NCBI RefSeq assembly: GCF_004168365.1
Contig: NZ_CP035704.1
Coordinates: 868,001-932,000, forward strand
Direction: 5' to 3'
Length of the DNA stretch: 64,000 bases
DNA from: Pseudolysobacter antarcticus
Lineage (GTDB): Bacteria; Pseudomonadota; Gammaproteobacteria; Xanthomonadales; Rhodanobacteraceae
Shown here: piece by piece, positions 1 to 64,000 of the stretch
Position numbering within the stretch: position 1 is the stretch's first letter
How the letters are laid out: each line of letters begins with the position of its first letter
Notes under the pieces: generated by a model
Seen by the model: only the letters and a program-made list of their open reading frames with translations
Told to the model about the DNA's origin: nothing
Databases searched by the model: none
Translations under genes and position numbers: made by a program

Positions 1-1
1 C

Positions 2-94
2 AGCTAGCGCTGGAGTTAAGTGGCCGCTGCCACGAATGCGCCTGAGTTTACGCCATGACCACTCGCAGCGGTCAGCTTGAGCGAGTAGTTAGAC
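2..94 (-). mobile_element. attC-like integron recombination site, downstream of the HEAT gene
   Basis: Read on the minus strand, the site opens with GTCTAAC (94 to 88), which fits the R'' consensus RYYYAAC. It then runs through TCGCTCAAGCTGACCGC and ends with a CTTAACTCCAGCG segment near the window edge. Both arms resemble well-known class 1 cassette attC sites of the aadA type. The site begins 14 bases after the stop codon of the HEAT-repeat gene, the usual place in a gene cassette. The terminal R' core (GCTAGCT) departs from GTTRRRY, so the site may be decayed. Confidence 0.7.
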
Positions 95-108
95 GCTGCC
101 GTCTGAAC

Positions 109-606
109 TCACTTTTTGTGCGCCTCCAAGTATTGAATAGCTTCGTGGGCGCTTTCTTGAACATGCGGCGAACTGTCTATTAACAGAGCCTCGATCTCTG
201 GGATCGCTTCGACTGCTCCCAGCTCCGCAAGTGAATATGCTGCGTTTGCACGAACATCTGGCGACGCGTCATGCAATAGCTTCTTCATGCTTGGTATTGC
301 TTGGACAGCGCCGAGATTACCCAGTGAAACTAAGGCGTTTTCTCTAACCGATTTACTCGGACTGCCCAACGCCTCGATGAGTGCAGGAACAGCAGATCTA
401 TCGCCAAGCTCGCCTAGGGCTGCGGCCGCATTGTAACGCTGCCACTCGGTGGTACCGTCTTTCAATCTATCGATGTAGGCGGCAACAGAAATGCCTGGCT
501 CGGCAAAGATGTGATCATTGAGCTTAAGTTGGGCATAGATGCGACCGCTTCCCAATGTGGCAAGCAGCGCTACTAGGAAAATTCGCATCGAGCGGTTATG
601 ACGCAT
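109..606 (-). CDS. secreted HEAT-repeat protein in an integron-type cassette
   Basis: This encodes 165 residues, or 159 if translation starts at the ATG at 588. After a short basic N-terminus there is a signal-peptide-like segment (MRIFLVALLATLGSGRIYAQ), so export to the periplasm is likely. The rest is a chain of HEAT/PBS-lyase-type repeats with the recurring pattern ALGELGD..AVPALIEAL, about three full copies and one partial. HEAT repeats form a protein-binding solenoid; no catalytic residues are seen. The ATG at 606 lies 9 bases downstream of the GTTAGGC core of one attC-like site, and the stop lies 14 bases before another. This is the compact arrangement of an integron gene cassette. The longer reading frame up to 669 would run through the attC core and was not used. 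The partner and function are unknown. Confidence 0.75.
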   Translation of the reverse strand: MRHNRSMRIFLVALLATLGSGRIYAQLKLNDHIFAEPGISVAAYIDRLKDGTTEWQRYNAAAALGELGDRSAVPALIEALGSPSKSVRENALVSLGNLGAVQAIPSMKKLLHDASPDVRANAAYSLAELGAVEAIPEIEALLIDSSPHVQESAHEAIQYLEAHKK

Positions 607-614
607 ACACCAGC

Positions 615-675
615 GCCTAACTAGTAGTAGGAGTGGCGGGAGTGTTGCGCTGAGGCGGCGTAAAGTCAATTAGGC
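615..675 (-). mobile_element. attC-like site upstream of the HEAT cassette gene
   Basis: On the minus strand the segment starts with GCCTAAT (675-669) and ends with GTTAGGC (621-615), a perfect GTTRRRY R' core. The two ends are inverted copies apart from one base. About 47 bases separate them, typical of a short attC. By analogy, recombination would occur between G621 and T620. The inner L boxes are weak. This could also be the tail of an attI site, but no integrase gene is visible here. Confidence 0.55.
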
Positions 676-1070
676 ATAACCGAATTTTATTGATCTTCAA
701 ATCTCGCTTGTTGCTGCCAAGCCCATATCGTTGTGAACCAGATTTTAGACCACCTAAATTTTTACGGATGAGTGGATCTCAAATTTCGGCGCTCGTTGTT
801 ACATGATTGCCTCACCAAATAATTTTGGGCTGAATGGCGGGTTCTAGCGTGCGCCGGTTGCTCGCACAAAACGAAGTTGCGAACAGCGACGAAAGCGCTG
901 TCCACCGCCCGCCAAAATATGTGGTGTCGCATTCTATCGCCACTGCGGGCACCGTGAATTTTCCTGCCTCGTTCGGTTCGCACGCGCGATCAAAACTCGC
1001 CCGCGCCACGATTGTTCACACCTCACCCCGCCGCCGCGCACGCAGATGCCTGAAAACCCCTGCTTTTTTC
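676..1070. other. non-coding stretch between the cassette and the dcw promoter
   Basis: I see no convincing gene. Short open frames exist on both strands but none resembles a protein. The stretch 815-911 is rich in inverted repeats: CCAAA/TTTGG around 815-829, GGCGGG (836-841) facing CCCGCC (906-911), and ACAGCG (883-888) facing CGCTGT (896-901). It could be a structured RNA or a decayed cassette. RNase P RNA, which lies upstream of mraZ in some relatives, was looked for by its GAGGAAAGTCCGGGC start and not found. Confidence 0.4.
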
Positions 1071-1099
1071 TTGACAGTGCCTACTCGCGGGACTAATGT
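1071..1099 (+). promoter_or_regulatory. sigma-70 promoter of the dcw cluster
   Basis: A perfect -35 hexamer TTGACA lies at 1071-1076. The -10 is either TAATGT (1094-1099, 17-base spacer) or the better-matching ACTAAT (1092-1097, 15-base spacer). Transcription would start near 1103-1106, giving a leader of about 30 bases before mraZ. The MraZ repeats overlap the -10 and the start point, which fits repression. Confidence 0.7.
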
Positions 1100-1132
1100 G
1101 GGCCGCAGTGGTTTTTCGTGGTGATTGGTGGG
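1098..1132 (+). promoter_or_regulatory. MraZ operator, four GTGG repeats with a 10-bp period
   Basis: GTGGG (1098), GTGGT (1108), GTGGT (1118) and GTGGG (1128) recur exactly every 10 bases, one DNA turn apart. Known MraZ operators are direct repeats of TGGGN with 5-base spacers (E. coli) or GTGG-type repeats (mycoplasma) just upstream of mraZ. The position and sequence fit autoregulation of the dcw promoter. The last repeat sits 3 bases before the chosen mraZ start and may also take part in ribosome binding. Confidence 0.75.
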
Positions 1133-1135
1133 TTT

Positions 1136-1582
1136 GTGTTCCAAGGCGAAAGCGCGATCACGATTGATGAAAAGAACCGTCTGGCGATCCCGACGGTCTA
1201 CCGGGAGCTGATTGCATCAGCTTGCGCGAATCGTCTTGTGTTCGTCTATAACCCGTTCGAGCACGGCTGCTTGTGGCTGTTTCCCGTGCAGGAGTGGGAA
1301 ACGGTGCGCGATCAGGTCAACGCATTATCCAACGTCAAGCGTGTGCATCGCGATCTGCAGCTCAAGCTGGTCGGTGCGGCAACACCGGTGGAGCTGGATG
1401 GCAATGGTCGCGTGCTGGTGCCGGCCAGTCAGCGTACTGCGGCAAGCATCGAACGGAAAGTGGTGTTGCTCGGCATGGACAGGAAATTCGAGTTGTGGAG
1501 TGAGCAAGCCCATCTCGCCAAGATTCGCCAGACCATCGGTGAAGACGAAATCAGCGATGACATGCTGGAACTGAAATTGTAG
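1136..1582 (+). CDS. mraZ: MraZ, transcriptional regulator of the division and cell wall cluster
   Basis: MraZ is a small DNA-binding protein with two SpoVT/AbrB-like swapped-hairpin domains. It forms ring oligomers that bind direct repeats upstream of its own gene. The frame opens at GTG 1118, but homologues begin at MFQGESAI, so I choose GTG 1136. This gives 148 residues, the usual length in xanthomonads. The N-terminal half carries [12 protein letters not shown] and the C-terminal half [11 protein letters not shown], the two repeated family motifs. The stop overlaps the rsmH start by one base (TAGTG). As first gene of the cluster, with a four-repeat operator in front, it probably represses its own promoter. 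Confidence 0.95.
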
Positions 1583-2544
1583 TGAACGACTCACTCCCTG
1601 ACGAAGCACGACAGCACATGAGCACGCAGGGTTTGAAACATATTCCAGTGATGTTGCAAGAAGCGCTCGACGGCCTAGGCATCAGGCCGGACGGCTGTTA
1701 TCTGGATGGAACGTTTGGTCGCGGCGGGCATGCGCGCGAAGTGTTGCAAAGGCTGGGGCCGCAAGGTCGCTTGCTGCTGATGGACCAGGATCCAACAGCA
1801 GTGGCGGTGGCCGAAAAAGAATTTGGTGGCGATGCGCGTGTGGCGATTCGCTACGGCAGTTTCGCCGAGCTGGGCAACTGGAGCGCGACCGAAGCCGGGC
1901 TGGATGGTGTGTTGCTGGATCTGGGTGTGTCCTCGCCGCAACTCGACGAGGCGGCGCGCGGATTCAGTTTTCAGGCGGATGCGCCGCTGGATATGCGCAT
2001 GAATCCATTGGCCGGCGAGAGCGCCGCACAGTGGCTGGTGCGCAGCAGCGAGCGCGAAATCGCCGAGGTGTTGTGGGGTTACGGTGAAGAACGGTTTGGA
2101 CGTCCGATCGCACGCGCCATTGTTGAGCAGCGTGCCGAGATGGCGATCGAAACCACCACGCAACTGGCCGAGCTGGTGGCGCGTGTGGTGAAAAAACGCG
2201 AGCCGGGCAGACACCCGGCCACGCGCACGTTTCAGGCGTTGCGGATTCAGGTGAATGCGGAGTTGCAAGCTCTTGAGCACGGATTGGTAGGTGCGCTCGC
2301 GCGGCTCAATACCGGCGGACGTTTAGCGGTGATCAGTTTTCACTCGCTGGAGGATCGTATCGTGAAGCGCTTCATGCGCGAGCAATCCCAGGCGCCAATG
2401 ACGCGTCGTGGTTTGCCACCGCCGCCGGAAACGGGGTTGAAGTTGAAATTGATTGGCGGCGCGCAGTTTCCGGGCGATGCCGAGGTGGCGATAAACCCGC
2501 GTTCACGCAGTGCGGTGTTGCGTGTGGCGGAGCGGCTGGCATGA
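1582..2544 (+). CDS. rsmH: RsmH, 16S rRNA (cytosine-1402 N4)-methyltransferase
   Basis: This SAM-dependent enzyme methylates the exocyclic N4 of C1402 of 16S rRNA in the ribosomal P site. The SAM-binding motif DGTFGRGGH is at residues 42-50. The family motifs [14 protein letters not shown] and [11 protein letters not shown] are both present, and 320 residues is a normal length. The GTG start at 1582 overlaps the mraZ stop. The ATG at 1618 ([10 protein letters not shown]) is an equally good family start and would shorten the protein by 12 residues. The gene overlaps ftsL by ATGA, so it is part of the single dcw transcription unit. Confidence 0.96.
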
Positions 2545-2813
2545 GGCGCGCAGGATTATTTGCGCTGACCGTGTTGCTGCTCGCGGTGATCGGTAGCGCG
2601 ATTGCGGTGGTGTTCGAGCGGCAGGAAGGTCGACTGCAATTTGTCGAACTGGATCGGCTGCAAAAAGAACGCGATGAAATGAATTTCGAGTGGGGCCGTC
2701 TGCAAATTGAGCAGGCGACCTGGGCGGAAAACAACCGAATAGAACAGATTGCACGCAGTCAGCTCGGCATGGTTTCGCCCAGCGCTGCGGAGACGGTCAT
2801 CATAAAAAGGTGA
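2541..2813 (+). CDS. ftsL: FtsL, divisome membrane protein
   Basis: FtsL is a bitopic inner-membrane protein. With FtsB and FtsQ it forms the complex that activates FtsWI septal peptidoglycan synthesis. The 90 residues show a transmembrane helix at about residues 4-24, then a heptad-like coiled-coil region ([22 protein letters not shown]) in the periplasm and a short tail. The ATG overlaps the rsmH stop by four bases. Low sequence conservation is normal for the family; the position between rsmH and ftsI decides the call. Confidence 0.92.
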
Positions 2814-2820
2814 AACGGCG

Positions 2821-2979
2821 GTGAGGGGGAAAACCTACTACGCCAGCAAGAATACGCCGCAAGGTCGCATTGACCAGGCAGCGTCTGCGCCGCAGCAATG
2901 TGGCGCACCGGAGCGTCGCGAATTTGCGCAGGCAGAATCGTGGCGCTTGCTCGTGTCCGCTCGCGCGGTGATCCCATGA
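2821..2979 (+). CDS. possible 52-residue small ORF between ftsL and ftsI
   Basis: It opens with GTG at 2821. AGGTGA (2808-2813), which spans the ftsL stop, provides a Shine-Dalgarno-like sequence 7 bases upstream. It ends with TGA at 2977-2979, overlapping the ftsI ATG as ATGA. The peptide begins MRGKTYYASKNTPQGRID, is mostly polar and basic, and has no membrane segment. I do not recognise it. It fills most of the gap between ftsL and ftsI in a cluster where nearly all junctions overlap. It may therefore be a real peptide, or a translated leader that couples ftsI to ftsL. Coding is unproven. Confidence 0.4.
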   Translation: MRGKTYYASKNTPQGRIDQAASAPQQCGAPERREFAQAESWRLLVSARAVIP

Positions 2980-4760
2980 AAACCACGCGCGGCAAAGTCA
3001 TCGTCAACACCCGCGGCCGACTCTACGTTGTGCTGATGGTGCTCGCGCTCGGCTCGACCGCGCTGGTCGTGCGCGCGGTCGATCTGCAAGTGGTGCGCAA
3101 GGATTTTTATCAGGAACAAGGCGACGCGCGTTATCTGCGCGACATCGCCATTCCGGTATCGCGCGGCATGATCACAGATCGCAACGGTGAGCCGCTGGCG
3201 GTATCGACGCCGCTCGATGCGATCTGGGCGGTGCCGCAAGATTTGCTCGATCATGCCGATCGATTCAACGAGCTGGCCAAGGCGCTGGATGTCGATGCCG
3301 AGGAGTTGCAGCGGCAACTCGTGAGCAAATCCGACAAGCAGTTCATCCCGCTCAAGCGTCACCTCAATCCGGATGATGCCGCGGCGATTCTCAATCTGCG
3401 CATTCCGGGTATTTCATCGCAGCGCGAGTATCAGCGTTATTACCCGAGCGGCGAAGTGATGGCGCACGTCATCGGCTTCACCAACAACGACGATCGCGGC
3501 CAGGAAGGTCTGGAGCTCGCGTTCGACGATTGGCTATCCGGCAAGCCCGGCGTCAAGCGCGTGATGCAGGATCGCCTCGGTCATGTCGTTGAAAGTGTCG
3601 AGCTTGTGCGCGAGCCGAAACCCGGTCGCGACCTGGCGTTGTCGATCGATCGCCGCTTGCAATATCTCGCGTATCGCGAACTCAAATTGGCCATCGACAA
3701 GAACAAGGCGAAGTCGGGTTCGATGGTGATTCTTGATGTTGCCACGGGCGAGATTCTGGCGATGGTCAACCAGCCGTCGTTCAATCCGAATTCGCGCATC
3801 AATATCGATTTCTCGGCACGCCGCAATCGCGCCATGACCGACGTGGTTGAACCTGGTTCGACGATGAAACCGTTCACGATCGCCGCGGCGCTCGAAAGCG
3901 GCAAATGGAAGCCGACCTCGATGGTCGATACCTCGCCGGGCACGTTCCAGTATTACGGCTACACGATTCGCGATACGCACAATCACGGCATGCTGAATCT
4001 CACCGGCATCCTGACCAAGTCGAGCAATATCGGCGCGGCCAAGATCGGCATCAGCATGGATCGCGAAGTGCTCTACAACATGTTCAACCGCTTTGGTTTC
4101 GGCCAGACGACCGGCTCAGGTTATCCCGGCGAATCGCCCGGCGTGCTCGCGCCCGCCAACAAGTGGGGGCCGGTGGAAAAGGCGACGATTTCTTACGGCT
4201 ACGGCCTCAGCGTGACGCCGCTACAACTTGCCAACGGCTACGCCGCACTCGCGCGTGGCGGCCGTTCGCATCCGCCCACGTTCGTCAAGGATGCGGTGAA
4301 TCCGGACGCAGCGATCCTCGATCCGCAGATCGCGCAGACCATTATCGGCATGCTCGAAACCGTGATCACGCCCGAAGGCACCGCGCCGCAAGCGGCAGTG
4401 AAAAACTTCCTCGTCGCGGGCAAGACCGGCACCTCGCGTCGCGCGGTCGGCGGCAGTTACGAGAGCCGCTATGTATCGCTGTTCGCGGGCATCGTGCCGG
4501 CGAGTGCGCCGCGTCTGGTCGGCGTGGTCGTGATCAACGATCCCGCGGTGAACGGCAATTCGTACTACGGTGGATTGGTCTCGGCACCGGTGTTCGGCAA
4601 GGTCATGGCCGATGCGCTGCGCCTGCTCGATGTGCCGCCGGACAACATCAAGAACTGGTATACCAGCGGCCCGCAAGCGGGGCAGGCGATTGATGCCACG
4701 ATGCCGTTGCCGCTGACTGCCGCTGAAGAAGAAAATTCGGCGGAGGTTGTGCCGGAATGA
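2976..4760 (+). CDS. ftsI: FtsI (PBP3), septal peptidoglycan transpeptidase
   Basis: A class B penicillin-binding protein that cross-links septal peptidoglycan together with FtsW. It has 594 residues. After a short cytoplasmic N-terminus there is one membrane helix (about residues 17-35), then the PBP dimerisation domain and the transpeptidase domain. The catalytic motifs are S295-T-M-K298 (serine nucleophile), S349-S-N351 and K483-T-G485. ATG 2976 is chosen because MKTTRGKVIVNTRGRLY matches the family N-terminus and overlaps the preceding small ORF by ATGA; the ATG at 2898 only adds an unrelated tail. It overlaps murE by four bases. Confidence 0.95.
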   Translation: MKTTRGKVIVNTRGRLYVVLMVLALGSTALVVRAVDLQVVRKDFYQEQGDARYLRDIAIPVSRGMITDRNGEPLAVSTPLDAIWAVPQDLLDHADRFNELAKALDVDAEELQRQLVSKSDKQFIPLKRHLNPDDAAAILNLRIPGISSQREYQRYYPSGEVMAHVIGFTNNDDRGQEGLELAFDDWLSGKPGVKRVMQDRLGHVVESVELVREPKPGRDLALSIDRRLQYLAYRELKLAIDKNKAKSGSMVILDVATGEILAMVNQPSFNPNSRINIDFSARRNRAMTDVVEPGSTMKPFTIAAALESGKWKPTSMVDTSPGTFQYYGYTIRDTHNHGMLNLTGILTKSSNIGAAKIGISMDREVLYNMFNRFGFGQTTGSGYPGESPGVLAPANKWGPVEKATISYGYGLSVTPLQLANGYAALARGGRSHPPTFVKDAVNPDAAILDPQIAQTIIGMLETVITPEGTAPQAAVKNFLVAGKTGTSRRAVGGSYESRYVSLFAGIVPASAPRLVGVVVINDPAVNGNSYYGGLVSAPVFGKVMADALRLLDVPPDNIKNWYTSGPQAGQAIDATMPLPLTAAEEENSAEVVPE

Positions 4761-6259
4761 ACGCGCTCCGCACCGCCATGAACCTGCGCGATCTGCTCGC
4801 CGATGCGGCGCTGCCTGCGGCGCTCGGCGATATCGTCGTGCGTGGTTTGCAACTCGATTCGCGTTTGGTTATGCCGGGCGATGCGTTCGTCGCACTACGC
4901 GGCGCACATCAGCACGGCATTACGTTTGCCCCGACGGCGTTGGCGCGAGGTGCGCAGGTCATTCTGGCCGAGGCACCCGCGCCCGTCGCATTCGCACCGG
5001 TCGCATCGTCTGAAAATCAGCCGGTGCTGTGGATCGAACAACTGCGCGATCAGCTCGGTGGCATCGCGTCACGCTTTTACGGCGCGCCTTCGGCAACGAT
5101 GCAAGTGATAGGCGTCACCGGCACCAACGGCAAGACCTCGACTGTGCAATTGCTCGCGCAAGCGCTGAGCAGCGTCGGTTTGACGACAGCCAGCATCGGT
5201 ACGCTCGGCGCAGGTTTACACGGCGCCTTGCGCACCGGTGAACGCACAACGCCCGACGTGCTCAGTGTGCATGCCTTGTTCGCCGAATTTCGCGATGAAG
5301 GCGCGAGTCATGTGGCGATGGAAGTTTCATCGCACGCGCTCGATCAGGGCCGCGTCGATGCGATTGCGTTCGACATCGCGGTGTTCACCAATCTCACGCG
5401 CGATCACCTCGATTATCACGGCGACATGCAAAGTTATGCCGCCGCCAAAGCGCGCCTGTTCGCGTGGCCCGGATTGAGCTGCGCGGTGATCAACGCCGAT
5501 GATGCGTTCGGTCGCGCACTGCTGCAGCAATTGCCAGCGAGCGTATCCGCATTGAGCTACGGCATCGATGCGGCGAACGCGGATATTCGTGCGAGTGGAA
5601 TCGAAACCTCGGCGCACGGTTTGCGTTTTCATCTGCATACGCCGTGGGGCGACGGCGCGGTGGGATCGTCGTTGCTCGGGCGTTTCAACATTGCCAACCT
5701 GCTCGCAGTAATCGGTTGTCTTGGTGCGTTGGATTTCAGTTTCGCGCAGATTCAAAATGCGATCGCGCAACTCCAGCCGGTAGCCGGGCGCATGAATCGC
5801 CTCGGTGGCGAAAACGCCGCACCGCTGATCGTGGTGGACTACGCGCACACGCCCGATGCGCTCGAACAAACGCTGAGCAATTTGCGCGCGCACAGCGCCG
5901 GCCGTTTGATCTGCGTATTCGGTTGCGGTGGCGAGCGCGACCAGGGCAAACGTCCGCAAATGGGCGCGATTGCGGAACGTCTTGCGGACGTTGCCATCGT
6001 CACCGACGACAATCCGCGTGGCGAAGATGGCGATGTGATCGTCGCGCAAATTCTCGCGGGATTTTCTGCGCCGAACAACGTCACTGTCGAACGTCGTCGT
6101 GCCGCTGCCATCGCGCTCGCGATCAAGCAGGCGCGCCGTGGCGATGTTGTGCTGATCGCCGGCAAAGGCCATGAGGATTATCAGGAAGTCGGCGGCAGGA
6201 AATTGCCTTTCGACGATCTGCAAGTGGCGCGCTCGGTGATGGGGGCGCATACATGTTGA
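4757..6259 (+). CDS. murE: MurE, UDP-MurNAc-tripeptide synthetase (meso-DAP adding)
   Basis: This cytoplasmic ATP-dependent ligase adds the third stem-peptide residue to UDP-MurNAc-L-Ala-D-Glu. The order is an N-terminal UDP-binding domain, a central ATPase domain with the P-loop GTNGKTS (residues 122-128), and a C-terminal domain. The DNPR motif at residues 418-421 is the signature of meso-diaminopimelate-specific MurE, as expected in a Gram-negative. Its 500 residues are typical. It overlaps ftsI by ATGA and murF by seven bases. Confidence 0.96.
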   Translation: MNALRTAMNLRDLLADAALPAALGDIVVRGLQLDSRLVMPGDAFVALRGAHQHGITFAPTALARGAQVILAEAPAPVAFAPVASSENQPVLWIEQLRDQLGGIASRFYGAPSATMQVIGVTGTNGKTSTVQLLAQALSSVGLTTASIGTLGAGLHGALRTGERTTPDVLSVHALFAEFRDEGASHVAMEVSSHALDQGRVDAIAFDIAVFTNLTRDHLDYHGDMQSYAAAKARLFAWPGLSCAVINADDAFGRALLQQLPASVSALSYGIDAANADIRASGIETSAHGLRFHLHTPWGDGAVGSSLLGRFNIANLLAVIGCLGALDFSFAQIQNAIAQLQPVAGRMNRLGGENAAPLIVVDYAHTPDALEQTLSNLRAHSAGRLICVFGCGGERDQGKRPQMGAIAERLADVAIVTDDNPRGEDGDVIVAQILAGFSAPNNVTVERRRAAAIALAIKQARRGDVVLIAGKGHEDYQEVGGRKLPFDDLQVARSVMGAHTC

Positions 6260-7626
6260 ATCTGCGTCTCTCCGATATTGCACGGCTCACCGGTGGTCGC
6301 CTGCATGGCGCCGATGCAACCGTGCAAAACGTCGCCACCGATTCGCGCCAGCCGCAATCTGGCGCAATGTTCATCGCGCTCAAGGGCGAGCAATTCGACG
6401 CCCACGATTTTGTCGCCGACGCGCAGCAACAAGGCGCGATTGCGGCATTGGTCGGTCGACAACTCGATCTGCCGATGGCGCAAGTCATCGTTGCCGATAC
6501 CGAACGCGCGCTCGGAGCAATCGCCACGTTCGTGCGCGCCGCCCACAACGCGCACGTGGTCGGCATCACCGGCTCGAACGGCAAGACCACGGTCAAGGCT
6601 CTGGTCGCGTCGATCCTGCAGCGCGCCGGTCGCACGCATGTCAACGCCGGAAATTTCAACAACGAAATCGGACTGCCGCTGACCGTGCTCGCGCTACCCG
6701 CAGACGCCGAGTTCGCGGTGCTCGAAATGGGCGCGGGCAAACCCGGCGACATCGCATATCTTGCTGCCATCGCCAAGCCACAGATCGGCCTCGTCAACAA
6801 CATTGCCGCGGCGCATCTTGAGCGTATGGGAAATCTGCAAGGTGTCGCGACGACCAAGGGCGCAATCTATCAAACGTTGCCGCAAGACGGTGTCGCGATC
6901 ATCAATGCCGACGACGCGTTCGCGGAATTTTTCGCCGGACTCGCAGGTGCGCGACGCATCGTGCGATTTGGCATCGAGCATCGCGCGGATGTGAGCGCGA
7001 GTGTCCACAACCTTGGCGCAAATAGCACATTCACCTTGCACACGCCGTTGGGCGATTGCGAAGTCGACTTGCCGCTCAGCGGTTGCCACAACGTCATGAA
7101 CGCGTTGGCCGCGAGTGCGATCGCGATTGCGCTGGATGTGCCGCTCGAAACAATCAAGCTCGGACTGGAAAATGCCGCGCCGGTGAAAGGGCGATTGATC
7201 CGCCACACCAGCGCGCTCGGCTGGACATTGATCGACGATACCTACAACGCCAATCCGGCCTCGACCGCCGCGGCCATCGCAACTCTCGTGCTGCAACCGG
7301 GCGAGCCGTGGCTCGTGCTCGGTGACATGAAGGAGCTCGGTGCCGATGCCGCACAACTGCACGCCGAGATCGGTGCGCTGGCGCAACGCAGCGGCGTGCG
7401 TCGGCTGTTCGGCGTCGGCGAATTGACACGTTCGGCAGTCAACTCTTTTGGCGCGGATGCAACGCATTATCCGGATCAACAATCGCTCGGTGATGCCTTG
7501 CGCCGCGAGATCCATTCCGGCGTGGTTTGTCTGATCAAGGGCTCGCGTTCATCAGCGATGGAAAAAATCGTGACGGCCTTGCTCAGTGCCAACGATGCGA
7601 CGCACGGAGCACAGCATGCTGCTTGA
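6253..7626 (+). CDS. murF: MurF, UDP-MurNAc-tripeptide:D-Ala-D-Ala ligase
   Basis: MurF adds the D-alanyl-D-alanine dipeptide to complete the UDP-MurNAc-pentapeptide. It has 457 residues with the Mur-ligase P-loop GSNGKTT at about 107-113, the ligase signature DDTYNANP in the C-terminal half, and the LGDMKELG motif. Its substrate is supplied by MurE just upstream and Ddl further down; its product goes to MraY, encoded next. Its ATG lies inside the end of murE and it overlaps mraY by 11 bases, so translational coupling is likely. Confidence 0.96.
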
Positions 7627-8698
7627 ACTTGCCAACCATTTGCGCGATCTCTGGGGCGGATTCCATCTGTTCCAGTACGTCACGTTTCGCACCATCATGA
7701 GCACGCTCACCGCGCTCGTGACGTCGTTGCTGTTCGGCCCGATGGTGATCCGCAAGCTCGCTGCGCAGAAAGCCGGGCAGGTGATTCGCATCGATGGTCC
7801 TCAGTCGCATTTTTCCAAGGCTGGCACGCCGACGATGGGCGGCGCGCTGATCCTGCTCGCGCTCACCGTTTCCACTTTGCTGTGGTCCGACCTGCATAAC
7901 CGCTACATCTGGATCACGCTCGGCATCACGCTGGCATTCGGCGTGATCGGTTTCTACGACGACTATCGCAAGATCGCGCTCAAGGACAGCCGCGGTCTGC
8001 CGGCGCGTTGGAAATATTTCTGGCAATCGCTGTTCGGTCTCGGCGCGGCACTTGGTTTGTATTTCACTGCGAGCGTGCCGGCGGAAACCGCGCTGTATGT
8101 GCCGCTGTTCAAGCAGGTCGCGATTCCGCTCGGCGTGATGATCGTGCCGCTGGCGTATCTGATGATCGTCGGCTTCTCGAATGCGGTGAATCTCACCGAC
8201 GGCCTCGACGGTCTGGCGATCATGCCGACCGTGCTCGTCGCCGCCGCACTCGGTGTTTTTGCTTACGCCGCAGGCAACGCGGTGTTCTCGAGTTACCTGC
8301 AGATTCCAGCGATTCCCGGATCGAGCGAACTGTGCATTTTCTGCGGCGCGCTGGCCGGTGCCGGCCTCGGATTTTTGTGGTTCAACGCCTATCCCGCGCA
8401 AGTATTCATGGGCGATGTCGGCGCGCTTGCCGTCGGCGCCGCGCTCGGTACGGTGGCGGTGATCGTGCGCCAGGAAATCGTGCTGTTGATCATGGGCGGC
8501 ATCTTCGTCATCGAAACCGCCTCGGTGATCATCCAGGTGGCGAGTTTCAAGCTCACCGGCAAACGTGTGTTCCGCATGGCGCCGATCCATCACCACTTCG
8601 AACTCAAAGGTTGGCCCGAGCCGCGCGTGATCGTGCGCTTCTGGATCATCAGCGTCGTGCTGGTGTTGATCGGCCTCGCCACGTTGAAGGTGCGCTGA
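7616..8698 (+). CDS. mraY: MraY, phospho-MurNAc-pentapeptide translocase
   Basis: An integral membrane enzyme that transfers phospho-MurNAc-pentapeptide to undecaprenyl phosphate, giving lipid I. Start ATG 7616 (MLLELANHL) gives 360 residues, exactly the E. coli length; the frame opens ten codons earlier inside murF. Ten hydrophobic segments are visible. Catalytic-site motifs are present: [21 protein letters not shown] (near residue 190-200) and the [11 protein letters not shown] loop. The stop overlaps the ftsW start as TGATG. Confidence 0.96.
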
Positions 8699-9897
8699 TG
8701 TTCGGCATGAATAATCAGGCACGACGCAAGAGCGATATCGACGGCCAGTTCGACACCGGCCTGTTGCTCGCCGCAGCCGCGCTCGCTGCGCTCGGCGTGA
8801 TCATGGTTTCGTCCGCGTCGATCGCGATCGCCGACGGCCAGCACGTCGGGCCGTTTTATTACCTCACGCGTCACCTGGTATTTCTTGCCCTCGGTTTGAC
8901 CTTGGCGACGGCGATGACCAAGGTCGAGCTGAGCTGGTTCGAGCGCAACAGTTTTCCGCTGCTGCTGCTCGCGGTGTTCCTGTTGCTGCTGGTGTTCGTG
9001 CCGGGCATTGGCATGCGCATCAACGGATCGCGGCGCTGGATCCGTCTGGTCGTCGCGAGCTTCCAGACTGTCGAGGCAGTGAAGCTGTTGCTGATCATCT
9101 ATCTCGCGAGTTACCTCGTGCGTCATCGCGATAGCGTGCAGGGCAAATTGTTCGGCGTGATCAAGCCGCTTGGCGTGGCATTGATGCTGGTCGTGCTGCT
9201 GCTTGCGCAGCCGGATTTCGGCAGCGCGACTTTGCTGATCTGCGTTACCGTCGGCATGATCTGGCTCGGCGGCGCGCGTCTGCGCAATCTCGTTTATCTC
9301 GCGATTCCGGCGATGCCCGCGCTGGCTTGGGCGGCGTTGTCGCAGGACTATCGCGTCAAGCGCCTGACCTCGTTCCTGAATCCGTGGGAGAACCCGTTCA
9401 CCGATGGATTCCAGCTCACCCAAGCGCTGATCGCGGTCGGTCGCGGCGAGTGGTTCGGCGTTGGCCTTGGTGCGAGTATCCAGAAACTTTTCTACCTGCC
9501 CGAAGCACACACCGACTTCATCATGGCGGTAATCGCGGAAGAACTCGGGCTGGCCGGCATCGTGCTCGTGTTGCTGTTATTCGCCGCACTCGCTGGGCGC
9601 GGTTTTGTGATCGGCATGCGCGCGATCGAGCGTGGCCAGCGCTTCGGCGGATATTGCGCGTTCGGTATTTCGTTGTGCCTGAGCCTGCAGGCGATGGTCT
9701 CGATCGGCGTGAATCTCGGCGTATTGCCGACCAAAGGTTTGACCTTGCCGCTGATCAGCTCCGGCGGATCCAGCGTGATGATGACCTGCGTCGCGATCGG
9801 CATGCTGCTGCGCGTGAGTTATGAATTGAGCCGCGCCGAAAACATGGCGGACAATCTTGCCGACGCTGCCGCTAATGCCGAAGGTGTGCGCGCATGA
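8698..9897 (+). CDS. ftsW: FtsW, septal peptidoglycan glycosyltransferase (SEDS)
   Basis: A SEDS-family polytopic membrane protein that polymerises lipid II at the septum in complex with FtsI. It has 399 residues with about ten membrane segments. Family motifs include GSRRWIR, QPDFGSATLL and the long periplasmic loop with NPFTDGFQLTQALIAVGRGEWFG. The same frame stays open back to 8008, but that part is out of frame with mraY and meaningless, so ATG 8698 is the start. It overlaps murG by ATGA. Confidence 0.95.
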   Translation: MFGMNNQARRKSDIDGQFDTGLLLAAAALAALGVIMVSSASIAIADGQHVGPFYYLTRHLVFLALGLTLATAMTKVELSWFERNSFPLLLLAVFLLLLVFVPGIGMRINGSRRWIRLVVASFQTVEAVKLLLIIYLASYLVRHRDSVQGKLFGVIKPLGVALMLVVLLLAQPDFGSATLLICVTVGMIWLGGARLRNLVYLAIPAMPALAWAALSQDYRVKRLTSFLNPWENPFTDGFQLTQALIAVGRGEWFGVGLGASIQKLFYLPEAHTDFIMAVIAEELGLAGIVLVLLLFAALAGRGFVIGMRAIERGQRFGGYCAFGISLCLSLQAMVSIGVNLGVLPTKGLTLPLISSGGSSVMMTCVAIGMLLRVSYELSRAENMADNLADAAANAEGVRA

Positions 9898-10991
9898 CGA
9901 CGCTGACATCACAGTCGTCTGCACCCGTGCTGATCATGGCCGGCGGTACCGGCGGACATATTTTTCCGGGCCTTGCGGTTGCCGCTGAATTGCGCAAGCG
10001 CGGCGTGCCGGTGGTCTGGCTCGGTGCGGCGGGTGGACTTGAAACGCGGCTCGTGCCTCAGGCCGGCATCGAACTCGCAACGCTGCGCATTGGCGGCATC
10101 CGCGGCAAGGGTTTGTTGACCATGATCGGCGCACCGCTGCGCATTCTGCGCGCGGTGTATCAGGCCTGCGCGGTGCTGCGCCGCGTGCGTCCGCGCAGTG
10201 TGTTGAGCATGGGCGGATATGCCGCCGGGCCGGGCGGAATCGCCGCGTGGTTGCTGCGTCGCCCGTTGCTGGTACACGAGCAGAATCGCATTCCGGGCGT
10301 GACGAATCGCGTGCTCGCCAAACTTTCGCGCAAGGTTTTGTGCGGATTTTCCGATGCGTTTGCGAATGACTCGCGCGCGCAGTGGGTAGGCAATCCGGTG
10401 CGCCGCGAGATCAGCGAGATCGCCGCACCGGGGACACGATTTGCGACACGGGACGGCGCGCCGCGTCTTTTGATTCTCGGTGGCAGTCTCGGCGCGCAAG
10501 CGCTCAATACGCGCGTGCCGCAAGCGCTCGCCCGTTTGCCGTCGGCGCAGCGTCCCGATGTGCGTCATCAGTGCGGCACAAAGCACGTCGATGCGGCGCG
10601 CGCCGCATATTTCGACGCTGGAGTTGCCGCGATTGTCGAACCCTTTATCGCAGATATGGCTGAGGCGTATGCGTGGGCCGATCTCGTGATATGCCGCGCT
10701 GGCGCATTGACCGTGGCGGAACTCGCCGCTGCCGGAATCGGCGCGGTGCTCGTGCCGTTTCCGTTTGCGGTGGACGATCATCAAACACGCAACGGCGAAA
10801 CTCTGGTCGCAGTAAATGCGGCATTGCTGCTACCCGAATCGGCGGCCAGCGCTGAACGTATTGCCGACATTCTCCGCGAGCTGCTAACGGATCGCGCACG
10901 TCTGCTGGCGATGGCAAATGCCGCACGCACACTGGCGAAACCGGATGCCGTCGCAGTGATCGCACAAGCCTGTATCGAGGTCGGCGCATGA
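9894..10991 (+). CDS. murG: MurG, lipid II synthase (GT28)
   Basis: A membrane-associated glycosyltransferase that transfers GlcNAc from UDP-GlcNAc to lipid I to give lipid II. It has 365 residues in two Rossmann-type domains. The glycine-rich loop [10 protein letters not shown] is at about residues 17-26. The G-loop [11 protein letters not shown] and the UDP-binding [16 protein letters not shown] motif lie in the C-terminal half. It overlaps ftsW and murC by four bases each. Confidence 0.96.
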
Positions 10992-12460
10992 CACCGACTC
11001 GCCTCAGTCCGCACGAAGACATCATGCAGGATTTCCGTCGTGTGCATTTCGTCGGCATCGGCGGCGTCGGCATGAGCGGCATTGCCGAAGTGCTGCAGAA
11101 TCTCGGCTATTCCGTTTCCGGTTCGGACAAAGCTGATTCGGCGACGACACGTCGCTTGGCACAACTCGGTGTGCGCATCGAGCACGGTCATGACGCGGCG
11201 CATGTAGCCGATGTCGATGTGATGGTCGTGTCGAGTGCGATCAAAGCCGACAACCCGGAATTGTTGGCAGCGCGCGAACGTCGCATTCCGGTCGTGCCGC
11301 GCGCGGAAATGCTCGGCGAACTCATGCGCTTTCGTCGTGGCATCGCGGTCGCCGGTACGCACGGCAAAACCACCACCACCAGTCTCACCGCAAGCGTGTT
11401 GGCCGAAGGCGGACTCGATCCGACCTTCGTCATCGGCGGCCAGCTGGTATCGGCTGGCGCGAACGCGCGCCTCGGTACCGGCGAATATCTCGTGGCCGAA
11501 GCCGACGAATCCGACGGTTCATTTTTGATGTTGAATCCGGTGATCGCGATCATCACCAATATCGACGCCGATCATCTCGAAAACTACGGCAACGACTTCG
11601 CCCAGTTACGCAAGGCGTTCGATGATTTTCTGCACCGCCTGCCGTTTTATGGCGTCGCGGTATTGTGCGTGGACGATGCCGAAGTGGCCGAGCTCGCTGC
11701 CGCGACGACACGCCGCACGGTCACATACGGTATCGAAAACGTGGCCGATGTGCGCGCCACGGATATCCGCCAGAACGGCCAGCAGATGCATTTCGATCTG
11801 CATCTTTCCGAGCATGCGGATGCGTTGCCTGTTACCTTGAATCTGCCGGGTCGGCACAATGTCTTGAATGCGCTCGCGGCTGCCGCGGTGGCGTGGCAGC
11901 TCGGCGTGACGCCTGAGGCGATTCAATCCGCGCTCGCCGGATTTCAAGGCGTGGGTCGACGTTTTCATGTGCGCGGTGAACTCACACTCGATCAAGGCAC
12001 CGCGCTGCTGGTTGATGACTACGGCCATCATCCGCGCGAACTCGCTGCGGTGTTCGAGGCGGCGCGCGGTGGTTGGCCGGAACGGCGTCTCGTTGTCGCA
12101 TTCCAGCCGCATCGCTACAGCCGCACGCACGATCTGCTGGACGACTTCGCCAAGGTATTGGCCGAGGTGGACGTGCTGGTATTGACTGAAATCTATGCCG
12201 CCGGTGAAACCCCGATCACGAATGCCGACGGTCGCGCGCTGGCGCGTGCGGTGCGCGCGCGCGGCAAGGTCGATCCGGTGTTCGTCGAGCATCCGAGTGA
12301 ATTCGAATCGGAGTTGCCGGCGTTGTTGCGCGATGGCGATGTGCTGCTGCTGCTCGGTGCCGGCGACATCGGCGCAGTCGCCAGCCAACTTGCGCGCAAG
12401 GGCAATCTGCAAGCGCCCGCGCCGGGTGCGGCAAAACCAAAATCGGCGAGAAAGAAGTGA
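10988..12460 (+). CDS. murC: MurC, UDP-N-acetylmuramate:L-alanine ligase
   Basis: The first Mur ligase, adding L-Ala to UDP-MurNAc. It has 490 residues, with an N-terminal nucleotide-sugar domain ([15 protein letters not shown]), the P-loop [11 protein letters not shown] near residues 122-132 and the DDYGHHP motif in the C-terminal domain. ATG 10988 overlaps murG by ATGA; ATG 11024 ([11 protein letters not shown]) is a possible shorter start closer to the E. coli N-terminus. A lysine- and alanine-rich tail ends the protein. Confidence 0.95.
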
Positions 12461-13407
12461 TGCAAGTGGCTCAGAAGAAAAATTCCGATCCCAAACAATT
12501 CGGCCGCGTTGCGGTCGTATTGGGCGGCAATTCTGCCGAGCGCGAAGTGTCACTGAATTCCGGCGCGAATGTGCTCGCCGCGTTGAAATCACGCGGCGTC
12601 GATGCGCATGCGGTTGACGGTGTTCCGGCCTTGCTCGATGCATTGCGCGCCGGACATTTCGCGCGCGTGTTCAACATTTTGCATGGCCGCGGTGGCGAAG
12701 ACGGCGTGCTGCAAGGTGCGTTGCAATCGCTCGGCGTGCCGTTTACGGGTTCCGGCGTGCTTGGCTCAGCGCTGTCGATGGACAAGGTTCGCACCAAGCA
12801 GGTGTGGCAGGCGCTGGGTTTGCCCACACCTGCGTACGTTGCGTTGAAGCGCGGCGAAGATGTGAGCGCGGCGATCGCGCAACTCGGCATGCCGGTGATC
12901 GTCAAGCCGTCGCATGAAGGTTCGAGTGTAGGCATCACCAAAGTGCGCAGCGCGGCGGATCTGCCTGCGGCGATCGAGCTGGCGGCGCGTTACGACGGCG
13001 AGCTCGTGATCGAGGCTTTGGTCGAAGGCGAGGAATACACCATCGCGATCTTGAACGGCGTCGCCTTGCCGAGCATCCACATCGTGCCGAAAGGTGGTTT
13101 CTACGACTACCACGCGAAGTATGTTTCGGACGAGACGCAATACATTTGCCCGGGTCTCGACGGTGTTGCCGAGGAAGAAATTCGCGCGCTGTCGCTGCGT
13201 GCGTTCGACGCCGCTGCGTGCGCGGGCTGGGGCCGGGTCGACGTGATGCGCGATGCGCAAGGTCGCAACTGGCTGCTCGAAGTCAACACCACGCCGGGCA
13301 TGACCAGCCATTCGCTGGTGCCAAAAGCGGCGCGTGCGGTCGGCATCGAATTCGAAGAATTGTGCTGGCGCATTCTCGAAACCAGCATGCTGGAGACAGC
13401 GCCATGA
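12460..13407 (+). CDS. ddl: Ddl, D-alanine:D-alanine ligase
   Basis: An ATP-grasp enzyme that makes the D-Ala-D-Ala dipeptide used by MurF. It has 315 residues from ATG 12460; a GTG one codon earlier is also possible. Motifs are [17 protein letters not shown] at the N-terminus, the ATP-grasp segment [18 protein letters not shown], and the metal-binding [20 protein letters not shown] near the end. The start overlaps the murC stop as TGATG and the stop overlaps ftsQ as ATGA. Confidence 0.95.
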
Positions 13408-14183
13408 GAGGCGGCTTGATTCTCAAATTGCTGGCGTGGGGTTTGGCATTGAGTCTGGTCGTGCTGCCGATCGTCGGCGTGCTCAACGGTTGGTTTGCCG
13501 GTGAGCGCTGGCCGGTGCGTTCGTTGCAGGTCGAGGCCGAGTACAACCATGTCAGTGCCGAGGAGATTCGCGCCGCCGTGGCGAATCATGTCGGCAACGG
13601 ATTTTTTGCAACAAAGCTAGATGAATTGCAGGCTGCGGTCGCCGCGTTGCCGTGGGTGGAAAAAGCCGAAGCGCGCAAACATTGGCCGGACATGATTCTG
13701 CTGCGTGTCACCGAATTGCAGCCGGTCGCGCGCTGGGGCGCGAACAAGCTGATCAGCGCCGATAGCCGGATTTTTGCCGCGCCGGGTGCCGAGAACATGC
13801 AGGGCCTGCCGCGACTCGCCGGCCCCGATGACGCGCTGGCAAATGTCATCGCGTTTTATGCCAGTGCGCAGAAAATTCTTGCGGGCAGCGGCATGACCGT
13901 CAACGGCGTCGAGCTCAGCGAGCGCGGCAGCTGGAAACTCGCTTTGAGCAACGGTTCGGAACTCGAACTCGGTCGTGAACAACCCGAGCAGCGCCTGCAA
14001 CGTTTCATCAACGTCTATCCGCGTTTGCTGGCCGGACACACCGGCAACTTTGAAAAAGTCGATCTGCGCTACAGCAACGGCTTCGCGATCAAATGGCCGG
14101 AGGCGCCCGCGAGCGTTACTCCACCCGCAGTCAAAAAACCGCAGCCGGCCGCGCCGGAACCTGCGGCAAGAGGCGTGACATGA
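13404..14183 (+). CDS. ftsQ: FtsQ, divisome assembly protein
   Basis: A bitopic inner-membrane protein that recruits FtsL and FtsB to the septum. It has 259 residues: a short cytoplasmic N-terminus, one membrane helix (about residues 7-27), a POTRA domain ([21 protein letters not shown], then [23 protein letters not shown]) and the beta domain. The C-terminus is proline- and alanine-rich. The frame extends upstream inside ddl, but ATG 13404, which overlaps the ddl stop, gives the family N-terminus. It overlaps ftsA by four bases. Confidence 0.93.
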
Positions 14184-15415
14184 AAGGCAAAGGTGAAAAG
14201 TCGCTGATCGTGGGGCTGGATATTGGCACCTCGAAGATCGTCGCGATCGTCGGCGAATACGCGCCGGGCGAACCGGTCGAGGTGATCGGCATCGGCTCGC
14301 ATCATTCGCATGGATTGAAGCGCGGCGTGGTCGTGGATATCGAGTCGACCGTGCAATCGATCCAGCGCGCGATCGAGGAAGCCGAACTCATGGCCGGCTG
14401 CGAAATCCGTTCGGTGTATGCGGGAATTTCCGGCAGTCATATTCGCTGCCTGAACTCGCACGGCATCGTGCCGATCCGCGACAAGGAAGTGACCGAAGGA
14501 GATCGCGAGCATGTGATCGAAGCCGCACGCGCCGTCGCAATTCCGGCCGATCAAGAGCGTTTGTATTCGGAAGCGCAGGAATATGTGATCGACGGGCAGG
14601 AAGGCATTCGTCATCCGATCGGCATGAGCGGCGTGCGCCTCGAAGCGCGCGTGCATCTGGTCACCGGCGCAATGAGCGCGGCGCAGAATATTCGCAAGTG
14701 CGTATCGCGTTGTGGTTTGAAGGTAGACGATCTGGTGCCGCAGCAAGTGGCATCGAGCTACGCCGTGCTGACGCAGGACGAGCGCGATCTCGGTGTATGT
14801 TTGGTCGATATCGGCGCCGGCACCACCGACATTGCGATCTTCACGCAAGGCGCATTGCGTCACACCGCATCGCTGCCGATTGCGGGCGATCAGGTCACCA
14901 ACGATATCGCCGTGGCGTTGCGCACACCGACGGCACATGCCGAAGAAATCAAGGTCAAGTATGCGTGCGCACTCGCGCAACTTGCGCATGCCGAAGAAAC
15001 CATCCAGGTGCCGAGCGTCGGTGATCGGCCGCCGCGTCGCTTGGCGCGCCAGACCCTGGCCGAAGTGGTGCAGCCGCGCTACGAGGAATTGTTCTCGCTG
15101 GTGCAGGCCGAGTTGCGTCGCTCCGGTTACGAGAGTCTCGTTGCGGCCGGCATCGTGCTCGCCGGTGGCGCGTCGAAGATGGAAGGCGTGGTCGAACTCG
15201 CCGAAGAAATTTTCCACATGCCGGTGCGCATCGGCATTCCTCAACACGTGACCGGACTGGCCGATGTGGTCAGCAATCAGATCCATGCGACCGGTGTTGG
15301 TCTGCTGATTTACGGCAGCCGCCAGGAAACCCGCAATGCCAACGGCAGCCAGCGCAGCGGCGCGGCAAGCGGTTTGTGGGGCAAGGTCAAGAACTGGATT
15401 GCCGGCGAATTTTAG
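14180..15415 (+). CDS. ftsA: FtsA, actin-like membrane tether of the Z-ring
   Basis: A cytoplasmic actin-fold ATPase that anchors FtsZ to the membrane and recruits downstream division proteins. It has 411 residues with IVGLDIGTSKIVAIVGE (phosphate 1), LVDIGAGTTDIAIF (phosphate 2) and GIVLAGGASKMEGV (adenosine motif). The C-terminus LWGKVKNWIAGEF is the amphipathic membrane-targeting helix. ATG 14180 overlaps ftsQ by ATGA. The gene is followed by 249 bases before ftsZ, the widest gap in the cluster. Confidence 0.96.
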   Translation: MKGKGEKSLIVGLDIGTSKIVAIVGEYAPGEPVEVIGIGSHHSHGLKRGVVVDIESTVQSIQRAIEEAELMAGCEIRSVYAGISGSHIRCLNSHGIVPIRDKEVTEGDREHVIEAARAVAIPADQERLYSEAQEYVIDGQEGIRHPIGMSGVRLEARVHLVTGAMSAAQNIRKCVSRCGLKVDDLVPQQVASSYAVLTQDERDLGVCLVDIGAGTTDIAIFTQGALRHTASLPIAGDQVTNDIAVALRTPTAHAEEIKVKYACALAQLAHAEETIQVPSVGDRPPRRLARQTLAEVVQPRYEELFSLVQAELRRSGYESLVAAGIVLAGGASKMEGVVELAEEIFHMPVRIGIPQHVTGLADVVSNQIHATGVGLLIYGSRQETRNANGSQRSGAASGLWGKVKNWIAGEF

Positions 15416-15664
15416 TGAAAAGAAAACAGGGCGGCGGCGTATAGGCATCGACTGATAGGCGCCGTCGAGTAAGGAAATGCAGTGGCGGACAGATTCAAGA
15501 AATGCGAGGCAAGGATGTTTCGCAAAAGGCCCGAAACGGGCTTCCATCTCGGATGAAACGTCCGGGCTGGGCGGGGTGGTCAACGCCAGCCGCCCCCGTC
15601 ACCGGAGCAGTTCAGCGCCGGCGAACGACAACAATATTGGTAGTGTCCTTACGGAGGATGGGAA
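15416..15664 (+). promoter_or_regulatory. ftsA-ftsZ intergenic region with a strong ftsZ ribosome binding site
   Basis: The only sizeable gap inside the dcw cluster. It ends in GGAGG (15653-15657), seven bases before the ftsZ ATG, the best Shine-Dalgarno sequence in the cluster and consistent with high FtsZ synthesis. A GCCCG-AAA-CGGGC hairpin lies near 15530-15545. In other bacteria ftsZ has its own promoters here; I could not pick a confident -35/-10 pair by eye. Confidence 0.5.
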
Positions 15665-16861
15665 ATGTTTGAATTAGTCGAAAAACTCGCACCGAATGCG
15701 ATCATCAAGGTCATCGGCGTAGGCGGCGGCGGCGGTAACGCCGTGGCTCACATGGTTCTGTCACAGGTCGAAGGCGTGGACTTTTTGTGCGCCAACACCG
15801 ACGCCCAAGCCATGCGTAACAGCGGCGCCAAACTCACGGTGCAGCTCGGCGCGAATGTCACGAAAGGGCTGGGCGCGGGTGCCAATCCCGAAGTCGGTCG
15901 CCAGGCCGCGTTGGAAGACCGCGAGCGAATCGTGGAAATCCTGCAAGGTGCCGACATGGTGTTCATCACTGCCGGCATGGGCGGTGGCACGGGCACGGGT
16001 GCCGCACCCGTGGTCGCGCAGCTGGCCAAGGAAATGGGCATCCTCACCGTGGCGATTGTGACCAAGCCGTTCCCGTTCGAGGGGCGTCGACGCATGCAGG
16101 TGGCAATGAAGGGCATCGAGGATTTGTCGCAACATGTCGATTCCCTGATCACCGTGCCTAACGAGAAACTGCTGACCGTACTCGGACGCGACGTGACCAT
16201 GTTGTCAGCGTTCAAGTCGGCCAACGATGTGTTGCTTGGTGCGGTACAGGGCATCGCCGATCTGATCACGCGCCCGGGTCTCATTAACGTCGACTTCGCC
16301 GACGTGCGCACGGTGATGTCGGAAATGGGCATGGCGATGATGGGCACCGGCACCGCGAGTGGCGATGACCGTGCCCAAGCGGCGGCTGAAGCGGCGATCA
16401 ATAATCCGCTACTAGAAGACGTCAATCTGTCCGGTGCGTGCGGAATTCTCGTCAACGTGACCGCTGGCCCGAATCTGACCATGCGCGAATTCGACGAGAT
16501 CGGACAGGTGATCCACCAGTTCGCTTCCGAAGACGCCACAGTGGTGGTCGGTACCGCGCTCGATCCAGAAATGCAGGATGAAGTGCGTGTGACCGTGGTC
16601 GCTACCGGCCTGAATCGCGGTGTGGCAAAAATGCCGCTGCGCAAGGAAGAGGCGGTGCAGCGCACCAATGCGATTCGTCTGGTTGGCGCGCGTACTGGTA
16701 CCGACAATGTGCCATTCGACTACGCCGCTGCGCCGACGAGTTTCCGCAGCACGCCAGCCGCGCGCAATCACGCCGCGAGTGAAGCACCGAACTTGCCAGG
16801 ACCGGAAACCCAGATCGACTATCTGGATATCCCGGCATTCCTGCGTCGTCAGGCTGATTGA
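15665..16861 (+). CDS. ftsZ: FtsZ, tubulin-like division GTPase
   Basis: FtsZ polymerises at midcell into the Z-ring, driven by GTP. It has 398 residues. The GTPase domain starts with IKVIGVGGGGGNAV, and the tubulin signature GGGTGTG is at about 106-112. The T7-loop region NVDFADVRTVM is intact. After a short linker the C-terminal peptide DYLDIPAFLRRQ, the docking site for FtsA and other partners, is present. A strong GGAGG site precedes the ATG. It is the last gene of the dcw cluster. Confidence 0.97.
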   Translation: MFELVEKLAPNAIIKVIGVGGGGGNAVAHMVLSQVEGVDFLCANTDAQAMRNSGAKLTVQLGANVTKGLGAGANPEVGRQAALEDRERIVEILQGADMVFITAGMGGGTGTGAAPVVAQLAKEMGILTVAIVTKPFPFEGRRRMQVAMKGIEDLSQHVDSLITVPNEKLLTVLGRDVTMLSAFKSANDVLLGAVQGIADLITRPGLINVDFADVRTVMSEMGMAMMGTGTASGDDRAQAAAEAAINNPLLEDVNLSGACGILVNVTAGPNLTMREFDEIGQVIHQFASEDATVVVGTALDPEMQDEVRVTVVATGLNRGVAKMPLRKEEAVQRTNAIRLVGARTGTDNVPFDYAAAPTSFRSTPAARNHAASEAPNLPGPETQIDYLDIPAFLRRQAD

Positions 16862-16871
16862 AGCCCGCAAA

Positions 16872-16898
16872 CCCGGTGCGTGCTGCGCGCGCACCGGG
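16872..16898. repeat. 9-bp-stem hairpin just after ftsZ
   Basis: CCCGGTGCG (16872-16880) is exactly complementary to CGCACCGGG (16890-16898), with a 9-base loop, 10 bases after the ftsZ stop. No T-run follows, so it is not a standard terminator. It could stabilise the 3' end of the dcw transcript or weaken readthrough into lpxC. Confidence 0.5.
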
Positions 16899-17035
16899 AG
16901 AATGCGTCTGGTTGGCGTATCGATTTTGTGCATGAAATCGATCCCGCGCAGGCGCTTTAATGCTGAGTCTCCGCGCGCGTTTTGATGAGTGTGGATGCGG
17001 CTTATTCGCATCTGAGAGGTGGGTTTGATCGATGT

Positions 17036-17063
17036 CAACCTGTTGTGTAAATGCAACAGGTTG
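17036..17063. repeat. perfect 10-bp inverted repeat upstream of lpxC
   Basis: CAACCTGTTG (17036-17045) faces CAACAGGTTG (17054-17063) across the 8-base loop TGTAAATG. No U-tract follows. It lies about 93 bases before the lpxC ATG and upstream of the candidate promoter. It may be a protein-binding operator rather than an RNA hairpin. The rest of the 294-base ftsZ-lpxC gap holds nothing else I recognise. Confidence 0.5.
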
Positions 17064-17085
17064 TGGGGTTCTTGCCATGGTTTGC

Positions 17086-17114
17086 TTTCCACGGCAAAAC
17101 CGCTGTGCTAGCAT
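17086..17114 (+). promoter_or_regulatory. candidate extended -10 promoter of lpxC
   Basis: TGCTAGCAT at 17106-17114 fits an extended -10 (TGN plus TAGCAT). A poor -35 (TTTCCA, 17086-17091) lies 17 bases upstream. Transcription would start near 17121, 35 bases before lpxC. Confidence 0.35.
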
Positions 17115-17155
17115 CGCTCCGCAATCGCTCCTGCCCCACGGGACAAAAAAAAGAA

Positions 17156-18067
17156 ATGATCAAACAACGCACGTTGAAAAATACCATCCGCGCGACGGGT
17201 GTCGGCATCCATACCGGTGAGAAGGTTTACATGACCTTGCGCCCGGCAGCAGTGGATACCGGCATCGTTTTCCGTCGTGTCGATTTGAAAGTACCGGTCG
17301 AGATTCGCGCGAGCTGCGAGAATGTCGGCGATACCAGCTTGTCCACGACGCTGGTCAAGGGCGATGTCCGCATCGCCACCATCGAGCACCTGCTCTCGGC
17401 GATGGCCGGCCTCGGCATCGACAACGCTTACGTCGACCTGAGTGCCGCCGAAGTGCCGATCATGGACGGCAGCGCGGGTCCGTTCGTGTTCCTGCTGCAG
17501 TCCGCAGGTATCGAAGAACAGTCAGTACCGAAACGTTTCATTCGCATCAAAAAATCCGTCACGGTACGTGATGGCGACAAATGGGCGCGCTTCGAGCCGT
17601 TCGATGGTTTCAAGGTCGGTTTTTCGATCGACTTCAATCATCCGATTTTCACCAAGCGTGCTTCGACTGCTGAGATCGACTTTTCTACAACGTCGTTCGT
17701 GAAGGAAGTGTCACGCGCGCGCACCTTCGGTTTCATGCGTGACATCGAAATGCTGCGTGAGCGCAAGCTCGTGCTCGGCGGATCGATGGATAACGCGATC
17801 GTGCTTGATGACTATCGCGTGCTGAATGAAGACGGCCTTCGTTACGAAGACGAGTTCGTCAAGCACAAAATTCTCGACGCCATCGGCGATTTGTATCTGC
17901 TCGGACGTAGCCTGATCGGCGCATTCTTCGGTCACAAGTCGGGACACGAGCTCAACAACAAATTGTTGCGCGCAATGATGAGCGACGTCACGGCCTGGGA
18001 AGAGGTCAGTTTCGACGATCCGGCCAAGTTGCCGATTTCTTACGCCCATCCGGCGCAAGCCGTCTAA
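17156..18067 (+). CDS. lpxC: LpxC, UDP-3-O-acyl-GlcNAc deacetylase
   Basis: The zinc-dependent enzyme for the committed step of lipid A synthesis. It has 303 residues (E. coli 305). The N-terminus [11 protein letters not shown]...[10 protein letters not shown] is typical. The zinc-binding motif [14 protein letters not shown] and the later [13 protein letters not shown] histidine are present. The frame is open from 17051, but homologues start at the ATG at 17156. It is commonly found next to ftsZ in this group. Confidence 0.96.
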
Positions 18068-18093
18068 AAACGTTGCAATAAAACCATCAAAAC

Positions 18094-18111
18094 GGCGCCC
18101 GTAAAGGCGCC
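18094..18111 (-). terminator. weak terminator-like hairpin downstream of dciA
   Basis: Two GGCGCC hexamers (18094-18099 and 18106-18111) form a 6-bp stem with a 6-base loop. Read on the minus strand, GTTTTGATGGTTTTA follows, 13 bases beyond the dciA stop. On the plus strand no T-run follows, so it would serve dciA rather than lpxC. Confidence 0.4.
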
Positions 18112-18123
18112 GGCGAGGGAAGA

Positions 18124-18582
18124 TCACTCGGCGAAGGACGCCAGACGAAGATACAAGGCCCGCAATTCGGGGTCAGCTAGAGAATTCGCTGCTGTACGTA
18201 AATGTGCAGCAGCGGCTTGCGAAAGGGGCTTCGGCCTTGCTGCGTTCGGGGGAACAGGCAGCGAGGGCGCCACTTTGACGGCAAATTTTTCGACACTCGC
18301 ACCGAGGGCAACACGGGCTTCGGCGAGCAGGGCGGTTTGGTAAAGCCTGAGCTTTGCCGCCCACGTGGAAGAGTTCGCTAGAAAAACGATCCGACCCGAG
18401 CGCACATCAGCCAGGCGACATTGGCTACGAAGTGGTTCGGGGAGTGGACGGCGCAGTTTTCGATCCAGTGCTTCCAGCACGCGCGAGCGCTCAGTGAGCG
18501 ACGCGAGGGAAGCGCACTCTGCAGCACGAATCGGCCCGGACAAGGGCGGCGATTTTGGGTTGGAGGGGGGCGAAGATTGCAT
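18124..18582 (-). CDS. dciA: DciA-like DUF721 protein, putative helicase loader
   Basis: It has 152 residues from ATG 18582. The middle section (RVLEALDRKLRRPLPEPLRSQC, then RSGRIVFLANSSTWAAKLRL) is the DUF721 fold. In bacteria that lack DnaC/DnaI, DciA proteins of this family interact with the replicative helicase DnaB and DnaA. The gene is divergent from the M23 peptidase (30 bases between start codons) and convergent with lpxC, an order shared by xanthomonads. The family match is secure; the helicase role is inferred from the family. Confidence 0.8.
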   Translation of the reverse strand: MQSSPPSNPKSPPLSGPIRAAECASLASLTERSRVLEALDRKLRRPLPEPLRSQCRLADVRSGRIVFLANSSTWAAKLRLYQTALLAEARVALGASVEKFAVKVAPSLPVPPNAARPKPLSQAAAAHLRTAANSLADPELRALYLRLASFAE

Positions 18583-18612
18583 GGCAGAAACCGGATACAA
18601 CGAAGAGACGTG

Positions 18613-19554
18613 ATGAACATCATAATCGTTGCCAGGCCGCATGCGGCACCTGTATCGATAGATTTAAACAGTTGGCGCGGACGTTTGAAGGTAGGCTTGG
18701 CGGTTACGCTGTGTGGTTTGACCTGTGCTGGCTTGGGCGTTTGCGCCACGCTGGTGATTGCCGGACCTAGCGATCATGCGCTGGCCGGAATCCGCGCGAT
18801 GCACGCGCAGGTTCTCGCCCAGCAGGGCGCACTGGATGCACTGGATGCCTCATCGCACCGAAATCTGGACGCGTTGGCATTGAAGCTGGGCGAATTGCAG
18901 GCACAAGCTACGCGCTTGAATGCACTCGGTGAGCGTTTGACCCAGGTCGGCAAGCTCGAAGACGGCGAGTTCGACTTCAAGGAAGCGCCGGCATTGGGCG
19001 GCCCCGAAGATACCTCGGCGCCGTCGCATGCGCTGGACGAACAATTTTCGGCGTCGATCACGCGCATGCACGCGCAGTTCGATGAACAGGAAGCGCAACT
19101 TTCGGTGCTTGAAAATTTATTGCTGGATCGCAAGATCAGCAACGCGCTGCTGCCGCAAGGCATGCCGGTCGCGACCGGATACATCGGCTCCGGTTACGGC
19201 GGTCGCAGTGATCCGATCAATGGCCACAGCGAATTCCATAGCGGTATTGATTTTGATGCAGCACCGGGTACGCCGATCCAGGCCGTCGCGGAAGGTGTCG
19301 TCACGTGGAACGGCGAACGTCCGGGTTACGGCAATGTGGTTGAAGTCGATCACGGCAACGGCTACATGACACGTTATGCGCACAATCAGCAGAATATGGT
19401 GGCGGTAGGCACGCGCGTGCACGCTGGGCAGATCATCGCCAAGGTCGGTTCGACCGGACGCGCTACCGGTCCGCATTGTCACTTCGAGGTGTGGCTGGAC
19501 GGACATCCGGTCAATCCGCTGAGTTATGTGCAAGGCAAGCATCACAACGGCTAG
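18613..19554 (+). CDS. M23 family peptidase (LytM/peptidoglycan endopeptidase)
   Basis: It has 313 residues. A membrane anchor at about residues 28-50 is followed by a coiled-coil-prone region (residues 60-150) and a C-terminal LytM domain. The zinc ligands appear intact: the H and D of SEFHSGIDFD and the HCH of GPHCHFEVW. An active periplasmic endopeptidase that cuts peptide cross-links is therefore expected, rather than an EnvC/NlpD-like activator with lost ligands. The frame extends upstream to 18421 over dciA, but the start at 18613 gives a proper N-terminus. It is followed by a clear terminator. Confidence 0.9.
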   Translation: MNIIIVARPHAAPVSIDLNSWRGRLKVGLAVTLCGLTCAGLGVCATLVIAGPSDHALAGIRAMHAQVLAQQGALDALDASSHRNLDALALKLGELQAQATRLNALGERLTQVGKLEDGEFDFKEAPALGGPEDTSAPSHALDEQFSASITRMHAQFDEQEAQLSVLENLLLDRKISNALLPQGMPVATGYIGSGYGGRSDPINGHSEFHSGIDFDAAPGTPIQAVAEGVVTWNGERPGYGNVVEVDHGNGYMTRYAHNQQNMVAVGTRVHAGQIIAKVGSTGRATGPHCHFEVWLDGHPVNPLSYVQGKHHNG

Positions 19555-19628
19555 ATATTCTGAATCTGCGTTCGATCGATCTGTAAGACTTTGTAGAGAA
19601 ATCGATTCGGCATCGCAGTAAACGCAAG

Positions 19629-19657
19629 CCGGCAGCTTGAACGATTGCCGGTTTTTT
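19629..19657 (+). terminator. rho-independent terminator after the M23 peptidase gene
   Basis: CCGGCA (19629-19634) pairs with TGCCGG (19646-19651), with an 11-base loop, followed directly by six T residues (19652-19657). It lies 75 bases after the stop codon. Confidence 0.8.
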
Positions 19658-19792
19658 GCGAGCATTTATGCGATTGTTCTGCTGCGTATTCTTGGCAAAA
19701 CGATCACACTTGAATGCGTTGGCGCGGTTCGCCAAGCAATCGTCGCGCCCTTGAAAGCACAGTATTAAACCCAAACTGGTTTGCTTTGGGCG

Positions 19793-19850
19793 GAAGCCGC
19801 CGTATCATGCGGCGGCTTCTGCTTTTCAACTGCGGGCGTGAATTCCCGCA
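19793..19850 (+). promoter_or_regulatory. two tandem hairpins in the secA leader
   Basis: The first hairpin is a perfect 10-bp stem, GAAGCCGCCG (19793-19802) with CGGCGGCTTC (19810-19819), 7-base loop, followed by TGCTTTT. The second is TGCGGG (19831-19836) with CCCGCA (19845-19850), 8-base loop. They end 37 bases before the secA ATG. The first looks like a terminator or attenuator. No SecM-like coding sequence is seen in the 333-base gap 19555-19887, and no confident promoter was found there. Confidence 0.55.
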
Positions 19851-19887
19851 CGTATTACCCATTCCCTTTCGTCACCTTTGGTTTCCC

Positions 19888-22605
<2,718 letters not shown>

Positions 22606-22674
22606 GATTTCCGCCGCGAGCGCGTAATACATCGCGATCATCATCGGCTTGCGACATCGTCTGAAATAACCCCC

Positions 22675-22700
22675 GAGCCGCGCTGAATTCAGCGCGGCTC
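22675..22700. repeat. 26-bp perfect palindrome after secA
   Basis: Positions 22675-22687 are the exact reverse complement of 22688-22700, centred on GAATTC. It begins 70 bases after the secA stop and ends 27 bases before the Nudix gene. It can form a long stem but no T-run follows on either side. It may be an imperfect bidirectional terminator or a binding site. Confidence 0.6.
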
Positions 22701-22727
22701 GTTCATGTCTGGATCAAGGCCGCGCAC

Positions 22728-23669
22728 ATGAAAAAAACGCCTATGTATGTCGTTGCCGGCGTGATCCGCGATGCGCGCGGACGGATCCTGCTGGCGCAGC
22801 GACCACCAGGAAAACATCTGGCGGGACTGTGGGAATATCCGGGTGGCAAACTCGAAGCCGGTGAAACTCCCGAGCAAGCATTGGCGCGCGAGTTGCACGA
22901 AGAACTCGGTATCCACACCACGGCGATGCGACGGTTGATCCGCATTCCGTGGCATTACCCGGATAAAGACATCGTACTCGACGTATTCGATGTGCTGGCT
23001 TACAACGGTGAGCCGAGCTCGTGCGAAGGCCAGCAATTGCAGTGGCATGCGCTCGGGGAATTGTCCGGTGCGGATATGCCACCAGCGGATCGCCCGGTGC
23101 TGGCGGCGCTCAAGCTGCCGCATGAATATGCGATTTCGCCGGAGCCGACAAATCCCGCTGAATTTCTGACAGCGCTGGATCGCGTGCTCGCGCGCGGCGT
23201 GCGTCTGGTGCAACTGCGTGGCAAAACCATATCACGCGAATTGCTACGCGAACTGGTTCCCGTGGTGCTGGATCGTTGTCGTGCGGCGAATGCCCGATTG
23301 CTGTTGAATGGCGATATTGCGCTGGCGCAGGAATTTGAACTCGACGGCGTTCATTTGACGTCAGCGCAATTGATGCAGCATTCGTCGCGACCGCTGCCGA
23401 CCGAGCAATGGCTAGCAGCGTCGTGTCACGACGAAGCAGAGTTGCAGCATGCGATGGCGATTGGCGTGGATTTCGTCACTCTCTCGCCGGTGTCGCTGGC
23501 AAGCAGTCATCCGCATGCGCCTGTCATGGGCTGGGAGGGCTTCGCCGCGCTTTGCGCGCAGGCAGCGCTGCCTGTGTATGCCCTCGGTGGTTTGCGCTCC
23601 GCAGACGCCGATACAGCGCGTGTGCACGGCGCGCAAGGCATAGCGGGTATTTCGACGTTTTGGAGTTAG
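22728..23669 (+). CDS. Nudix hydrolase (MutT-like) fused to a ThiE/TenI-like domain
   Basis: It has 313 residues. Residues 1-128 are a MutT-type Nudix domain with a complete Nudix box (G40, E46, R54-E55, E58-E59, G61). This suggests hydrolysis of damaged nucleoside triphosphates such as 8-oxo-dGTP. Residues 135-313 form a TIM-barrel domain like thiamine phosphate synthase/TenI: LVQLRGK, LLLNGD, DGVHLTSAQL, LSPVSLASSHPHAPVMGWEGF and ALGGL. The VHLTS and SPV segments differ from catalytic ThiE, so synthase activity is doubtful. This fusion is known in gammaproteobacteria, usually annotated only as a Nudix family hydrolase. It follows secA in the same direction. Confidence 0.88.
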   Translation: MKKTPMYVVAGVIRDARGRILLAQRPPGKHLAGLWEYPGGKLEAGETPEQALARELHEELGIHTTAMRRLIRIPWHYPDKDIVLDVFDVLAYNGEPSSCEGQQLQWHALGELSGADMPPADRPVLAALKLPHEYAISPEPTNPAEFLTALDRVLARGVRLVQLRGKTISRELLRELVPVVLDRCRAANARLLLNGDIALAQEFELDGVHLTSAQLMQHSSRPLPTEQWLAASCHDEAELQHAMAIGVDFVTLSPVSLASSHPHAPVMGWEGFAALCAQAALPVYALGGLRSADADTARVHGAQGIAGISTFWS

Positions 23670-23732
23670 GCGATCGGCGGTTATCAGAACCCCGGCGAAA
23701 TGCGGCGTGGTGTGACGATCCAGATTCAACTG

Positions 23733-24359
23733 CTAGTGCGATACCAGCGTCAGGTAACGTTGATGCAATTGCTCGACCGCGGCATTCAATTCTTCCAGCG
23801 TGCCGGTGTTTTCGATCACATCGTCGGCACGCGCCAGACGCGCCGAACGGCTCGCTTGCGCTGCCAGAATCTGCTGCGCAAGTTCCACGGTGACGCCGTC
23901 GCGTTGCAGCAAGCGCTCGATCTGCAATGATTCGGGTACGTCGATGACCAGCACGCGATTTATCCAGTCGTAGTCATGCGCGGATTCGACCAATAGCGGA
24001 ATCGCCAGAATGCTGTAGGCCGTTGCATCGCGACGCACCCGCGCGTGAAGTTCGTCGCGCACACCTGGATGCAAAATCGCTTCGAGCTCATGCCGCAGTT
24101 GCGGATTGGCGAACACGCGCTCGCGCATGTATTTGCGGTCGAGTTCGCCAGTTGCGGTAATCGCATCGCTGCCGAACACGCGCGTGATATCCAGCAATGC
24201 CGGTTGACCGGGAGCTACCAGTTCGCGTGCGATCAAATCCGCATCGTGCACACACATGCCAAGCTGTTCGAATTGGCGCGAGACTGCACTCTTGCCCGAT
24301 GCAATGCCGCCGGTGATTACAACGACAAGCCGTCCGCGATCAACTGCGACGGAATTCAC
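23733..24359 (-). CDS. coaE: CoaE, dephospho-CoA kinase
   Basis: It phosphorylates dephospho-CoA in the last step of coenzyme A synthesis. It has 208 residues from GTG 24359, whose GTGA overlaps the pilD stop; an ATG at 24383 would add eight residues and overlap pilD by 28 bases. The P-loop GGIASGKSAVS is followed by DADLIARE, and LVESAHDYDWINRVLVIDVPE matches the family. It is the last gene of the pilB-pilC-pilD-coaE minus-strand set, as in pseudomonads and xanthomonads. Confidence 0.93.
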   Translation of the reverse strand: MNSVAVDRGRLVVVITGGIASGKSAVSRQFEQLGMCVHDADLIARELVAPGQPALLDITRVFGSDAITATGELDRKYMRERVFANPQLRHELEAILHPGVRDELHARVRRDATAYSILAIPLLVESAHDYDWINRVLVIDVPESLQIERLLQRDGVTVELAQQILAAQASRSARLARADDVIENTGTLEELNAAVEQLHQRYLTLVSH

Positions 24360-25228
24360 CCCAATCCCAGCGTGTGTTGCCATAACGCGATGATCTCAGC
24401 GCCCCATACAAACTGCACCCAGCCCGCAATCGCGATGAATGGGCCGAAGGCAAATGGAATGGAGCGATCCTGGCCACGCAGCAGCATCAAGCCGCCACCG
24501 ATCAAGGCGCCGACGAGGGACGACAGCAACACGATCGGCAGGATGCTGGTCCAGCCCATCCATGCGCCGAGCGCGGCCAGCAGTTTGAAGTCGCCATGGC
24601 CCATGCCTTCCTTGCCCGTGAGCAGTTTGAACAGCCAGTACACCGACCACAGACTGAGATAGCCGACGATCGCGCCGAGGATGCTGGTATTGCCATCGAC
24701 AAACAGCGGAACCAGGGCAATCAACAAGCCAAGCCAGAGCAACGGCAGCGTGAGATTGTCCGGCAATAACTGCGTGCGCGCATCAATGCCACCGAGTGCG
24801 ATCAGCGTCCAGCTGAAAGTCAGTCCCGCTGCGGCCTGATAGGTCAGGCCGAACTTCCATACGATCACGGCTGAAGCGATGCCGGTCAGCAATTCCACGA
24901 GTGGATATTGGATCGAAATGGGCGTTTGGCAGTGCCGGCAGCGACCGCGTAGTACCAGCCAGCTAATTAGCGGGATATTTTCGAAGGCGCCGAGCGCATG
25001 TTTGCAGTGTGGGCAATGCGAAGGCTCACGCACGATGCCCGGTGGCGCGGGAGTCGGCGTGGTTGGTGCGTCCAGTTCAAGGAATTCGCGGCTCTGCTGT
25101 TGCCAGTCGTGCAGCATGCGCGCCGGCAGACGCAGAATCACGACGTTGAGGAAACTGCCGACGATCAGACCCAGGACGCCAGCGAGCGCCACGCTCGCCA
25201 CGGGCGAGGCTTGCAGGAGTTCAAGCAT
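24356..25228 (-). CDS. pilD: PilD, prepilin leader peptidase/N-methyltransferase
   Basis: A polytopic inner-membrane aspartyl protease that cleaves the PilA leader before Phe and methylates the new N-terminus. It has 290 residues. The cytoplasmic zinc site uses C72, C75, C97 and C100. The catalytic aspartates are D149 (GGID) and D213 (GHGDFK), the same positions as in Pseudomonas PilD. About eight membrane segments are visible. It overlaps coaE, and its start is 35 bases after the pilC stop. Confidence 0.95.
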   Translation of the reverse strand: MLELLQASPVASVALAGVLGLIVGSFLNVVILRLPARMLHDWQQQSREFLELDAPTTPTPAPPGIVREPSHCPHCKHALGAFENIPLISWLVLRGRCRHCQTPISIQYPLVELLTGIASAVIVWKFGLTYQAAAGLTFSWTLIALGGIDARTQLLPDNLTLPLLWLGLLIALVPLFVDGNTSILGAIVGYLSLWSVYWLFKLLTGKEGMGHGDFKLLAALGAWMGWTSILPIVLLSSLVGALIGGGLMLLRGQDRSIPFAFGPFIAIAGWVQFVWGAEIIALWQHTLGLG

Positions 25229-25263
25229 TGAATTGGTGCTGTGGGCGTATGTGTGGAGTCGGG

Positions 25264-26529
25264 TTACATCGTTGCGGCGAGTTTGAAAATCGGCAGATAC
25301 ATACCGACCACGATACTGCCGACAACCACGCCGATAATCATCATGATGAACGGCTCAAGCAGAGTGCTCAAGGTATCGACCGCGTTATTGACCTCTTGCT
25401 CATAGAATTCGGCGATCTTGAAGAGCATGGTGTCGAGTGCGCCCGATTCCTCGCCAATCGAGACCATCTGGACCACCATGTTCGGGAAAAGATTGGTCTG
25501 CCGCATCGAGAGTTGCAAGGAATGACCTACGGATACGTCTTCGCGTACTCGCTCGGTCGCTTGCGCGTAGACGATGCTGCCGGTTGCGCCGCCAACAGCG
25601 CTGAGTGCTTCAACCAGCGGAACGCCGGCTCTGAATGTGACGCCAAGAGTACGGGCAAATCGCGCGATTGCTGATTGATGCAGGATTTTGCCGATGACCG
25701 GAATTTTCAGCATGACGCGATCAATCAAGTGGGCGAAAGCGGGCGAGCGATTTTTCAGCATGACCAAACCGACAATCGAGCCGATCACCACAGCTAGCAC
25801 CAACCACCAGTAGGCGATCAGAAAATCCGAGCAATTTACCAGCATCAAAGTAAACGCCGGAAGATCAGAGCCCGCTGCTTTGAAAACGGTTTGAAATGTA
25901 GGCAGCACAAATATCAACAAGACTGCAGCAACCAAAAACGCCACCGCCAAAACGATCGCAGGATAAAAAAGCGCCTTCTTGATCTTGGCCTTTATGGTTT
26001 CGAGATTTTCCTTGTACGTGGCGACCGTATCCAATACCGAATCGAGCACACCAGCGGCTTCGCCCGCACCTACTAAGTTGCGATAAAGCTCATCGAATTG
26101 CACCGGATATTTGGCCAGCGATTCGGTCAACGACGAGCCACCCTCGATTGATGTCTTGACATCGATCAACATGTTTTTCATGCGAGGATTGTCCTGGCCA
26201 CTAGCCACAATCTCGAAGGCTTGCACCATCGGAATGCCGGCCGCCATCATCGTTGCCAGCTGACGACTGAAGACCGCAATTTCACGCGCAGTAACCGTTT
26301 TTCCGGCAGCGCCAAACAGCGGTTTACTCTTCGGTTTGATGGAGGTGACGTTGATACCTTGGCGACGTAGCTCCGCCTTGACCATCGTTATCGATTTACC
26401 TACATGGTCGCCCTTGAGCTTGACCCCGCGCTTGTCAGTTCCTACCCATTGAAACGGCAGCATCTGATTGACCTGCGCTCGCGCAGCGCCGGTTGTTTTT
26501 CCGGCTTTGATTGCGGCTACTGTTGCCAT
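25264..26529 (-). CDS. pilC: PilC, type IV pilus inner-membrane platform protein
   Basis: An inner-membrane protein that works with the PilB and PilT ATPases to insert and remove pilins at the fibre base. It has 421 residues with two GspF/PilC domains (about 90-215 and 290-415), each with the family pattern of amphipathic helices and membrane segments. FSRQLATMMAAGIPMVQAFEIV and FARTLGVTFRAGVPLVEALSAVGGA are the two repeated motifs. Three bases separate it from pilB. Confidence 0.95.
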   Translation of the reverse strand: MATVAAIKAGKTTGAARAQVNQMLPFQWVGTDKRGVKLKGDHVGKSITMVKAELRRQGINVTSIKPKSKPLFGAAGKTVTAREIAVFSRQLATMMAAGIPMVQAFEIVASGQDNPRMKNMLIDVKTSIEGGSSLTESLAKYPVQFDELYRNLVGAGEAAGVLDSVLDTVATYKENLETIKAKIKKALFYPAIVLAVAFLVAAVLLIFVLPTFQTVFKAAGSDLPAFTLMLVNCSDFLIAYWWLVLAVVIGSIVGLVMLKNRSPAFAHLIDRVMLKIPVIGKILHQSAIARFARTLGVTFRAGVPLVEALSAVGGATGSIVYAQATERVREDVSVGHSLQLSMRQTNLFPNMVVQMVSIGEESGALDTMLFKIAEFYEQEVNNAVDTLSTLLEPFIMMIIGVVVGSIVVGMYLPIFKLAATM

Positions 26530-26532
26530 GGC

Positions 26533-28263
26533 TTAATCCTTGGTGACGCGGTTGATTTCGGTGAGGCTCGACAAACCGTTTTTCAATTTGAGCAATGCAG
26601 ACTGGCGTAGATCACGAATCCCTTCGGAGCGAGCTTGGTTGGCGATTTGCGCCGCGCCACCGCCCTCAAGGATGATTTGTCCGATCGACTCGGTGATCGG
26701 CATCACCTGGTAGACACCAACGCGCCCCTTGAACCCTTCATTGCAGGAAGAGCAACCCAAGGCATCGTAAAGATGCAGATGCGGAATTTCTTCCGCGGTA
26801 AAACCTTCCTTGAGCAAGGCTGCTTCGGGTAGCGTGAACGGTTGTTTGCAATCGTGCAAACGTCGCATCAAACGCTGTGCGATAACCAGTGTTACCGAAG
26901 AAGTGATGTTGTAAGGCGCTATGCCCATATTCATCAAACGTGCAATGGTTTGCGGCGCATCGTTGGTATGCAGGGTGGACAACACCATGTGGCCGGTTTG
27001 CGCTGCCTTGATGGCGATCTCCGCCGTTTCAAGATCGCGAATTTCGCCGACCATGATCACGTCGGGATCCTGGCGCAAGAACGAGCGCAGTGCGGTAGAA
27101 AAGGTCATGCCGCGCTTGAGATTGAACTGTACCTGGTTGATGCCGCTAAGGCGTATTTCAACAGGGTCTTCGACGGTCGAGATATTGCGCCCTTCGGTAT
27201 TCAGTATGTTCAGCGCAGTGTACAGCGATACGGTCTTGCCGGAACCCGTCGGGCCTGTGACCAGCACCATGCCATACGGCTTGTCGATGGCGTTGAGGAA
27301 CAACTCTTTCTGATCCTCCTCATAACCGAGCTTGTCGATACCGAGTTTGGCCGCCGAGGCATCCAGAATACGCAGAACCGCTTTTTCCCCGAACAAGGTC
27401 GGGCAGGTGCTGACACGAAAATCGATGGCCTTGGTTTTTGATAGGTTGAGTTTGATACGACCATCTTGCGGCACACGTTTCTCGGCGATATCGAGCCCGG
27501 ACATCACCTTGATGCGAGAGCTGATGCGCGGGCTCATCTTTATCGGCGGTGCGGCCATGTTGCGCAGAATGCCATCCATGCGAAAACGCACACGGTAGGT
27601 GTTTTCGTATGGCTCGAAATGAATATCGGATGCGCCGCGTTTGATCGCATCGATCAGCACTTTGTTGATGAAGCGTACTACCGGCGCATCGTCGGTACCG
27701 GTTGCATCAACGCCAGAGCTTCCCGCCTCGCCATCGTCGCTGGTGTCACCAAGCTCGAGATTCTCCAGGCCCTCTGAGTCTTCCAATCCATCCATGATCG
27801 GACCAGCTTGGTTCATCGCCTGGTCGATGGCGCGATCCAGTAAATCCTGTTGTACCAGAATCGGCTCAACCGCGAGATTCGCCTGGAACTTGATCTCATC
27901 CAGCACACGCTGATGGGTGGGATCGGAAATGCCCACAAACAACCGATTGCCACGCTTGAACAGCGGCAAAGCCTTGTGCTGGGTGATGGTTTTTTCGCTG
28001 ACCAGCTTGATCGGAGCCTGACTCAGATCAAGTGCACTGAGATCAAACAGCGGCAGTCCAAACTCCACCGAACTTGCCAGCGCCATTTTTGCATCGCTGA
28101 TCAGGGCGTGCTCGACCAGATAGCTCGCCAACGGCGTTTTGAGCCGCGTGCTCGCTTCAATAGCTTTGCGGATATCCACATCGGTGACGGTGCCTTCTGC
28201 CACCAGCCTGCGAGCGATGCCGTTAAGACCCGCCAATGCCATTGGGTTCATTTGCGTTGCCAT
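26533..28263 (-). CDS. pilB: PilB, type IV pilus assembly ATPase
   Basis: The cytoplasmic hexameric ATPase that powers pilus extension. It has 576 residues from ATG 28263, which has a GGGGAA ribosome site; the open frame reaches 28422 without support. The N-terminal MshEN-type domain is followed by Walker A GPTGSGKT at 337-344, the Asp box and the His box (TGHMVLSTLHTNDAPQT). A zinc-binding region has HDC and CSSC. It heads the pilBCD-coaE set. A partial sigma-54 -24 element lies about 135 bases upstream. Confidence 0.95.
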   Translation of the reverse strand: MATQMNPMALAGLNGIARRLVAEGTVTDVDIRKAIEASTRLKTPLASYLVEHALISDAKMALASSVEFGLPLFDLSALDLSQAPIKLVSEKTITQHKALPLFKRGNRLFVGISDPTHQRVLDEIKFQANLAVEPILVQQDLLDRAIDQAMNQAGPIMDGLEDSEGLENLELGDTSDDGEAGSSGVDATGTDDAPVVRFINKVLIDAIKRGASDIHFEPYENTYRVRFRMDGILRNMAAPPIKMSPRISSRIKVMSGLDIAEKRVPQDGRIKLNLSKTKAIDFRVSTCPTLFGEKAVLRILDASAAKLGIDKLGYEEDQKELFLNAIDKPYGMVLVTGPTGSGKTVSLYTALNILNTEGRNISTVEDPVEIRLSGINQVQFNLKRGMTFSTALRSFLRQDPDVIMVGEIRDLETAEIAIKAAQTGHMVLSTLHTNDAPQTIARLMNMGIAPYNITSSVTLVIAQRLMRRLHDCKQPFTLPEAALLKEGFTAEEIPHLHLYDALGCSSCNEGFKGRVGVYQVMPITESIGQIILEGGGAAQIANQARSEGIRDLRQSALLKLKNGLSSLTEINRVTKD

Positions 28264-28441
28264 AATTCCCCACGCTTCAATCCAGATCAAATGTACCGCA
28301 AAAGGGGCAGTGAATGAACTACCATTTGCAACGGAACCAATAATTTGCGACAACATCCACAACTTGGCCTCACAATACATACGCACGATCCAAGCCCGTG
28401 CCACACTAAACCGAGTCGCCAAGCCGCATCCTGGGGGAACC

Positions 28442-29296
28442 TTGATCAGTATAATTTTGCCCGCGAAGAACGAAGCCGCGGCACTTGCCGGCGTGTTGCC
28501 GCGATTGCGCGCAGCCTATCCAGACGCAGATATCGTGCTGGTAGACGACGGCTCCAGCGATGAAACGCGCGCGGTTAGTCTGGCCAACGGCGCGCGCGTT
28601 TTTTCACATCCCTACTCTATGGGCAACGGCGCTGCCATCAAGCGTGGCGCGCGTGAAGCGCGAGGAGATACCTTGGTCTTCATGGATGCGGATGGCCAGC
28701 ATGAACCTGAAACTATTGCGCGTTTGTTGTCGAAGCTGGATGAAGGCTACGACATGGTGGTCGGCGCGCGGGCTTGGTCGGGCCAGGCTGGCGCCGCGCG
28801 CGGTTTTGCGAACGCGTTTTACAACTGGCTGGCGACGCGCATGACTGGCCACAAAGTCATGGATCTCACCTCGGGGTTGCGGGCTGTGCGCGCCGACAAA
28901 TTCCGCGAATTTCTGCACTTGTTGCCGAACGGATTTTCATATCCAACCACCATTACGATGGCATTCTTTCGTAGCGCCTACGCGGTGGCGTATGAGCCAG
29001 TTCCCGTGCAAAAGCGCATTGGCAAAAGCCATCTGCGCCCGATTCGCGACGGAATCCGTTTTCTGCTGATCATCTTCAAGATCGCCACGCTATATTCACC
29101 GCTGAAGTTGTTTGTACCAGTGAGCGTCGTGTTTTTCCTGCTGGGCCTCGGACACTACACATATACCTTTTTTATCGCTGGTCGATTTACGAATATGAGC
29201 GCGCTATTGTTCAGCGCGTCGGTAATCGTGTTCTTGATCGGGCTGGTGTCCGAGCAGATCGCAGCGCTAATTTATAGCAAGACCGGCCGAGGCTAA
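28442..29296 (+). CDS. GT2 family glycosyltransferase (DPM1/ArnC-like)
   Basis: It has 284 residues if translation starts at TTG 28442, preceded by GGGGG at 28433. A GTG at 28310 is an alternative but its ribosome site is too close. The N-terminal domain is a GT-A fold: ISIILPAKNEAAAL, VLVDDGSSDET and FMDADGQHEPE with the DXD. Two membrane segments follow at the C-terminus (KLFVPVSVVFFLLGLGHYTYTFFI, LLFSASVIVFLIGLV). Such enzymes load a sugar onto a polyprenyl phosphate, so this may supply the lipid-linked donor for the island. It is divergent from pilB and starts the plus-strand gene set of the island. Confidence 0.85.
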   Translation: MISIILPAKNEAAALAGVLPRLRAAYPDADIVLVDDGSSDETRAVSLANGARVFSHPYSMGNGAAIKRGAREARGDTLVFMDADGQHEPETIARLLSKLDEGYDMVVGARAWSGQAGAARGFANAFYNWLATRMTGHKVMDLTSGLRAVRADKFREFLHLLPNGFSYPTTITMAFFRSAYAVAYEPVPVQKRIGKSHLRPIRDGIRFLLIIFKIATLYSPLKLFVPVSVVFFLLGLGHYTYTFFIAGRFTNMSALLFSASVIVFLIGLVSEQIAALIYSKTGRG

Positions 29297-29298
29297 GC

Positions 29299-30099
29299 GT
29301 GGGTGTCGAAGTGTTGCGTCGAATTGCACGGTACCTGCGCAAGACACCCTTGCACCCGCAGTGGCTGCTCGGCAACAACAACGCAACCGGTCGCTGGGTG
29401 GCTGATGTTGCGCGGGGCCGTATTCTCGACATAGGTTGCGCAGACCGCTGGATAGAGCGGCGGCTACCGGCAGGAAGCGATTATATCGGCCTGGATTACC
29501 TCATCACCGGCAAACATATGTATGGAGCAAAACCACATTTGTATGCAGATGCAAGCCAGCTGCCGCTGACTAGCTCATCAGTCGATACAGTTGTATTGCT
29601 TGAAGTAATGGAGCATCTCCGGCGGCCCCGCGAAGCGCTAGAGGAAGTCATGCGTGTACTGCGCCCCGATGGACGACTGCTCTTGTCCATGCCTTTCCTC
29701 TACCCCGTGCATGACGCGCCCTACGATTATCAACGTCTCACGATCCATGGTTTGATTCGTGATATCGAGGAGGTCGGTTTGCATGTAGAGGAGCTGACCC
29801 CTACTTTGGGCTCGGCGGAGACGGGCGGTTTAATCGCATGTCTTGCCATGGGCGGCATGGCGGAGCTGGCGTTGCAGCGACGCAGCTTGTCGTGCGTGCT
29901 CATTCCGTTGTTTTTGTTGGCTATTCCCGTTGTCAACGTTTTTGCGTGGGCTGGTGGTAGGCTGTTGCCTTCATGGAGCGCAATAACGGCGGGATATCGT
30001 GTTGTGGCAAGCAATTGCACGTGTGGCGAGCAGAATTGCGGGCTACTTCCAGACGGCATCAGACCGGCGACATCGAGTAGTGAGGTTTCGATTCCATGA
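29299..30099 (+). CDS. class I SAM-dependent methyltransferase
   Basis: It has 266 residues from a GTG start two bases after the previous stop. Motif I is ILDIGCADRW (residues 42-51); LLEVMEHLRRPREALEEVMRVLRPDGRLLLSMPF is the Methyltransf_11 core. A hydrophobic stretch (about residues 185-205) suggests membrane association. The substrate is unknown; the context suggests a glycan or a lipid-linked sugar. The stop overlaps the next methyltransferase by ATGA. Base composition drops in this part of the window. Confidence 0.8.
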   Translation: MGVEVLRRIARYLRKTPLHPQWLLGNNNATGRWVADVARGRILDIGCADRWIERRLPAGSDYIGLDYLITGKHMYGAKPHLYADASQLPLTSSSVDTVVLLEVMEHLRRPREALEEVMRVLRPDGRLLLSMPFLYPVHDAPYDYQRLTIHGLIRDIEEVGLHVEELTPTLGSAETGGLIACLAMGGMAELALQRRSLSCVLIPLFLLAIPVVNVFAWAGGRLLPSWSAITAGYRVVASNCTCGEQNCGLLPDGIRPATSSSEVSIP

Positions 30100-30839
30100 T
30101 TCGTGGTTATCAGCGTGATTTTTCACTTGCTTATGAATCGATGAACGCGGTGGATGATCGCCAGCGCAAGGCCGCGACCATGCTTGCAGTATTGTGCGAA
30201 GCGCTGGGCGACAAGATCGGCAGCGCCAGGTTACTTAATCTCGGCTGTTCGACTGGCATAATCGACGAGTATCTCGCGGGTCACGTCGCGGCCGTGACTG
30301 GGGTGGACATCGATGAGCCGGCTATCGCGCTTGCAAGCTCGCGCCGCACTGCGCCGAATGTCGAGTTTCTTCTAGACGATGCCATGCGCCTGTCGTTCGC
30401 GGATGCCAGTTTCGAAATCGTGATCTGCTCGCAGGTCTACGAGCATGTACCCGATCCGGTGAAAATGATGGGTGAAATCCACCGCGTGCTTCGTCCGGGA
30501 GGTGTGTGTTATTTCGCCGCGACGAATCGCTGGGCGGTCGTAGAGAAACACCACAGGCTGCCATTTTTATCCTGGTTGCCACCGGCGCTGGCTGATCGCT
30601 ACATCCGGTTGTTTCGTCGCGGCGATGCCTACTACGAGCGGCATCTGGGTTATCAGCCGCTATTGAATCTGGTGTCGCAATTCCGGGTGGATGACTACAC
30701 CGGGAAGATACTTGCCGCGCCAGATAGCTATGCCGCAGCCTACATGTTCAGAGGTCAGTTGAAGCCGTTGTTTGCAAGAACGATGTTCAAATATCTTCGG
30801 GCGTTATTTCCAGGATACATCTGGCTGCTACGAAAGTAG
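30096..30839 (+). CDS. class I SAM-dependent methyltransferase
   Basis: It has 247 residues. The SAM motif is LLNLGCSTG (residues 46-54), followed by VTGVDIDEPAIALA and SQVYEHVPDPVKMMGEIHRVLRPGG. The C-terminal part (WLPPALADRYIRLFRRGDAYYERH) resembles methyltransferases of polysaccharide clusters. It overlaps the previous gene by four bases, so both are made from one message. The substrate is unknown. Confidence 0.8.
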   Translation: MIRGYQRDFSLAYESMNAVDDRQRKAATMLAVLCEALGDKIGSARLLNLGCSTGIIDEYLAGHVAAVTGVDIDEPAIALASSRRTAPNVEFLLDDAMRLSFADASFEIVICSQVYEHVPDPVKMMGEIHRVLRPGGVCYFAATNRWAVVEKHHRLPFLSWLPPALADRYIRLFRRGDAYYERHLGYQPLLNLVSQFRVDDYTGKILAAPDSYAAAYMFRGQLKPLFARTMFKYLRALFPGYIWLLRK

Positions 30840-30885
30840 TGCGCGTTGTACGGTTGGCCACGCGAGCGACATACGAGCAGATCAA

Positions 30886-31839
30886 ATGACAGAGGATTTT
30901 GTATCAGCGGATCGCTCAAGCTCAAGCTTGGTTTGGAAATTCGCCGCTGGTATCGTGACGATAGCCTCGCTGGTGTGGGTGGCCTGGTTACTGGTCAAGG
31001 TCTGGCCCGATATTGTCGAGCACGGTACACAGATACTTCTTGTGCCATTGTTAATTGGTTTTGCATTATCACTCGTAGCGTCATATCTCACCTTCGAGGC
31101 TTTCGCCACGTTGGTTCGAATTCTCGGCATTTCGCGCATGCCACGTCGTGAACTCGCGCATCTGCATTTTACCGCGCAACTCTTGAAACATCTGCCGGGC
31201 CGAGTATGGGGGGTTGGCTATCAGTGGGCAGCGGGGAGTGCTGCCGGTTCGTTGGGCGATTGGCTGTGGGTCAATCTGGCGCATATGCTACTAGCCACTT
31301 TTTTTGCGCTTTGGAGTTCATCGCTCGCACTGGGGTTTTCGCATGGACTGAAATGGGGGGCTCTCACTGCAGTAATCGGAATGATGGGCTACGTTGTGGG
31401 GTGGCTGATCGTGTCCTCGCATCGTCTTTCCAGCTGGCTGACGTTGTTGCCTGGCAGATTCGGAAAACTGAGTAGCGGCATATCAGCGACTCTTGAAAAA
31501 GCGCCCGCATCCGCGCGCGTGAAAGTATTTCTTCTTTTCTCGGTCAGCTGGCTTTTCTACTACGCATCCTGGTTTATGAATGGGATGGCGTATCCGCCGC
31601 TTGGCCCGAATGCAGCAATGCAACTCTGTGCGTATTACATGCTTGCGTGGTTTGTGGGCTATCTATCGCTGTTGACGCCGTCCGGGCTCGGGGTGCGAGA
31701 ATTGGTTTTTGCTTGGCTAGCGAAGGATTTCCCCGGTGATGCGGTTGCGATCATGGCTCTCGTCGGGAGGGTCGGTTCGCTGGCAGTCGATTTGGTGTTA
31801 GGGCTGGCGTTTGCGCCATTTGTGCCACGCAAATTGTGA
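30886..31839 (+). CDS. lysylphosphatidylglycerol synthase TM-region/flippase-like membrane protein
   Basis: It has 317 residues with about eight membrane segments. Its pattern is that of the LPG_synthase_TM (UPF0104) family: LLKHLPGRVWGVGYQWAAG near the middle and LTPSGLGVRELVFAWL near the C-terminus. There is no C-terminal aminoacyl-transferase domain. Free-standing members sit in glycan clusters, and some are proposed to act in lipid or lipid-linked sugar transfer across the membrane; that role is inferred here. ATG 30886 is chosen over the longer frame. GC is low locally: a hand count of 31021-31080 gives 25 of 60 bases. Confidence 0.78.
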   Translation: MTEDFVSADRSSSSLVWKFAAGIVTIASLVWVAWLLVKVWPDIVEHGTQILLVPLLIGFALSLVASYLTFEAFATLVRILGISRMPRRELAHLHFTAQLLKHLPGRVWGVGYQWAAGSAAGSLGDWLWVNLAHMLLATFFALWSSSLALGFSHGLKWGALTAVIGMMGYVVGWLIVSSHRLSSWLTLLPGRFGKLSSGISATLEKAPASARVKVFLLFSVSWLFYYASWFMNGMAYPPLGPNAAMQLCAYYMLAWFVGYLSLLTPSGLGVRELVFAWLAKDFPGDAVAIMALVGRVGSLAVDLVLGLAFAPFVPRKL

Positions 31840-31933
31840 TCTGGCCAATCAGTAGGCGCCTCTTGCGGAAACCCTGCGCAGTGCTTACGCGCGTGATGAA
31901 GGCTTGTCGGCACGGATGATTTACACGATGACT

Positions 31934-32872
31934 TTAGCCCGGGACACGGCATCGGAAAAAAAGATGCGAGGGCGAAAATCGCATTCCGATCCACGGAACA
32001 ACTGCTACGACGTAGGCTGCGACTCGCAGTGGCGGCGCTAAAAACTGCATTGATCTCGACCAAAATTTTGCTCGGCGCGAAATCAGACTGCGGAGTTTTC
32101 CTACTATCTGAAAATAGGAAAGTGCGCCAATCCGAGTTATGGATACGTCTTCAAATCCGGCGCGTTCGAGCAGATGCTTCAGAGGGCGTGTAGCGAACCA
32201 CAAGAAATGATGCGGCGGAAAATCGCCGTCGCTCAGCTTTCGATCGAGTCGGGCCAGAAAGCGATCCCGATTCGGTACGCTGCCCGCAATCAAGCAACAT
32301 GGATTGCCGAGACTGGTGACTTGTGCGAGAAAATTTTGGGGCGAGTCCTGATGCTCCAATACCTCGAAAAAAGTAATTAGATCGAAGCGCTGACCTCGTT
32401 CTTGGCAGGCGCGAGTATAATCTTCAAGAGTCATGGCAACGGCTTTGTCGAGCCCAAATTTTCCTCGGGCTACTTGTATGCTTTTCTGATCGAGGTCAAT
32501 TCCGTTGGGTTCGAAACCCGCCTCAGCGAGGCGGCTTAATACGGCTCCGTCACCGCAACCGATATCCAGCGCGGCACCTACATTTTTTGGTAGCGCACGA
32601 AATAGAGGCTCAGCCCATCGGGGGAAAGGGCGTGTGCCGGAATGGTAATCCTCATACGCTTCGAACCCCTCACTTTCGTAGACGCTCGGATCCGCTTTCA
32701 ACGGCCACCAGAACAGCATTTGGCACGCAGGGCAACTATATAGCGTGTAAATTTCGCGATTGTGAGTCGCGTGGTGCTGACACAGCGGTGCAAATGTCTG
32801 TGCCTGTCTCGCGCAAGTCGCGCAATGCACTATCAGTTCCGCTGGTGTTTCCGAAGGCATAACCATTCCCAT
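31934..32872 (-). CDS. SAM-dependent methyltransferase with an N-terminal zinc-ribbon-like region
   Basis: It has 312 residues; starts at 32866 or 32860 are also possible. The N-terminus has cysteine/histidine pairs C17-x2-C20, C31 with H33/H34, and C47-x2-C50, resembling the metal-binding head of sugar C-methyltransferase-type proteins. The SAM motif is LDIGCGDG (102-109), followed by GIDLDQKSIQVA and FFEVLEHQDSP. The C-terminal domain ends in a hydrophobic stretch. It overlaps the end of the epimerase gene upstream, so the two are probably co-transcribed on the minus strand. The substrate is unknown. Confidence 0.8.
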   Translation of the reverse strand: MGMVMPSETPAELIVHCATCARQAQTFAPLCQHHATHNREIYTLYSCPACQMLFWWPLKADPSVYESEGFEAYEDYHSGTRPFPRWAEPLFRALPKNVGAALDIGCGDGAVLSRLAEAGFEPNGIDLDQKSIQVARGKFGLDKAVAMTLEDYTRACQERGQRFDLITFFEVLEHQDSPQNFLAQVTSLGNPCCLIAGSVPNRDRFLARLDRKLSDGDFPPHHFLWFATRPLKHLLERAGFEDVSITRIGALSYFQIVGKLRSLISRRAKFWSRSMQFLAPPLRVAAYVVAVVPWIGMRFSPSHLFFRCRVPG

Positions 32873-33777
32873 GTTTTTTTGATGCCTTCACGCAGGCTGG
32901 TTGTAAGCGTCCAATCGAAGCACTGCTGCATTTTTTGCGTGTCGAGAACGATACGCTGAACGTCGATTGTTCTGGTCGATTCATAGTGTACTGAAAGTGT
33001 ATCTGCGCACACCTCTTCGATAATGTTTTTTAGATCATTGAGGCTGTGCCCGACACCGGAACCCAAATTGAAGATGCCCGATGCATCCTTGTCGCCAAGC
33101 ACGCATTCTATTGCCGATACGACATCGTCGATATAGATGAAATCCCGAATTACCGAACCGTCACCCCAGATCGTCATGGGTGAGTGATCGAGCATGTGTT
33201 GCAACATTGTCCGAATCACACCGAATCCCTGATAGCGTGGTTGGCCGGGACCATAAACGTTGGATGGCCGCAGGATGATGATCGGACTACCGGACGCACG
33301 CTGAAAGCATTGCAGAAAACCTTCGGCCGCGACCTTGCCTGCGCCATAGAATGACAGCGGCTTTAGTTCTGCAGATTCTGAAACCAACTCTTGCTTCGGG
33401 TTTCCATACACCGTGCCCCCGGAAGATATGTAGATAAGCCGTACCTGCGGGTGCTGCTGTAGTTCCTCAAGCAGGCCGAGCATCGGAGCGATGTTGAGGT
33501 TCGCCTCGAGAGAAGGCGACTTGCTGGAAAGGCTCGGTGTAGTGGCCGAAGCCATATGTACAACCGTACTGGATTGCGGAATCAGACGGCGGATCAATTC
33601 GCTATTTTCGATGCCACCACCGTGAACAGTAACTCCATCCGGAGTATTCATGGTGATGCTGCGGGTTAGGACATGGACGTCATATCCGCGGTCACGTAGG
33701 CGTATGCTCAGCGCACGGCCCATGAACCCGGCGCCGCCCAGTAATACTATCCGTCTACTGTTGTTGCTTACGGACAT
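32833..33777 (-). CDS. NAD-dependent nucleotide-sugar epimerase/dehydratase (extended SDR)
   Basis: It has 314 residues. The Rossmann motif GGAGFMG is at residues 14-20. The catalytic Y144-x3-K148 (YGAGK) and the SSG of ISSGGTVYG (118-120) complete the SDR triad. The C-terminal part RPSNVYGPGQ and FIYIDDVVSAI is typical of UDP-glucose 4-epimerase-like enzymes. It would modify an NDP-sugar for the nearby glycosyltransferases; the exact sugar cannot be read from sequence. It overlaps the GT4 gene and the methyltransferase gene on either side. Confidence 0.85.
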   Translation of the reverse strand: MSVSNNSRRIVLLGGAGFMGRALSIRLRDRGYDVHVLTRSITMNTPDGVTVHGGGIENSELIRRLIPQSSTVVHMASATTPSLSSKSPSLEANLNIAPMLGLLEELQQHPQVRLIYISSGGTVYGNPKQELVSESAELKPLSFYGAGKVAAEGFLQCFQRASGSPIIILRPSNVYGPGQPRYQGFGVIRTMLQHMLDHSPMTIWGDGSVIRDFIYIDDVVSAIECVLGDKDASGIFNLGSGVGHSLNDLKNIIEEVCADTLSVHYESTRTIDVQRIVLDTQKMQQCFDWTLTTSLREGIKKTWEWLCLRKHQRN

Positions 33778-34931
33778 GCCGGTATCAGCGTTTGGTATAC
33801 ATCGGCATAACGCTGCGCACAGTTATCCCACGTGCCGATTTCTGTCCGAGCACATAATTTTGCGGCAGCGCCGATTTCTATGTTCATGCTTTTTGCATCC
33901 AGCGCTTCCACGGCCTCTCCGACATCCGCTGCTGCAGCGCAAAGCCAGCCAGTGTGTTTGTGCACGAGCATATCTTCATGCGCGGGAATGCGCGACGCAA
34001 TGATAGGCAGGCCAGCCGCCATGGCTTCAAGCATGACTTGGGGTCGACCTTCGGCATGTTGACTCAATGAAATCAATCCCTTTGCTTGCGCAAACCAGTT
34101 CGAGCACAGCGACTCTGGCGTGGCCGGACCGTGATAGTGCACCCAATCGGGCACGGGCATGGATTGTTGCATCGGGCCGAACAGGTGGAGCTCGCGGTTA
34201 CCATTGTTGAAGAAGGGCTCGCACCAATCGAAAAGCGTACCGATCTTGCCTCGCGTAAGGCGCGATACGCATAGCCACTTGGCAGGATCTGCGGGCTTGC
34301 GCTCGATGTCGAACCAGCGCGGTTCGATGCCGAATGGTACAAAGTGGATGGTCGCCAGATCACCGAACATACGCTGCAAGTGCGGCGCCATCCACTGTGC
34401 GTTGGGACAGATAGCAACCGGTCTCCCGCGAAACACGCGCCTCAACAAGTGCGTCATGCCCGGCAGCTTCAGCAGTTGCATGTCGGTACCAAGCACCGTC
34501 GTCAGCAGAGGAAGGTTGTTATGGGGGAGTACCAGCGTATTTTGCAACCAGTTGACGTGATACACGTCGATGCCTGACTCGCGTCGATACAGGCCGTGCA
34601 ACATGTTAAGCAACTTTAGCGGCGCCGCAAGCCCACGGATGGCGCCGGTTCGCATCAGATGGGCGATGCCGCCAGCCGCCATCAACGTTTTTAACCAATC
34701 TGAATCGGCAGGAGTCGCCGCATACTCGACATTCTGCGGCAGTTCTCCGGGTGGGGACCACAATCGAAGTTTGATATCCGTTCGGCGCGCAAGTGATTCG
34801 ACCAGATGGCGAATAAACAATCCGCGCCAGTCGCCCAGATCTGCCGGATAAGAGGTGCTGGTCATTAAGACACGCAAGGGAATTCCAGGGTTTGGCAAAC
34901 CATTCGCCTCAGCTCGCAAGCAAAATTCCAT
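33768..34931 (-). CDS. GT4 family glycosyltransferase
   Basis: It has up to 387 residues. The listed ATG is at 34931, but the TTG at 34877 (LRVLMTSTSYPADLGDWRG) resembles the usual family start. It has a GT-B fold: an N-terminal acceptor domain and a C-terminal donor domain with LCVSRLTRGKIG and the EX7E region EGRPQVMLEAMAAGLPIIASRIP. It probably transfers a nucleotide-activated sugar to a lipid-linked or protein-linked acceptor. It is the first gene of the minus-strand GT4-epimerase-methyltransferase set. Confidence 0.85.
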   Translation of the reverse strand: MEFCLRAEANGLPNPGIPLRVLMTSTSYPADLGDWRGLFIRHLVESLARRTDIKLRLWSPPGELPQNVEYAATPADSDWLKTLMAAGGIAHLMRTGAIRGLAAPLKLLNMLHGLYRRESGIDVYHVNWLQNTLVLPHNNLPLLTTVLGTDMQLLKLPGMTHLLRRVFRGRPVAICPNAQWMAPHLQRMFGDLATIHFVPFGIEPRWFDIERKPADPAKWLCVSRLTRGKIGTLFDWCEPFFNNGNRELHLFGPMQQSMPVPDWVHYHGPATPESLCSNWFAQAKGLISLSQHAEGRPQVMLEAMAAGLPIIASRIPAHEDMLVHKHTGWLCAAAADVGEAVEALDAKSMNIEIGAAAKLCARTEIGTWDNCAQRYADVYQTLIPACP

Positions 34932-35006
34932 CCCAGCAAACTTGATGGTGTTGATCAGAACGCCGTTGTACGATCTACTGTGTAGGCATGCTTTTCGATA
35001 TCTGAA

Positions 35007-36923
35007 TCAGTTTTGCCCGTGCGATTTTGTATCTGCGGCAGCTTTTTCATTGCGCGCTTGCGCCAGATAGCCACGCAGCTCATCGACGTCGTACTGTTCG
35101 GCGGGCGAATAGCGCGTAACCCGTGCCTGTAGCTCGTCAATAGCATGTTGCGAGACGTCAAGCTTGCCCAAGTTCAACGCGTAATACGCCAGTTCGTGGA
35201 TGGCTTGCAAGCCGCCCGGGTTGTCAGTTGCCGCGTCGGTAAGCATTTGCAGCGCCTTTGTTTCATCCTTGCGGAAGCTTGCGATATGGGCGCGCAGGAC
35301 AAGCATTTTTTCCGCGCGATCGGGCATCCGATTGGTGACGTAGATTTCGCCGAGTGTCGCGAGGAGCGCATCGAAACGATCGACATCCAGCTGCGGACAC
35401 ATCGCATGGGTCACTTGATCGGCGTCGAACAGCAACATGCCGGTCACCATGATGTCTTCCGGTCGGTTTTTGACCATTTCCTCCATGCGTTCCCACTGCA
35501 CTCGGTGGTTGGATACGGTGCAAGCGACATTCAAATCAAGCGTTAATGGCCAGAAGCCGTTGGGTTTGAGTTGCTGTACTTTCCTCACGCCGGCGATAAC
35601 CTTGTCGACGTTTCCGGCGCGAACATCGATATTGATCATTTCATTTTGTGCGCGTGGCGAAAATGGGTGATTTTCGGCCTCGTGATTAATAAAATCGTCC
35701 GGCGTCGACCATTGATGGGCGCGCACCAGCGTGGCCGCCGCCAGGCCAAGAAAGGGTACGGCGAGGCCGAGTCGCGCCACCTTCATCGGCGCATCAAGCA
35801 AGAAGCGTGCGACGTAATAACCGATGGCGAGCATTGGGCCGAACAGCGCGAGGTAATTACGGTGCTCGAATGCAAGTTCCAGCGGTATGACGGTCGACTC
35901 AAGCAACTGTGCGGCCAAGTACCAAAGTATCGCAAATGCGAGCGCCGGGGCGATCCGGCGTACAACAAGCGCAGCTAGTGGCAGAGCGAGGATAGCTGCA
36001 AGTACGATCCAGGCCCACGGATCGTTTGCCTCCCTCGTGGTTATATCGTCGAGATACAGCCCCATGTGCCGGATATCCGGGAATAGAATCGTCCCGAGAT
36101 ACCGGAACACAACAAAGGGTTCCGTCAGCAGCCGTTCGCCGAGCGTAAATTCGCGTGACGCGTAATCCTTCACCAACCACGGCACTGCAACGAGACAACT
36201 CAGGCCGCCGACCAATAGCGGCAGCCAGCCGCAGTAGGCAAACAGCGCACGGGTTCGCTGGTCGCGGCGAATGAAGTGTTGCGAGGGATCGGCGGCAACG
36301 AGGTAGATGACCATCACGAATACCGGAAACAGAATGGCGTTCTCTTTCGAGAAAAGACCTAACCCCACCACCAGCCACACGGCAGCCGCCTGCAAAATTG
36401 CGAGGGGGTTGCCTGTCGCTGTTGTAGGTTTTTCGATGAAGCGCAGAAATGCCAGCAAACCGAGTCCAACGAACAAGGCCGAGAGTTCTGCCATTCGCTG
36501 CACGACGTACAAAACGGCGCTGACCTGGATCGGATGCAAGGCCCACAGCGCAGCAATAAAAAGCGCGGCAAAGTCACGTCGTCGCGACAGATAGTCCGGA
36601 TATAACAGCGCCAGCAGATGCACCGCCACGCGCCAGAAAACCAGCGTAACGAGCCAGTGCAGTATTAGGTTTACCACCTTGTAACTGAGGGCGGCGACGC
36701 CGAAGTATCGATAATTCAGATAAAAGCTCAGGTTCGCGATCGGTCGGTGCAGCAGGCCGGTGCCGTTCTGGCTGATTGCATGCCAGATCTCATTGAATGT
36801 ACCCGTGGCCGCACGCGCCGCTTCGAGGTTCGATAGATCATCGAGCTGGAAAGGACCATACAGCCCCGGCACGAATGGCAGCATGCACAGGCCAAGGAAC
36901 AGCGCGGCAATGGTTTTTTTCAT
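35007..36923 (-). CDS. TMTC-like GT-C membrane glycosyltransferase with a TPR-like tail, next to pilA
   Basis: It has 638 residues from ATG 36923 (an AGGAG lies rather far upstream). About ten membrane segments fill residues 5-420. The first periplasmic loop has the acidic pair D28-D29 (GPFQLDDLSNLE) and then LLHRPIANLSFYLNYRYFG, features of TMTC/PMT-type GT-C transferases that use polyprenyl-phosphate sugars. The last 200 residues are soluble and helical, TPR-like. In Pseudomonas, the gene directly downstream of certain pilA alleles (tfpW) is a GT-C enzyme that glycosylates pilin. The same position here suggests a pilin glycosyltransferase, an inference not proven by sequence identity. Confidence 0.7.
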   Translation of the reverse strand: MKKTIAALFLGLCMLPFVPGLYGPFQLDDLSNLEAARAATGTFNEIWHAISQNGTGLLHRPIANLSFYLNYRYFGVAALSYKVVNLILHWLVTLVFWRVAVHLLALLYPDYLSRRRDFAALFIAALWALHPIQVSAVLYVVQRMAELSALFVGLGLLAFLRFIEKPTTATGNPLAILQAAAVWLVVGLGLFSKENAILFPVFVMVIYLVAADPSQHFIRRDQRTRALFAYCGWLPLLVGGLSCLVAVPWLVKDYASREFTLGERLLTEPFVVFRYLGTILFPDIRHMGLYLDDITTREANDPWAWIVLAAILALPLAALVVRRIAPALAFAILWYLAAQLLESTVIPLELAFEHRNYLALFGPMLAIGYYVARFLLDAPMKVARLGLAVPFLGLAAATLVRAHQWSTPDDFINHEAENHPFSPRAQNEMINIDVRAGNVDKVIAGVRKVQQLKPNGFWPLTLDLNVACTVSNHRVQWERMEEMVKNRPEDIMVTGMLLFDADQVTHAMCPQLDVDRFDALLATLGEIYVTNRMPDRAEKMLVLRAHIASFRKDETKALQMLTDAATDNPGGLQAIHELAYYALNLGKLDVSQHAIDELQARVTRYSPAEQYDVDELRGYLAQARNEKAAADTKSHGQN

Positions 36924-37298
36924 GTGCGAGGCGAAACTCCTAGGAGGCAGGATTTGTCTTCCGATCATAACGATTCCCGACCTAGCTCGCTAAGGGCAGG
37001 CGGGCCTTGTCGCGCGACGTGCGCAATCTTGATCGTGCGTACGGTGGCGGCAGCCAGAACCGCGGCAGACCAGTGTTTAATGGCGCAGAAAAAAAGCGAA
37101 CTATGTACGGATCGATGCCGCGCCGAAACCATTGCTTCCGCCTGAATCAAGGCAGTACCAAAAGTCGAACTTTGCGTTACGAATACAGCAACGCTGCGCA
37201 CGCCTTCGTTATCTACTCCGGCACGGATATCTCGGTTGCCTAACTGAGGTTATCGGAAGCAAATCACGATGGCCACACCGCAGTCCGTTATTGCAGGC
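36924..37298. other. non-coding gap between the GT-C gene and the pilA terminator
   Basis: About 375 bases. Two overlapping 78-codon open frames on opposite strands (36965-37201 minus, 37007-37243 plus) look like chance frames: neither has a ribosome site or a recognisable product. The gap may hold the promoter of the GT-C gene, but I found no convincing hexamers. Confidence 0.4.
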
Positions 37299-37323
37299 AA
37301 AAAAACCCCGGCTTGAGCCGGGG
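37299..37323 (-). terminator. strong rho-independent terminator of pilA
   Basis: On the minus strand CCCCGGC (37323-37317) pairs with GCCGGGG (37312-37306) around a 4-base loop, followed by seven T residues (37305-37299). It begins 25 bases after the pilA stop. It should insulate the highly expressed pilin message from the GT-C gene downstream. Confidence 0.92.
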
Positions 37324-37348
37324 CTATAGCACAACTTGTAAAGGAGTA

Positions 37349-37786
37349 TTAGCGGCAGCTAGCTGGCGAGTACTTAACCTGGGTGCCGGTCGTGCTGCAG
37401 ACCCACTTGACCGAATTGGAAATGGTCGTACCCGTAAGATTGATGACGGTGACGCCAGCGGTGACGCCGGTGCTGGCTGAGTTCGGAACCGTAAGCAGGG
37501 CCTTCGCTGCAGCGAAGGTATACGTGACCGGACCACACATGCGCGACGCAGCACCGGTGCCGAAGGAAGCGAGCGCGGCCGGGAAATGCGTGTTGCTGAT
37601 GACGAATTCCGATACGCCGGTCTTCAGCGGGGAAAGATTGTTCAGGCATTCTGTGGTACGCGCACGGATCGTATAGTCACCGTATGCCGGGATGGCGATA
37701 GCGAGCAGGATGCCGATGATCGCGATAACGATCATCAATTCGATCAGGGTAAAACCCTTCTGGATATTGGTTTTGAAGTTATTCAT
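37349..37786 (-). CDS. pilA: PilA, major type IV pilin
   Basis: It has 145 residues. The leader [11 protein letters not shown] is cleaved by PilD before F12, giving a 134-residue pilin with the hydrophobic N-terminal helix [20 protein letters not shown] and the essential Glu at mature position 5. Four cysteines follow: C48, one in RMCGPV, and a pair near the end (KWVCSTT and PASCR) that could close a C-terminal D-loop. Serine and threonine are abundant in the C-terminal third and could be glycosylated. It is flanked upstream by a tfpX/Z gene and downstream by a GT-C gene, with a sigma-54 promoter and a strong terminator. Confidence 0.95.
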
Positions 37787-37907
37787 GGGGAGGTTCCTTG
37801 GTGAAAGTTAGCTAACTTTGCAACGATTATTGGTGAACTTCGACTTTGACTAGCAGATCCGGTACCTGACTTGCTGGTCGGCAACGTCCGATGCTCGTGG
37901 TGGCTTG

Positions 37908-37923
37908 AGCAGGATTCGTGCCA
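37908..37923 (-). promoter_or_regulatory. sigma-54 promoter of pilA
   Basis: The minus strand reads TGGCACGAATCCTGCT. It matches the sigma-54 consensus TGGCACG-N4-TTGCW at every defined base but one. The GG at -24 and GC at -12 are in register. Transcription would start near 37897, giving a leader of about 110 bases. PilR, encoded 1.3 kb upstream, is the expected activator. Confidence 0.88.
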
Positions 37924-37959
37924 CAAACGCGTCGAGTTTCTGTCGCTCGCGCAATTTCG

Positions 37960-38100
37960 TGACGCGTCAGAGCTTTTTTCTTTGGATCGACTGTCCTGAT
38001 GTGTGGCATTTTCCGCTTCATGCCATTTCTTTAACTGCGGCAAATCGGAGGCAGCGTTTGATGTTTTCTGGGTGTGACGCGCATGGTCACAATGTGACGC
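37960..38100 (-). promoter_or_regulatory. possible activator sites upstream of the pilA promoter
   Basis: TGACGCGTCA (37960-37969) is a 10-bp palindrome about 60 bases upstream of the -24 element. Further up, TGTGACGC occurs twice, 20 bases apart (38073-38080 and 38093-38100), and GTCACAATGTGAC (38086-38098) is an inverted repeat. Regular spacing at this distance suits enhancer sites for PilR or another activator. The binding protein is not known. The remainder of 37787-38209 shows no gene. Confidence 0.4.
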
Positions 38101-38209
38101 ATGGCGGCAATACTTGCCCTTCGGACTTAATGCTGCCGGCTTGCGAGTGGTTTCCGAGTGCTTTATGAGTTGCATCCTTAACTTGCTTGATCAGCGGTAG
38201 AACGTGCGC

Positions 38210-38956
38210 TTACCAAGGATCTACCGAAATCGCCTGAATTACCTTGCCGGTACGGCTGGAAATCAACATGCTCAGATCATGCTTGCGCGCAATGAGCGGC
38301 AGATAAGCGAGATCATTCTCATCAATCTGATTTTGCCTCGCCACTTCGTCGATCTGATTCGCGGCTTCGGGGTGCTTCGCGCGCAGGGTATCCAGTTTTC
38401 TGGAGTGAGCGACAATTGCCTGAGTTTGCTGTTCATACGGAACATAAAATTCTGGCATATGTTCGATATCTTCTTTCGCCACGGCGGATGACCACAACAG
38501 ATCAGACTTCTTCTGCGCGTCGGTCGGCAGCGCCGCACCCACCAGTTTCGGGCCAGACCATGATAGTTGCTGGAATTCCGGCTGCTTGCCTTTTTGCAGT
38601 GCTGCATCGTCCAGCTGATTTGCAAACACCAAGGTGAATCGATCGATCGCAGCAACCAGGAAAACCGGTCGGGACTGCAGCACAATCGACAAACCGTAGG
38701 CCAGCGAGCAACATTGCACCAAGGCGATAAACGCAAGGTCGAATTTCAGGCCGGGTTTGCCGCTGCGAAAAATAATCAGCGTGATCAGTGGCCCCAAGGT
38801 AACGTCGACCCCGACCAGCAGCAGCATGAGTTCGTCGGCTCCGGCGGCGGAAAAGAACGGGGGCGGGTACCAGATTTTCAGGAACACAAACCCGATGATC
38901 AGCGCGATCGCCAAGCTGATAAAAAGATGAATGGCTGCGGCTTTCCAGCGAGACAT
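38210..38956 (-). CDS. TfpX/TfpZ family type IV pilin accessory protein
   Basis: It has 248 residues. The N-terminal 90 residues carry about three membrane helices with the family signature IWYPPPFF (residues 28-35) and LLLVGVDVTLGPLITLIIF (46-63). The rest is a soluble domain, probably periplasmic. In Pseudomonas, TfpX/TfpZ proteins are encoded beside particular pilA alleles and affect pilus assembly or retraction balance. Here the gene sits directly upstream of pilA on the same strand, behind its own sigma-70-like promoter and an AAGAGGAG ribosome site. It supports assignment of this pilin to an accessory-dependent allele group. Confidence 0.88.
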   Translation of the reverse strand: MSRWKAAAIHLFISLAIALIIGFVFLKIWYPPPFFSAAGADELMLLLVGVDVTLGPLITLIIFRSGKPGLKFDLAFIALVQCCSLAYGLSIVLQSRPVFLVAAIDRFTLVFANQLDDAALQKGKQPEFQQLSWSGPKLVGAALPTDAQKKSDLLWSSAVAKEDIEHMPEFYVPYEQQTQAIVAHSRKLDTLRAKHPEAANQIDEVARQNQIDENDLAYLPLIARKHDLSMLISSRTGKVIQAISVDPW

Positions 38957-39017
38957 CGCTATCGACTCCTCTTGATATATGGCTTGTATCGGTGCTGGTT
39001 GAAATTAGTCGGACGAA

Positions 39018-39046
39018 AATTTAGCCAAACTTGCTCAGCTTTGCAA
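39018..39046 (-). promoter_or_regulatory. sigma-70-like promoter of the tfpX/Z gene
   Basis: On the minus strand TTGCAA (39046-39041) and TAAATT (39023-39018) are separated by 17 bases, about 60 bases before the start codon and just beyond the pilR stop. Each hexamer matches the consensus at four or more positions. Confidence 0.5.
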
Positions 39047-39060
39047 GAGTGAGACTGGCG

Positions 39061-40452
39061 TTAATCGATGCCGAGTTTCTTGAGCTTGTAGCGCAGTGCG
39101 CGAAAGGTAATTCCGAGCTTTTTCGCGGTGGCGGTTTTGTTGTAGCGGCTTTCGAGCAGGGCTTTTTCGATAGTTTCGCGCTCGATCTGGCTGATGTATT
39201 CGTCCAGATGCACGGGGCCATTGCTGTTATCGTCGTCGTCCTCATCTTCCGGATCGACGGAAGCGGCTGACGTGCTCATGTTTGCATTCGGTGCAGTGCG
39301 CGATGCCTGCGCAGCAAGGCGCAGATCACCCGCTTCGATCACGCCGTTTTCGCACAGGGCAATCGCGCGTTCGAGGATATTTTCAAGCTCGCGCACGTTG
39401 CCCGGGAAATCGTAGGCATTCAACGCGGCGAGCGCCGCAGGCGTAAGTTTTGGCTGAGCATCACTGCCGCCGGCCAGACGTTCGAGTACGCGCGCAGCCA
39501 GCAATGGCACATCTTCGCGGCGCTCGCGCAGCGCGGGCATGTGCAGTTCGATGACGTTGATGCGGTAATACAAATCCTGACGAAACGTATTGTTTGCTAC
39601 CAGCGCTTCGAGGTTTTTGTGGGTGGCGGAAAGGATGCGCACATCGACCGGCACTTCATCGCGGCCGCCGATCGGACGCACTGCTTTTTCCTGGATCACG
39701 CGCAGCAGTTTCACCTGCATATGCAGCGGCAATTCGGCCACCTCGTCGAGGAACAGCGTGCCGCCTTGGGCAACCTTGAACAGGCCGTCCTTGTCGGCGT
39801 GCGCTCCGGTAAAGCTGCCTTTGCGGTGGCCGAAAAATTCGGACTCCATCAGCTCGCTCGGAATCGCGCCGCAGTTCACGGGGACGAATGCAGCGCTCGC
39901 GCGCGGGCCCTGTTCGTGGATCAGGCGCGCGGCCAATTCCTTGCCGACGCCCGACTCTCCGCTGATATAAACCGGCGCCTGGCTGCGCGCGAGTTTGCCG
40001 ATCGTGGCACGAGCAAGTTGCATCGCGGCTGAGTTGCCCAGCAATTTGCTGGCCGCATCAATTACCGGCATACCGCGACGGCTTTCGCCAAGCTTGAGCG
40101 CGGTTTGCACCAGACGACGCAAAATACCGAGATCGACCGGCTTGGAAACAAAGTCGAAAGCGCCGGCCTTGAGCGCCGTCACCGCGGCATCCATATTGCC
40201 ATGCGCGGTGATCATGGCCACGGGTGTGTCGGGGTGCGCGCGGGCGATCAGCTCGACCAGCTCTTGGCCGCTGCCATCCGGCAGGCGCATATCGGTGAGG
40301 CACAAGGCATAGCGCTGCGTGGCGAGTTTCTGCTTGGCATCGGCAACATTGCCGACCGCATCCACCTGCAAGCCCATGCGTGAAAGAGTGATATCCAGCA
40401 GTTCGCGAATATCGCGCTCGTCGTCGATGACCAGTGCGCTAGGCTTGCTCAT
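39061..40452 (-). CDS. pilR: PilR, sigma-54-dependent response regulator for pilin expression
   Basis: It has 463 residues: a receiver domain with acidic D10-D11 and phosphoacceptor D54, a central AAA+ domain with Walker A GESGVGKE and the GSFTGA loop that contacts sigma-54, and a C-terminal Fis-type helix-turn-helix (ETIEKALLESRYNKTATAKKLG). An acidic stretch DPEDEDDDDN precedes the DNA-binding domain. It should activate pilA from the promoter found at 37908-37923. It lies downstream of pilS on the same strand, with 216 bases between. Confidence 0.95.
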   Translation of the reverse strand: MSKPSALVIDDERDIRELLDITLSRMGLQVDAVGNVADAKQKLATQRYALCLTDMRLPDGSGQELVELIARAHPDTPVAMITAHGNMDAAVTALKAGAFDFVSKPVDLGILRRLVQTALKLGESRRGMPVIDAASKLLGNSAAMQLARATIGKLARSQAPVYISGESGVGKELAARLIHEQGPRASAAFVPVNCGAIPSELMESEFFGHRKGSFTGAHADKDGLFKVAQGGTLFLDEVAELPLHMQVKLLRVIQEKAVRPIGGRDEVPVDVRILSATHKNLEALVANNTFRQDLYYRINVIELHMPALRERREDVPLLAARVLERLAGGSDAQPKLTPAALAALNAYDFPGNVRELENILERAIALCENGVIEAGDLRLAAQASRTAPNANMSTSAASVDPEDEDDDDNSNGPVHLDEYISQIERETIEKALLESRYNKTATAKKLGITFRALRYKLKKLGID

Positions 40453-40668
40453 GATTCCATATCAGTCAGGATGATTCACTACGTGAAGCGTAAACCGCTG
40501 CGCGGGCGGAAGCAAAGTTCGCTGCGATCGCATCGGCAATACTCGTGGTCATTTCGCAGGGGCATCGCAATTGTGCGTCAACATCAAGCGCGAATGCGGC
40601 GATAGTCTAACTGATTGGCAGATAAAATCCGCGGCTCGATCGGTCTCAATTCACGTCGGCAAGCTACT

Positions 40669-42324
40669 TCAGCCTGGCGCTGGCGACAGCGTGATCCGAA
40701 AGCAACTGCCGCCACCGGCGCGCGCGACATAATCCAGCGTCGCCTGATTCGATTCGCACATCTCGCGTGCCAGATACAAACCCAGGCCCGTGCCGAGTTC
40801 GTGCGTGGTGTAGAACGGCTCGAAGATGCGCGTGGCAACGCTCGACGGAATGCCCGGGCCGCGATCGATGATCTCGATGATCGGCGCAACATTCGGGCCG
40901 CCGCGCCGCGCGGAAATGCTGACTGATGCGTTCTGCTCGGGCATGCGTCCGTAACGCAGCGCGTTCTGCACGAGGTTCCATAACACTTGCTGCAATTGCT
41001 GCGGATCGATCAGCGCATTCACCGGCTGCGGCGAAGGCGTAGCACGCAATTGATCCGATCCGAGCACGTGGTTGGTGCTGTAGTCGGTGATGAATTCCTG
41101 CACCCATCGATTCAATTCGATCGGTTCGGGGCGTGACGGTTCGCGACGTGCGAGTTGGCGTACATGCTCGATGATCTGGTTGAGTCGCCCGCAATGGTTG
41201 ATCACGATGCCAACCAGATGTTGATCGGTGATCGCCAGTTCTTCGGATTCGGCGAGTAATTGCGCAGCGTGCTGGATTGCCGCGAGCGGATTGCGGATCT
41301 CGTGTGCGATGCTAGCAGACAAGCGCCCGAGCGAGGCCAGGGTAAGCTCCTCGGCGCGTCGTGATAGCAGGGCATTGTCGTCGAGAAATACCAGCACGGC
41401 GCCGTTGTCGTCCTGCGGCGTGAGTCGCGTGAAGCGCGGTATACGCTCGCTGCCATCTTCAGCGGTGATCGGTTGGCTGGTGTTTTTTTGGCCCTGACGC
41501 CAGTGCCTGAGTCGCGTGGCGAGTTCCACCGAGAGTTTGGCGAGTTCCTGCACGCCGGGTTTTGGCGCGCCGAGCCAGTTGCGTGCGGCCTCATTCATGC
41601 GGTGCACGCGATTTTCGGCATCCACCACCAGCACACCAGTCTTGATGCGACGGATGATGAGCTCGTTGATCAACGCAAGATTGGCCAGATCCAGCCCGCG
41701 TTGTGTTGCCAATTGCTGCGTGGCGCGCATCTGTTTGCCGAGAATGCCGCTGAGTAGTGCGGTGGCAAAATAACCCAGACCGATCAGGCCGAGTTCGAGT
41801 GGGTTGTGCTCGGAACCTTCCAGGAATTTGTAGATGTTCTGCGCCAGCACGCACATTGATGCCACGGCGGCGAAAAAGAACGCCATGCGCGGCGTCAGCA
41901 ATACCGCGCTCGCGCCGATGTTCACCATCAGCAGCATGGCAATGCTGTTGATGGGATCGCTCAACGACAACAGCATGAGGCTGCAGGCGACGATATCGAT
42001 CAGCATCGCCGACGTCACGATCCAAAACATCGGCTGCGATTTGCGCCGCACATAAGAAAATGCGATCAGCGTAAGCAATATATAGGCAACCGCATTCACG
42101 CGTGCCAGCCACGGATCGGTGAACTCGATCTGTTTTGTGACCAACGGGCTGAACGTCAAGCCGATGATGATGCAGGCTTGCAGAATCCGAAACAGATGTA
42201 GCGCATACAGCTCGCGATGTGGCTCGCCATCACCCTCGTTGGCCGCTATGAACATCGGGTCGGCGCTGCGCATGTCGGTCCCAGCATTCGGGGTTGTCGG
42301 AGGTTTGACGCGCGGATCGCTCAT
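40669..42324 (-). CDS. pilS: PilS, sensor histidine kinase for pilin expression
   Basis: It has 551 residues from ATG 42324; later starts are possible and the open frame reaches 42432. Six membrane segments occupy about residues 40-205. In Pseudomonas, PilS senses the level of free PilA in the membrane through this region. A PAS-like segment (LVVDAENRVHRMNEAARNWLG), the H box ASIAHEIRNPLAA and the N and G boxes (QNALRYG, DRGPGI, GTGLGLYLARE) follow. The partner is PilR, encoded next. Confidence 0.93.
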   Translation of the reverse strand: MSDPRVKPPTTPNAGTDMRSADPMFIAANEGDGEPHRELYALHLFRILQACIIIGLTFSPLVTKQIEFTDPWLARVNAVAYILLTLIAFSYVRRKSQPMFWIVTSAMLIDIVACSLMLLSLSDPINSIAMLLMVNIGASAVLLTPRMAFFFAAVASMCVLAQNIYKFLEGSEHNPLELGLIGLGYFATALLSGILGKQMRATQQLATQRGLDLANLALINELIIRRIKTGVLVVDAENRVHRMNEAARNWLGAPKPGVQELAKLSVELATRLRHWRQGQKNTSQPITAEDGSERIPRFTRLTPQDDNGAVLVFLDDNALLSRRAEELTLASLGRLSASIAHEIRNPLAAIQHAAQLLAESEELAITDQHLVGIVINHCGRLNQIIEHVRQLARREPSRPEPIELNRWVQEFITDYSTNHVLGSDQLRATPSPQPVNALIDPQQLQQVLWNLVQNALRYGRMPEQNASVSISARRGGPNVAPIIEIIDRGPGIPSSVATRIFEPFYTTHELGTGLGLYLAREMCESNQATLDYVARAGGGSCFRITLSPAPG

Positions 42325-42639
42325 TCTGCTCAAGCCCGATCTGGGTGCGAAAAGTAGGTCTGTAGAAAGACAATATTGCGTCTGCGCGACTGCAGCAAAC
42401 AAACATCGCCAAGTGGTCGCACGACGGCTCAAGCACTGGCCAAGTATAGCCAGCTCGCGAACTCAGCAGCAGATTAGTCGAAAAGACTTTTTTTTGTTGG
42501 AGGCTTTGTCCACAATACGCGACTAACCTGCAGGAATCCGGCATCGCGCCGGTAATCCATGTGCAGATTTCTTTGCTGGCACGCGCTGTTCGCACGGCGC
42601 CAGCCTCCGCTTATCCAAGCGTTTCTTCAAGGTGTATGC
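42325..42639. promoter_or_regulatory. divergent pilS/sucC intergenic region
   Basis: 315 bases hold promoters for both directions. For pilS, TATACT on the minus strand (42448-42443) is a good -10 with a poor -35. For sucC the clearest signal is the AAGGTG ribosome site (42629-42634). A short AGTC-GAAAA-GACT hairpin followed by T residues (42476-42495) and a CCGGC/GCCGG hairpin (42538-42552) lie between. No gene is seen. Confidence 0.4.
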
Positions 42640-43800
42640 ATGAACTTTCACGAGTATCAGGCCAAAGAATTGTTCGCGGCTTATGGCATTCCGGTTCCCG
42701 CCGGTCGGGTTGCGGAAACGCCGGAGCAGGCGGTCGAAGCCGCCAAGGCGCTCGGTGGCGAGCAGTGGGTGGTCAAGGCGCAAATTCATGCGGGTGGCCG
42801 CGGCAAGGCCGGCGGCGTCAAGCTGGTCAAGACTTTCGATGACGTCAAGGCAGCTGCCGCTAAGATGCTAGGCACGAGCATGATCACGTATCAGTCGGCC
42901 GGCCGTGCGTTGCCGGTCAACAAGGTGCTGATCTCGGAAGCTAACGACATCCAGAAGGAGTTGTATCTTTCGATCCTCGTCGATCGCGCCACCAAAGCCG
43001 TGGCGTTTATCGCCTCGGCGCAAGGCGGCGTCGATATCGAGCAGGTCGCCAACGAAAATCCGGAAGACATCCTCACCCTCGAAGTGAACTTCGTCCAGGG
43101 CCTGCAGCCGTATCAGTGCCGCAAGCTCGGTTTTGCGATGGGTTTGAATGCGAAACAGGTCAGCCAGCTGACCAAGCTCATGCTCGGCCTGTACAAGCTG
43201 TTCAACGAGCAGGATCTCGCGCTGGTCGAACTCAATCCGCTCGCGATCGTCGCCAACGGCGATTTGATGGCGTTGGACGGCAAGGTCGATTCCGATGACA
43301 ACGCCGAATTCCGTCATCCCAAACTCGCCGAGATGCGCGACGAAACCCAGGAAGACGCGGCTGAGGCGATCGCGGTCAAGCACAACCTCAACTACGTCAC
43401 GATGGACGGCAACATTGGTTGCATGGTCAACGGTGCAGGTTTGGCGATGGCGACGATGGACGTGATTAAGCTTGCTGGCGCGGAGCCAGCGAACTTCCTC
43501 GACGTCGGCGGCGGCGCGACCAAGGAGCGCGTGACCGAAGCGTTCAAGCTGATTCTGTCCTCGGACAAGGTCAAGGCAATTCTCGTCAACATCTTCGGCG
43601 GAATCGTTCGCTGCGACATGATCGCCGAGGGCATCATCGCCGCGGTGAAAGAAGTCGGCGTGAAGATTCCGGTGGTGGTGCGTCTCGAAGGCACCAATGT
43701 CGAGAAGGGCCGCGAGCTGCTTGCCAACAGCGGTCTCAAAATCACCACGGCGGTGGACCTCAACGATGCGGCGAAAAAAGCCGTGGCAGCGGTGGCCTAA
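42640..43800 (+). CDS. sucC: SucC, succinyl-CoA synthetase beta subunit
   Basis: The nucleotide-binding ATP-grasp subunit of the TCA-cycle enzyme that converts succinyl-CoA to succinate with formation of ATP. It has 386 residues (E. coli 388). It starts [20 protein letters not shown] and includes [15 protein letters not shown] and [16 protein letters not shown]. The frame extends upstream to 42559 without homology. It pairs with sucD 123 bases downstream. In this genome the pair is separate from the sucAB genes. Confidence 0.96.
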
Positions 43801-43873
43801 TCGCTTATTTCCAGCCGCCTTGAACAATGCGGCAACGGCGATCGCGCGGCGCTCGCTGAGGATGTGGAAGCAC

Positions 43874-43894
43874 TGCGGACTGCAACCAGTCGCA
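43874..43894 (+). repeat. hairpin between sucC and sucD
   Basis: TGCG-ACTG (43874-43882, with one bulged G) pairs with CAGTCGCA (43887-43894) around CAAC, 29 bases before the sucD start. It could set the relative yield of the two subunits or protect processed ends. No T-run follows. Confidence 0.35.
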
Positions 43895-43923
43895 AGCTCC
43901 GAAACCAGACAGGAATTTTTACG

Positions 43924-44793
43924 ATGAGCGTTTTGATCAACAAGCACACCAAGGTGATCTGCCAGGGCTTCACCGGCCAGCAGGGCACGTTCCACTCCGA
44001 GCAGGCGCTCGACTACGGCACCAAGCTGGTCGGCGGCGTCACGCCGGGCAAGGGCGGCGGTCAGCATATCGGCCTGCCGATCTACAACACGGTGCAGGAT
44101 GCGGTCGATGAAACCGGGGCCGACGCGAGCATGATTTTTGTGCCGCCGCCGTTCGCCGCAGACGCGATTCTGGAAGCCGCCGATGCGGGCATTCGCGTGA
44201 TCGTCGCGATCACCGAAGGCATCCCGGTGCTCGACATGTTGCGCGTCAAGAATGCGCTGAAATCGTACCCCGACACCGTGCTGATCGGGCCGAACTGCCC
44301 GGGCATCATCACGCCGGGCGAATGCAAGATCGGCATCATGCCGGGCCATATCCACAAGGTCGGCAAGATCGGTATTGTCTCGCGCTCCGGCACGTTGACT
44401 TATGAAGCCGTGTTCCAGACCAGCAACGAAGGCCTCGGCCAGAGCACGGTCATCGGCATCGGTGGCGATCCGATCCAGGGCATGAACTTCATCGACTGCC
44501 TCAAGCTGTTTCAGGACGATGCGCAGACCCAAGGCATCATCATGGTTGGCGAAATCGGTGGTTCGGCCGAAGAAGAAGCGGCTGAGTTCATCAGCGAATA
44601 CGTGACCAAACCGGTCGTGTCCTTCATCGCTGGTGCCAGCGCGCCAGTCGGCAAGCGTATGGGCCACGCCGGTGCGATCATCTCCGGCGGCAAGGGCACG
44701 GCTGCAGCCAAGTTTGCGGCGCTCGAAAAGGCCGGCGTGACCACCGTGAAATCGCCGGCGGATCTCGGCAAGGCCATGCTCGCGCGCATGTAA
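43924..44793 (+). CDS. sucD: SucD, succinyl-CoA synthetase alpha subunit
   Basis: The CoA-binding subunit, which carries the phosphohistidine. It has 289 residues. The N-terminal Rossmann domain has the CoA-binding [15 protein letters not shown], and the active-site H248 lies in [14 protein letters not shown]. The ATG at 43924 is preceded by CAGGAA. A terminator follows 26 bases after the stop. Confidence 0.97.
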
Positions 44794-44818
44794 TGCGCCA
44801 CACCAACGCGTAAACTTG

Positions 44819-44850
44819 AAGGCCGCGAATTATCGCGGCCTTTGTTTTTT
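44819..44850 (+). terminator. rho-independent terminator of sucCD
   Basis: A 10-bp stem, AAGGCCGCGA (44819-44828) with TCGCGGCCTT (44833-44842), around ATTA, runs into TTTGTTTTTT. It ends 12 bases before the nadE start. Confidence 0.92.
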
Positions 44851-44862
44851 CAGAGATAGAAG

Positions 44863-46512
44863 ATGGCAAATCTGCGGCTGGCGCTGGCTCAATTCGATTT
44901 CCCGGTCGGCGCGATTGCGGCCAATACCGAGCGTGTGCGCAGCTTGTTGCGCCAGGCACGCGATACGCATCATGCCGATGTGATCGCGTTTCCCGAACTC
45001 ACGTTGTGCGGCTATCCGCCCGAGGATTTGTTGCTGCGTCCCGCGGTGTTGGCCGCGTGCGCAAATGCGTTGCCGGCGCTCGCCGCTGAGGCGCGGGGAA
45101 TCGCCGCGTATGTCGGGCATCCGCACAGTCTTGGCGAGGTCTACAACGCCGCGAGTTTGTTGCGTGATGGCGAAGTCGCGCTGACGGTGCACAAACAGGC
45201 ATTGCCGAATTACGCTGTGTTCGATGAAAAACGCTATTTCCGTCCCGGTCATGAGTCGTATGTTTGCGAAATTCGCGGCGTGCAAGTCGGCCTGTTGATC
45301 TGCGAAGACATCTGGGAAATCGAACCTGCGGCAAAGGCTGTGGCGAACGGCGCCGAATTGTTGCTGGTGATCAATGCTTCACCGTTCGATACCGAAAAAT
45401 CCGCGCAGCGCGAAGAGTTGTTGATCCGCCGCGCGCGCGAAAACAATGTCGCGATCGCTTATCTGAATCTGGTCGGTGGTCAGGATGATTTGTTGTTCGA
45501 CGGCGGTTCGCTGCTGGTCGATGCCGATGGCACGATCAGCGCACGCGCCGCAACCTTCGAGGATGTATTGCTGATCGCCGACTACGACAGCGTCACGCGT
45601 CGATTCAGCGCGCCGCACTGGCCGCACGATATCGATGCTTCACGCACCGCGCGGGTCTACGCGGCACTCGTGCGCGGCACGCGCGACTATATCGAGAAAA
45701 ACAATTTCCCAGGCGTGTTGCTCGGACTTTCCGGCGGCATCGATTCGGCACTGACCGTGGCGATTGCGGTCGATGCGATCGGCGCCGAGCGTGTCAGCGC
45801 GGTGATGTTGCCGACGCGCTATACCTCGCAACTGAGTCTGGACGAAGCCGCTGCTCAGGCGCGTACGCTTGCCGTTGATTATCAGGTGTTGTCGATCGAA
45901 CCAAGCTTCCAGGCTTTTCTGCAAACTCTCGCGCCGGTGTTTGCCGACCGCGCACTTGATACCACTGAAGAAAATCTGCAAGCGCGCTGCCGTGGCGTGA
46001 TGTTGATGGCGCTGTCGAACAAGTTCGGCCGCATGCTGTTATCGACCGGCAACAAGAGCGAAATGGCGGTCGGCTACGCCACGATCTACGGCGACATGTG
46101 CGGCGGTTATGCGCCGCTTAAGGATGTCTACAAAACCGAGGTTTTTGCGCTCGCGCGCTGGCGCAATGCGCAGGCTGACGGCAAGCGCGAGATCGCGGGG
46201 ACGACGTGTTGGGTGATTTCGCCGGTGGTGATAGATCGTCCACCTTCGGCGGAGCTGCGCGACAACCAGACCGATCAGGATTCGTTGCCGGCCTACGATG
46301 TGCTCGACGCCATCCTCGAGCGTTTCGTCGAGGGTGAGCAATCACAGGCGGAGATTATCGCCGCCGGTTATGACGAAGCGATGGTGCGTCGAATCGCGCG
46401 GCTGGTGTTGATCAACGAATACAAGCGCCGCCAGTCGGCACCGGGGCCGCGTATCAGCCGGCGCGCATTCGGTCGCGACCGGCGCTATCCGATTTCATCC
46501 GGCTGGCGTTGA
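44863..46512 (+). CDS. nadE: glutamine-dependent NAD+ synthetase
   Basis: It makes NAD+ from deamido-NAD+, ATP and glutamine. It has 549 residues in two domains. The N-terminal nitrilase-type glutaminase has the triad E45, K111 and C147. The C-terminal synthetase domain has the P-loop GLSGGIDSALT and the conserved STGNKSEMAVGYATIYGDMCGGYAPLKD. The fusion means it can use glutamine instead of free ammonia. It is convergent with bamD. Confidence 0.95.
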   Translation: MANLRLALAQFDFPVGAIAANTERVRSLLRQARDTHHADVIAFPELTLCGYPPEDLLLRPAVLAACANALPALAAEARGIAAYVGHPHSLGEVYNAASLLRDGEVALTVHKQALPNYAVFDEKRYFRPGHESYVCEIRGVQVGLLICEDIWEIEPAAKAVANGAELLLVINASPFDTEKSAQREELLIRRARENNVAIAYLNLVGGQDDLLFDGGSLLVDADGTISARAATFEDVLLIADYDSVTRRFSAPHWPHDIDASRTARVYAALVRGTRDYIEKNNFPGVLLGLSGGIDSALTVAIAVDAIGAERVSAVMLPTRYTSQLSLDEAAAQARTLAVDYQVLSIEPSFQAFLQTLAPVFADRALDTTEENLQARCRGVMLMALSNKFGRMLLSTGNKSEMAVGYATIYGDMCGGYAPLKDVYKTEVFALARWRNAQADGKREIAGTTCWVISPVVIDRPPSAELRDNQTDQDSLPAYDVLDAILERFVEGEQSQAEIIAAGYDEAMVRRIARLVLINEYKRRQSAPGPRISRRAFGRDRRYPISSGWR

Positions 46513-46542
46513 GCCAACCGTTGTCGATTTGGTGCGTATGCG

Positions 46543-47385
46543 TTACAGCGTGCTGTCGTCCGCGGTGCTGTTTTTGTTGGTGAACGGAATCACACGTTTC
46601 CAGAGCGGCGGATGTTTCGGCCAGTTGCCTTTGTAATACGGGTGATTCGGGTAATTTTGCTTGAGCACGCGCTCGGCGTCGGCGGATAACTTGTCTTCAC
46701 CGAGTGCCTTGTAGCTCATCACCATGATCGCCAGCGCATCGCCAGCTTGCGGCGTGCGCTGATAGTTTTCGATCACGGTGCGGCTGCGATTCGCCGCCGC
46801 CAGATAAGCGCCGCGACGCAGGTAATACTTGGCGACATTGACCTGCGAGTTGGCCATGTTGTCGCGCAGGTAGATCATGCGCTGGCGTGCATCGAGTGCG
46901 TAACGACTATCGGGAAATTTTGTGATCAGCTCGCTGAAATCCTGGAACGACTGGTTGACGAAACCCTGGTCGCGCTGGGTCATGTCCTGGCCGACGTAAC
47001 GCGTGAGAAAGCCGGTCTGGCGCGAGAAATTGACCACGCCGCGCAGGTAATAGGCGTAATCGACATGCTTTTGCGTGGGGTAGGTCTTGATGAAGCGATT
47101 GAGCGTGGAATACGCTTCGTCGTCGTCATGCGACTTGTATTGCGCGTAGGATAGTTCGAGCTGCGACTGCTCGGTGTACGGCCCGAACGGGAAGCGCGCA
47201 ATCAAACGCTTGTAATATCGCGTTGCCTTGCCCACGTTACCGTCGACCAGCGCGGCTTTTCCTTCCGCGTACAACTGATCCACCGGCAAGGTTTCGGTGA
47301 CTTCCTCTTTCTTGGCGCCACGGTGACAGCCCGCGACGAACAGCAGGGAGATCAGAATCAGTAGAACAAGCTTAGGCACTCGCAT
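46543..47385 (-). CDS. bamD: BamD, outer-membrane protein assembly lipoprotein
   Basis: An essential BAM-complex lipoprotein that works with BamA to insert outer-membrane proteins. It has 280 residues from ATG 47385; the open frame reaches 47511 without support. The signal peptide ends in the lipobox LLFVAGC with C20 as the lipidated residue. The rest forms TPR repeats (LYAEGKAALVDGNVGKATRYYKRLIARFPFG, and later). A TATTAT -10-like element on the minus strand (47426-47421) lies upstream. It is divergent from rluD, the same pairing as in many gammaproteobacteria. Confidence 0.94.
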   Translation of the reverse strand: MRVPKLVLLILISLLFVAGCHRGAKKEEVTETLPVDQLYAEGKAALVDGNVGKATRYYKRLIARFPFGPYTEQSQLELSYAQYKSHDDDEAYSTLNRFIKTYPTQKHVDYAYYLRGVVNFSRQTGFLTRYVGQDMTQRDQGFVNQSFQDFSELITKFPDSRYALDARQRMIYLRDNMANSQVNVAKYYLRRGAYLAAANRSRTVIENYQRTPQAGDALAIMVMSYKALGEDKLSADAERVLKQNYPNHPYYKGNWPKHPPLWKRVIPFTNKNSTADDSTL

Positions 47386-47509
47386 GTGAGAAGCACACTC
47401 TGCAATCATCAAGACGCGGGATAATAGCCGAAACTGCCCCGGCTGACGTTGAAAATATGTTTTTCCGCTGCGCGTTGTTGCGCCATTCATCCAATACGGC
47501 CCGAGAAAC

Positions 47510-48493
47510 ATGAACGAACCCCTTGCTACTCTTACAGTTCGGCTACCGCTGACGTCGGCCGGACGCCGCCTCGATCAGGTGCTGGCCGAGCTGTTTCCCG
47601 ATTATTCGCGCAGCCGCCTGACCAGCTGGATCAAGAGCGGCGATGCATTGCTGGACGGCGCAGTCGTGCTGCCGCGCCATCTGGTGCGCGGCGATGAAAC
47701 CGTCACCCTGACCGTGCGCATGGTGCAGGAAGTCGAACTTGCGCCCGAACCAATCGATCTGGATATCCGCTTCGAAGACAAGGATGTCATCGTCATCAAC
47801 AAGCCAGTTGGCTTGGTGGTGCATCCGGGCGCTGGAAATTCGGCAGGAACCCTGCAGAATGCGCTGCTGCATCACGATCCGAAACTGGTCGAAGTGCCGC
47901 GCGCCGGCATCGTGCATCGTCTGGACAAAGATACTTCGGGCCTGATGGTGGTAGCGCGCAGCTTGCGTGCGCACACATCGCTGGTCGATCAGTTGCAGAC
48001 GCGCAGCATGCATCGCCAGTACGAGGCCGTAGTCAACGGCAGTCTGATAGCTGGCGGCACCGTGGATGCGCCGATCAGTCGCCATCCGCATGATCGGCTC
48101 AAGCAGTCGGTGCAGGAAGGCGGGCGCGAGGCGGTCACGCATTATCGTGTGCGCGAACGTTTCCGCGGGCATTCGTTGCTGCAACTCAATCTGGAAACCG
48201 GGCGCACGCATCAGATTCGCGTGCACATGCAACACATCCGCCATGCGCTGGTTGGCGATTCCTTGTACAGCGGAGGACTGAAGCTGCCGCGTGGTGCGAG
48301 TCCTGAATTGATCGAGATATTGCGCGGCTTCAAACGCCAGGCGCTGCACGCCGAGCGGTTGGAATTTCTGCATCCCAAGTCCGGCAAGCTCGTGAGTGTG
48401 GAAGCAGCCCGTCCGCCGGATATGGAGAGGCTCATCGCCGCGCTGCGTGCCGATACGCAAGGCGCCGATCCGCGCTGGCGCGATAGCGAATGA
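47510..48493 (+). CDS. rluD: RluD, 23S rRNA pseudouridine synthase (1911/1915/1917)
   Basis: It isomerises uridines in helix 69 of 23S rRNA. It has 327 residues with an N-terminal S4 RNA-binding domain ([26 protein letters not shown]) and a catalytic domain whose HRLDKDTSG motif contains the catalytic D139. The later motif [13 protein letters not shown] is intact. The stop overlaps pgeF by ATGA. Confidence 0.94.
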
Positions 48494-49272
48494 CGATAAA
48501 ACCCGCGTGGCCGCCGAATCCGCAGCAATGGGTGTTGCCGGATTGGCCGGCGCCGGCTTCGGTGCGCGCGTGTGTGAGCACGCGGCTCGGGCCGGGTGTG
48601 AGCTTGGCGCCGTTCGATCGTTTTAATCTCGGTTCGCGTTGCGGTGACGTGGTAGCGCTGGTGGAGGGGAATCGTGCCGCGTTGACCGACTCGCTGAGCC
48701 TGCCTGCGCCTCCGGCTTGGTTGCATCAGGTGCATGGCACCACGGTGGTCGAAGTGGATGCCGTGTCAAGAATCACGAATGTCAAAGTCGAAGCTCAGGC
48801 TGATGCCTCGATAACGTGTCGCCGCGGCAGCGTACTGGCAATACTCACAGCAGACTGCATGCCGTTATTGATTGCCGCCGCAGATGGTTCCGAGATCGCC
48901 GCTATTCACGCTGGTTGGCGTGGGCTTTGCGACGGCATCATCGAAGCTTGTATTTTTCGCCTGAAAACGCCGTGCGAAAATTTGCTGGTATGGCTTGGCC
49001 CGGCAATCGGGCCGCGAGTGTACGAAGTGGGTGACGAAGTGCGTGCGGCTTTTGTCACACGTGATCCACAGGCTGTTGCTGCGTTTCAAGCTACATCTCC
49101 GGGCCATTGGCTGTGCGATTTGTACATGTTGGCACGACAACGTTTGGCGCAACTCGGGATCACGCGCATCTATGGCGGTGACCTGTGCACCTTGAGCGAT
49201 AGCGATCGTTTTTACTCGCATCGCCGCGATCAGATCAGCGGCCGCATGGCGAGCCTGATCTGGATCCAGTAA
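48490..49272 (+). CDS. pgeF: PgeF/YfiH, peptidoglycan editing factor (copper oxidase-fold family)
   Basis: It has 260 residues. Family motifs are [24 protein letters not shown] and [11 protein letters not shown], whose histidines and cysteine bind the metal. Members were described as laccase-like and later as purine nucleoside phosphorylases; E. coli YfiH prevents incorporation of wrong amino acids in the stem peptide. Which activity dominates here cannot be told. It is coupled to rluD by a four-base overlap, a common pairing. Confidence 0.9.
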
Positions 49273-49283
49273 GCGCTGTTGCG

Positions 49284-49313
49284 CTTGGAATGCATGCTGT
49301 CTGACCCTATCTA
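49284..49313 (+). promoter_or_regulatory. sigma-32 heat-shock promoter of clpB
   Basis: CTTGGAA (49284-49290) and CCCTATCTA (49305-49313) are separated by 14 bases. This fits the sigma-32 pattern CTTGAA-N13-15-CCCCATNT with one mismatch in each box. Transcription would start near 49320, about 43 bases before clpB. Confidence 0.7.
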
Positions 49314-49362
49314 GGCAGTCTGTGCGGCGTTGCGCCGTTTTCCATTTTTCGAGAGAAACCTT

Positions 49363-51960
49363 ATGCGCATGGATAAACTCACCTCGCGTTTACAGCAGGC
49401 TTTGGCCGATGCCCAGAGCCTCGCCATTGGGCGCGACCACAACATGATCGAACCGACCCACGTCATGCTGGCGCTGCTTGATCAACAAGGCGGCTCGACG
49501 CAACCGCTACTGGCACAGGCCGGCGTGAATGTGTCGGTACTGCGCGCGCGCTTGAGCGAGGCGCTGGATCGCTTGCCGAAAGTGCGTGGGCAGGAAGGCA
49601 ATCTGAATGTCTCGAACGATCTGAACCGGTTGCTCAATCTCACCGACAAGTTTGCCCAGCAACGCAATGATGCGTTTATCGCGAGCGAATTATTTGTGCT
49701 TGCCGCGCTTGATGACAAGGGCGAGCTCGGTCAGGCATTGAAGGCAGCCGGTGCGCAGAAATCGTCGCTGGAACAGGCGATCGAGCATCTGCGCGGCGGC
49801 GATGCGGTGCAGGATGCGAACGCCGAGGAAAATCGCCAGGCGCTGCAGAAATATTGCATCGACCTGACCGCTCAGGCCGGGTCTGGCAAGCTCGATCCGG
49901 TGATCGGGCGTGATGAAGAAATCCGCCGCACGATCCAGGTTTTACAACGTCGCACCAAGAATAATCCGGTGCTGATCGGCGAGCCCGGCGTCGGCAAAAC
50001 CGCGATCGTCGAAGGCCTCGCGCAGCGCATCGTCAATCACGAGGTGCCGGAAGGTTTGCGCAATCGGCGTGTGCTCGCGCTCGACATGGGCGCGTTGATC
50101 GCTGGCGCAAAATTTCGCGGCGAATTCGAGGAGCGACTCAAGGCCGTGCTCAGCGATTTGTCGAAGCAGGAAGGCAACGTCATCCTCTTCATCGACGAAC
50201 TGCACACGATGGTCGGTGCCGGCAAGGCCGAGGGTTCGATGGACGCCGGCAACATGCTCAAACCCGCACTCGCGCGCGGCGAGCTGCATTGCATCGGTGC
50301 GACCACGCTCGACGAATATCGCAAGTACGTCGAGAAGGACGCGGCACTCGAGCGGCGTTTCCAGAAAGTGTTTGTTGGCGAGCCGAGCGTGGAAGATACG
50401 ATCGCCATTCTGCGCGGCCTGAAAGAACGTTACGCCGTGCATCACGGTGTGGAAATTACCGATCCCGCGATTGTCGCGGCAGCCACGTTGTCGCATCGTT
50501 ACATCGCTGATCGGCAACTGCCCGACAAAGCGATCGACCTCATGGACGAGGCCGCGTCGCGCATTCGCATGGAGATCGATTCGAAACCCGAAGAGCTTGA
50601 TCGCATGGAGCGGCGCCTGATTCAGCTCAAGATCCAGCGCGAGGCGCTGAAGAAAGAAAAAGACAATGAATCGAAGCAGCGTCTGGCCGATCTCGAAACC
50701 GAAATTGCCAAACTCGACCGGCAATTTTCCGATCTCGAAGAAATCTGGAAAGGCGAGAAGGCGATCGTGCAGGGTACGACCAAAATCAAGGAGGAACTGG
50801 AAAAAGCGCGGCAGGAAATGGAAGCCGCGATGCGCACGCAGGATCTCGCGCGTTTGAGCGAAATCCAGTACGGCAAGATTCCGCAACTCGAAAAACAACT
50901 CGAAGCCGCACAAGCCGTCGAGATGAAAGGCTTCAAGCTGTTGCAGCAGAACGTCACGGCTGAGGAAATCGCCGAAGTGGTTTCGCGCTGGACCGGCATT
51001 CCGGTGTCGCGCATGCTCGAGGGCGAACGCGACAAATTGCTGCGCATGGAAAGCGAATTGCATCAGCGTGTGATTGGTCAGGACGAGGCGGTGAAAGCCG
51101 TGTCGGATGCGATCCGTCGCGCCCGCGCTGGGCTATCCGATCCGAATCGACCGAACGGTTCGTTCCTGTTTCTCGGCCCGACTGGCGTCGGCAAGACCGA
51201 GCTGTGCAAGGCGCTCGCCGAATTCCTGTTCGACAGCAATGATGCGATGGTGCGCATCGACATGAGCGAGTTCATGGAGAAACATTCCGTGAGTCGTTTG
51301 ATCGGTGCGCCGCCGGGTTATGTCGGTTACGAGGAAGGCGGTTATCTGACCGAAGCCGTGCGGCGTAGACCGTACAGCGTGATCCTGCTCGATGAAGTCG
51401 AGAAGGCGCATCACGACGTGTTCAATATCCTGCTGCAAGTGCTCGACGATGGTCGTCTCACGGATGGTCAGGGCCGCACCGTGGATTTTCGCAATACGGT
51501 GATCGTGATGACCTCGAATCTCGGCTCGCAATACATCCAGGACATGTCTGATAGTGGCCGGAGTAGCGGCAGCGAAGAGGATTACACCCAGATCAAGGCT
51601 GCCGTAATGGGTGTGGTGCAGGCGCATTTCCGGCCCGAGTTCATCAATCGCCTGGATGAAATCGTGGTGTTCCGCCCGTTGGAAAAGGCACAGATTCGCG
51701 CCATCGCGCGCATCCAGACCGACTATCTCGGCAAGCGTCTCGGCGAACGCCAGCTCAAGCTCGATCTGACCGACAACGCGCTCGATCTGCTCGCGAATAT
51801 CGGTTTCGATCCGGTGTATGGCGCGCGACCTTTGAAACGATCGATCCAGCAATTGATCGAAAATCCGCTCGCGCAGAAAATTCTGGCCGGCGAATTTGTG
51901 CCCGGAGATACGGTCAGGATCGATGCCGATGCGGGGCGCATGTTGTTCGGCAAAAACTGA
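49363..51960 (+). CDS. clpB: ClpB, protein disaggregase
   Basis: An AAA+ hexamer that rescues aggregated proteins with DnaK. It has 865 residues. The N-domain is followed by NBD1 with Walker [10 protein letters not shown], the long coiled-coil middle domain (about 400-530, rich in E, K and R) and NBD2 with GPTGVGKTE and [21 protein letters not shown]. It has no ClpP-binding loop. Start 49363 ([14 protein letters not shown]) is preceded by GAGAG; ATG 49369 is also possible. Confidence 0.96.
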
Positions 51961-52075
51961 GCGCAGGAGCAAGTGCGCTTCCGCCGCATGCTGTAATCTT
52001 GCGGCTTGTGCGCAAACTTTTGCATCCGCCGCCGCGCAAGTGGTGATGCAACTATGGAGTTCTGGAGAATATCGA

Positions 52076-52411
52076 ATGCCGATTTACGAATACGAATGCG
52101 CAACGTGCAACCAGCGTTTCGAGCGCCTGCAGAAAATTTCCGATCCCGATCCGGGCGTTTGCCCGAATTGCGGCGCGACCAAAATCCAGAAATGCGTGAC
52201 CGCACCGTCGTTTCGCCTCGCCGGCACTGGCTGGTATGAAACCGACTTCAAGAAAGACGGCGACAAGAAACGCAACCTCGCCGAAAAAAGCGAAACCAGT
52301 TCAAGTGGCGAGAGCAAATCCGAGAGCAAGCCGGTCGAGAAAAAAGCCGATGCACCAGCCGCACCCAGCAGTGACAAACCTGCCAGCACCGTGACCAGTA
52401 CCGCGTCCTGA
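52076..52411 (+). CDS. FmdB-type zinc ribbon protein
   Basis: It has 111 residues. The N-terminal MPIYEYECATCNQRFE and the pairs C8-C11 and C29-C32 form the FmdB/CxxC regulatory zinc ribbon. The second half is low-complexity, rich in S, K, E and A, and probably disordered. GGAGA (52064-52068) serves as ribosome site. The gene commonly lies just upstream of aspS in proteobacteria; the function is not established. Confidence 0.88.
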   Translation: MPIYEYECATCNQRFERLQKISDPDPGVCPNCGATKIQKCVTAPSFRLAGTGWYETDFKKDGDKKRNLAEKSETSSSGESKSESKPVEKKADAPAAPSSDKPASTVTSTAS

Positions 52412-52512
52412 GTTCCGATAAATCTCGTACAGCGACAGTTTGGTTTGAATATGCTATCTGGTAATCGCGGGTTGCATTAAGCAATCTAAATTAAACTTGG
52501 GAGGGTAGAAAA

Positions 52513-53034
52513 ATGATCGGTAAATTATTGGCAGGATTGGTCTTGGTGGGGGCGGCGCTGTTTTCCGCACCGCAGGCGCAAGCGCAACGTGGCGGCGCGG
52601 TATTTGATTGCGCAAGCCACGGTTTTCGCTACGAAGAATGCAATATTCCGTTTCGTGGTGACGTGCGTTTGCTAGAGCAACGTTCGGGTGCGCGCTGCAT
52701 TGAAGGCGAAACCTGGGGCACACGACACGGCCGCGTCTGGGTAGACAAGGGTTGTTCCGGACGTTTTGCTCCTGATAACGGCGGTGGCGGTGGCGGCGGT
52801 GGCTGGCGACCGGGCCCGGATTGGGATCGCACGATCAGCTTCGGTTGCGGCAGCAGCCAGTACAACTACAATTTCTGTCAGGTCGATGTCGGTGGAGGCG
52901 GCGCAGTTGTGTTGCAGCGCCAGACTTCGGGTACGGCATGTATCGAAGGTCGCACTTGGGGCTGGAATCGCGCTGGCGTTTGGGTAGACAAGGGTTGTTC
53001 GGGCGAATTCACGATCCGACGCCGCTGGCGCTAA
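52513..53034 (+). CDS. secreted protein with two DUF3011 repeats
   Basis: It has 173 residues. A signal peptide (MIGKLLAGLVLVGAALFSAPQAQA) is followed by two related repeats, roughly 30-82 and 110-168. Each has the pattern F-x-C...C-x(n)-G-x-V-x-L-x-RQ/EQ-x-SG...C-I-E-G-x-x-WG...GVWVDKGCSG, separated by a glycine-rich linker (GGGGGGGW). Six cysteines recur in each half and could form disulfides in the periplasm. GGGAGGG precedes the start. DUF3011 proteins are found in xanthomonads and relatives and have no known function. Two terminators follow. Confidence 0.85.
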   Translation: MIGKLLAGLVLVGAALFSAPQAQAQRGGAVFDCASHGFRYEECNIPFRGDVRLLEQRSGARCIEGETWGTRHGRVWVDKGCSGRFAPDNGGGGGGGGWRPGPDWDRTISFGCGSSQYNYNFCQVDVGGGGAVVLQRQTSGTACIEGRTWGWNRAGVWVDKGCSGEFTIRRRWR

Positions 53035-53042
53035 TCCCGAAC

Positions 53043-53098
53043 AGCAGAATTCCGCTGCTTTTTGCACCGACGCCCGCCTTTTGGCGGGCGTTTTGTTT
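53043..53098 (+). terminator. tandem rho-independent terminators after the DUF3011 gene
   Basis: A small AGCAG/CTGCT hairpin (53043-53059) with five T residues is followed by a strong CGCCCGCC-TTTT-GGCGGGCG hairpin (53071-53090) running into TTTTGTTT. Together they isolate the gene from aspS. Confidence 0.88.
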
Positions 53099-53182
53099 GC
53101 AGTGCAGCACAAAGCCCTTTAGGATTCTGCGCCCACCCTTTGCGCCGGATACGCTGGCGCGGCTTCTTTGGAGTTTTACCGC

Positions 53183-54961
53183 ATGCGCACCCACTACTGC
53201 GGTCTCGTCGACGAGACCCTGATCGATCAAACCGTCTCGTTGTGTGGCTGGGCCGATACCCGGCGTGATCACGGCGGCGTGATCTTCATCGATCTGCGCG
53301 ATCACGAAGGTCTGGTCCAGGTAGTGGTGCAGCCCGACAACAACACCGCATTCGCCGCCGCCGAAGCGGTGCGTTATGAATTCTGTTTGCGCGTCACTGG
53401 CACTGTGCGTGCGCGCCCGTCGAGCCAGGTCAATGACAAGCTCGCCACCGGCAAGATCGAAGTCGTGGTCGACCAGATCGAAATTCTCAATGCCGCCGCG
53501 CCGCTGCCGTTCATGCTGCATGAAACACCCGGCGAGGAAACGCGTCTGCGTTATCGTTATCTCGACATCCGTCGCCCGCAAATGCAGCAGACCTTGCGTA
53601 TGCGCACGCGCCTCACGCAAACCATTCGGCGCTTTCTTGATGCGCGCGGATTTCAGGATATCGAAACTCCGATCCTGACCAAGGCCACGCCAGAGGGTGC
53701 GCGCGATTATCTGGTGCCGTCGCGTGTGCATCCGGGTGAGTTTTATGCGTTGCCGCAGTCGCCGCAGTTGTTCAAACAGTTGCTGATGATGGCTGGCATG
53801 GATCGTTATTATCAGATCGCGCGTTGTTTCCGCGATGAAGATTTGCGCTCCGATCGGCAGCCCGAATTCACCCAGCTCGATATGGAATTCGCCTTCGCCA
53901 ACGAACGCGATATCCAGGATCTGGTCGAAGACATGATCCGTCAGGTGTTCAAGGAAGTGGTGAACGTCGAGCTCGATGCCGAGTTCCCGCGCATCACTTA
54001 CGCCGAGGCGATTCGCCGTTTCGGTTCGGACAAACCCGACCTGCGCATTCCGCTCGAGCTGGTTGATGTCGCCGAGCATGTGCGGCACGTCGAGTTCAAG
54101 GTTTTTTCGGCGCCGGCCAGCGATGCGAGCGGTCGCGTCGTGGCGCTGCGTTTGCCGAAAGGAGCCGAGCTCAGTCGCAAATATATCGACGATCTCGCGC
54201 CGTACGTTGCACGTTATGGCGCGAAAGGTCTGGCGTGGATTCGCGTCGATGACCTGAGCAAAGGTCGCGAAGGTTTGACTTCGCCGATCGTGAAGTTTCT
54301 CGATGACCGCGCGGTCGAAGGCATCTTCACGGCGGTCGGTGCGCAGACTGGCGACGTGATCTTTTTCGGCGCCGGCAACTACAAAACCGTGTCGGACTAC
54401 ATGGGCGCGCTGCGGCTGAAAATCGGTAAGGACAACGGCCATATCGAAAAGAGCTGGAGTCCGCTCTGGGTGGTCGATTTCCCGATGTTCGAGTACGACG
54501 AACAATCGCGTCGTTACATGGCCCTGCATCATCCGTTTACCGCACCAAGCATCGACGATGCGGCCGATCTGCGCGCGAACGCGGCGAACGCGGTTTCGCG
54601 CGGCTACGACATGGTGCTCAACGGCAACGAGATTGGTGGTGGTTCGATCCGTATCCATCGCTCCGACGTGCAAAGCGCGGTGTTTGATCTGCTCGGAATT
54701 TCCAGCGAAGAAGCCGAAGCGAAATTCGGCTTCCTGCTCGAAGCGCTCAAGTACGGCTGCCCGCCGCATGGCGGCATCGCATTCGGCATCGATCGTATCG
54801 CGGCGCTGATGTCTGGCACCGATTCGATCCGCGATGTGATCGCGTTCCCGAAAACCGCGAGCGCGCAGTGCCTGCTGATGGCCGCACCATCGGCCGTGCC
54901 GGAAGTGCAGTTGCAGGAATTGCATGTGCGTGTGGTCAAGCCGGTCAAGGCGAATAGCTAG
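53183..54961 (+). CDS. aspS: AspS, aspartyl-tRNA synthetase
   Basis: A class II aminoacyl-tRNA synthetase with 592 residues. The N-terminal OB-fold anticodon domain contains [26 protein letters not shown]. The catalytic domain has motif 2 [18 protein letters not shown] and motif 3 [13 protein letters not shown], and the bacterial GAD insertion domain lies between. Start ATG 53183 has GGAG nine bases upstream. The gene ends 12 bases before the hydrolase gene. Confidence 0.96.
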
Positions 54962-54972
54962 AGTTTCGGCAC

Positions 54973-55596
54973 GTGAGCGAACACATTCTGTTGCTGCACG
55001 GCTTGTGGATGCGCGGCTTCACGCTGTTGCCGCTGAAGCGTCGCCTGGCGGCGGCAGGTTATGTTGTGCACATCGGCGATTACGCCAGTGTGATGCGTGG
55101 TGTGGATGACAGCGTGATACGACTGGTCGAGCGCGCGCGGCGCTGGCGGGCGCCGCGTTTGCATCTGGTGGGGCATAGTCTGGGCGGCCTGATTGCATTG
55201 AAAATGCTGCAGCAGGCACCAGATCTGCGGTATGGAAATGTGGTTTGTCTGGGCACACCATTACGCGGCAGCGCTGCCGCACGCGGCTTGGCGAAACTTC
55301 CGGGCGGGCGCAGTTTCCTCGGCAAAAACCACAACATGCTGCAGCAAGGGTTGGCGGAATGGCAGTGTCCAACTCCGCTGGGCATGATCGCCGGTCGTGT
55401 CCCGGTCGGCATCGGTGCGTTGCTCGCGCCGATTACATTGCCACACGATGGCACCGTCAGTCTGGCGGAGACGGAATTGCCCGGCCTGAGCGACCATTGC
55501 ATCGTTTCATCCACGCATACTGGTTTGGTATTTTCGCGGCAAGTTGCAGACCAGATCATCGCCTTTCTGCAAAATGCACGTTTCAGCAACGATTGA
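54973..55596 (+). CDS. alpha/beta hydrolase, lipase-like
   Basis: It has 207 residues from GTG 54973. ILLLHGLWMRGF gives the oxyanion region and LVGHSLGG holds nucleophile S69. A candidate acid lies in LPHDGTVSLAE, with a histidine in STHTGLVFS. It looks like a small PGAP1/lipase-type esterase without a signal peptide. The substrate is unknown. It follows aspS closely and probably shares its transcript. Confidence 0.82.
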   Translation: MSEHILLLHGLWMRGFTLLPLKRRLAAAGYVVHIGDYASVMRGVDDSVIRLVERARRWRAPRLHLVGHSLGGLIALKMLQQAPDLRYGNVVCLGTPLRGSAAARGLAKLPGGRSFLGKNHNMLQQGLAEWQCPTPLGMIAGRVPVGIGALLAPITLPHDGTVSLAETELPGLSDHCIVSSTHTGLVFSRQVADQIIAFLQNARFSND

Positions 55597-55862
55597 CGGA
55601 TCTTGCGGCGATGCAGCATGCAAGCGTGTTAAGATTTCATACTTCGAGGTTGGCAGACAGTTTCATGGCCGGTCATGGTTGTAGAAAAATATCTCCTCGC
55701 GCAGAAATGCGCCCGCTGCGCCGCGCGGCGAATGCGCTGAGTAGCGGTTTGCCTACTCTGATCTCCTTGCGGAAACGCACGCCTGGTTAAGCCTGCGGTC
55801 GTGCATGCCGTGCGCGTTCGTGCGTATCGGCCGACCCGGCGTGTCCTGCGCACCGTCCTATC
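55597..55862. other. intergenic region before ruvC
   Basis: 266 bases. A 41-codon open frame (from ATG 55665) has no ribosome site and resembles nothing I know. No SOS box of the E. coli type (CTGT-N8-ACAG) is visible, and no clear promoter. Confidence 0.35.
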
Positions 55863-56384
55863 ATGACCCGCATCCTCGGCATCGACCCAGGCTCGCAACG
55901 TACCGGCATCGGCATTGTCGATGCGGATAGCGCGGGCAAATCCAGCTATGTGTTTCATACCGCGTTGAGCTTGCTCGACAACGCCACATTCTCGCTGCGG
56001 CTGAAACAGATTTTCGATCAGCTGTCCGCGATCATCGACGAATATCGTCCCGATGAAGTCGCGATCGAGCGCGTATTCATGGCACGCAATCCCGACTCCG
56101 CCTTGAAGCTCGGCCAGGCGCGCGGCGCGGCAATCTGCGCGGTGGTCAATCGCGATCTGGACATCACCGAATACGCGGCGAAGGAAATCAAGCAGGCCGT
56201 TGTCGGCACCGGTGCTGCGGATAAAACTCAGGTGCAACACATGGTATGCATGTTGCTGAATCTGACCGGCAAATTGCAGGCTGATGCGGCCGATGCACTC
56301 GCGGTTGCTCTGACCCACGCGCATACGCGCACGAGTATCCTGCGCCTCGGTATTCCGCGCACGGCATGGAGACGCAGACGATGA
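55863..56384 (+). CDS. ruvC: RuvC, Holliday junction endonuclease
   Basis: It resolves Holliday junctions after RuvAB branch migration. It has 173 residues with an RNase H-like fold: the first catalytic Asp is in [10 protein letters not shown] (residue 8), the Glu in [22 protein letters not shown], and the last acidic residues in [15 protein letters not shown]. The stop overlaps ruvA as ATGA. Confidence 0.95.
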
Positions 56385-56974
56385 TCGGACGCTTGCGAGG
56401 TGTATTGGTATCGAAACAGCCGCCATGGCTGGTGATCGATGTCGGTGGCGTCGGCTACGAACTTGAAGCGCCGCTATCGACGATTTTCGATCTGCCCGAA
56501 ACCGGTCGTGAAGTCACGCTTTTCACGCATTACGCGGTAAAAGAAGACACGGTCGCGTTGTACGGTTTTCTACGCGAGTCGGAACGCAGCATGTTCCGCG
56601 CCTTGCAGAAGGTCAGCGGCATCGGCGCGAAGACGTCGCTGTCGGTATTGTCGGGTGCGACCGTGGATGAATTTGCGCGGCTCGTGCACAGCGGTGATAT
56701 CGCCGCACTGACACGCATTCCGGGCATTGGCAAGAAAACTGCAGAGCGAATCGTCGTGGAGTTGCGTGATCGAGTCGAGGCGCTGGGCGCGGCAGCGCTG
56801 CCCGGCTTCGGTAATCGTGCGGTACCCGCCGATCCGGTTTCCGAGGCCACCGTGGCGCTGCAATCGCTGGGTTACAAACCGGTGGAAGTGACGCGGATGG
56901 TCAAGGCCGCTGCGGCAGAAGGTGACACGGCGGAAGCGATCATCCGCAAGGCGCTGCAGGCGGCGTTGCGTTGA
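56381..56974 (+). CDS. ruvA: RuvA, Holliday junction-binding protein
   Basis: A tetramer that binds the four-way junction and loads RuvB. It has 197 residues: an OB domain ([12 protein letters not shown]), tandem helix-hairpin-helix motifs ([18 protein letters not shown] and [22 protein letters not shown]) and the C-terminal RuvB-binding domain ([16 protein letters not shown]). The start overlaps ruvC by four bases. Its partner ruvB is not next to it; kup intervenes. Confidence 0.95.
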
Positions 56975-57026
56975 ATTTTTTGCAAACTGAAACAACCCCG
57001 AATTACTTAGTGATGTTGTCATACTC

Positions 57027-58910
57027 ATGAGTCCACAGAACCCCGATCAAAAACGCCAGAGCATGAAGGCGCTGGCGCTTGGCGCGCTTGGCGTCGTGTA
57101 TGGCGACATCGGCACCAGTCCGCTGTACTCCGTGCAAACCACGTTCGGCACGCATGGCATCGCGCCTGATCCGGCGAATATCCTCGGCGTGCTGTCGCTG
57201 ATTTTCTGGTCGCTGGTGATGGTTGTTTCGCTGAAGTACGTCGTCTTCATCATGGGCGCCGACAACCGTGGCGAAGGCGGCATCATGGCCTTGCTCGCAC
57301 TCGCGCAACGCGGCGTAAAGGAAAATCCGCGCGCGCGTTGGGTGATCATGGTGCTGGGCATTTTCGGCGCGGCGCTGTTCTACGGCGATGGCGTGATCAC
57401 GCCTGCGATTTCGGTATTGTCCGCGGTCGAAGGTCTTGAAGTCGCGGCACCTGCGCTGGTGCACTACGTGGTGCCGATCACGCTGGCGGTGCTGATTCTG
57501 TTGTTCATCCTGCAACGTAGCGGCACGGCCAAGGTCGGCGCCGTATTCGGCCCGATCATGTGCGTGTGGTTCGTCAGCATTGCGTTGCTCGGCGTGCATG
57601 CGCTGATCCAGCAGCCGACCGTGTTCAAGGCTTTGTATCCGGGGTACGCGGTGCAGTTTTTCATCAACAACGGCTGGCACGCGTTCGCCGCACTCGGCGG
57701 TGTGGTACTGACTTTGACCGGCGCCGAAGCGCTGTATGCCGACATGGGCCACTTCGGCAAAAATCCCATCCGCCTGGCGTGGTTCGGTTTTGTTTCGCCA
57801 GCGTTGGTGCTGAACTATTTCGGCCAGGGCGCGTTGCTCATGAGCGATCCGAGCGCGGTATCGAATCCGTTCTACAAGATGGTGCCCGAACCATTGTTGT
57901 ATCCGATGATCGGCCTCGCCACCGTAGCCACGGTGATCGCGTCGCAGGCGGTGATCACTGGTGCGTTTTCGATGACGCGTGAGGCGATCCAGCTCGGCTT
58001 TTCGCCGCGCATGGAAATCGTGCATACCTCGCAACGGCAGATGGGCCAGATCTACATGCCGTGGATCAATCGCACCTTGCTGCTGCTTATCATTGCGGCC
58101 GTGATCGGCTTCGGTTCGTCCGAACATCTGGCTGCGGCTTATGGTATCGCCGTGACCGGCACGATGGTCGCGACCACGCTGCTCGCGCTGGTTGTGGCAC
58201 GCCGCCAATGGCATTGGAACAAACTTGTGGTGCTGGCAGCGGGCGTGATTTTCTTGATTATCGATTTGTCTTTCTTCGGTGCCAACCTCATCAAGGTCGA
58301 ACACGGCGGCTGGTTCCCGCTCATCCTCGGCGCCGGTATTTTCACGCTGATGACGACATGGCGGCGCGGGCGCGATCTGGTGCTGCGCGAGCTCAAGCAA
58401 AGCGGACTCGCGCTGGAGCCTTTCATCACGAGCATCATGGCGCACCCGCCGACACGCGTGCCGGGCACGGCGGTGTTCCTTACCGCAAGCGCCCATTCGG
58501 TGCCGAACGCATTGCTGCACAATCTCAAGCACAACAAGGTGCTGCACGAGCGCAATGTATTGCTCAAGGTTGCGGTGCTCGATGTGCCTTTTGCGGATAA
58601 ATCCGAGCGTCTCGAAATCAATGCACTGGGCCACGAGTTTTATCGGCTGACGATACGCTTCGGTTTCAGCGAAGATCCGAACATCACCGCCGTGCTGCCG
58701 CGTTGCGAAAACATGGATCTGCCATTCGACATGATGGATACGACGTTCTTCGTCAGCCGCGAAACGGTGGTCGCGAGCAATCGGCCCGGCATGCCGTTGT
58801 GGCGCGACAAACTGTTCGCGTTCATGACGCGTAACGCGAGTTCGGCCACGGCGTTTTTCCAGATTCCGGCGAACCGGCTGATCGAGCTTGGCACGCAAGT
58901 CGAGATTTGA
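57027..58910 (+). CDS. kup: Kup, low-affinity potassium uptake transporter
   Basis: A K+/H+ symporter of the KUP/HAK family. It has 627 residues with twelve membrane segments in the first 450. The typical N-terminus is ALGALGVVYGDIGTSPLYSV and GDGVITPAISVLSAVEG follows. A cytoplasmic C-terminal domain of about 170 residues ends the protein. It lies between ruvA and ruvB, 52 bases after ruvA and 148 before ruvB. Confidence 0.95.
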   Translation: MSPQNPDQKRQSMKALALGALGVVYGDIGTSPLYSVQTTFGTHGIAPDPANILGVLSLIFWSLVMVVSLKYVVFIMGADNRGEGGIMALLALAQRGVKENPRARWVIMVLGIFGAALFYGDGVITPAISVLSAVEGLEVAAPALVHYVVPITLAVLILLFILQRSGTAKVGAVFGPIMCVWFVSIALLGVHALIQQPTVFKALYPGYAVQFFINNGWHAFAALGGVVLTLTGAEALYADMGHFGKNPIRLAWFGFVSPALVLNYFGQGALLMSDPSAVSNPFYKMVPEPLLYPMIGLATVATVIASQAVITGAFSMTREAIQLGFSPRMEIVHTSQRQMGQIYMPWINRTLLLLIIAAVIGFGSSEHLAAAYGIAVTGTMVATTLLALVVARRQWHWNKLVVLAAGVIFLIIDLSFFGANLIKVEHGGWFPLILGAGIFTLMTTWRRGRDLVLRELKQSGLALEPFITSIMAHPPTRVPGTAVFLTASAHSVPNALLHNLKHNKVLHERNVLLKVAVLDVPFADKSERLEINALGHEFYRLTIRFGFSEDPNITAVLPRCENMDLPFDMMDTTFFVSRETVVASNRPGMPLWRDKLFAFMTRNASSATAFFQIPANRLIELGTQVEI

Positions 58911-59058
58911 TTTGGCCGTCCAGATGCGGCAGCTATTTTGCGCATCGAACTAAACTGAACATGAACGCGCGGTGTTGGTCGGCGCGATCGTGCCGACACA
59001 GCGCACCGCAGGCCTGCATGCCCTGCCATAATGCCGCCATGCTGAAATTGCGCCGCCC

Positions 59059-60105
59059 ATGACCGATTCCCGCCTGATCGCTGCTTCCGCCACGCGCGAA
59101 GACGAGCTGCTCGACTCCAGCATTCGTCCGAAAAACTTGTCCGAATATCTCGGCCAGGTTGCGGTGCGCGAACAGATGTCGATCTACATTCAGGCGGCCA
59201 AACAACGCAAGGAAGCTCTCGACCACGTGCTGATCTTCGGCCCGCCGGGACTCGGCAAAACCACGCTGTCGCACGTCATCGCGAATGAGCTTGGCGTCAA
59301 CATGCGCAGCACGTCCGGCCCGGTGATCGAGCGCGCCGGCGATCTCGCCGCGTTGTTGACCAACCTGCAGCCGCACGATGTTTTGTTCGTCGACGAAATC
59401 CATCGCCTCTCGCCGGTAGTGGAAGAAGTGCTGTATCCGGCGATGGAAGATTTTCAGATCGACATCATGATCGGCGAAGGCCCGGCGGCGCGCTCGATCA
59501 AACTCGATCTGCCACCGTTCACGTTGATCGGCGCAACCACACGTGCGGGCTTGCTAACTGCGCCGCTGCGCGATCGGTTCGGCATCGTGCAACGGCTCGA
59601 ATTTTATACGCCGGGCGAACTCGCCGCGATCGTGCGGCGCTCGGCGAAAATCCTCGGTATTTCGTGTGCGGACGATGGTGCGGTCGAGATCGCCAACCGT
59701 TCGCGTGGCACGCCGCGTATCGCCAACCGGCTGTTGAGACGCGTGCGCGATTTTGCGCAGATCAAGGCCGACGGCATCATCACGCGTGAGGTCGCTGCGG
59801 CGGCGATGGTGATGTTGAATGTCGATGCCGAAGGTTTCGATCAGCTCGATCGCCGCCTGCTCAGCACGATCATCGAAAGTTTCGATGGTGGCCCGGTAGG
59901 TGTCGAATCGCTGGCCGCAGCGCTCAGCGAAGAACGCGGCACGATCGAGGATGTGGTCGAGCCGTTCCTGATCCAGCAAGGTTTTCTCATGCGCACCGCG
60001 CGCGGACGCATGGCGACCAGCAAAACTTATCGTCATCTCGGTTTGAAGCCGCCGCCGCGCGCGAATCAGCCGCAGCCCGAACTGTTCGTCGATGACAATG
60101 TCTGA
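59059..60105 (+). CDS. ruvB: RuvB, Holliday junction branch-migration motor
   Basis: A hexameric AAA+ ATPase that drives branch migration with RuvA. It has 348 residues. [11 protein letters not shown], Walker [16 protein letters not shown], Walker [21 protein letters not shown] and sensor 1 [11 protein letters not shown] are all present, followed by the winged-helix domain. It overlaps the ybgC start by 14 bases. Confidence 0.96.
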
Positions 60106-60523
60106 TCCCACGGCGGCGGAACATTTCAGCTGGCCGGTACGTGTGTACTGGGAAGATACCGACGGCGGCGGCGTGGTTTATCACGCGGCGTATTTGTGTT
60201 TTTGCGAGCGCGCGCGCACCGAATGGCTGCGCGCGCGCGGCATCGAACAAGAGCGTTTGCGCGCGGTCAGTGATGTCGTGTTTGTGGTGTGCGATGTCAA
60301 CCTGAAATTCCGCAAGCCCGCACGGCTGGACGATCTGCTCGACATCAGTGTCGAGGTGCTCGAACGGCGCTCCGCGAGCATGACGTTTCAGCAGCGCCTG
60401 GTACGCCGCAGCGATGGTGCATTGCTGGTCGAGGCGCGCTTGCGCGTGGCGTGTTTGCACGCTTCCAGTTTTCGGCCGCGGCCGATTCCCGATGATTTAT
60501 TGCAGGAGATTCCAAAGGCATGA
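60092..60523 (+). CDS. ybgC: YbgC, acyl-CoA thioesterase of the Tol-Pal cluster
   Basis: A hotdog-fold thioesterase with 143 residues (ATG 60098 is also possible). The catalytic Asp is D24 in [18 protein letters not shown], with H31 nearby. Family members hydrolyse short- or long-chain acyl-CoA and bind acyl carrier protein. It overlaps ruvB at its start and tolQ (ATGA) at its end, the standard head of the tol-pal operon. Confidence 0.92.
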
Positions 60524-61212
60524 ACGGCGATCTGAATATTCTTCAACTGGTGCTCGGCGCCAGTTTGCTGGTGAAGTTGGTGCTCGGCGTACTCGTGGCA
60601 TTTTCGTTCTTGTCGTGGGTGATCATCTTCCGCAAGAAGGCGATGCTGGATCGCGCGATGAACGGCGCGAATGCGTTCGAGGAACGTTTCTGGTCTGGCG
60701 CCGATCTTGCGGTGCTACATCGCGAAGTCACCGCTGAAAGCGATCAGATCACCGGCATCGAAAGTATCTTCGAATCCGGTTATCGCGAATTCGCGCGACT
60801 GCGCCAACGTCGGCAGATGGATTCGCGCACGATGCTCGAAGGCGCGCAGCGTGCGATGCGCGTGGCGTTGTCGCGCGAGATCGATCGGCTCGAACAGAAT
60901 CTGGAATTTCTCGCCAACGTCGGTTCGATCAGTCCGTACATCGGCCTGTTCGGCACAGTGTGGGGAATCATGGGCGCGTTCAGCGGCCTGGCGTCGGTAA
61001 AAGAAGCCACGATCGCGATGGTCGCGCCCGGAATTTCCGAAGCGCTGATCGCGACCGCGATGGGTTTGTTCGCGGCGATTCCGGCAGTGTGGGCATACAA
61101 CCGCTACGCCACGCGACTCGAACGCATCACTGTGCGCTACGAGAGTTTTCTCGAAGAATTTTCCTCGATCCTGCAGCGCCAGGCGCACATCGAAGATCAC
61201 GGCAATGCGTGA
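60520..61212 (+). CDS. tolQ: TolQ, inner-membrane proton channel subunit of Tol-Pal
   Basis: It has 230 residues and three membrane helices. With TolR it converts proton flow into movement of TolA. The second and third helices carry the conserved NVGSISPYIGLFGTVWGIMGAF and APGISEALIATAMGLFAAIPAVWAYN. It overlaps ybgC by four bases and lies 39 bases before tolR. Confidence 0.95.
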   Translation: MNGDLNILQLVLGASLLVKLVLGVLVAFSFLSWVIIFRKKAMLDRAMNGANAFEERFWSGADLAVLHREVTAESDQITGIESIFESGYREFARLRQRRQMDSRTMLEGAQRAMRVALSREIDRLEQNLEFLANVGSISPYIGLFGTVWGIMGAFSGLASVKEATIAMVAPGISEALIATAMGLFAAIPAVWAYNRYATRLERITVRYESFLEEFSSILQRQAHIEDHGNA

Positions 61213-61251
61213 GAAATTTAACCCTGCGCTCCCCATCGTCACGTTGAAAGC

Positions 61252-61698
61252 ATGACCATGCAGACCGGACAACGCCGCAAGCGCCGCAAACTCAAAGCCG
61301 AGATCAACGTCGTGCCGTACATCGACGTGATGCTGGTGCTGCTGATCATTTTCATGGTCACCGCACCACTGCTGAATCTTGGGGTGGATATCCAGCTGCC
61401 GCAATCCGCCGCCAAGGCGTTGCATCCCGACAAGGAGCCGGTGGTCATCAGTATTGACGAAAAAGGTGCGTATTTTCTAACCCTCGGCGGCACGCCGCGC
61501 GAGCCGATCGATGGCGCCGCACTGGTCAAGAAAGTGTCTGCGTTCGTGCGCCAGAATCCGGATGTGCCGGTGATGATCGGCGGCGACGAGCGTGTTGATT
61601 ACGGCAAGGTCTATCAGGTGATGGTGTTGCTGCAGCAGGCCGGTGTGCCCAAGGTCGGCCTCATGAGCGCGCCGATCCAAGAAACCAAACCACGCTGA
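61252..61698 (+). CDS. tolR: TolR, inner-membrane subunit of Tol-Pal
   Basis: It has 148 residues (or 146 from ATG 61258). A basic N-terminus (RRKRRKLKAEINVVPYIDVMLVLLIIFMV) holds the single membrane helix with the proton-carrying Asp in YIDVMLVLL. A periplasmic ExbD-type domain follows. It pairs with TolQ to energise TolA. Confidence 0.95.
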   Translation: MTMQTGQRRKRRKLKAEINVVPYIDVMLVLLIIFMVTAPLLNLGVDIQLPQSAAKALHPDKEPVVISIDEKGAYFLTLGGTPREPIDGAALVKKVSAFVRQNPDVPVMIGGDERVDYGKVYQVMVLLQQAGVPKVGLMSAPIQETKPR

Positions 61699-61753
61699 TG
61701 CGAATCGCTTCGGTTATGCGCAGCACGACAGACCTCGGCGGCGAGCGCTGAGC

Positions 61754-62728
61754 ATGGAAAAAACCGGCGACAAACTGCGCGCGTTTTTCTACGCCCTGCT
61801 GGTGCATCTAGTGGTGGTGGCGATTGCCGTGCTCGGAATGTTCTGGACCAATGCGACGAGGCCGGTGACCTTGCCGGGGCCGGTGATCGAGGCGGAACTG
61901 GTCGGTGTCGCGCAAGCGCCGAAAGCGCACGCGGCGAGCAAGTCGAAACCGACGCCGCCGGCACCAGTGACTCCACCTGAACCGGTCAAGCCGCCGACGG
62001 CAGAACCGGCAGATGCCGCACCGCCACCGAAGCCGACGCCGCCCAAACCGACACCGCAGGAAATCAAGCGCGATCAGGCTGCCCAGGCCGAGATCTTGCG
62101 GCAGGATCAGAAAAATCAGGAGCGCGTCGCCGAGATGGCGCGCGAGAAAGCCGACAAAGCGGAAAAGGTCGAGGCCGAGCGCAAGCGTCAGGAGCAAATC
62201 CTGCTCGAACAGAAAGAGCAGGAAGAACAGGCCAAACGCGAGCAGGCGATTATCAAGGAGCTGGACGCCGCCAAGAAAAAAACCGAGGCTGCCAACAGGA
62301 AGCTCAAGCTCGAACAGGAAAAACAAAAGCAGCTCGCCGATACCAATGCCAAGCCTGCGGCGAAACCGCCGGCGGCGCCGCAACGCGCACCGGCGGCTGA
62401 GGTGCCTGAAGCGGAGAAAGCGCAGACCGGCATGAACGGAACCGATGCGAGTTTGCTCGGTGAATACAGTGCGGCGATCCAGAATGCGGTGACGTTAAAT
62501 TGGTTGCGGCCAGACAGCGCTCAAGGTGGCCTTAGTTGCGTCGTTCACATCACGCAGATTCCTGGCGGTGAGGTTTTGAGCGCGAACGTAAGCGGCGCAT
62601 GTAATGCCGATGCCATCACGAGAAACTCTATCGAGCAGGCAGTCAAACGCGCAGCACCGTTGCCTTACAAAGGTTATGAGAAAGTGTTTCAGCGTGACCT
62701 AAATTTGATTTTTAAGTACAACGGATAA
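61754..62728 (+). CDS. tolA: TolA, trans-periplasmic link of Tol-Pal
   Basis: It has 324 residues: a membrane helix at about residues 10-33, a proline-rich stretch (40-100), a long Lys/Glu/Gln/Ala helical region (about 100-200) that spans the periplasm, and a C-terminal globular TolA/TonB-type domain (residues 230-324, including GEYSAAIQNAVTLNWLRP and GGEVLSANVSGACNAD). It transmits TolQR motion to TolB and Pal at the outer membrane. Confidence 0.93.
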   Translation: MEKTGDKLRAFFYALLVHLVVVAIAVLGMFWTNATRPVTLPGPVIEAELVGVAQAPKAHAASKSKPTPPAPVTPPEPVKPPTAEPADAAPPPKPTPPKPTPQEIKRDQAAQAEILRQDQKNQERVAEMAREKADKAEKVEAERKRQEQILLEQKEQEEQAKREQAIIKELDAAKKKTEAANRKLKLEQEKQKQLADTNAKPAAKPPAAPQRAPAAEVPEAEKAQTGMNGTDASLLGEYSAAIQNAVTLNWLRPDSAQGGLSCVVHITQIPGGEVLSANVSGACNADAITRNSIEQAVKRAAPLPYKGYEKVFQRDLNLIFKYNG

Positions 62729-62743
62729 CGGATGAGGAAACCT

Positions 62744-64000
62744 ATGAACATGCCAAAAATTTGGATGAGAGGTCTGGCGCTGTTGCTGGTGGTGCTGAGT
62801 GCAAGCTTGGCGCAGGCACAAGGGCTGAGCATCGATATCGTCAACGGTACGCCGTCGGCATTGCCAATTGCCGTAGTGCCGTTCGCCTTCGAAGGCGCGG
62901 GCGTGCCACCTGACGTTGATGTGTCGGAAATCATGCGCAACGATTTCAACCGCTCGGGGAAATTCCGCGGTTTGCCAAAAGCCGACATCATCGAGTTTCC
63001 GACACGTCAGTCGGAAGTGAAATTTGCGACGTGGAATCTGCTCAAGCAGGCGTATCTCGTGGTCGGGCGCGTGCGTGACGGCAGCAACGGCGAACTCACT
63101 GTCGAATACGAATTGTTCGATGTCGCCAAACAGCAGGCGCTATTGATCGGCAAGCCGATTTCCGGCCAGCGCAGCGACATGCGTGGCCTCGCGCACAAAA
63201 TCGCCGATGACGTCTACGAAAAAATCCTCGGCGTACGCGGCGCGTTCTGGACGCGTGTTGCCTACATTACCTCCAGCGGCAGCGGCAACAACATGAACTA
63301 CGCGCTGATGGTGGCTGATTCCGACGGCTACGGCCCACAGACCGTCGTGAAATCGCACGAGCCGCTGCTGTCGCCCGCTTGGTCGCCAGATGGTAACAAA
63401 ATCGCGTATGTCTCGTTCGAGCGTGGCAATTCGGCGATTTACATCCAGGATATTTCAACCGGCTCGCGCGAGCTGGTGTCGGCCAACAAGGGCATCAACG
63501 GCGGACCATCCTTTTCGCCGGATGGCACGCGCCTTGCGCTGACTTTGTCATACGGCGGTAATCCTGATATCTACATTATGGATCTGGCGACCAAGAAAAC
63601 CACGCAGATCACCAAGCATTTTGCGATCGACGTCGAAGCGACCTGGATGCCTGACGGGCAGAGTCTGATTTTCACGTCGGATCGTTCCGGCAAACCACAG
63701 CTGTATCAAGCTTCGATTACTGGCGGTGATGCGACGCGAATCAGCTTCCAGGGCGAATACAACGCCACGCCATCGATCATCAACGATGGCCGCAGCGTAA
63801 AGATCGCTATGGCGCAAGGCGGCGGAAATGTGTATCGTGTTGCTGTTTTAGACCGCGCCAGTGGCGAAAGTAAAATGATTTCGCCGGGCAGCCTGGATGA
63901 ACACCCCAGCTTTGCGCCGAATGGCAGCATGCTGATTTATGCCGCTACCGAAGGTTCGCGCGGTGTTTTATATGCGATTTCTGCAGATGGTCTTGTGCGA
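62744..64000 (+). CDS. tolB: TolB, periplasmic beta-propeller of Tol-Pal (5' part, cut by window end)
   Basis: The frame runs open for 419 codons to the last base of the window, so the C-terminal end is missing. ATG 62744 is preceded by GAGGAAA. A signal peptide (about residues 1-25, ending ALAQA-like) leads to the N-terminal domain (IDIVNGTPSALPIAVVPF) and then to the WD40-like PD40 repeats (SPAWSPDGNKIAYVSFE, FSPDGTRLALTLSY, WMPDGQSLIFTSDRSG). It binds Pal and TolA. It lies 15 bases after tolA, so it belongs to the same operon. Confidence 0.94.
   Translation, partial: MNMPKIWMRGLALLLVVLSASLAQAQGLSIDIVNGTPSALPIAVVPFAFEGAGVPPDVDVSEIMRNDFNRSGKFRGLPKADIIEFPTRQSEVKFATWNLLKQAYLVVGRVRDGSNGELTVEYELFDVAKQQALLIGKPISGQRSDMRGLAHKIADDVYEKILGVRGAFWTRVAYITSSGSGNNMNYALMVADSDGYGPQTVVKSHEPLLSPAWSPDGNKIAYVSFERGNSAIYIQDISTGSRELVSANKGINGGPSFSPDGTRLALTLSYGGNPDIYIMDLATKKTTQITKHFAIDVEATWMPDGQSLIFTSDRSGKPQLYQASITGGDATRISFQGEYNATPSIINDGRSVKIAMAQGGGNVYRVAVLDRASGESKMISPGSLDEHPSFAPNGSMLIYAATEGSRGVLYAISADGLVR

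Follow-up and report, generated by a model that had tools for sequence, protein, structure and literature searches.

A candidate type IV pilin glycosylation cassette with exchangeable glycan genes between pilB and pilR of Pseudolysobacter antarcticus

The window analysed here is a stretch of 64,000 nucleotides from the genome of Pseudolysobacter antarcticus (NZ_CP035704.1, positions 868,001 to 932,000), in which ten genes lie between the conserved pilus genes pilB and pilR (28442-38956; Table 1), all of them at the positions given in the initial annotation. This island is flanked by pilB-pilC-pilD-coaE on one side and by pilR-pilS-sucC on the other, and its arrangement recurs across the family and outside the class, so that it is more than a product of chance. 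The gene set had at first been described as unfamiliar in linkage with a pilin, which is a fair statement, but the set is not unique: a locus of another genus (L057) has counterparts of all six cargo genes, arranged identically and 53-68% identical, which comes close to the values for the core genes pilB (73%) and pilC (69%). The open reading frame of the flippase-like protein extends over 30772-31839 on the forward strand, with the ATG at 30886 as its likelier start.

Table 1. Features of the pilB-pilR interval; positions are those of the window.
Feature	Position	Strand	Basis or remark
pilB, conserved left edge	26533..28266	-	blast and synteny; likely start near 28266, ORF to 28422
GT2, polyprenyl-phosphate glycosyltransferase (AglJ/ArnC/DPM-synthase-like), conserved donor-side edge	28442..29296	+	homology
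MT1, SAM methyltransferase, cargo	29299..30099	+	63% in L057
MT2, SAM methyltransferase, cargo	30096..30839	+	68% in L057
Flippase-like membrane protein	30886..31839	+	predicted MprF flippase-domain fold
MT3, SAM methyltransferase, cargo	31934..32872	-	60% in L057
NDP-sugar epimerase/dehydratase, cargo	32833..33777	-	67% in L057
GT4 glycosyltransferase, cargo	33768..34931	-	66% in L057
GT-C fold and C-terminal TPR protein (GT-C-TPR), candidate pilin glycosyltransferase	35007..36968	-	AlphaFold2 model, fold comparison
Rho-independent terminator directly 3' of pilA	37304..37325	-	
pilA, major type IV pilin, presumed acceptor	37349..37786	-	PF00114, N_methyl
Sigma-54-like -24/-12 site 5' of pilA	37909..37923	-	weak
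TfpX/TfpZ-family pilin accessory protein	38210..38956	-	NF041437 above cut-off
pilR, conserved right edge	39061..40452	-	blast/synteny

The GT-C part of the protein encoded after pilA belongs to no named family in Pfam or NCBIfam, and a search of the whole protein sequence against solved structures matched the TPR part as the sole part among the matches listed. Its AlphaFold2 model (pLDDT 91.7) aligns with STT3, ArnT, Pmt4 and PglB at Z 17-21; Foldseek with this model ranked mainly TPR chains, and it was VIA-align on those chains that revealed the GT-C fold. As modelled, the gene is a member of an unnamed family in which an STT3/ArnT/PMT-like fold is followed by TPR at the C terminus, a layout like that of the eukaryotic TMTC O-mannosyltransferases. 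Residues D43, D44, R75, Q157, R158, K208, R370 and Y372 are invariant in 30/30 proteins of this family. The GT-C domain is present in 73/229 class-wide genomes, some copies having no adjoining pilin, and occurs as a single copy in the P. antarcticus genome.

A pilin gene is found immediately 5' of GT-C-TPR in 34/45 class-wide loci, counted where more than 1 kb lay upstream, the background across 261 kb of these loci being 2 pilins. Likewise, GT-C is immediately 3' of a pilin in 60/67 named loci, where more distant pilins number 0 in 711 kb, and in 9/11 loci outside the class, the three samples overlapping. Occurrence of the island apart from pilA, which the initial annotation held to speak against a pilin role, is thus confined to a minority, namely the 11/45 class-wide GT-C loci with no recognised adjoining pilin; the acceptor may therefore sometimes differ, or the pilin motif test missed some of these, as it did in L132. 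In two relatives (L266 and L267) pilA adjoins pilB with nothing between them and with neither GT-C nor GT2. In the window, pilA is followed by the GT-C gene with a Rho-independent terminator between them, the layout by which a pilin-accessory cassette is recognised, and by an identical test a terminator follows 35/51 pilins of the family versus 10/222 other genes. Terminator-like sites within 26000-41000 are as numerous as in shuffled sequence (18 vs 18.2), and that of pilA ranks first among them. The sigma-54-like site 5' of pilA carries no statistical weight, because such sites are as frequent in the window as in shuffled DNA (98 vs 94 expected), and a search of 26000-41000 gave no sigma-70-like promoter. 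The TfpX/Z protein scores 264 bits against NF041437, for which the cut-off is 200.

On the donor side, an orthologue of GT2 is present in 161/197 genomes of the family (E <= 1e-60), and its occurrence closely follows that of a strong GT-C match: both are found in 155 of these genomes and neither in 32, with GT2 only in 6 and GT-C only in 4. In one genome (G006) the two genes lie 719 kb apart. Of 59 genomes examined for PilB, 52 bear the GT-C/GT2 pair, and every one of these has it; PilB is absent from 18/32 genomes lacking both GT-C and GT2 and from 2/6 genomes with GT2 only.

Between GT2 and GT-C lie 5-12 kb of exchangeable cargo. Translated comparison of whole intervals gave less than 10% shared cargo for 22/29 congeneric pairs, and some cross-genus pairs have more than 90% of their cargo in common; comparison of relatives for pilA-linked gene exchange, as had been suggested, thus supports cargo swapping, and the cargo appears to have been exchanged between genomes as cartridges. 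An earlier ORF-based measure, in which 24/29 congeneric pairs shared none, was discarded with the conclusion unchanged: it undercounts shared cargo (L054 and L057 share MT1 and MT2), as its mechanically chosen ORFs include chance ORFs, which also inflate a separate count of 126 ORF clusters. The flippase-like protein matches PF03706 at E 0.0011, below the cut-off, and its model (pLDDT 60) aligns with six MprF entries at Z 14.2-16.1, the next entry reaching 6.0. GT-C diverges along with the pilin rather than with the cargo: its identity tracks that of the pilin's variable part (partial rho 0.54 with GT2 and cargo controlled for; 0/499 Mantel permutations), and not shared cargo (partial rho 0.02; 186/499 Mantel permutations). 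The pair L087/L093 is an exception (GT-C 0.68, pilin 0.25), and some of the covariation between pilA and GT-C could stem from their lying so close together.

Base composition had been taken in the initial annotation to point to transfer. The two hand counts given there, 25 G+C of 60 at 31021-31080 and 38 of 60 at 5041-5100, are both exact, 60-mers with at most 25 G+C making up 1.3% of those in the window. The island genes have a GC content of 0.52-0.56, compared with 0.584 for the window, but the dip extends over core pilC (0.528) and pilB (0.545), which are just as low, so that it is no marker of the island and lends transfer no support. Recent transfer of the whole island was rejected on these grounds and because L057 has the same cargo; the GC content of the L057 island (0.683) is also like that of its own locus (0.674).

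Pilin adjacency, the co-occurrence of GT2, the covariation of GT-C with the pilin, the pilin terminator, the bare pilA-pilB relatives and the presence of PilB with every GT-C/GT2 pair checked together support pilin glycosylation. Of the two roles originally put forward for the island, linkage therefore speaks well for this one and makes a surface glycan less likely. The probability that the island is a type IV pilin glycosylation cassette, acting by the mechanism proposed here, is put at roughly three in four. In the cytoplasm, GT2 would load a sugar onto polyprenyl phosphate, as its homologues ArnC, dolichol-phosphate-mannose synthase and sll0501 suggest, and the cargo (here the epimerase, GT4 and three methyltransferases) would build, lengthen or methylate the lipid-linked glycan, which the membrane protein of predicted MprF fold would then flip to the periplasm. 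GT-C-TPR, whose gene comes next after pilA, past an attenuating terminator, would transfer the glycan to PilA, in keeping with its fold, position and covariation, and its presumably periplasmic TPR domain may aid in the choice of pilin. pilA and GT-C would form the acceptor side and GT2 the constant donor-side edge, with the genes between GT2 and GT-C serving as a replaceable cartridge that fixes which glycan is made, and that is plausibly replaced to escape pilus-binding phages. TfpZ probably has a role in pilus assembly, separate from the sugar module. The cargo could additionally feed another glycan, and the presence of GT4 beside a DPM-type GT2 may leave room for more than one glycan length and carrier.

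A reading that overlaps with that of a pilin cassette, and is rather unlikely, would make GT-C-TPR a general periplasmic O-glycosyltransferase of many proteins including pilin, like neisserial PglL. Its STT3/PMT-like fold and single copy in P. antarcticus suit such an enzyme, but GT-C divergence tracks the neighbouring pilin and tandem GT-C genes are common (at least two, by ORF, in 47/59 loci), which together suggest a dedicated acceptor. A rule of one GT-C to each pilin was nevertheless rejected, the gene numbers per locus correlating weakly (rho 0.22, p 0.10, 59 loci). That the cargo makes LPS or exopolysaccharide for the cell surface, its position beside pilA being incidental or regulatory, is quite improbable; the gene types are common to any glycan locus and the pilin-less GT-C loci would fit, but a pilin adjoins GT-C repeatedly, both within the class and outside it, PilB accompanies every pair checked, and GT-C diverges with the pilin rather than the cargo. 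The two Wzy_C genes of the genome are located outside the window, so that other glycan loci exist, although a second glycan locus here would still be compatible with them. Finally, it is very improbable that GT-C-TPR, by virtue of its TPR part, acts in pilus assembly or as a chaperone and no longer as a transferase, for although TPR domains are known in pilus assembly proteins and the PilW model is weakly matched by 2/30 GT-C homologues (best E 0.0017), the catalytic-type D43, D44, R75, R158, K208 and R370 are among the invariant residues and the gene co-occurs with GT2.

The odds seem even for a broader proposal, namely that TPR-bearing GT-C proteins are a distinct, undescribed and widespread group of Pseudomonadota pilin glycosyltransferases, a bacterial counterpart of TMTC. 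Each would be matched to its own pilin but indifferent to which glycan it transfers, and served by a DPM-type GT2 and a cartridge, with serotype-like switching under probable phage pressure. Such matching and indifference, together with an exchangeable cartridge, would allow pilus surface chemistry to be switched like an O-antigen serotype. Pilin glycosylation is known in detail from a few genera, in which it protects pili from phages (PMC11841053). If the proposal is true, a much wider set of bacteria employs a dedicated, unnamed pilin glycosyltransferase with cartridge-exchanged glycan genes, and the family would serve as a bacterial model of O-glycosylation of the TMTC type and supply a directly testable catalogue of the glycans borne by pilins and of variation in phage receptors.

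Among known systems, the TfpO/PilO/PglL O-oligosaccharyltransferases act on pilin, as is proposed here, and the TfpO gene also lies beside pilA. These enzymes have a Wzy_C domain; Wzy_C (PF04932) gave no match in the ten island proteins or in 30 GT-C homologues. The Pseudomonas TfpW/TfpX group IV cassette, as far as it is presented in the accessible portions of two accounts (PMC11841053; PMC12369383), shares with the island a GT-C glycosyltransferase gene beside pilA, a TfpX-family accessory gene and a post-pilin terminator, and is likewise exchanged between strains. TfpW donates D-arabinofuranose, made by genes elsewhere in the Pseudomonas genome (PMC11841053; PMC12369383), and no arabinofuranose genes were recognised among those of the island, as would also be so in Pseudomonas. 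By these descriptions the present system is set apart from TfpW in that its glycan genes are variable and lie in the pilin locus and its enzyme bears TPR.

With TMTC1-4 (PMC7801869) the GT-C protein shares an N-terminal GT-C domain and a C-terminal TPR domain, here as a predicted fold. Of the motifs M1-M7 in that account, candidate counterparts were seen by eye for some (a DD pair within the first outer loop, an RP..SFxLN stretch, KE, and E/R/Y near the last helices), its RxD and DW motifs being not evident by the same inspection, and the TMTC donor comes from a dolichol-phosphate-mannose synthase (PMC7801869), a relative of GT2. Unlike eukaryotic TMTC, the present protein is bacterial and pilin-linked, and filing it under TMTC was rejected, since TMTC_DUF1736 (PF08409) was matched by 0/30 GT-C homologues at E <= 0.01. 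A genome search with PF08409 gave no match in 94 genomes, but demonstrates no absence, because its controls were silent too. Literature searches, covering few subscription papers, returned among the matches listed nothing on TPR-bearing GT-C pilin enzymes and nothing linking TMTC with type IV pili.

In Xanthomonas vesicatoria, the pilB-pilC interval is mentioned in passing as holding, beside a pilin gene, a pair of glycosyltransferase genes and one for an EamA transporter (PMC10333488); in its accessible portion that account, unlike the present one, names neither a TPR/GT-C family nor an exchangeable cassette. pilA alleles are exchanged in Xanthomonas vasicola, glycan genes going unmentioned in the corresponding part of the account (PMC4235730). 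The GtrA/GtrB/Gtr and GT136 three-component systems, as outlined in the accessible text of PMC11127046, combine a polyprenyl-phosphate transferase, a flippase and a GT-C enzyme, as does the island, where GT2, flippase and GT-C are encoded together as judged by homology and predicted fold. They differ in acceptor, O-antigen rather than the pilin proposed here, and in that the island has a candidate flippase of MprF fold and a larger, replaceable cargo. Set beside all of these, what is new here is the GT-C-TPR family, its linkage to pilin, and the exchangeable cargo between GT2 and GT-C.

The island between pilB and pilR is read here as a pilin glycosylation cassette with exchangeable glycan genes. 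The initial annotation had claimed ten genes in this interval, which is borne out in detail, and the GC values that it had counted by hand proved correct on recount. The genes form two convergent groups meeting near 31839-31934.

Coordinates of the island genes and related features (window positions, unless genome and contig are given; G000, the window's genome; G230, a class member)
Feature	Position	Strand	Description
GT2	28442-29296	+	polyprenyl-phosphate glycosyltransferase
MT1		+	methyltransferase
MT2		+	methyltransferase
Flippase candidate	30886-31839	+	membrane protein
MT3		-	methyltransferase
Epimerase		-	
GT4		-	
GT-C	35007-36968	-	candidate pilin glycosyltransferase
pilA	37349-37786	-	major type IV pilin
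TfpZ	38210-38956	-	TfpX/TfpZ-family pilin accessory protein
dcw cluster	2898-22605		division and cell-wall genes
Pilin-family gene	G000:C2:2570154-2570471		
Pilin-family gene	G000:C2:3186463-3186729		
MurD match	G000:C2:1055922-1057211		
Decayed GT-C gene	G230:C1:1406735-1407889		several in-frame stops

Directly 3' of pilA in the window lies a strong hairpin with a T-run (equally good folding in 5 of 200 shuffles), a feature that PMC11841053 gives as typical of pilin-accessory cassettes. The same terminator test was positive after 35 of 51 family pilins compared to 10 of 222 other genes, with pilC preceding five of these ten. The window's genome holds a single GT-C copy, the window's own, and two further pilin-family genes elsewhere. 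The dcw cluster comes before the pil genes in the window, its members among the ten ORFs scanned being ftsI, murE, murF, ftsW, murG, murC, ddl, ftsA, ftsZ and secA; the genome's sole MurD match above cut-off (327 bits) is found elsewhere than in the window.

GT-C has no family name in Pfam or NCBIfam, where 30 homologues gave only TPR-type matches and a few weak, chance-like ones. In its predicted model (pLDDT 91.7, pTM 0.91), residues ~7-430 match STT3 (8age; Z 20.7, 4.5 Å over 328), ArnT (5f15; Z 17.8), Pmt4 (9i5l; Z 17.2) and PglB (3rce; Z 17.1), each exceeding the caution level of Z ~13 for helical models, while the remainder is predicted to form a TPR domain that would be periplasmic. Nine residues (D43, D44, R75, Q157, R158, K208, E364, R370 and Y372) do not vary among 30 family proteins, and the first six are likewise invariant in all members of an alignment of 80 GT-C proteins, in which the conservation of residues 364-371 is partly by construction because the search pattern lay there. 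Two cysteines recurring in this alignment, C483 (58/80) and C524 (75/80), could form a periplasmic disulfide. GT2 resembles ArnC (undecaprenyl-phosphate 4-deoxy-4-formamido-L-arabinose transferase), dolichol-phosphate-mannose synthase and sll0501, the last of which we take to be GtrB-type. The flippase candidate matches LPG_synthase_TM below cut-off, and its modest predicted model (pLDDT 60, four sequences) gives high fold matches only to six MprF structures (Z 14.2-16.1; next 6.0). The analysis itself shows which genes are present, their linkage and co-occurrence, the exchange of cargo and the predicted folds. Such proteins would build a glycan, probably containing a methylated sugar, on a lipid-linked donor, flip it across the membrane and transfer it to PilA, and escape from phage may be the benefit.

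This arrangement is not confined to the window's genome. GT-C homologues occur in 167 of 197 family genomes (159 after removal of eight weak hits), and 161 have a GT2 orthologue (E ≤ 1e-60; 68-77% identity among the matches listed); uncorrected for kinship, 155 genomes have both, six GT2 only, four GT-C only and 32 neither, several of those lacking the genes being incomplete assemblies. Where coordinates were compared (56 genomes), the two genes lie on one contig at most 25 kb apart in 48, on separate contigs of draft assemblies in seven, and 719 kb apart in one (G006). Sixty family loci were mapped, one per genome, from 62 picked among the best GT-C matches listed; the interval starts with pilA and between one and three GT-C genes and ends with GT2, which is divergent from pilB. 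A complete GT-C ORF was present in 59, with a motif-recognised pilin upstream in 51 of these. Most of the 59 (L034-L093) carry GT-C as two tandem genes, frequently with a pair of pilin genes, unlike the window with one of each. L055 and L229 are rearranged loci, with pilR and pilS placed past the GT-C genes and in opposite orientation.

PilB was found in all 52 genomes with GT-C and GT2 among 59 checked, in four of the six with GT2 only (absent from two), and in 14 of the 32 with neither, many of the other 18 being incomplete. A first set of seven near-complete genomes lacking both genes had a PilB orthologue in four and none in three. Among the loci of those four, L266 runs pilR-pilA-pilB, pilA directly adjoining pilB, and L267 runs tfpZ-pilA-pilA-pilB, both without GT-C and GT2; L264 holds two pilin-like genes, one methyltransferase-like gene and a further, unassigned stretch, and L265 stops at a contig edge. 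L266 and L267 are useful comparison points for cassette gain or loss. The retention of TfpZ in L267 without the sugar module is consistent with a function in assembly (PMC11841053).

The cargo between GT2 and GT-C acts like a cartridge. The two genes are 4.8-12.0 kb apart (median 7.8 kb) in the 32 family loci reaching GT2 in the stretch analysed, and clustering at 40% identity sorts 208 mechanically chosen interval ORFs, six from the window, into 126 groups, a number inflated by chance ORFs. Pfam matches of 125 cluster representatives, among the 25 of 80 families listed, include methyltransferases, GT4, GT2, epimerases, Polysacc_synt (10) and LPG_synthase_TM (3). By translated alignment of whole intervals (hits ≥ 40% identity), 22 of 29 congeneric pairs, with GT2 77-94% identical, have less than 10% of the interval in common and five at least half; one pair with 94% identical GT2 has nothing in common across the interval, and three pairs within one genus have 86-99%. 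Cross-genus pairs (n = 499) share 8% on average and less than 10% in 372, with 92-99% in L087/L093, L070/L082, L036/L037, L063/L089 and the window with L057, from another genus. L057 has identical gene order and orientation to the window, with identities of 76% (GT2), 63% (MT1), 68% (MT2), 53% (flippase), 60% (MT3), 67% (epimerase) and 66% (GT4); its GT-C is 31% identical by BLAST and 26% in the multi-locus alignment, where the median over all pairs is 29%.

GT-C appears to track the pilin and not the cargo. In 465 pairs from 31 records (the window plus 30 loci; first GT-C and nearest pilin per locus), GT-C identity correlates with that of the pilin's variable part when GT2 and shared cargo are controlled for (partial rho 0.54; Mantel 0/499; 0.56 in an earlier version with 32 records), compared to a partial rho of 0.02 with shared cargo given GT2 (Mantel 186/499). 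Mean GT-C identity is 0.46 in the 22 pairs sharing at least half their cargo, versus 0.32, an excess owed largely to close relatives, and GT-C identity is 0.31 or less in ten of the 22. L087/L093 is a counterexample, with the same cargo, GT-C at 0.68 and pilin at 0.25. Part of the covariation could come from how near pilA and GT-C lie to each other, and it is thus support rather than proof.

Beyond the family, the GT-C domain occurs in 73 of 229 genomes class-wide, the window's included (E ≤ 1e-15). One locus each from 60 of these, favouring stronger hits, gave a GT-C ORF in 57 (none in L222, L226 and L231), more than 1 kb of upstream sequence in 45 and a pilin directly upstream in 34 of the 45, against two pilins in the 261 kb of these loci that lie apart from GT-C. 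In 42 of 54, the distance between the last GT-C and GT2 does not exceed 2.5 kb. One class member carries a decayed GT-C gene. The best 80 of at least 569 matches to a short GT-C peptide pattern, overlapping these samples as they contain family members and some class loci, span Lysobacter, Dyella, Rhodanobacter, Thiorhodococcus, Methylotuvimicrobium, Gallionella, Variovorax, Legionellales and others. A GT-C ORF was found in 77, a pilin upstream in 60 of the 67 with enough upstream sequence, GT2 no more than 12 kb away in 44 of 73, and no recognised pilin farther than 3 kb from GT-C in 711 kb. Of 150 genomes sampled from the phylum, 17 carry the domain (E ≤ 1e-40), 11 of them outside the class, with a pilin upstream in nine of the 11.

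The literature searched yielded no published account of a TPR-bearing GT-C class or its breadth, nor of pilin-matched, cargo-independent GT-C evolution. Glycosyltransferases near a pilin were already noted in Xanthomonas vesicatoria (PMC10333488), and Pseudomonas has known cassettes for pilin glycosylation (PMC11841053). The layout of GT-C and several of its motifs recall human TMTC1-4 as described in PMC7801869. This is a likeness and does not make GT-C a member, as Pfam's TMTC model gives no match.
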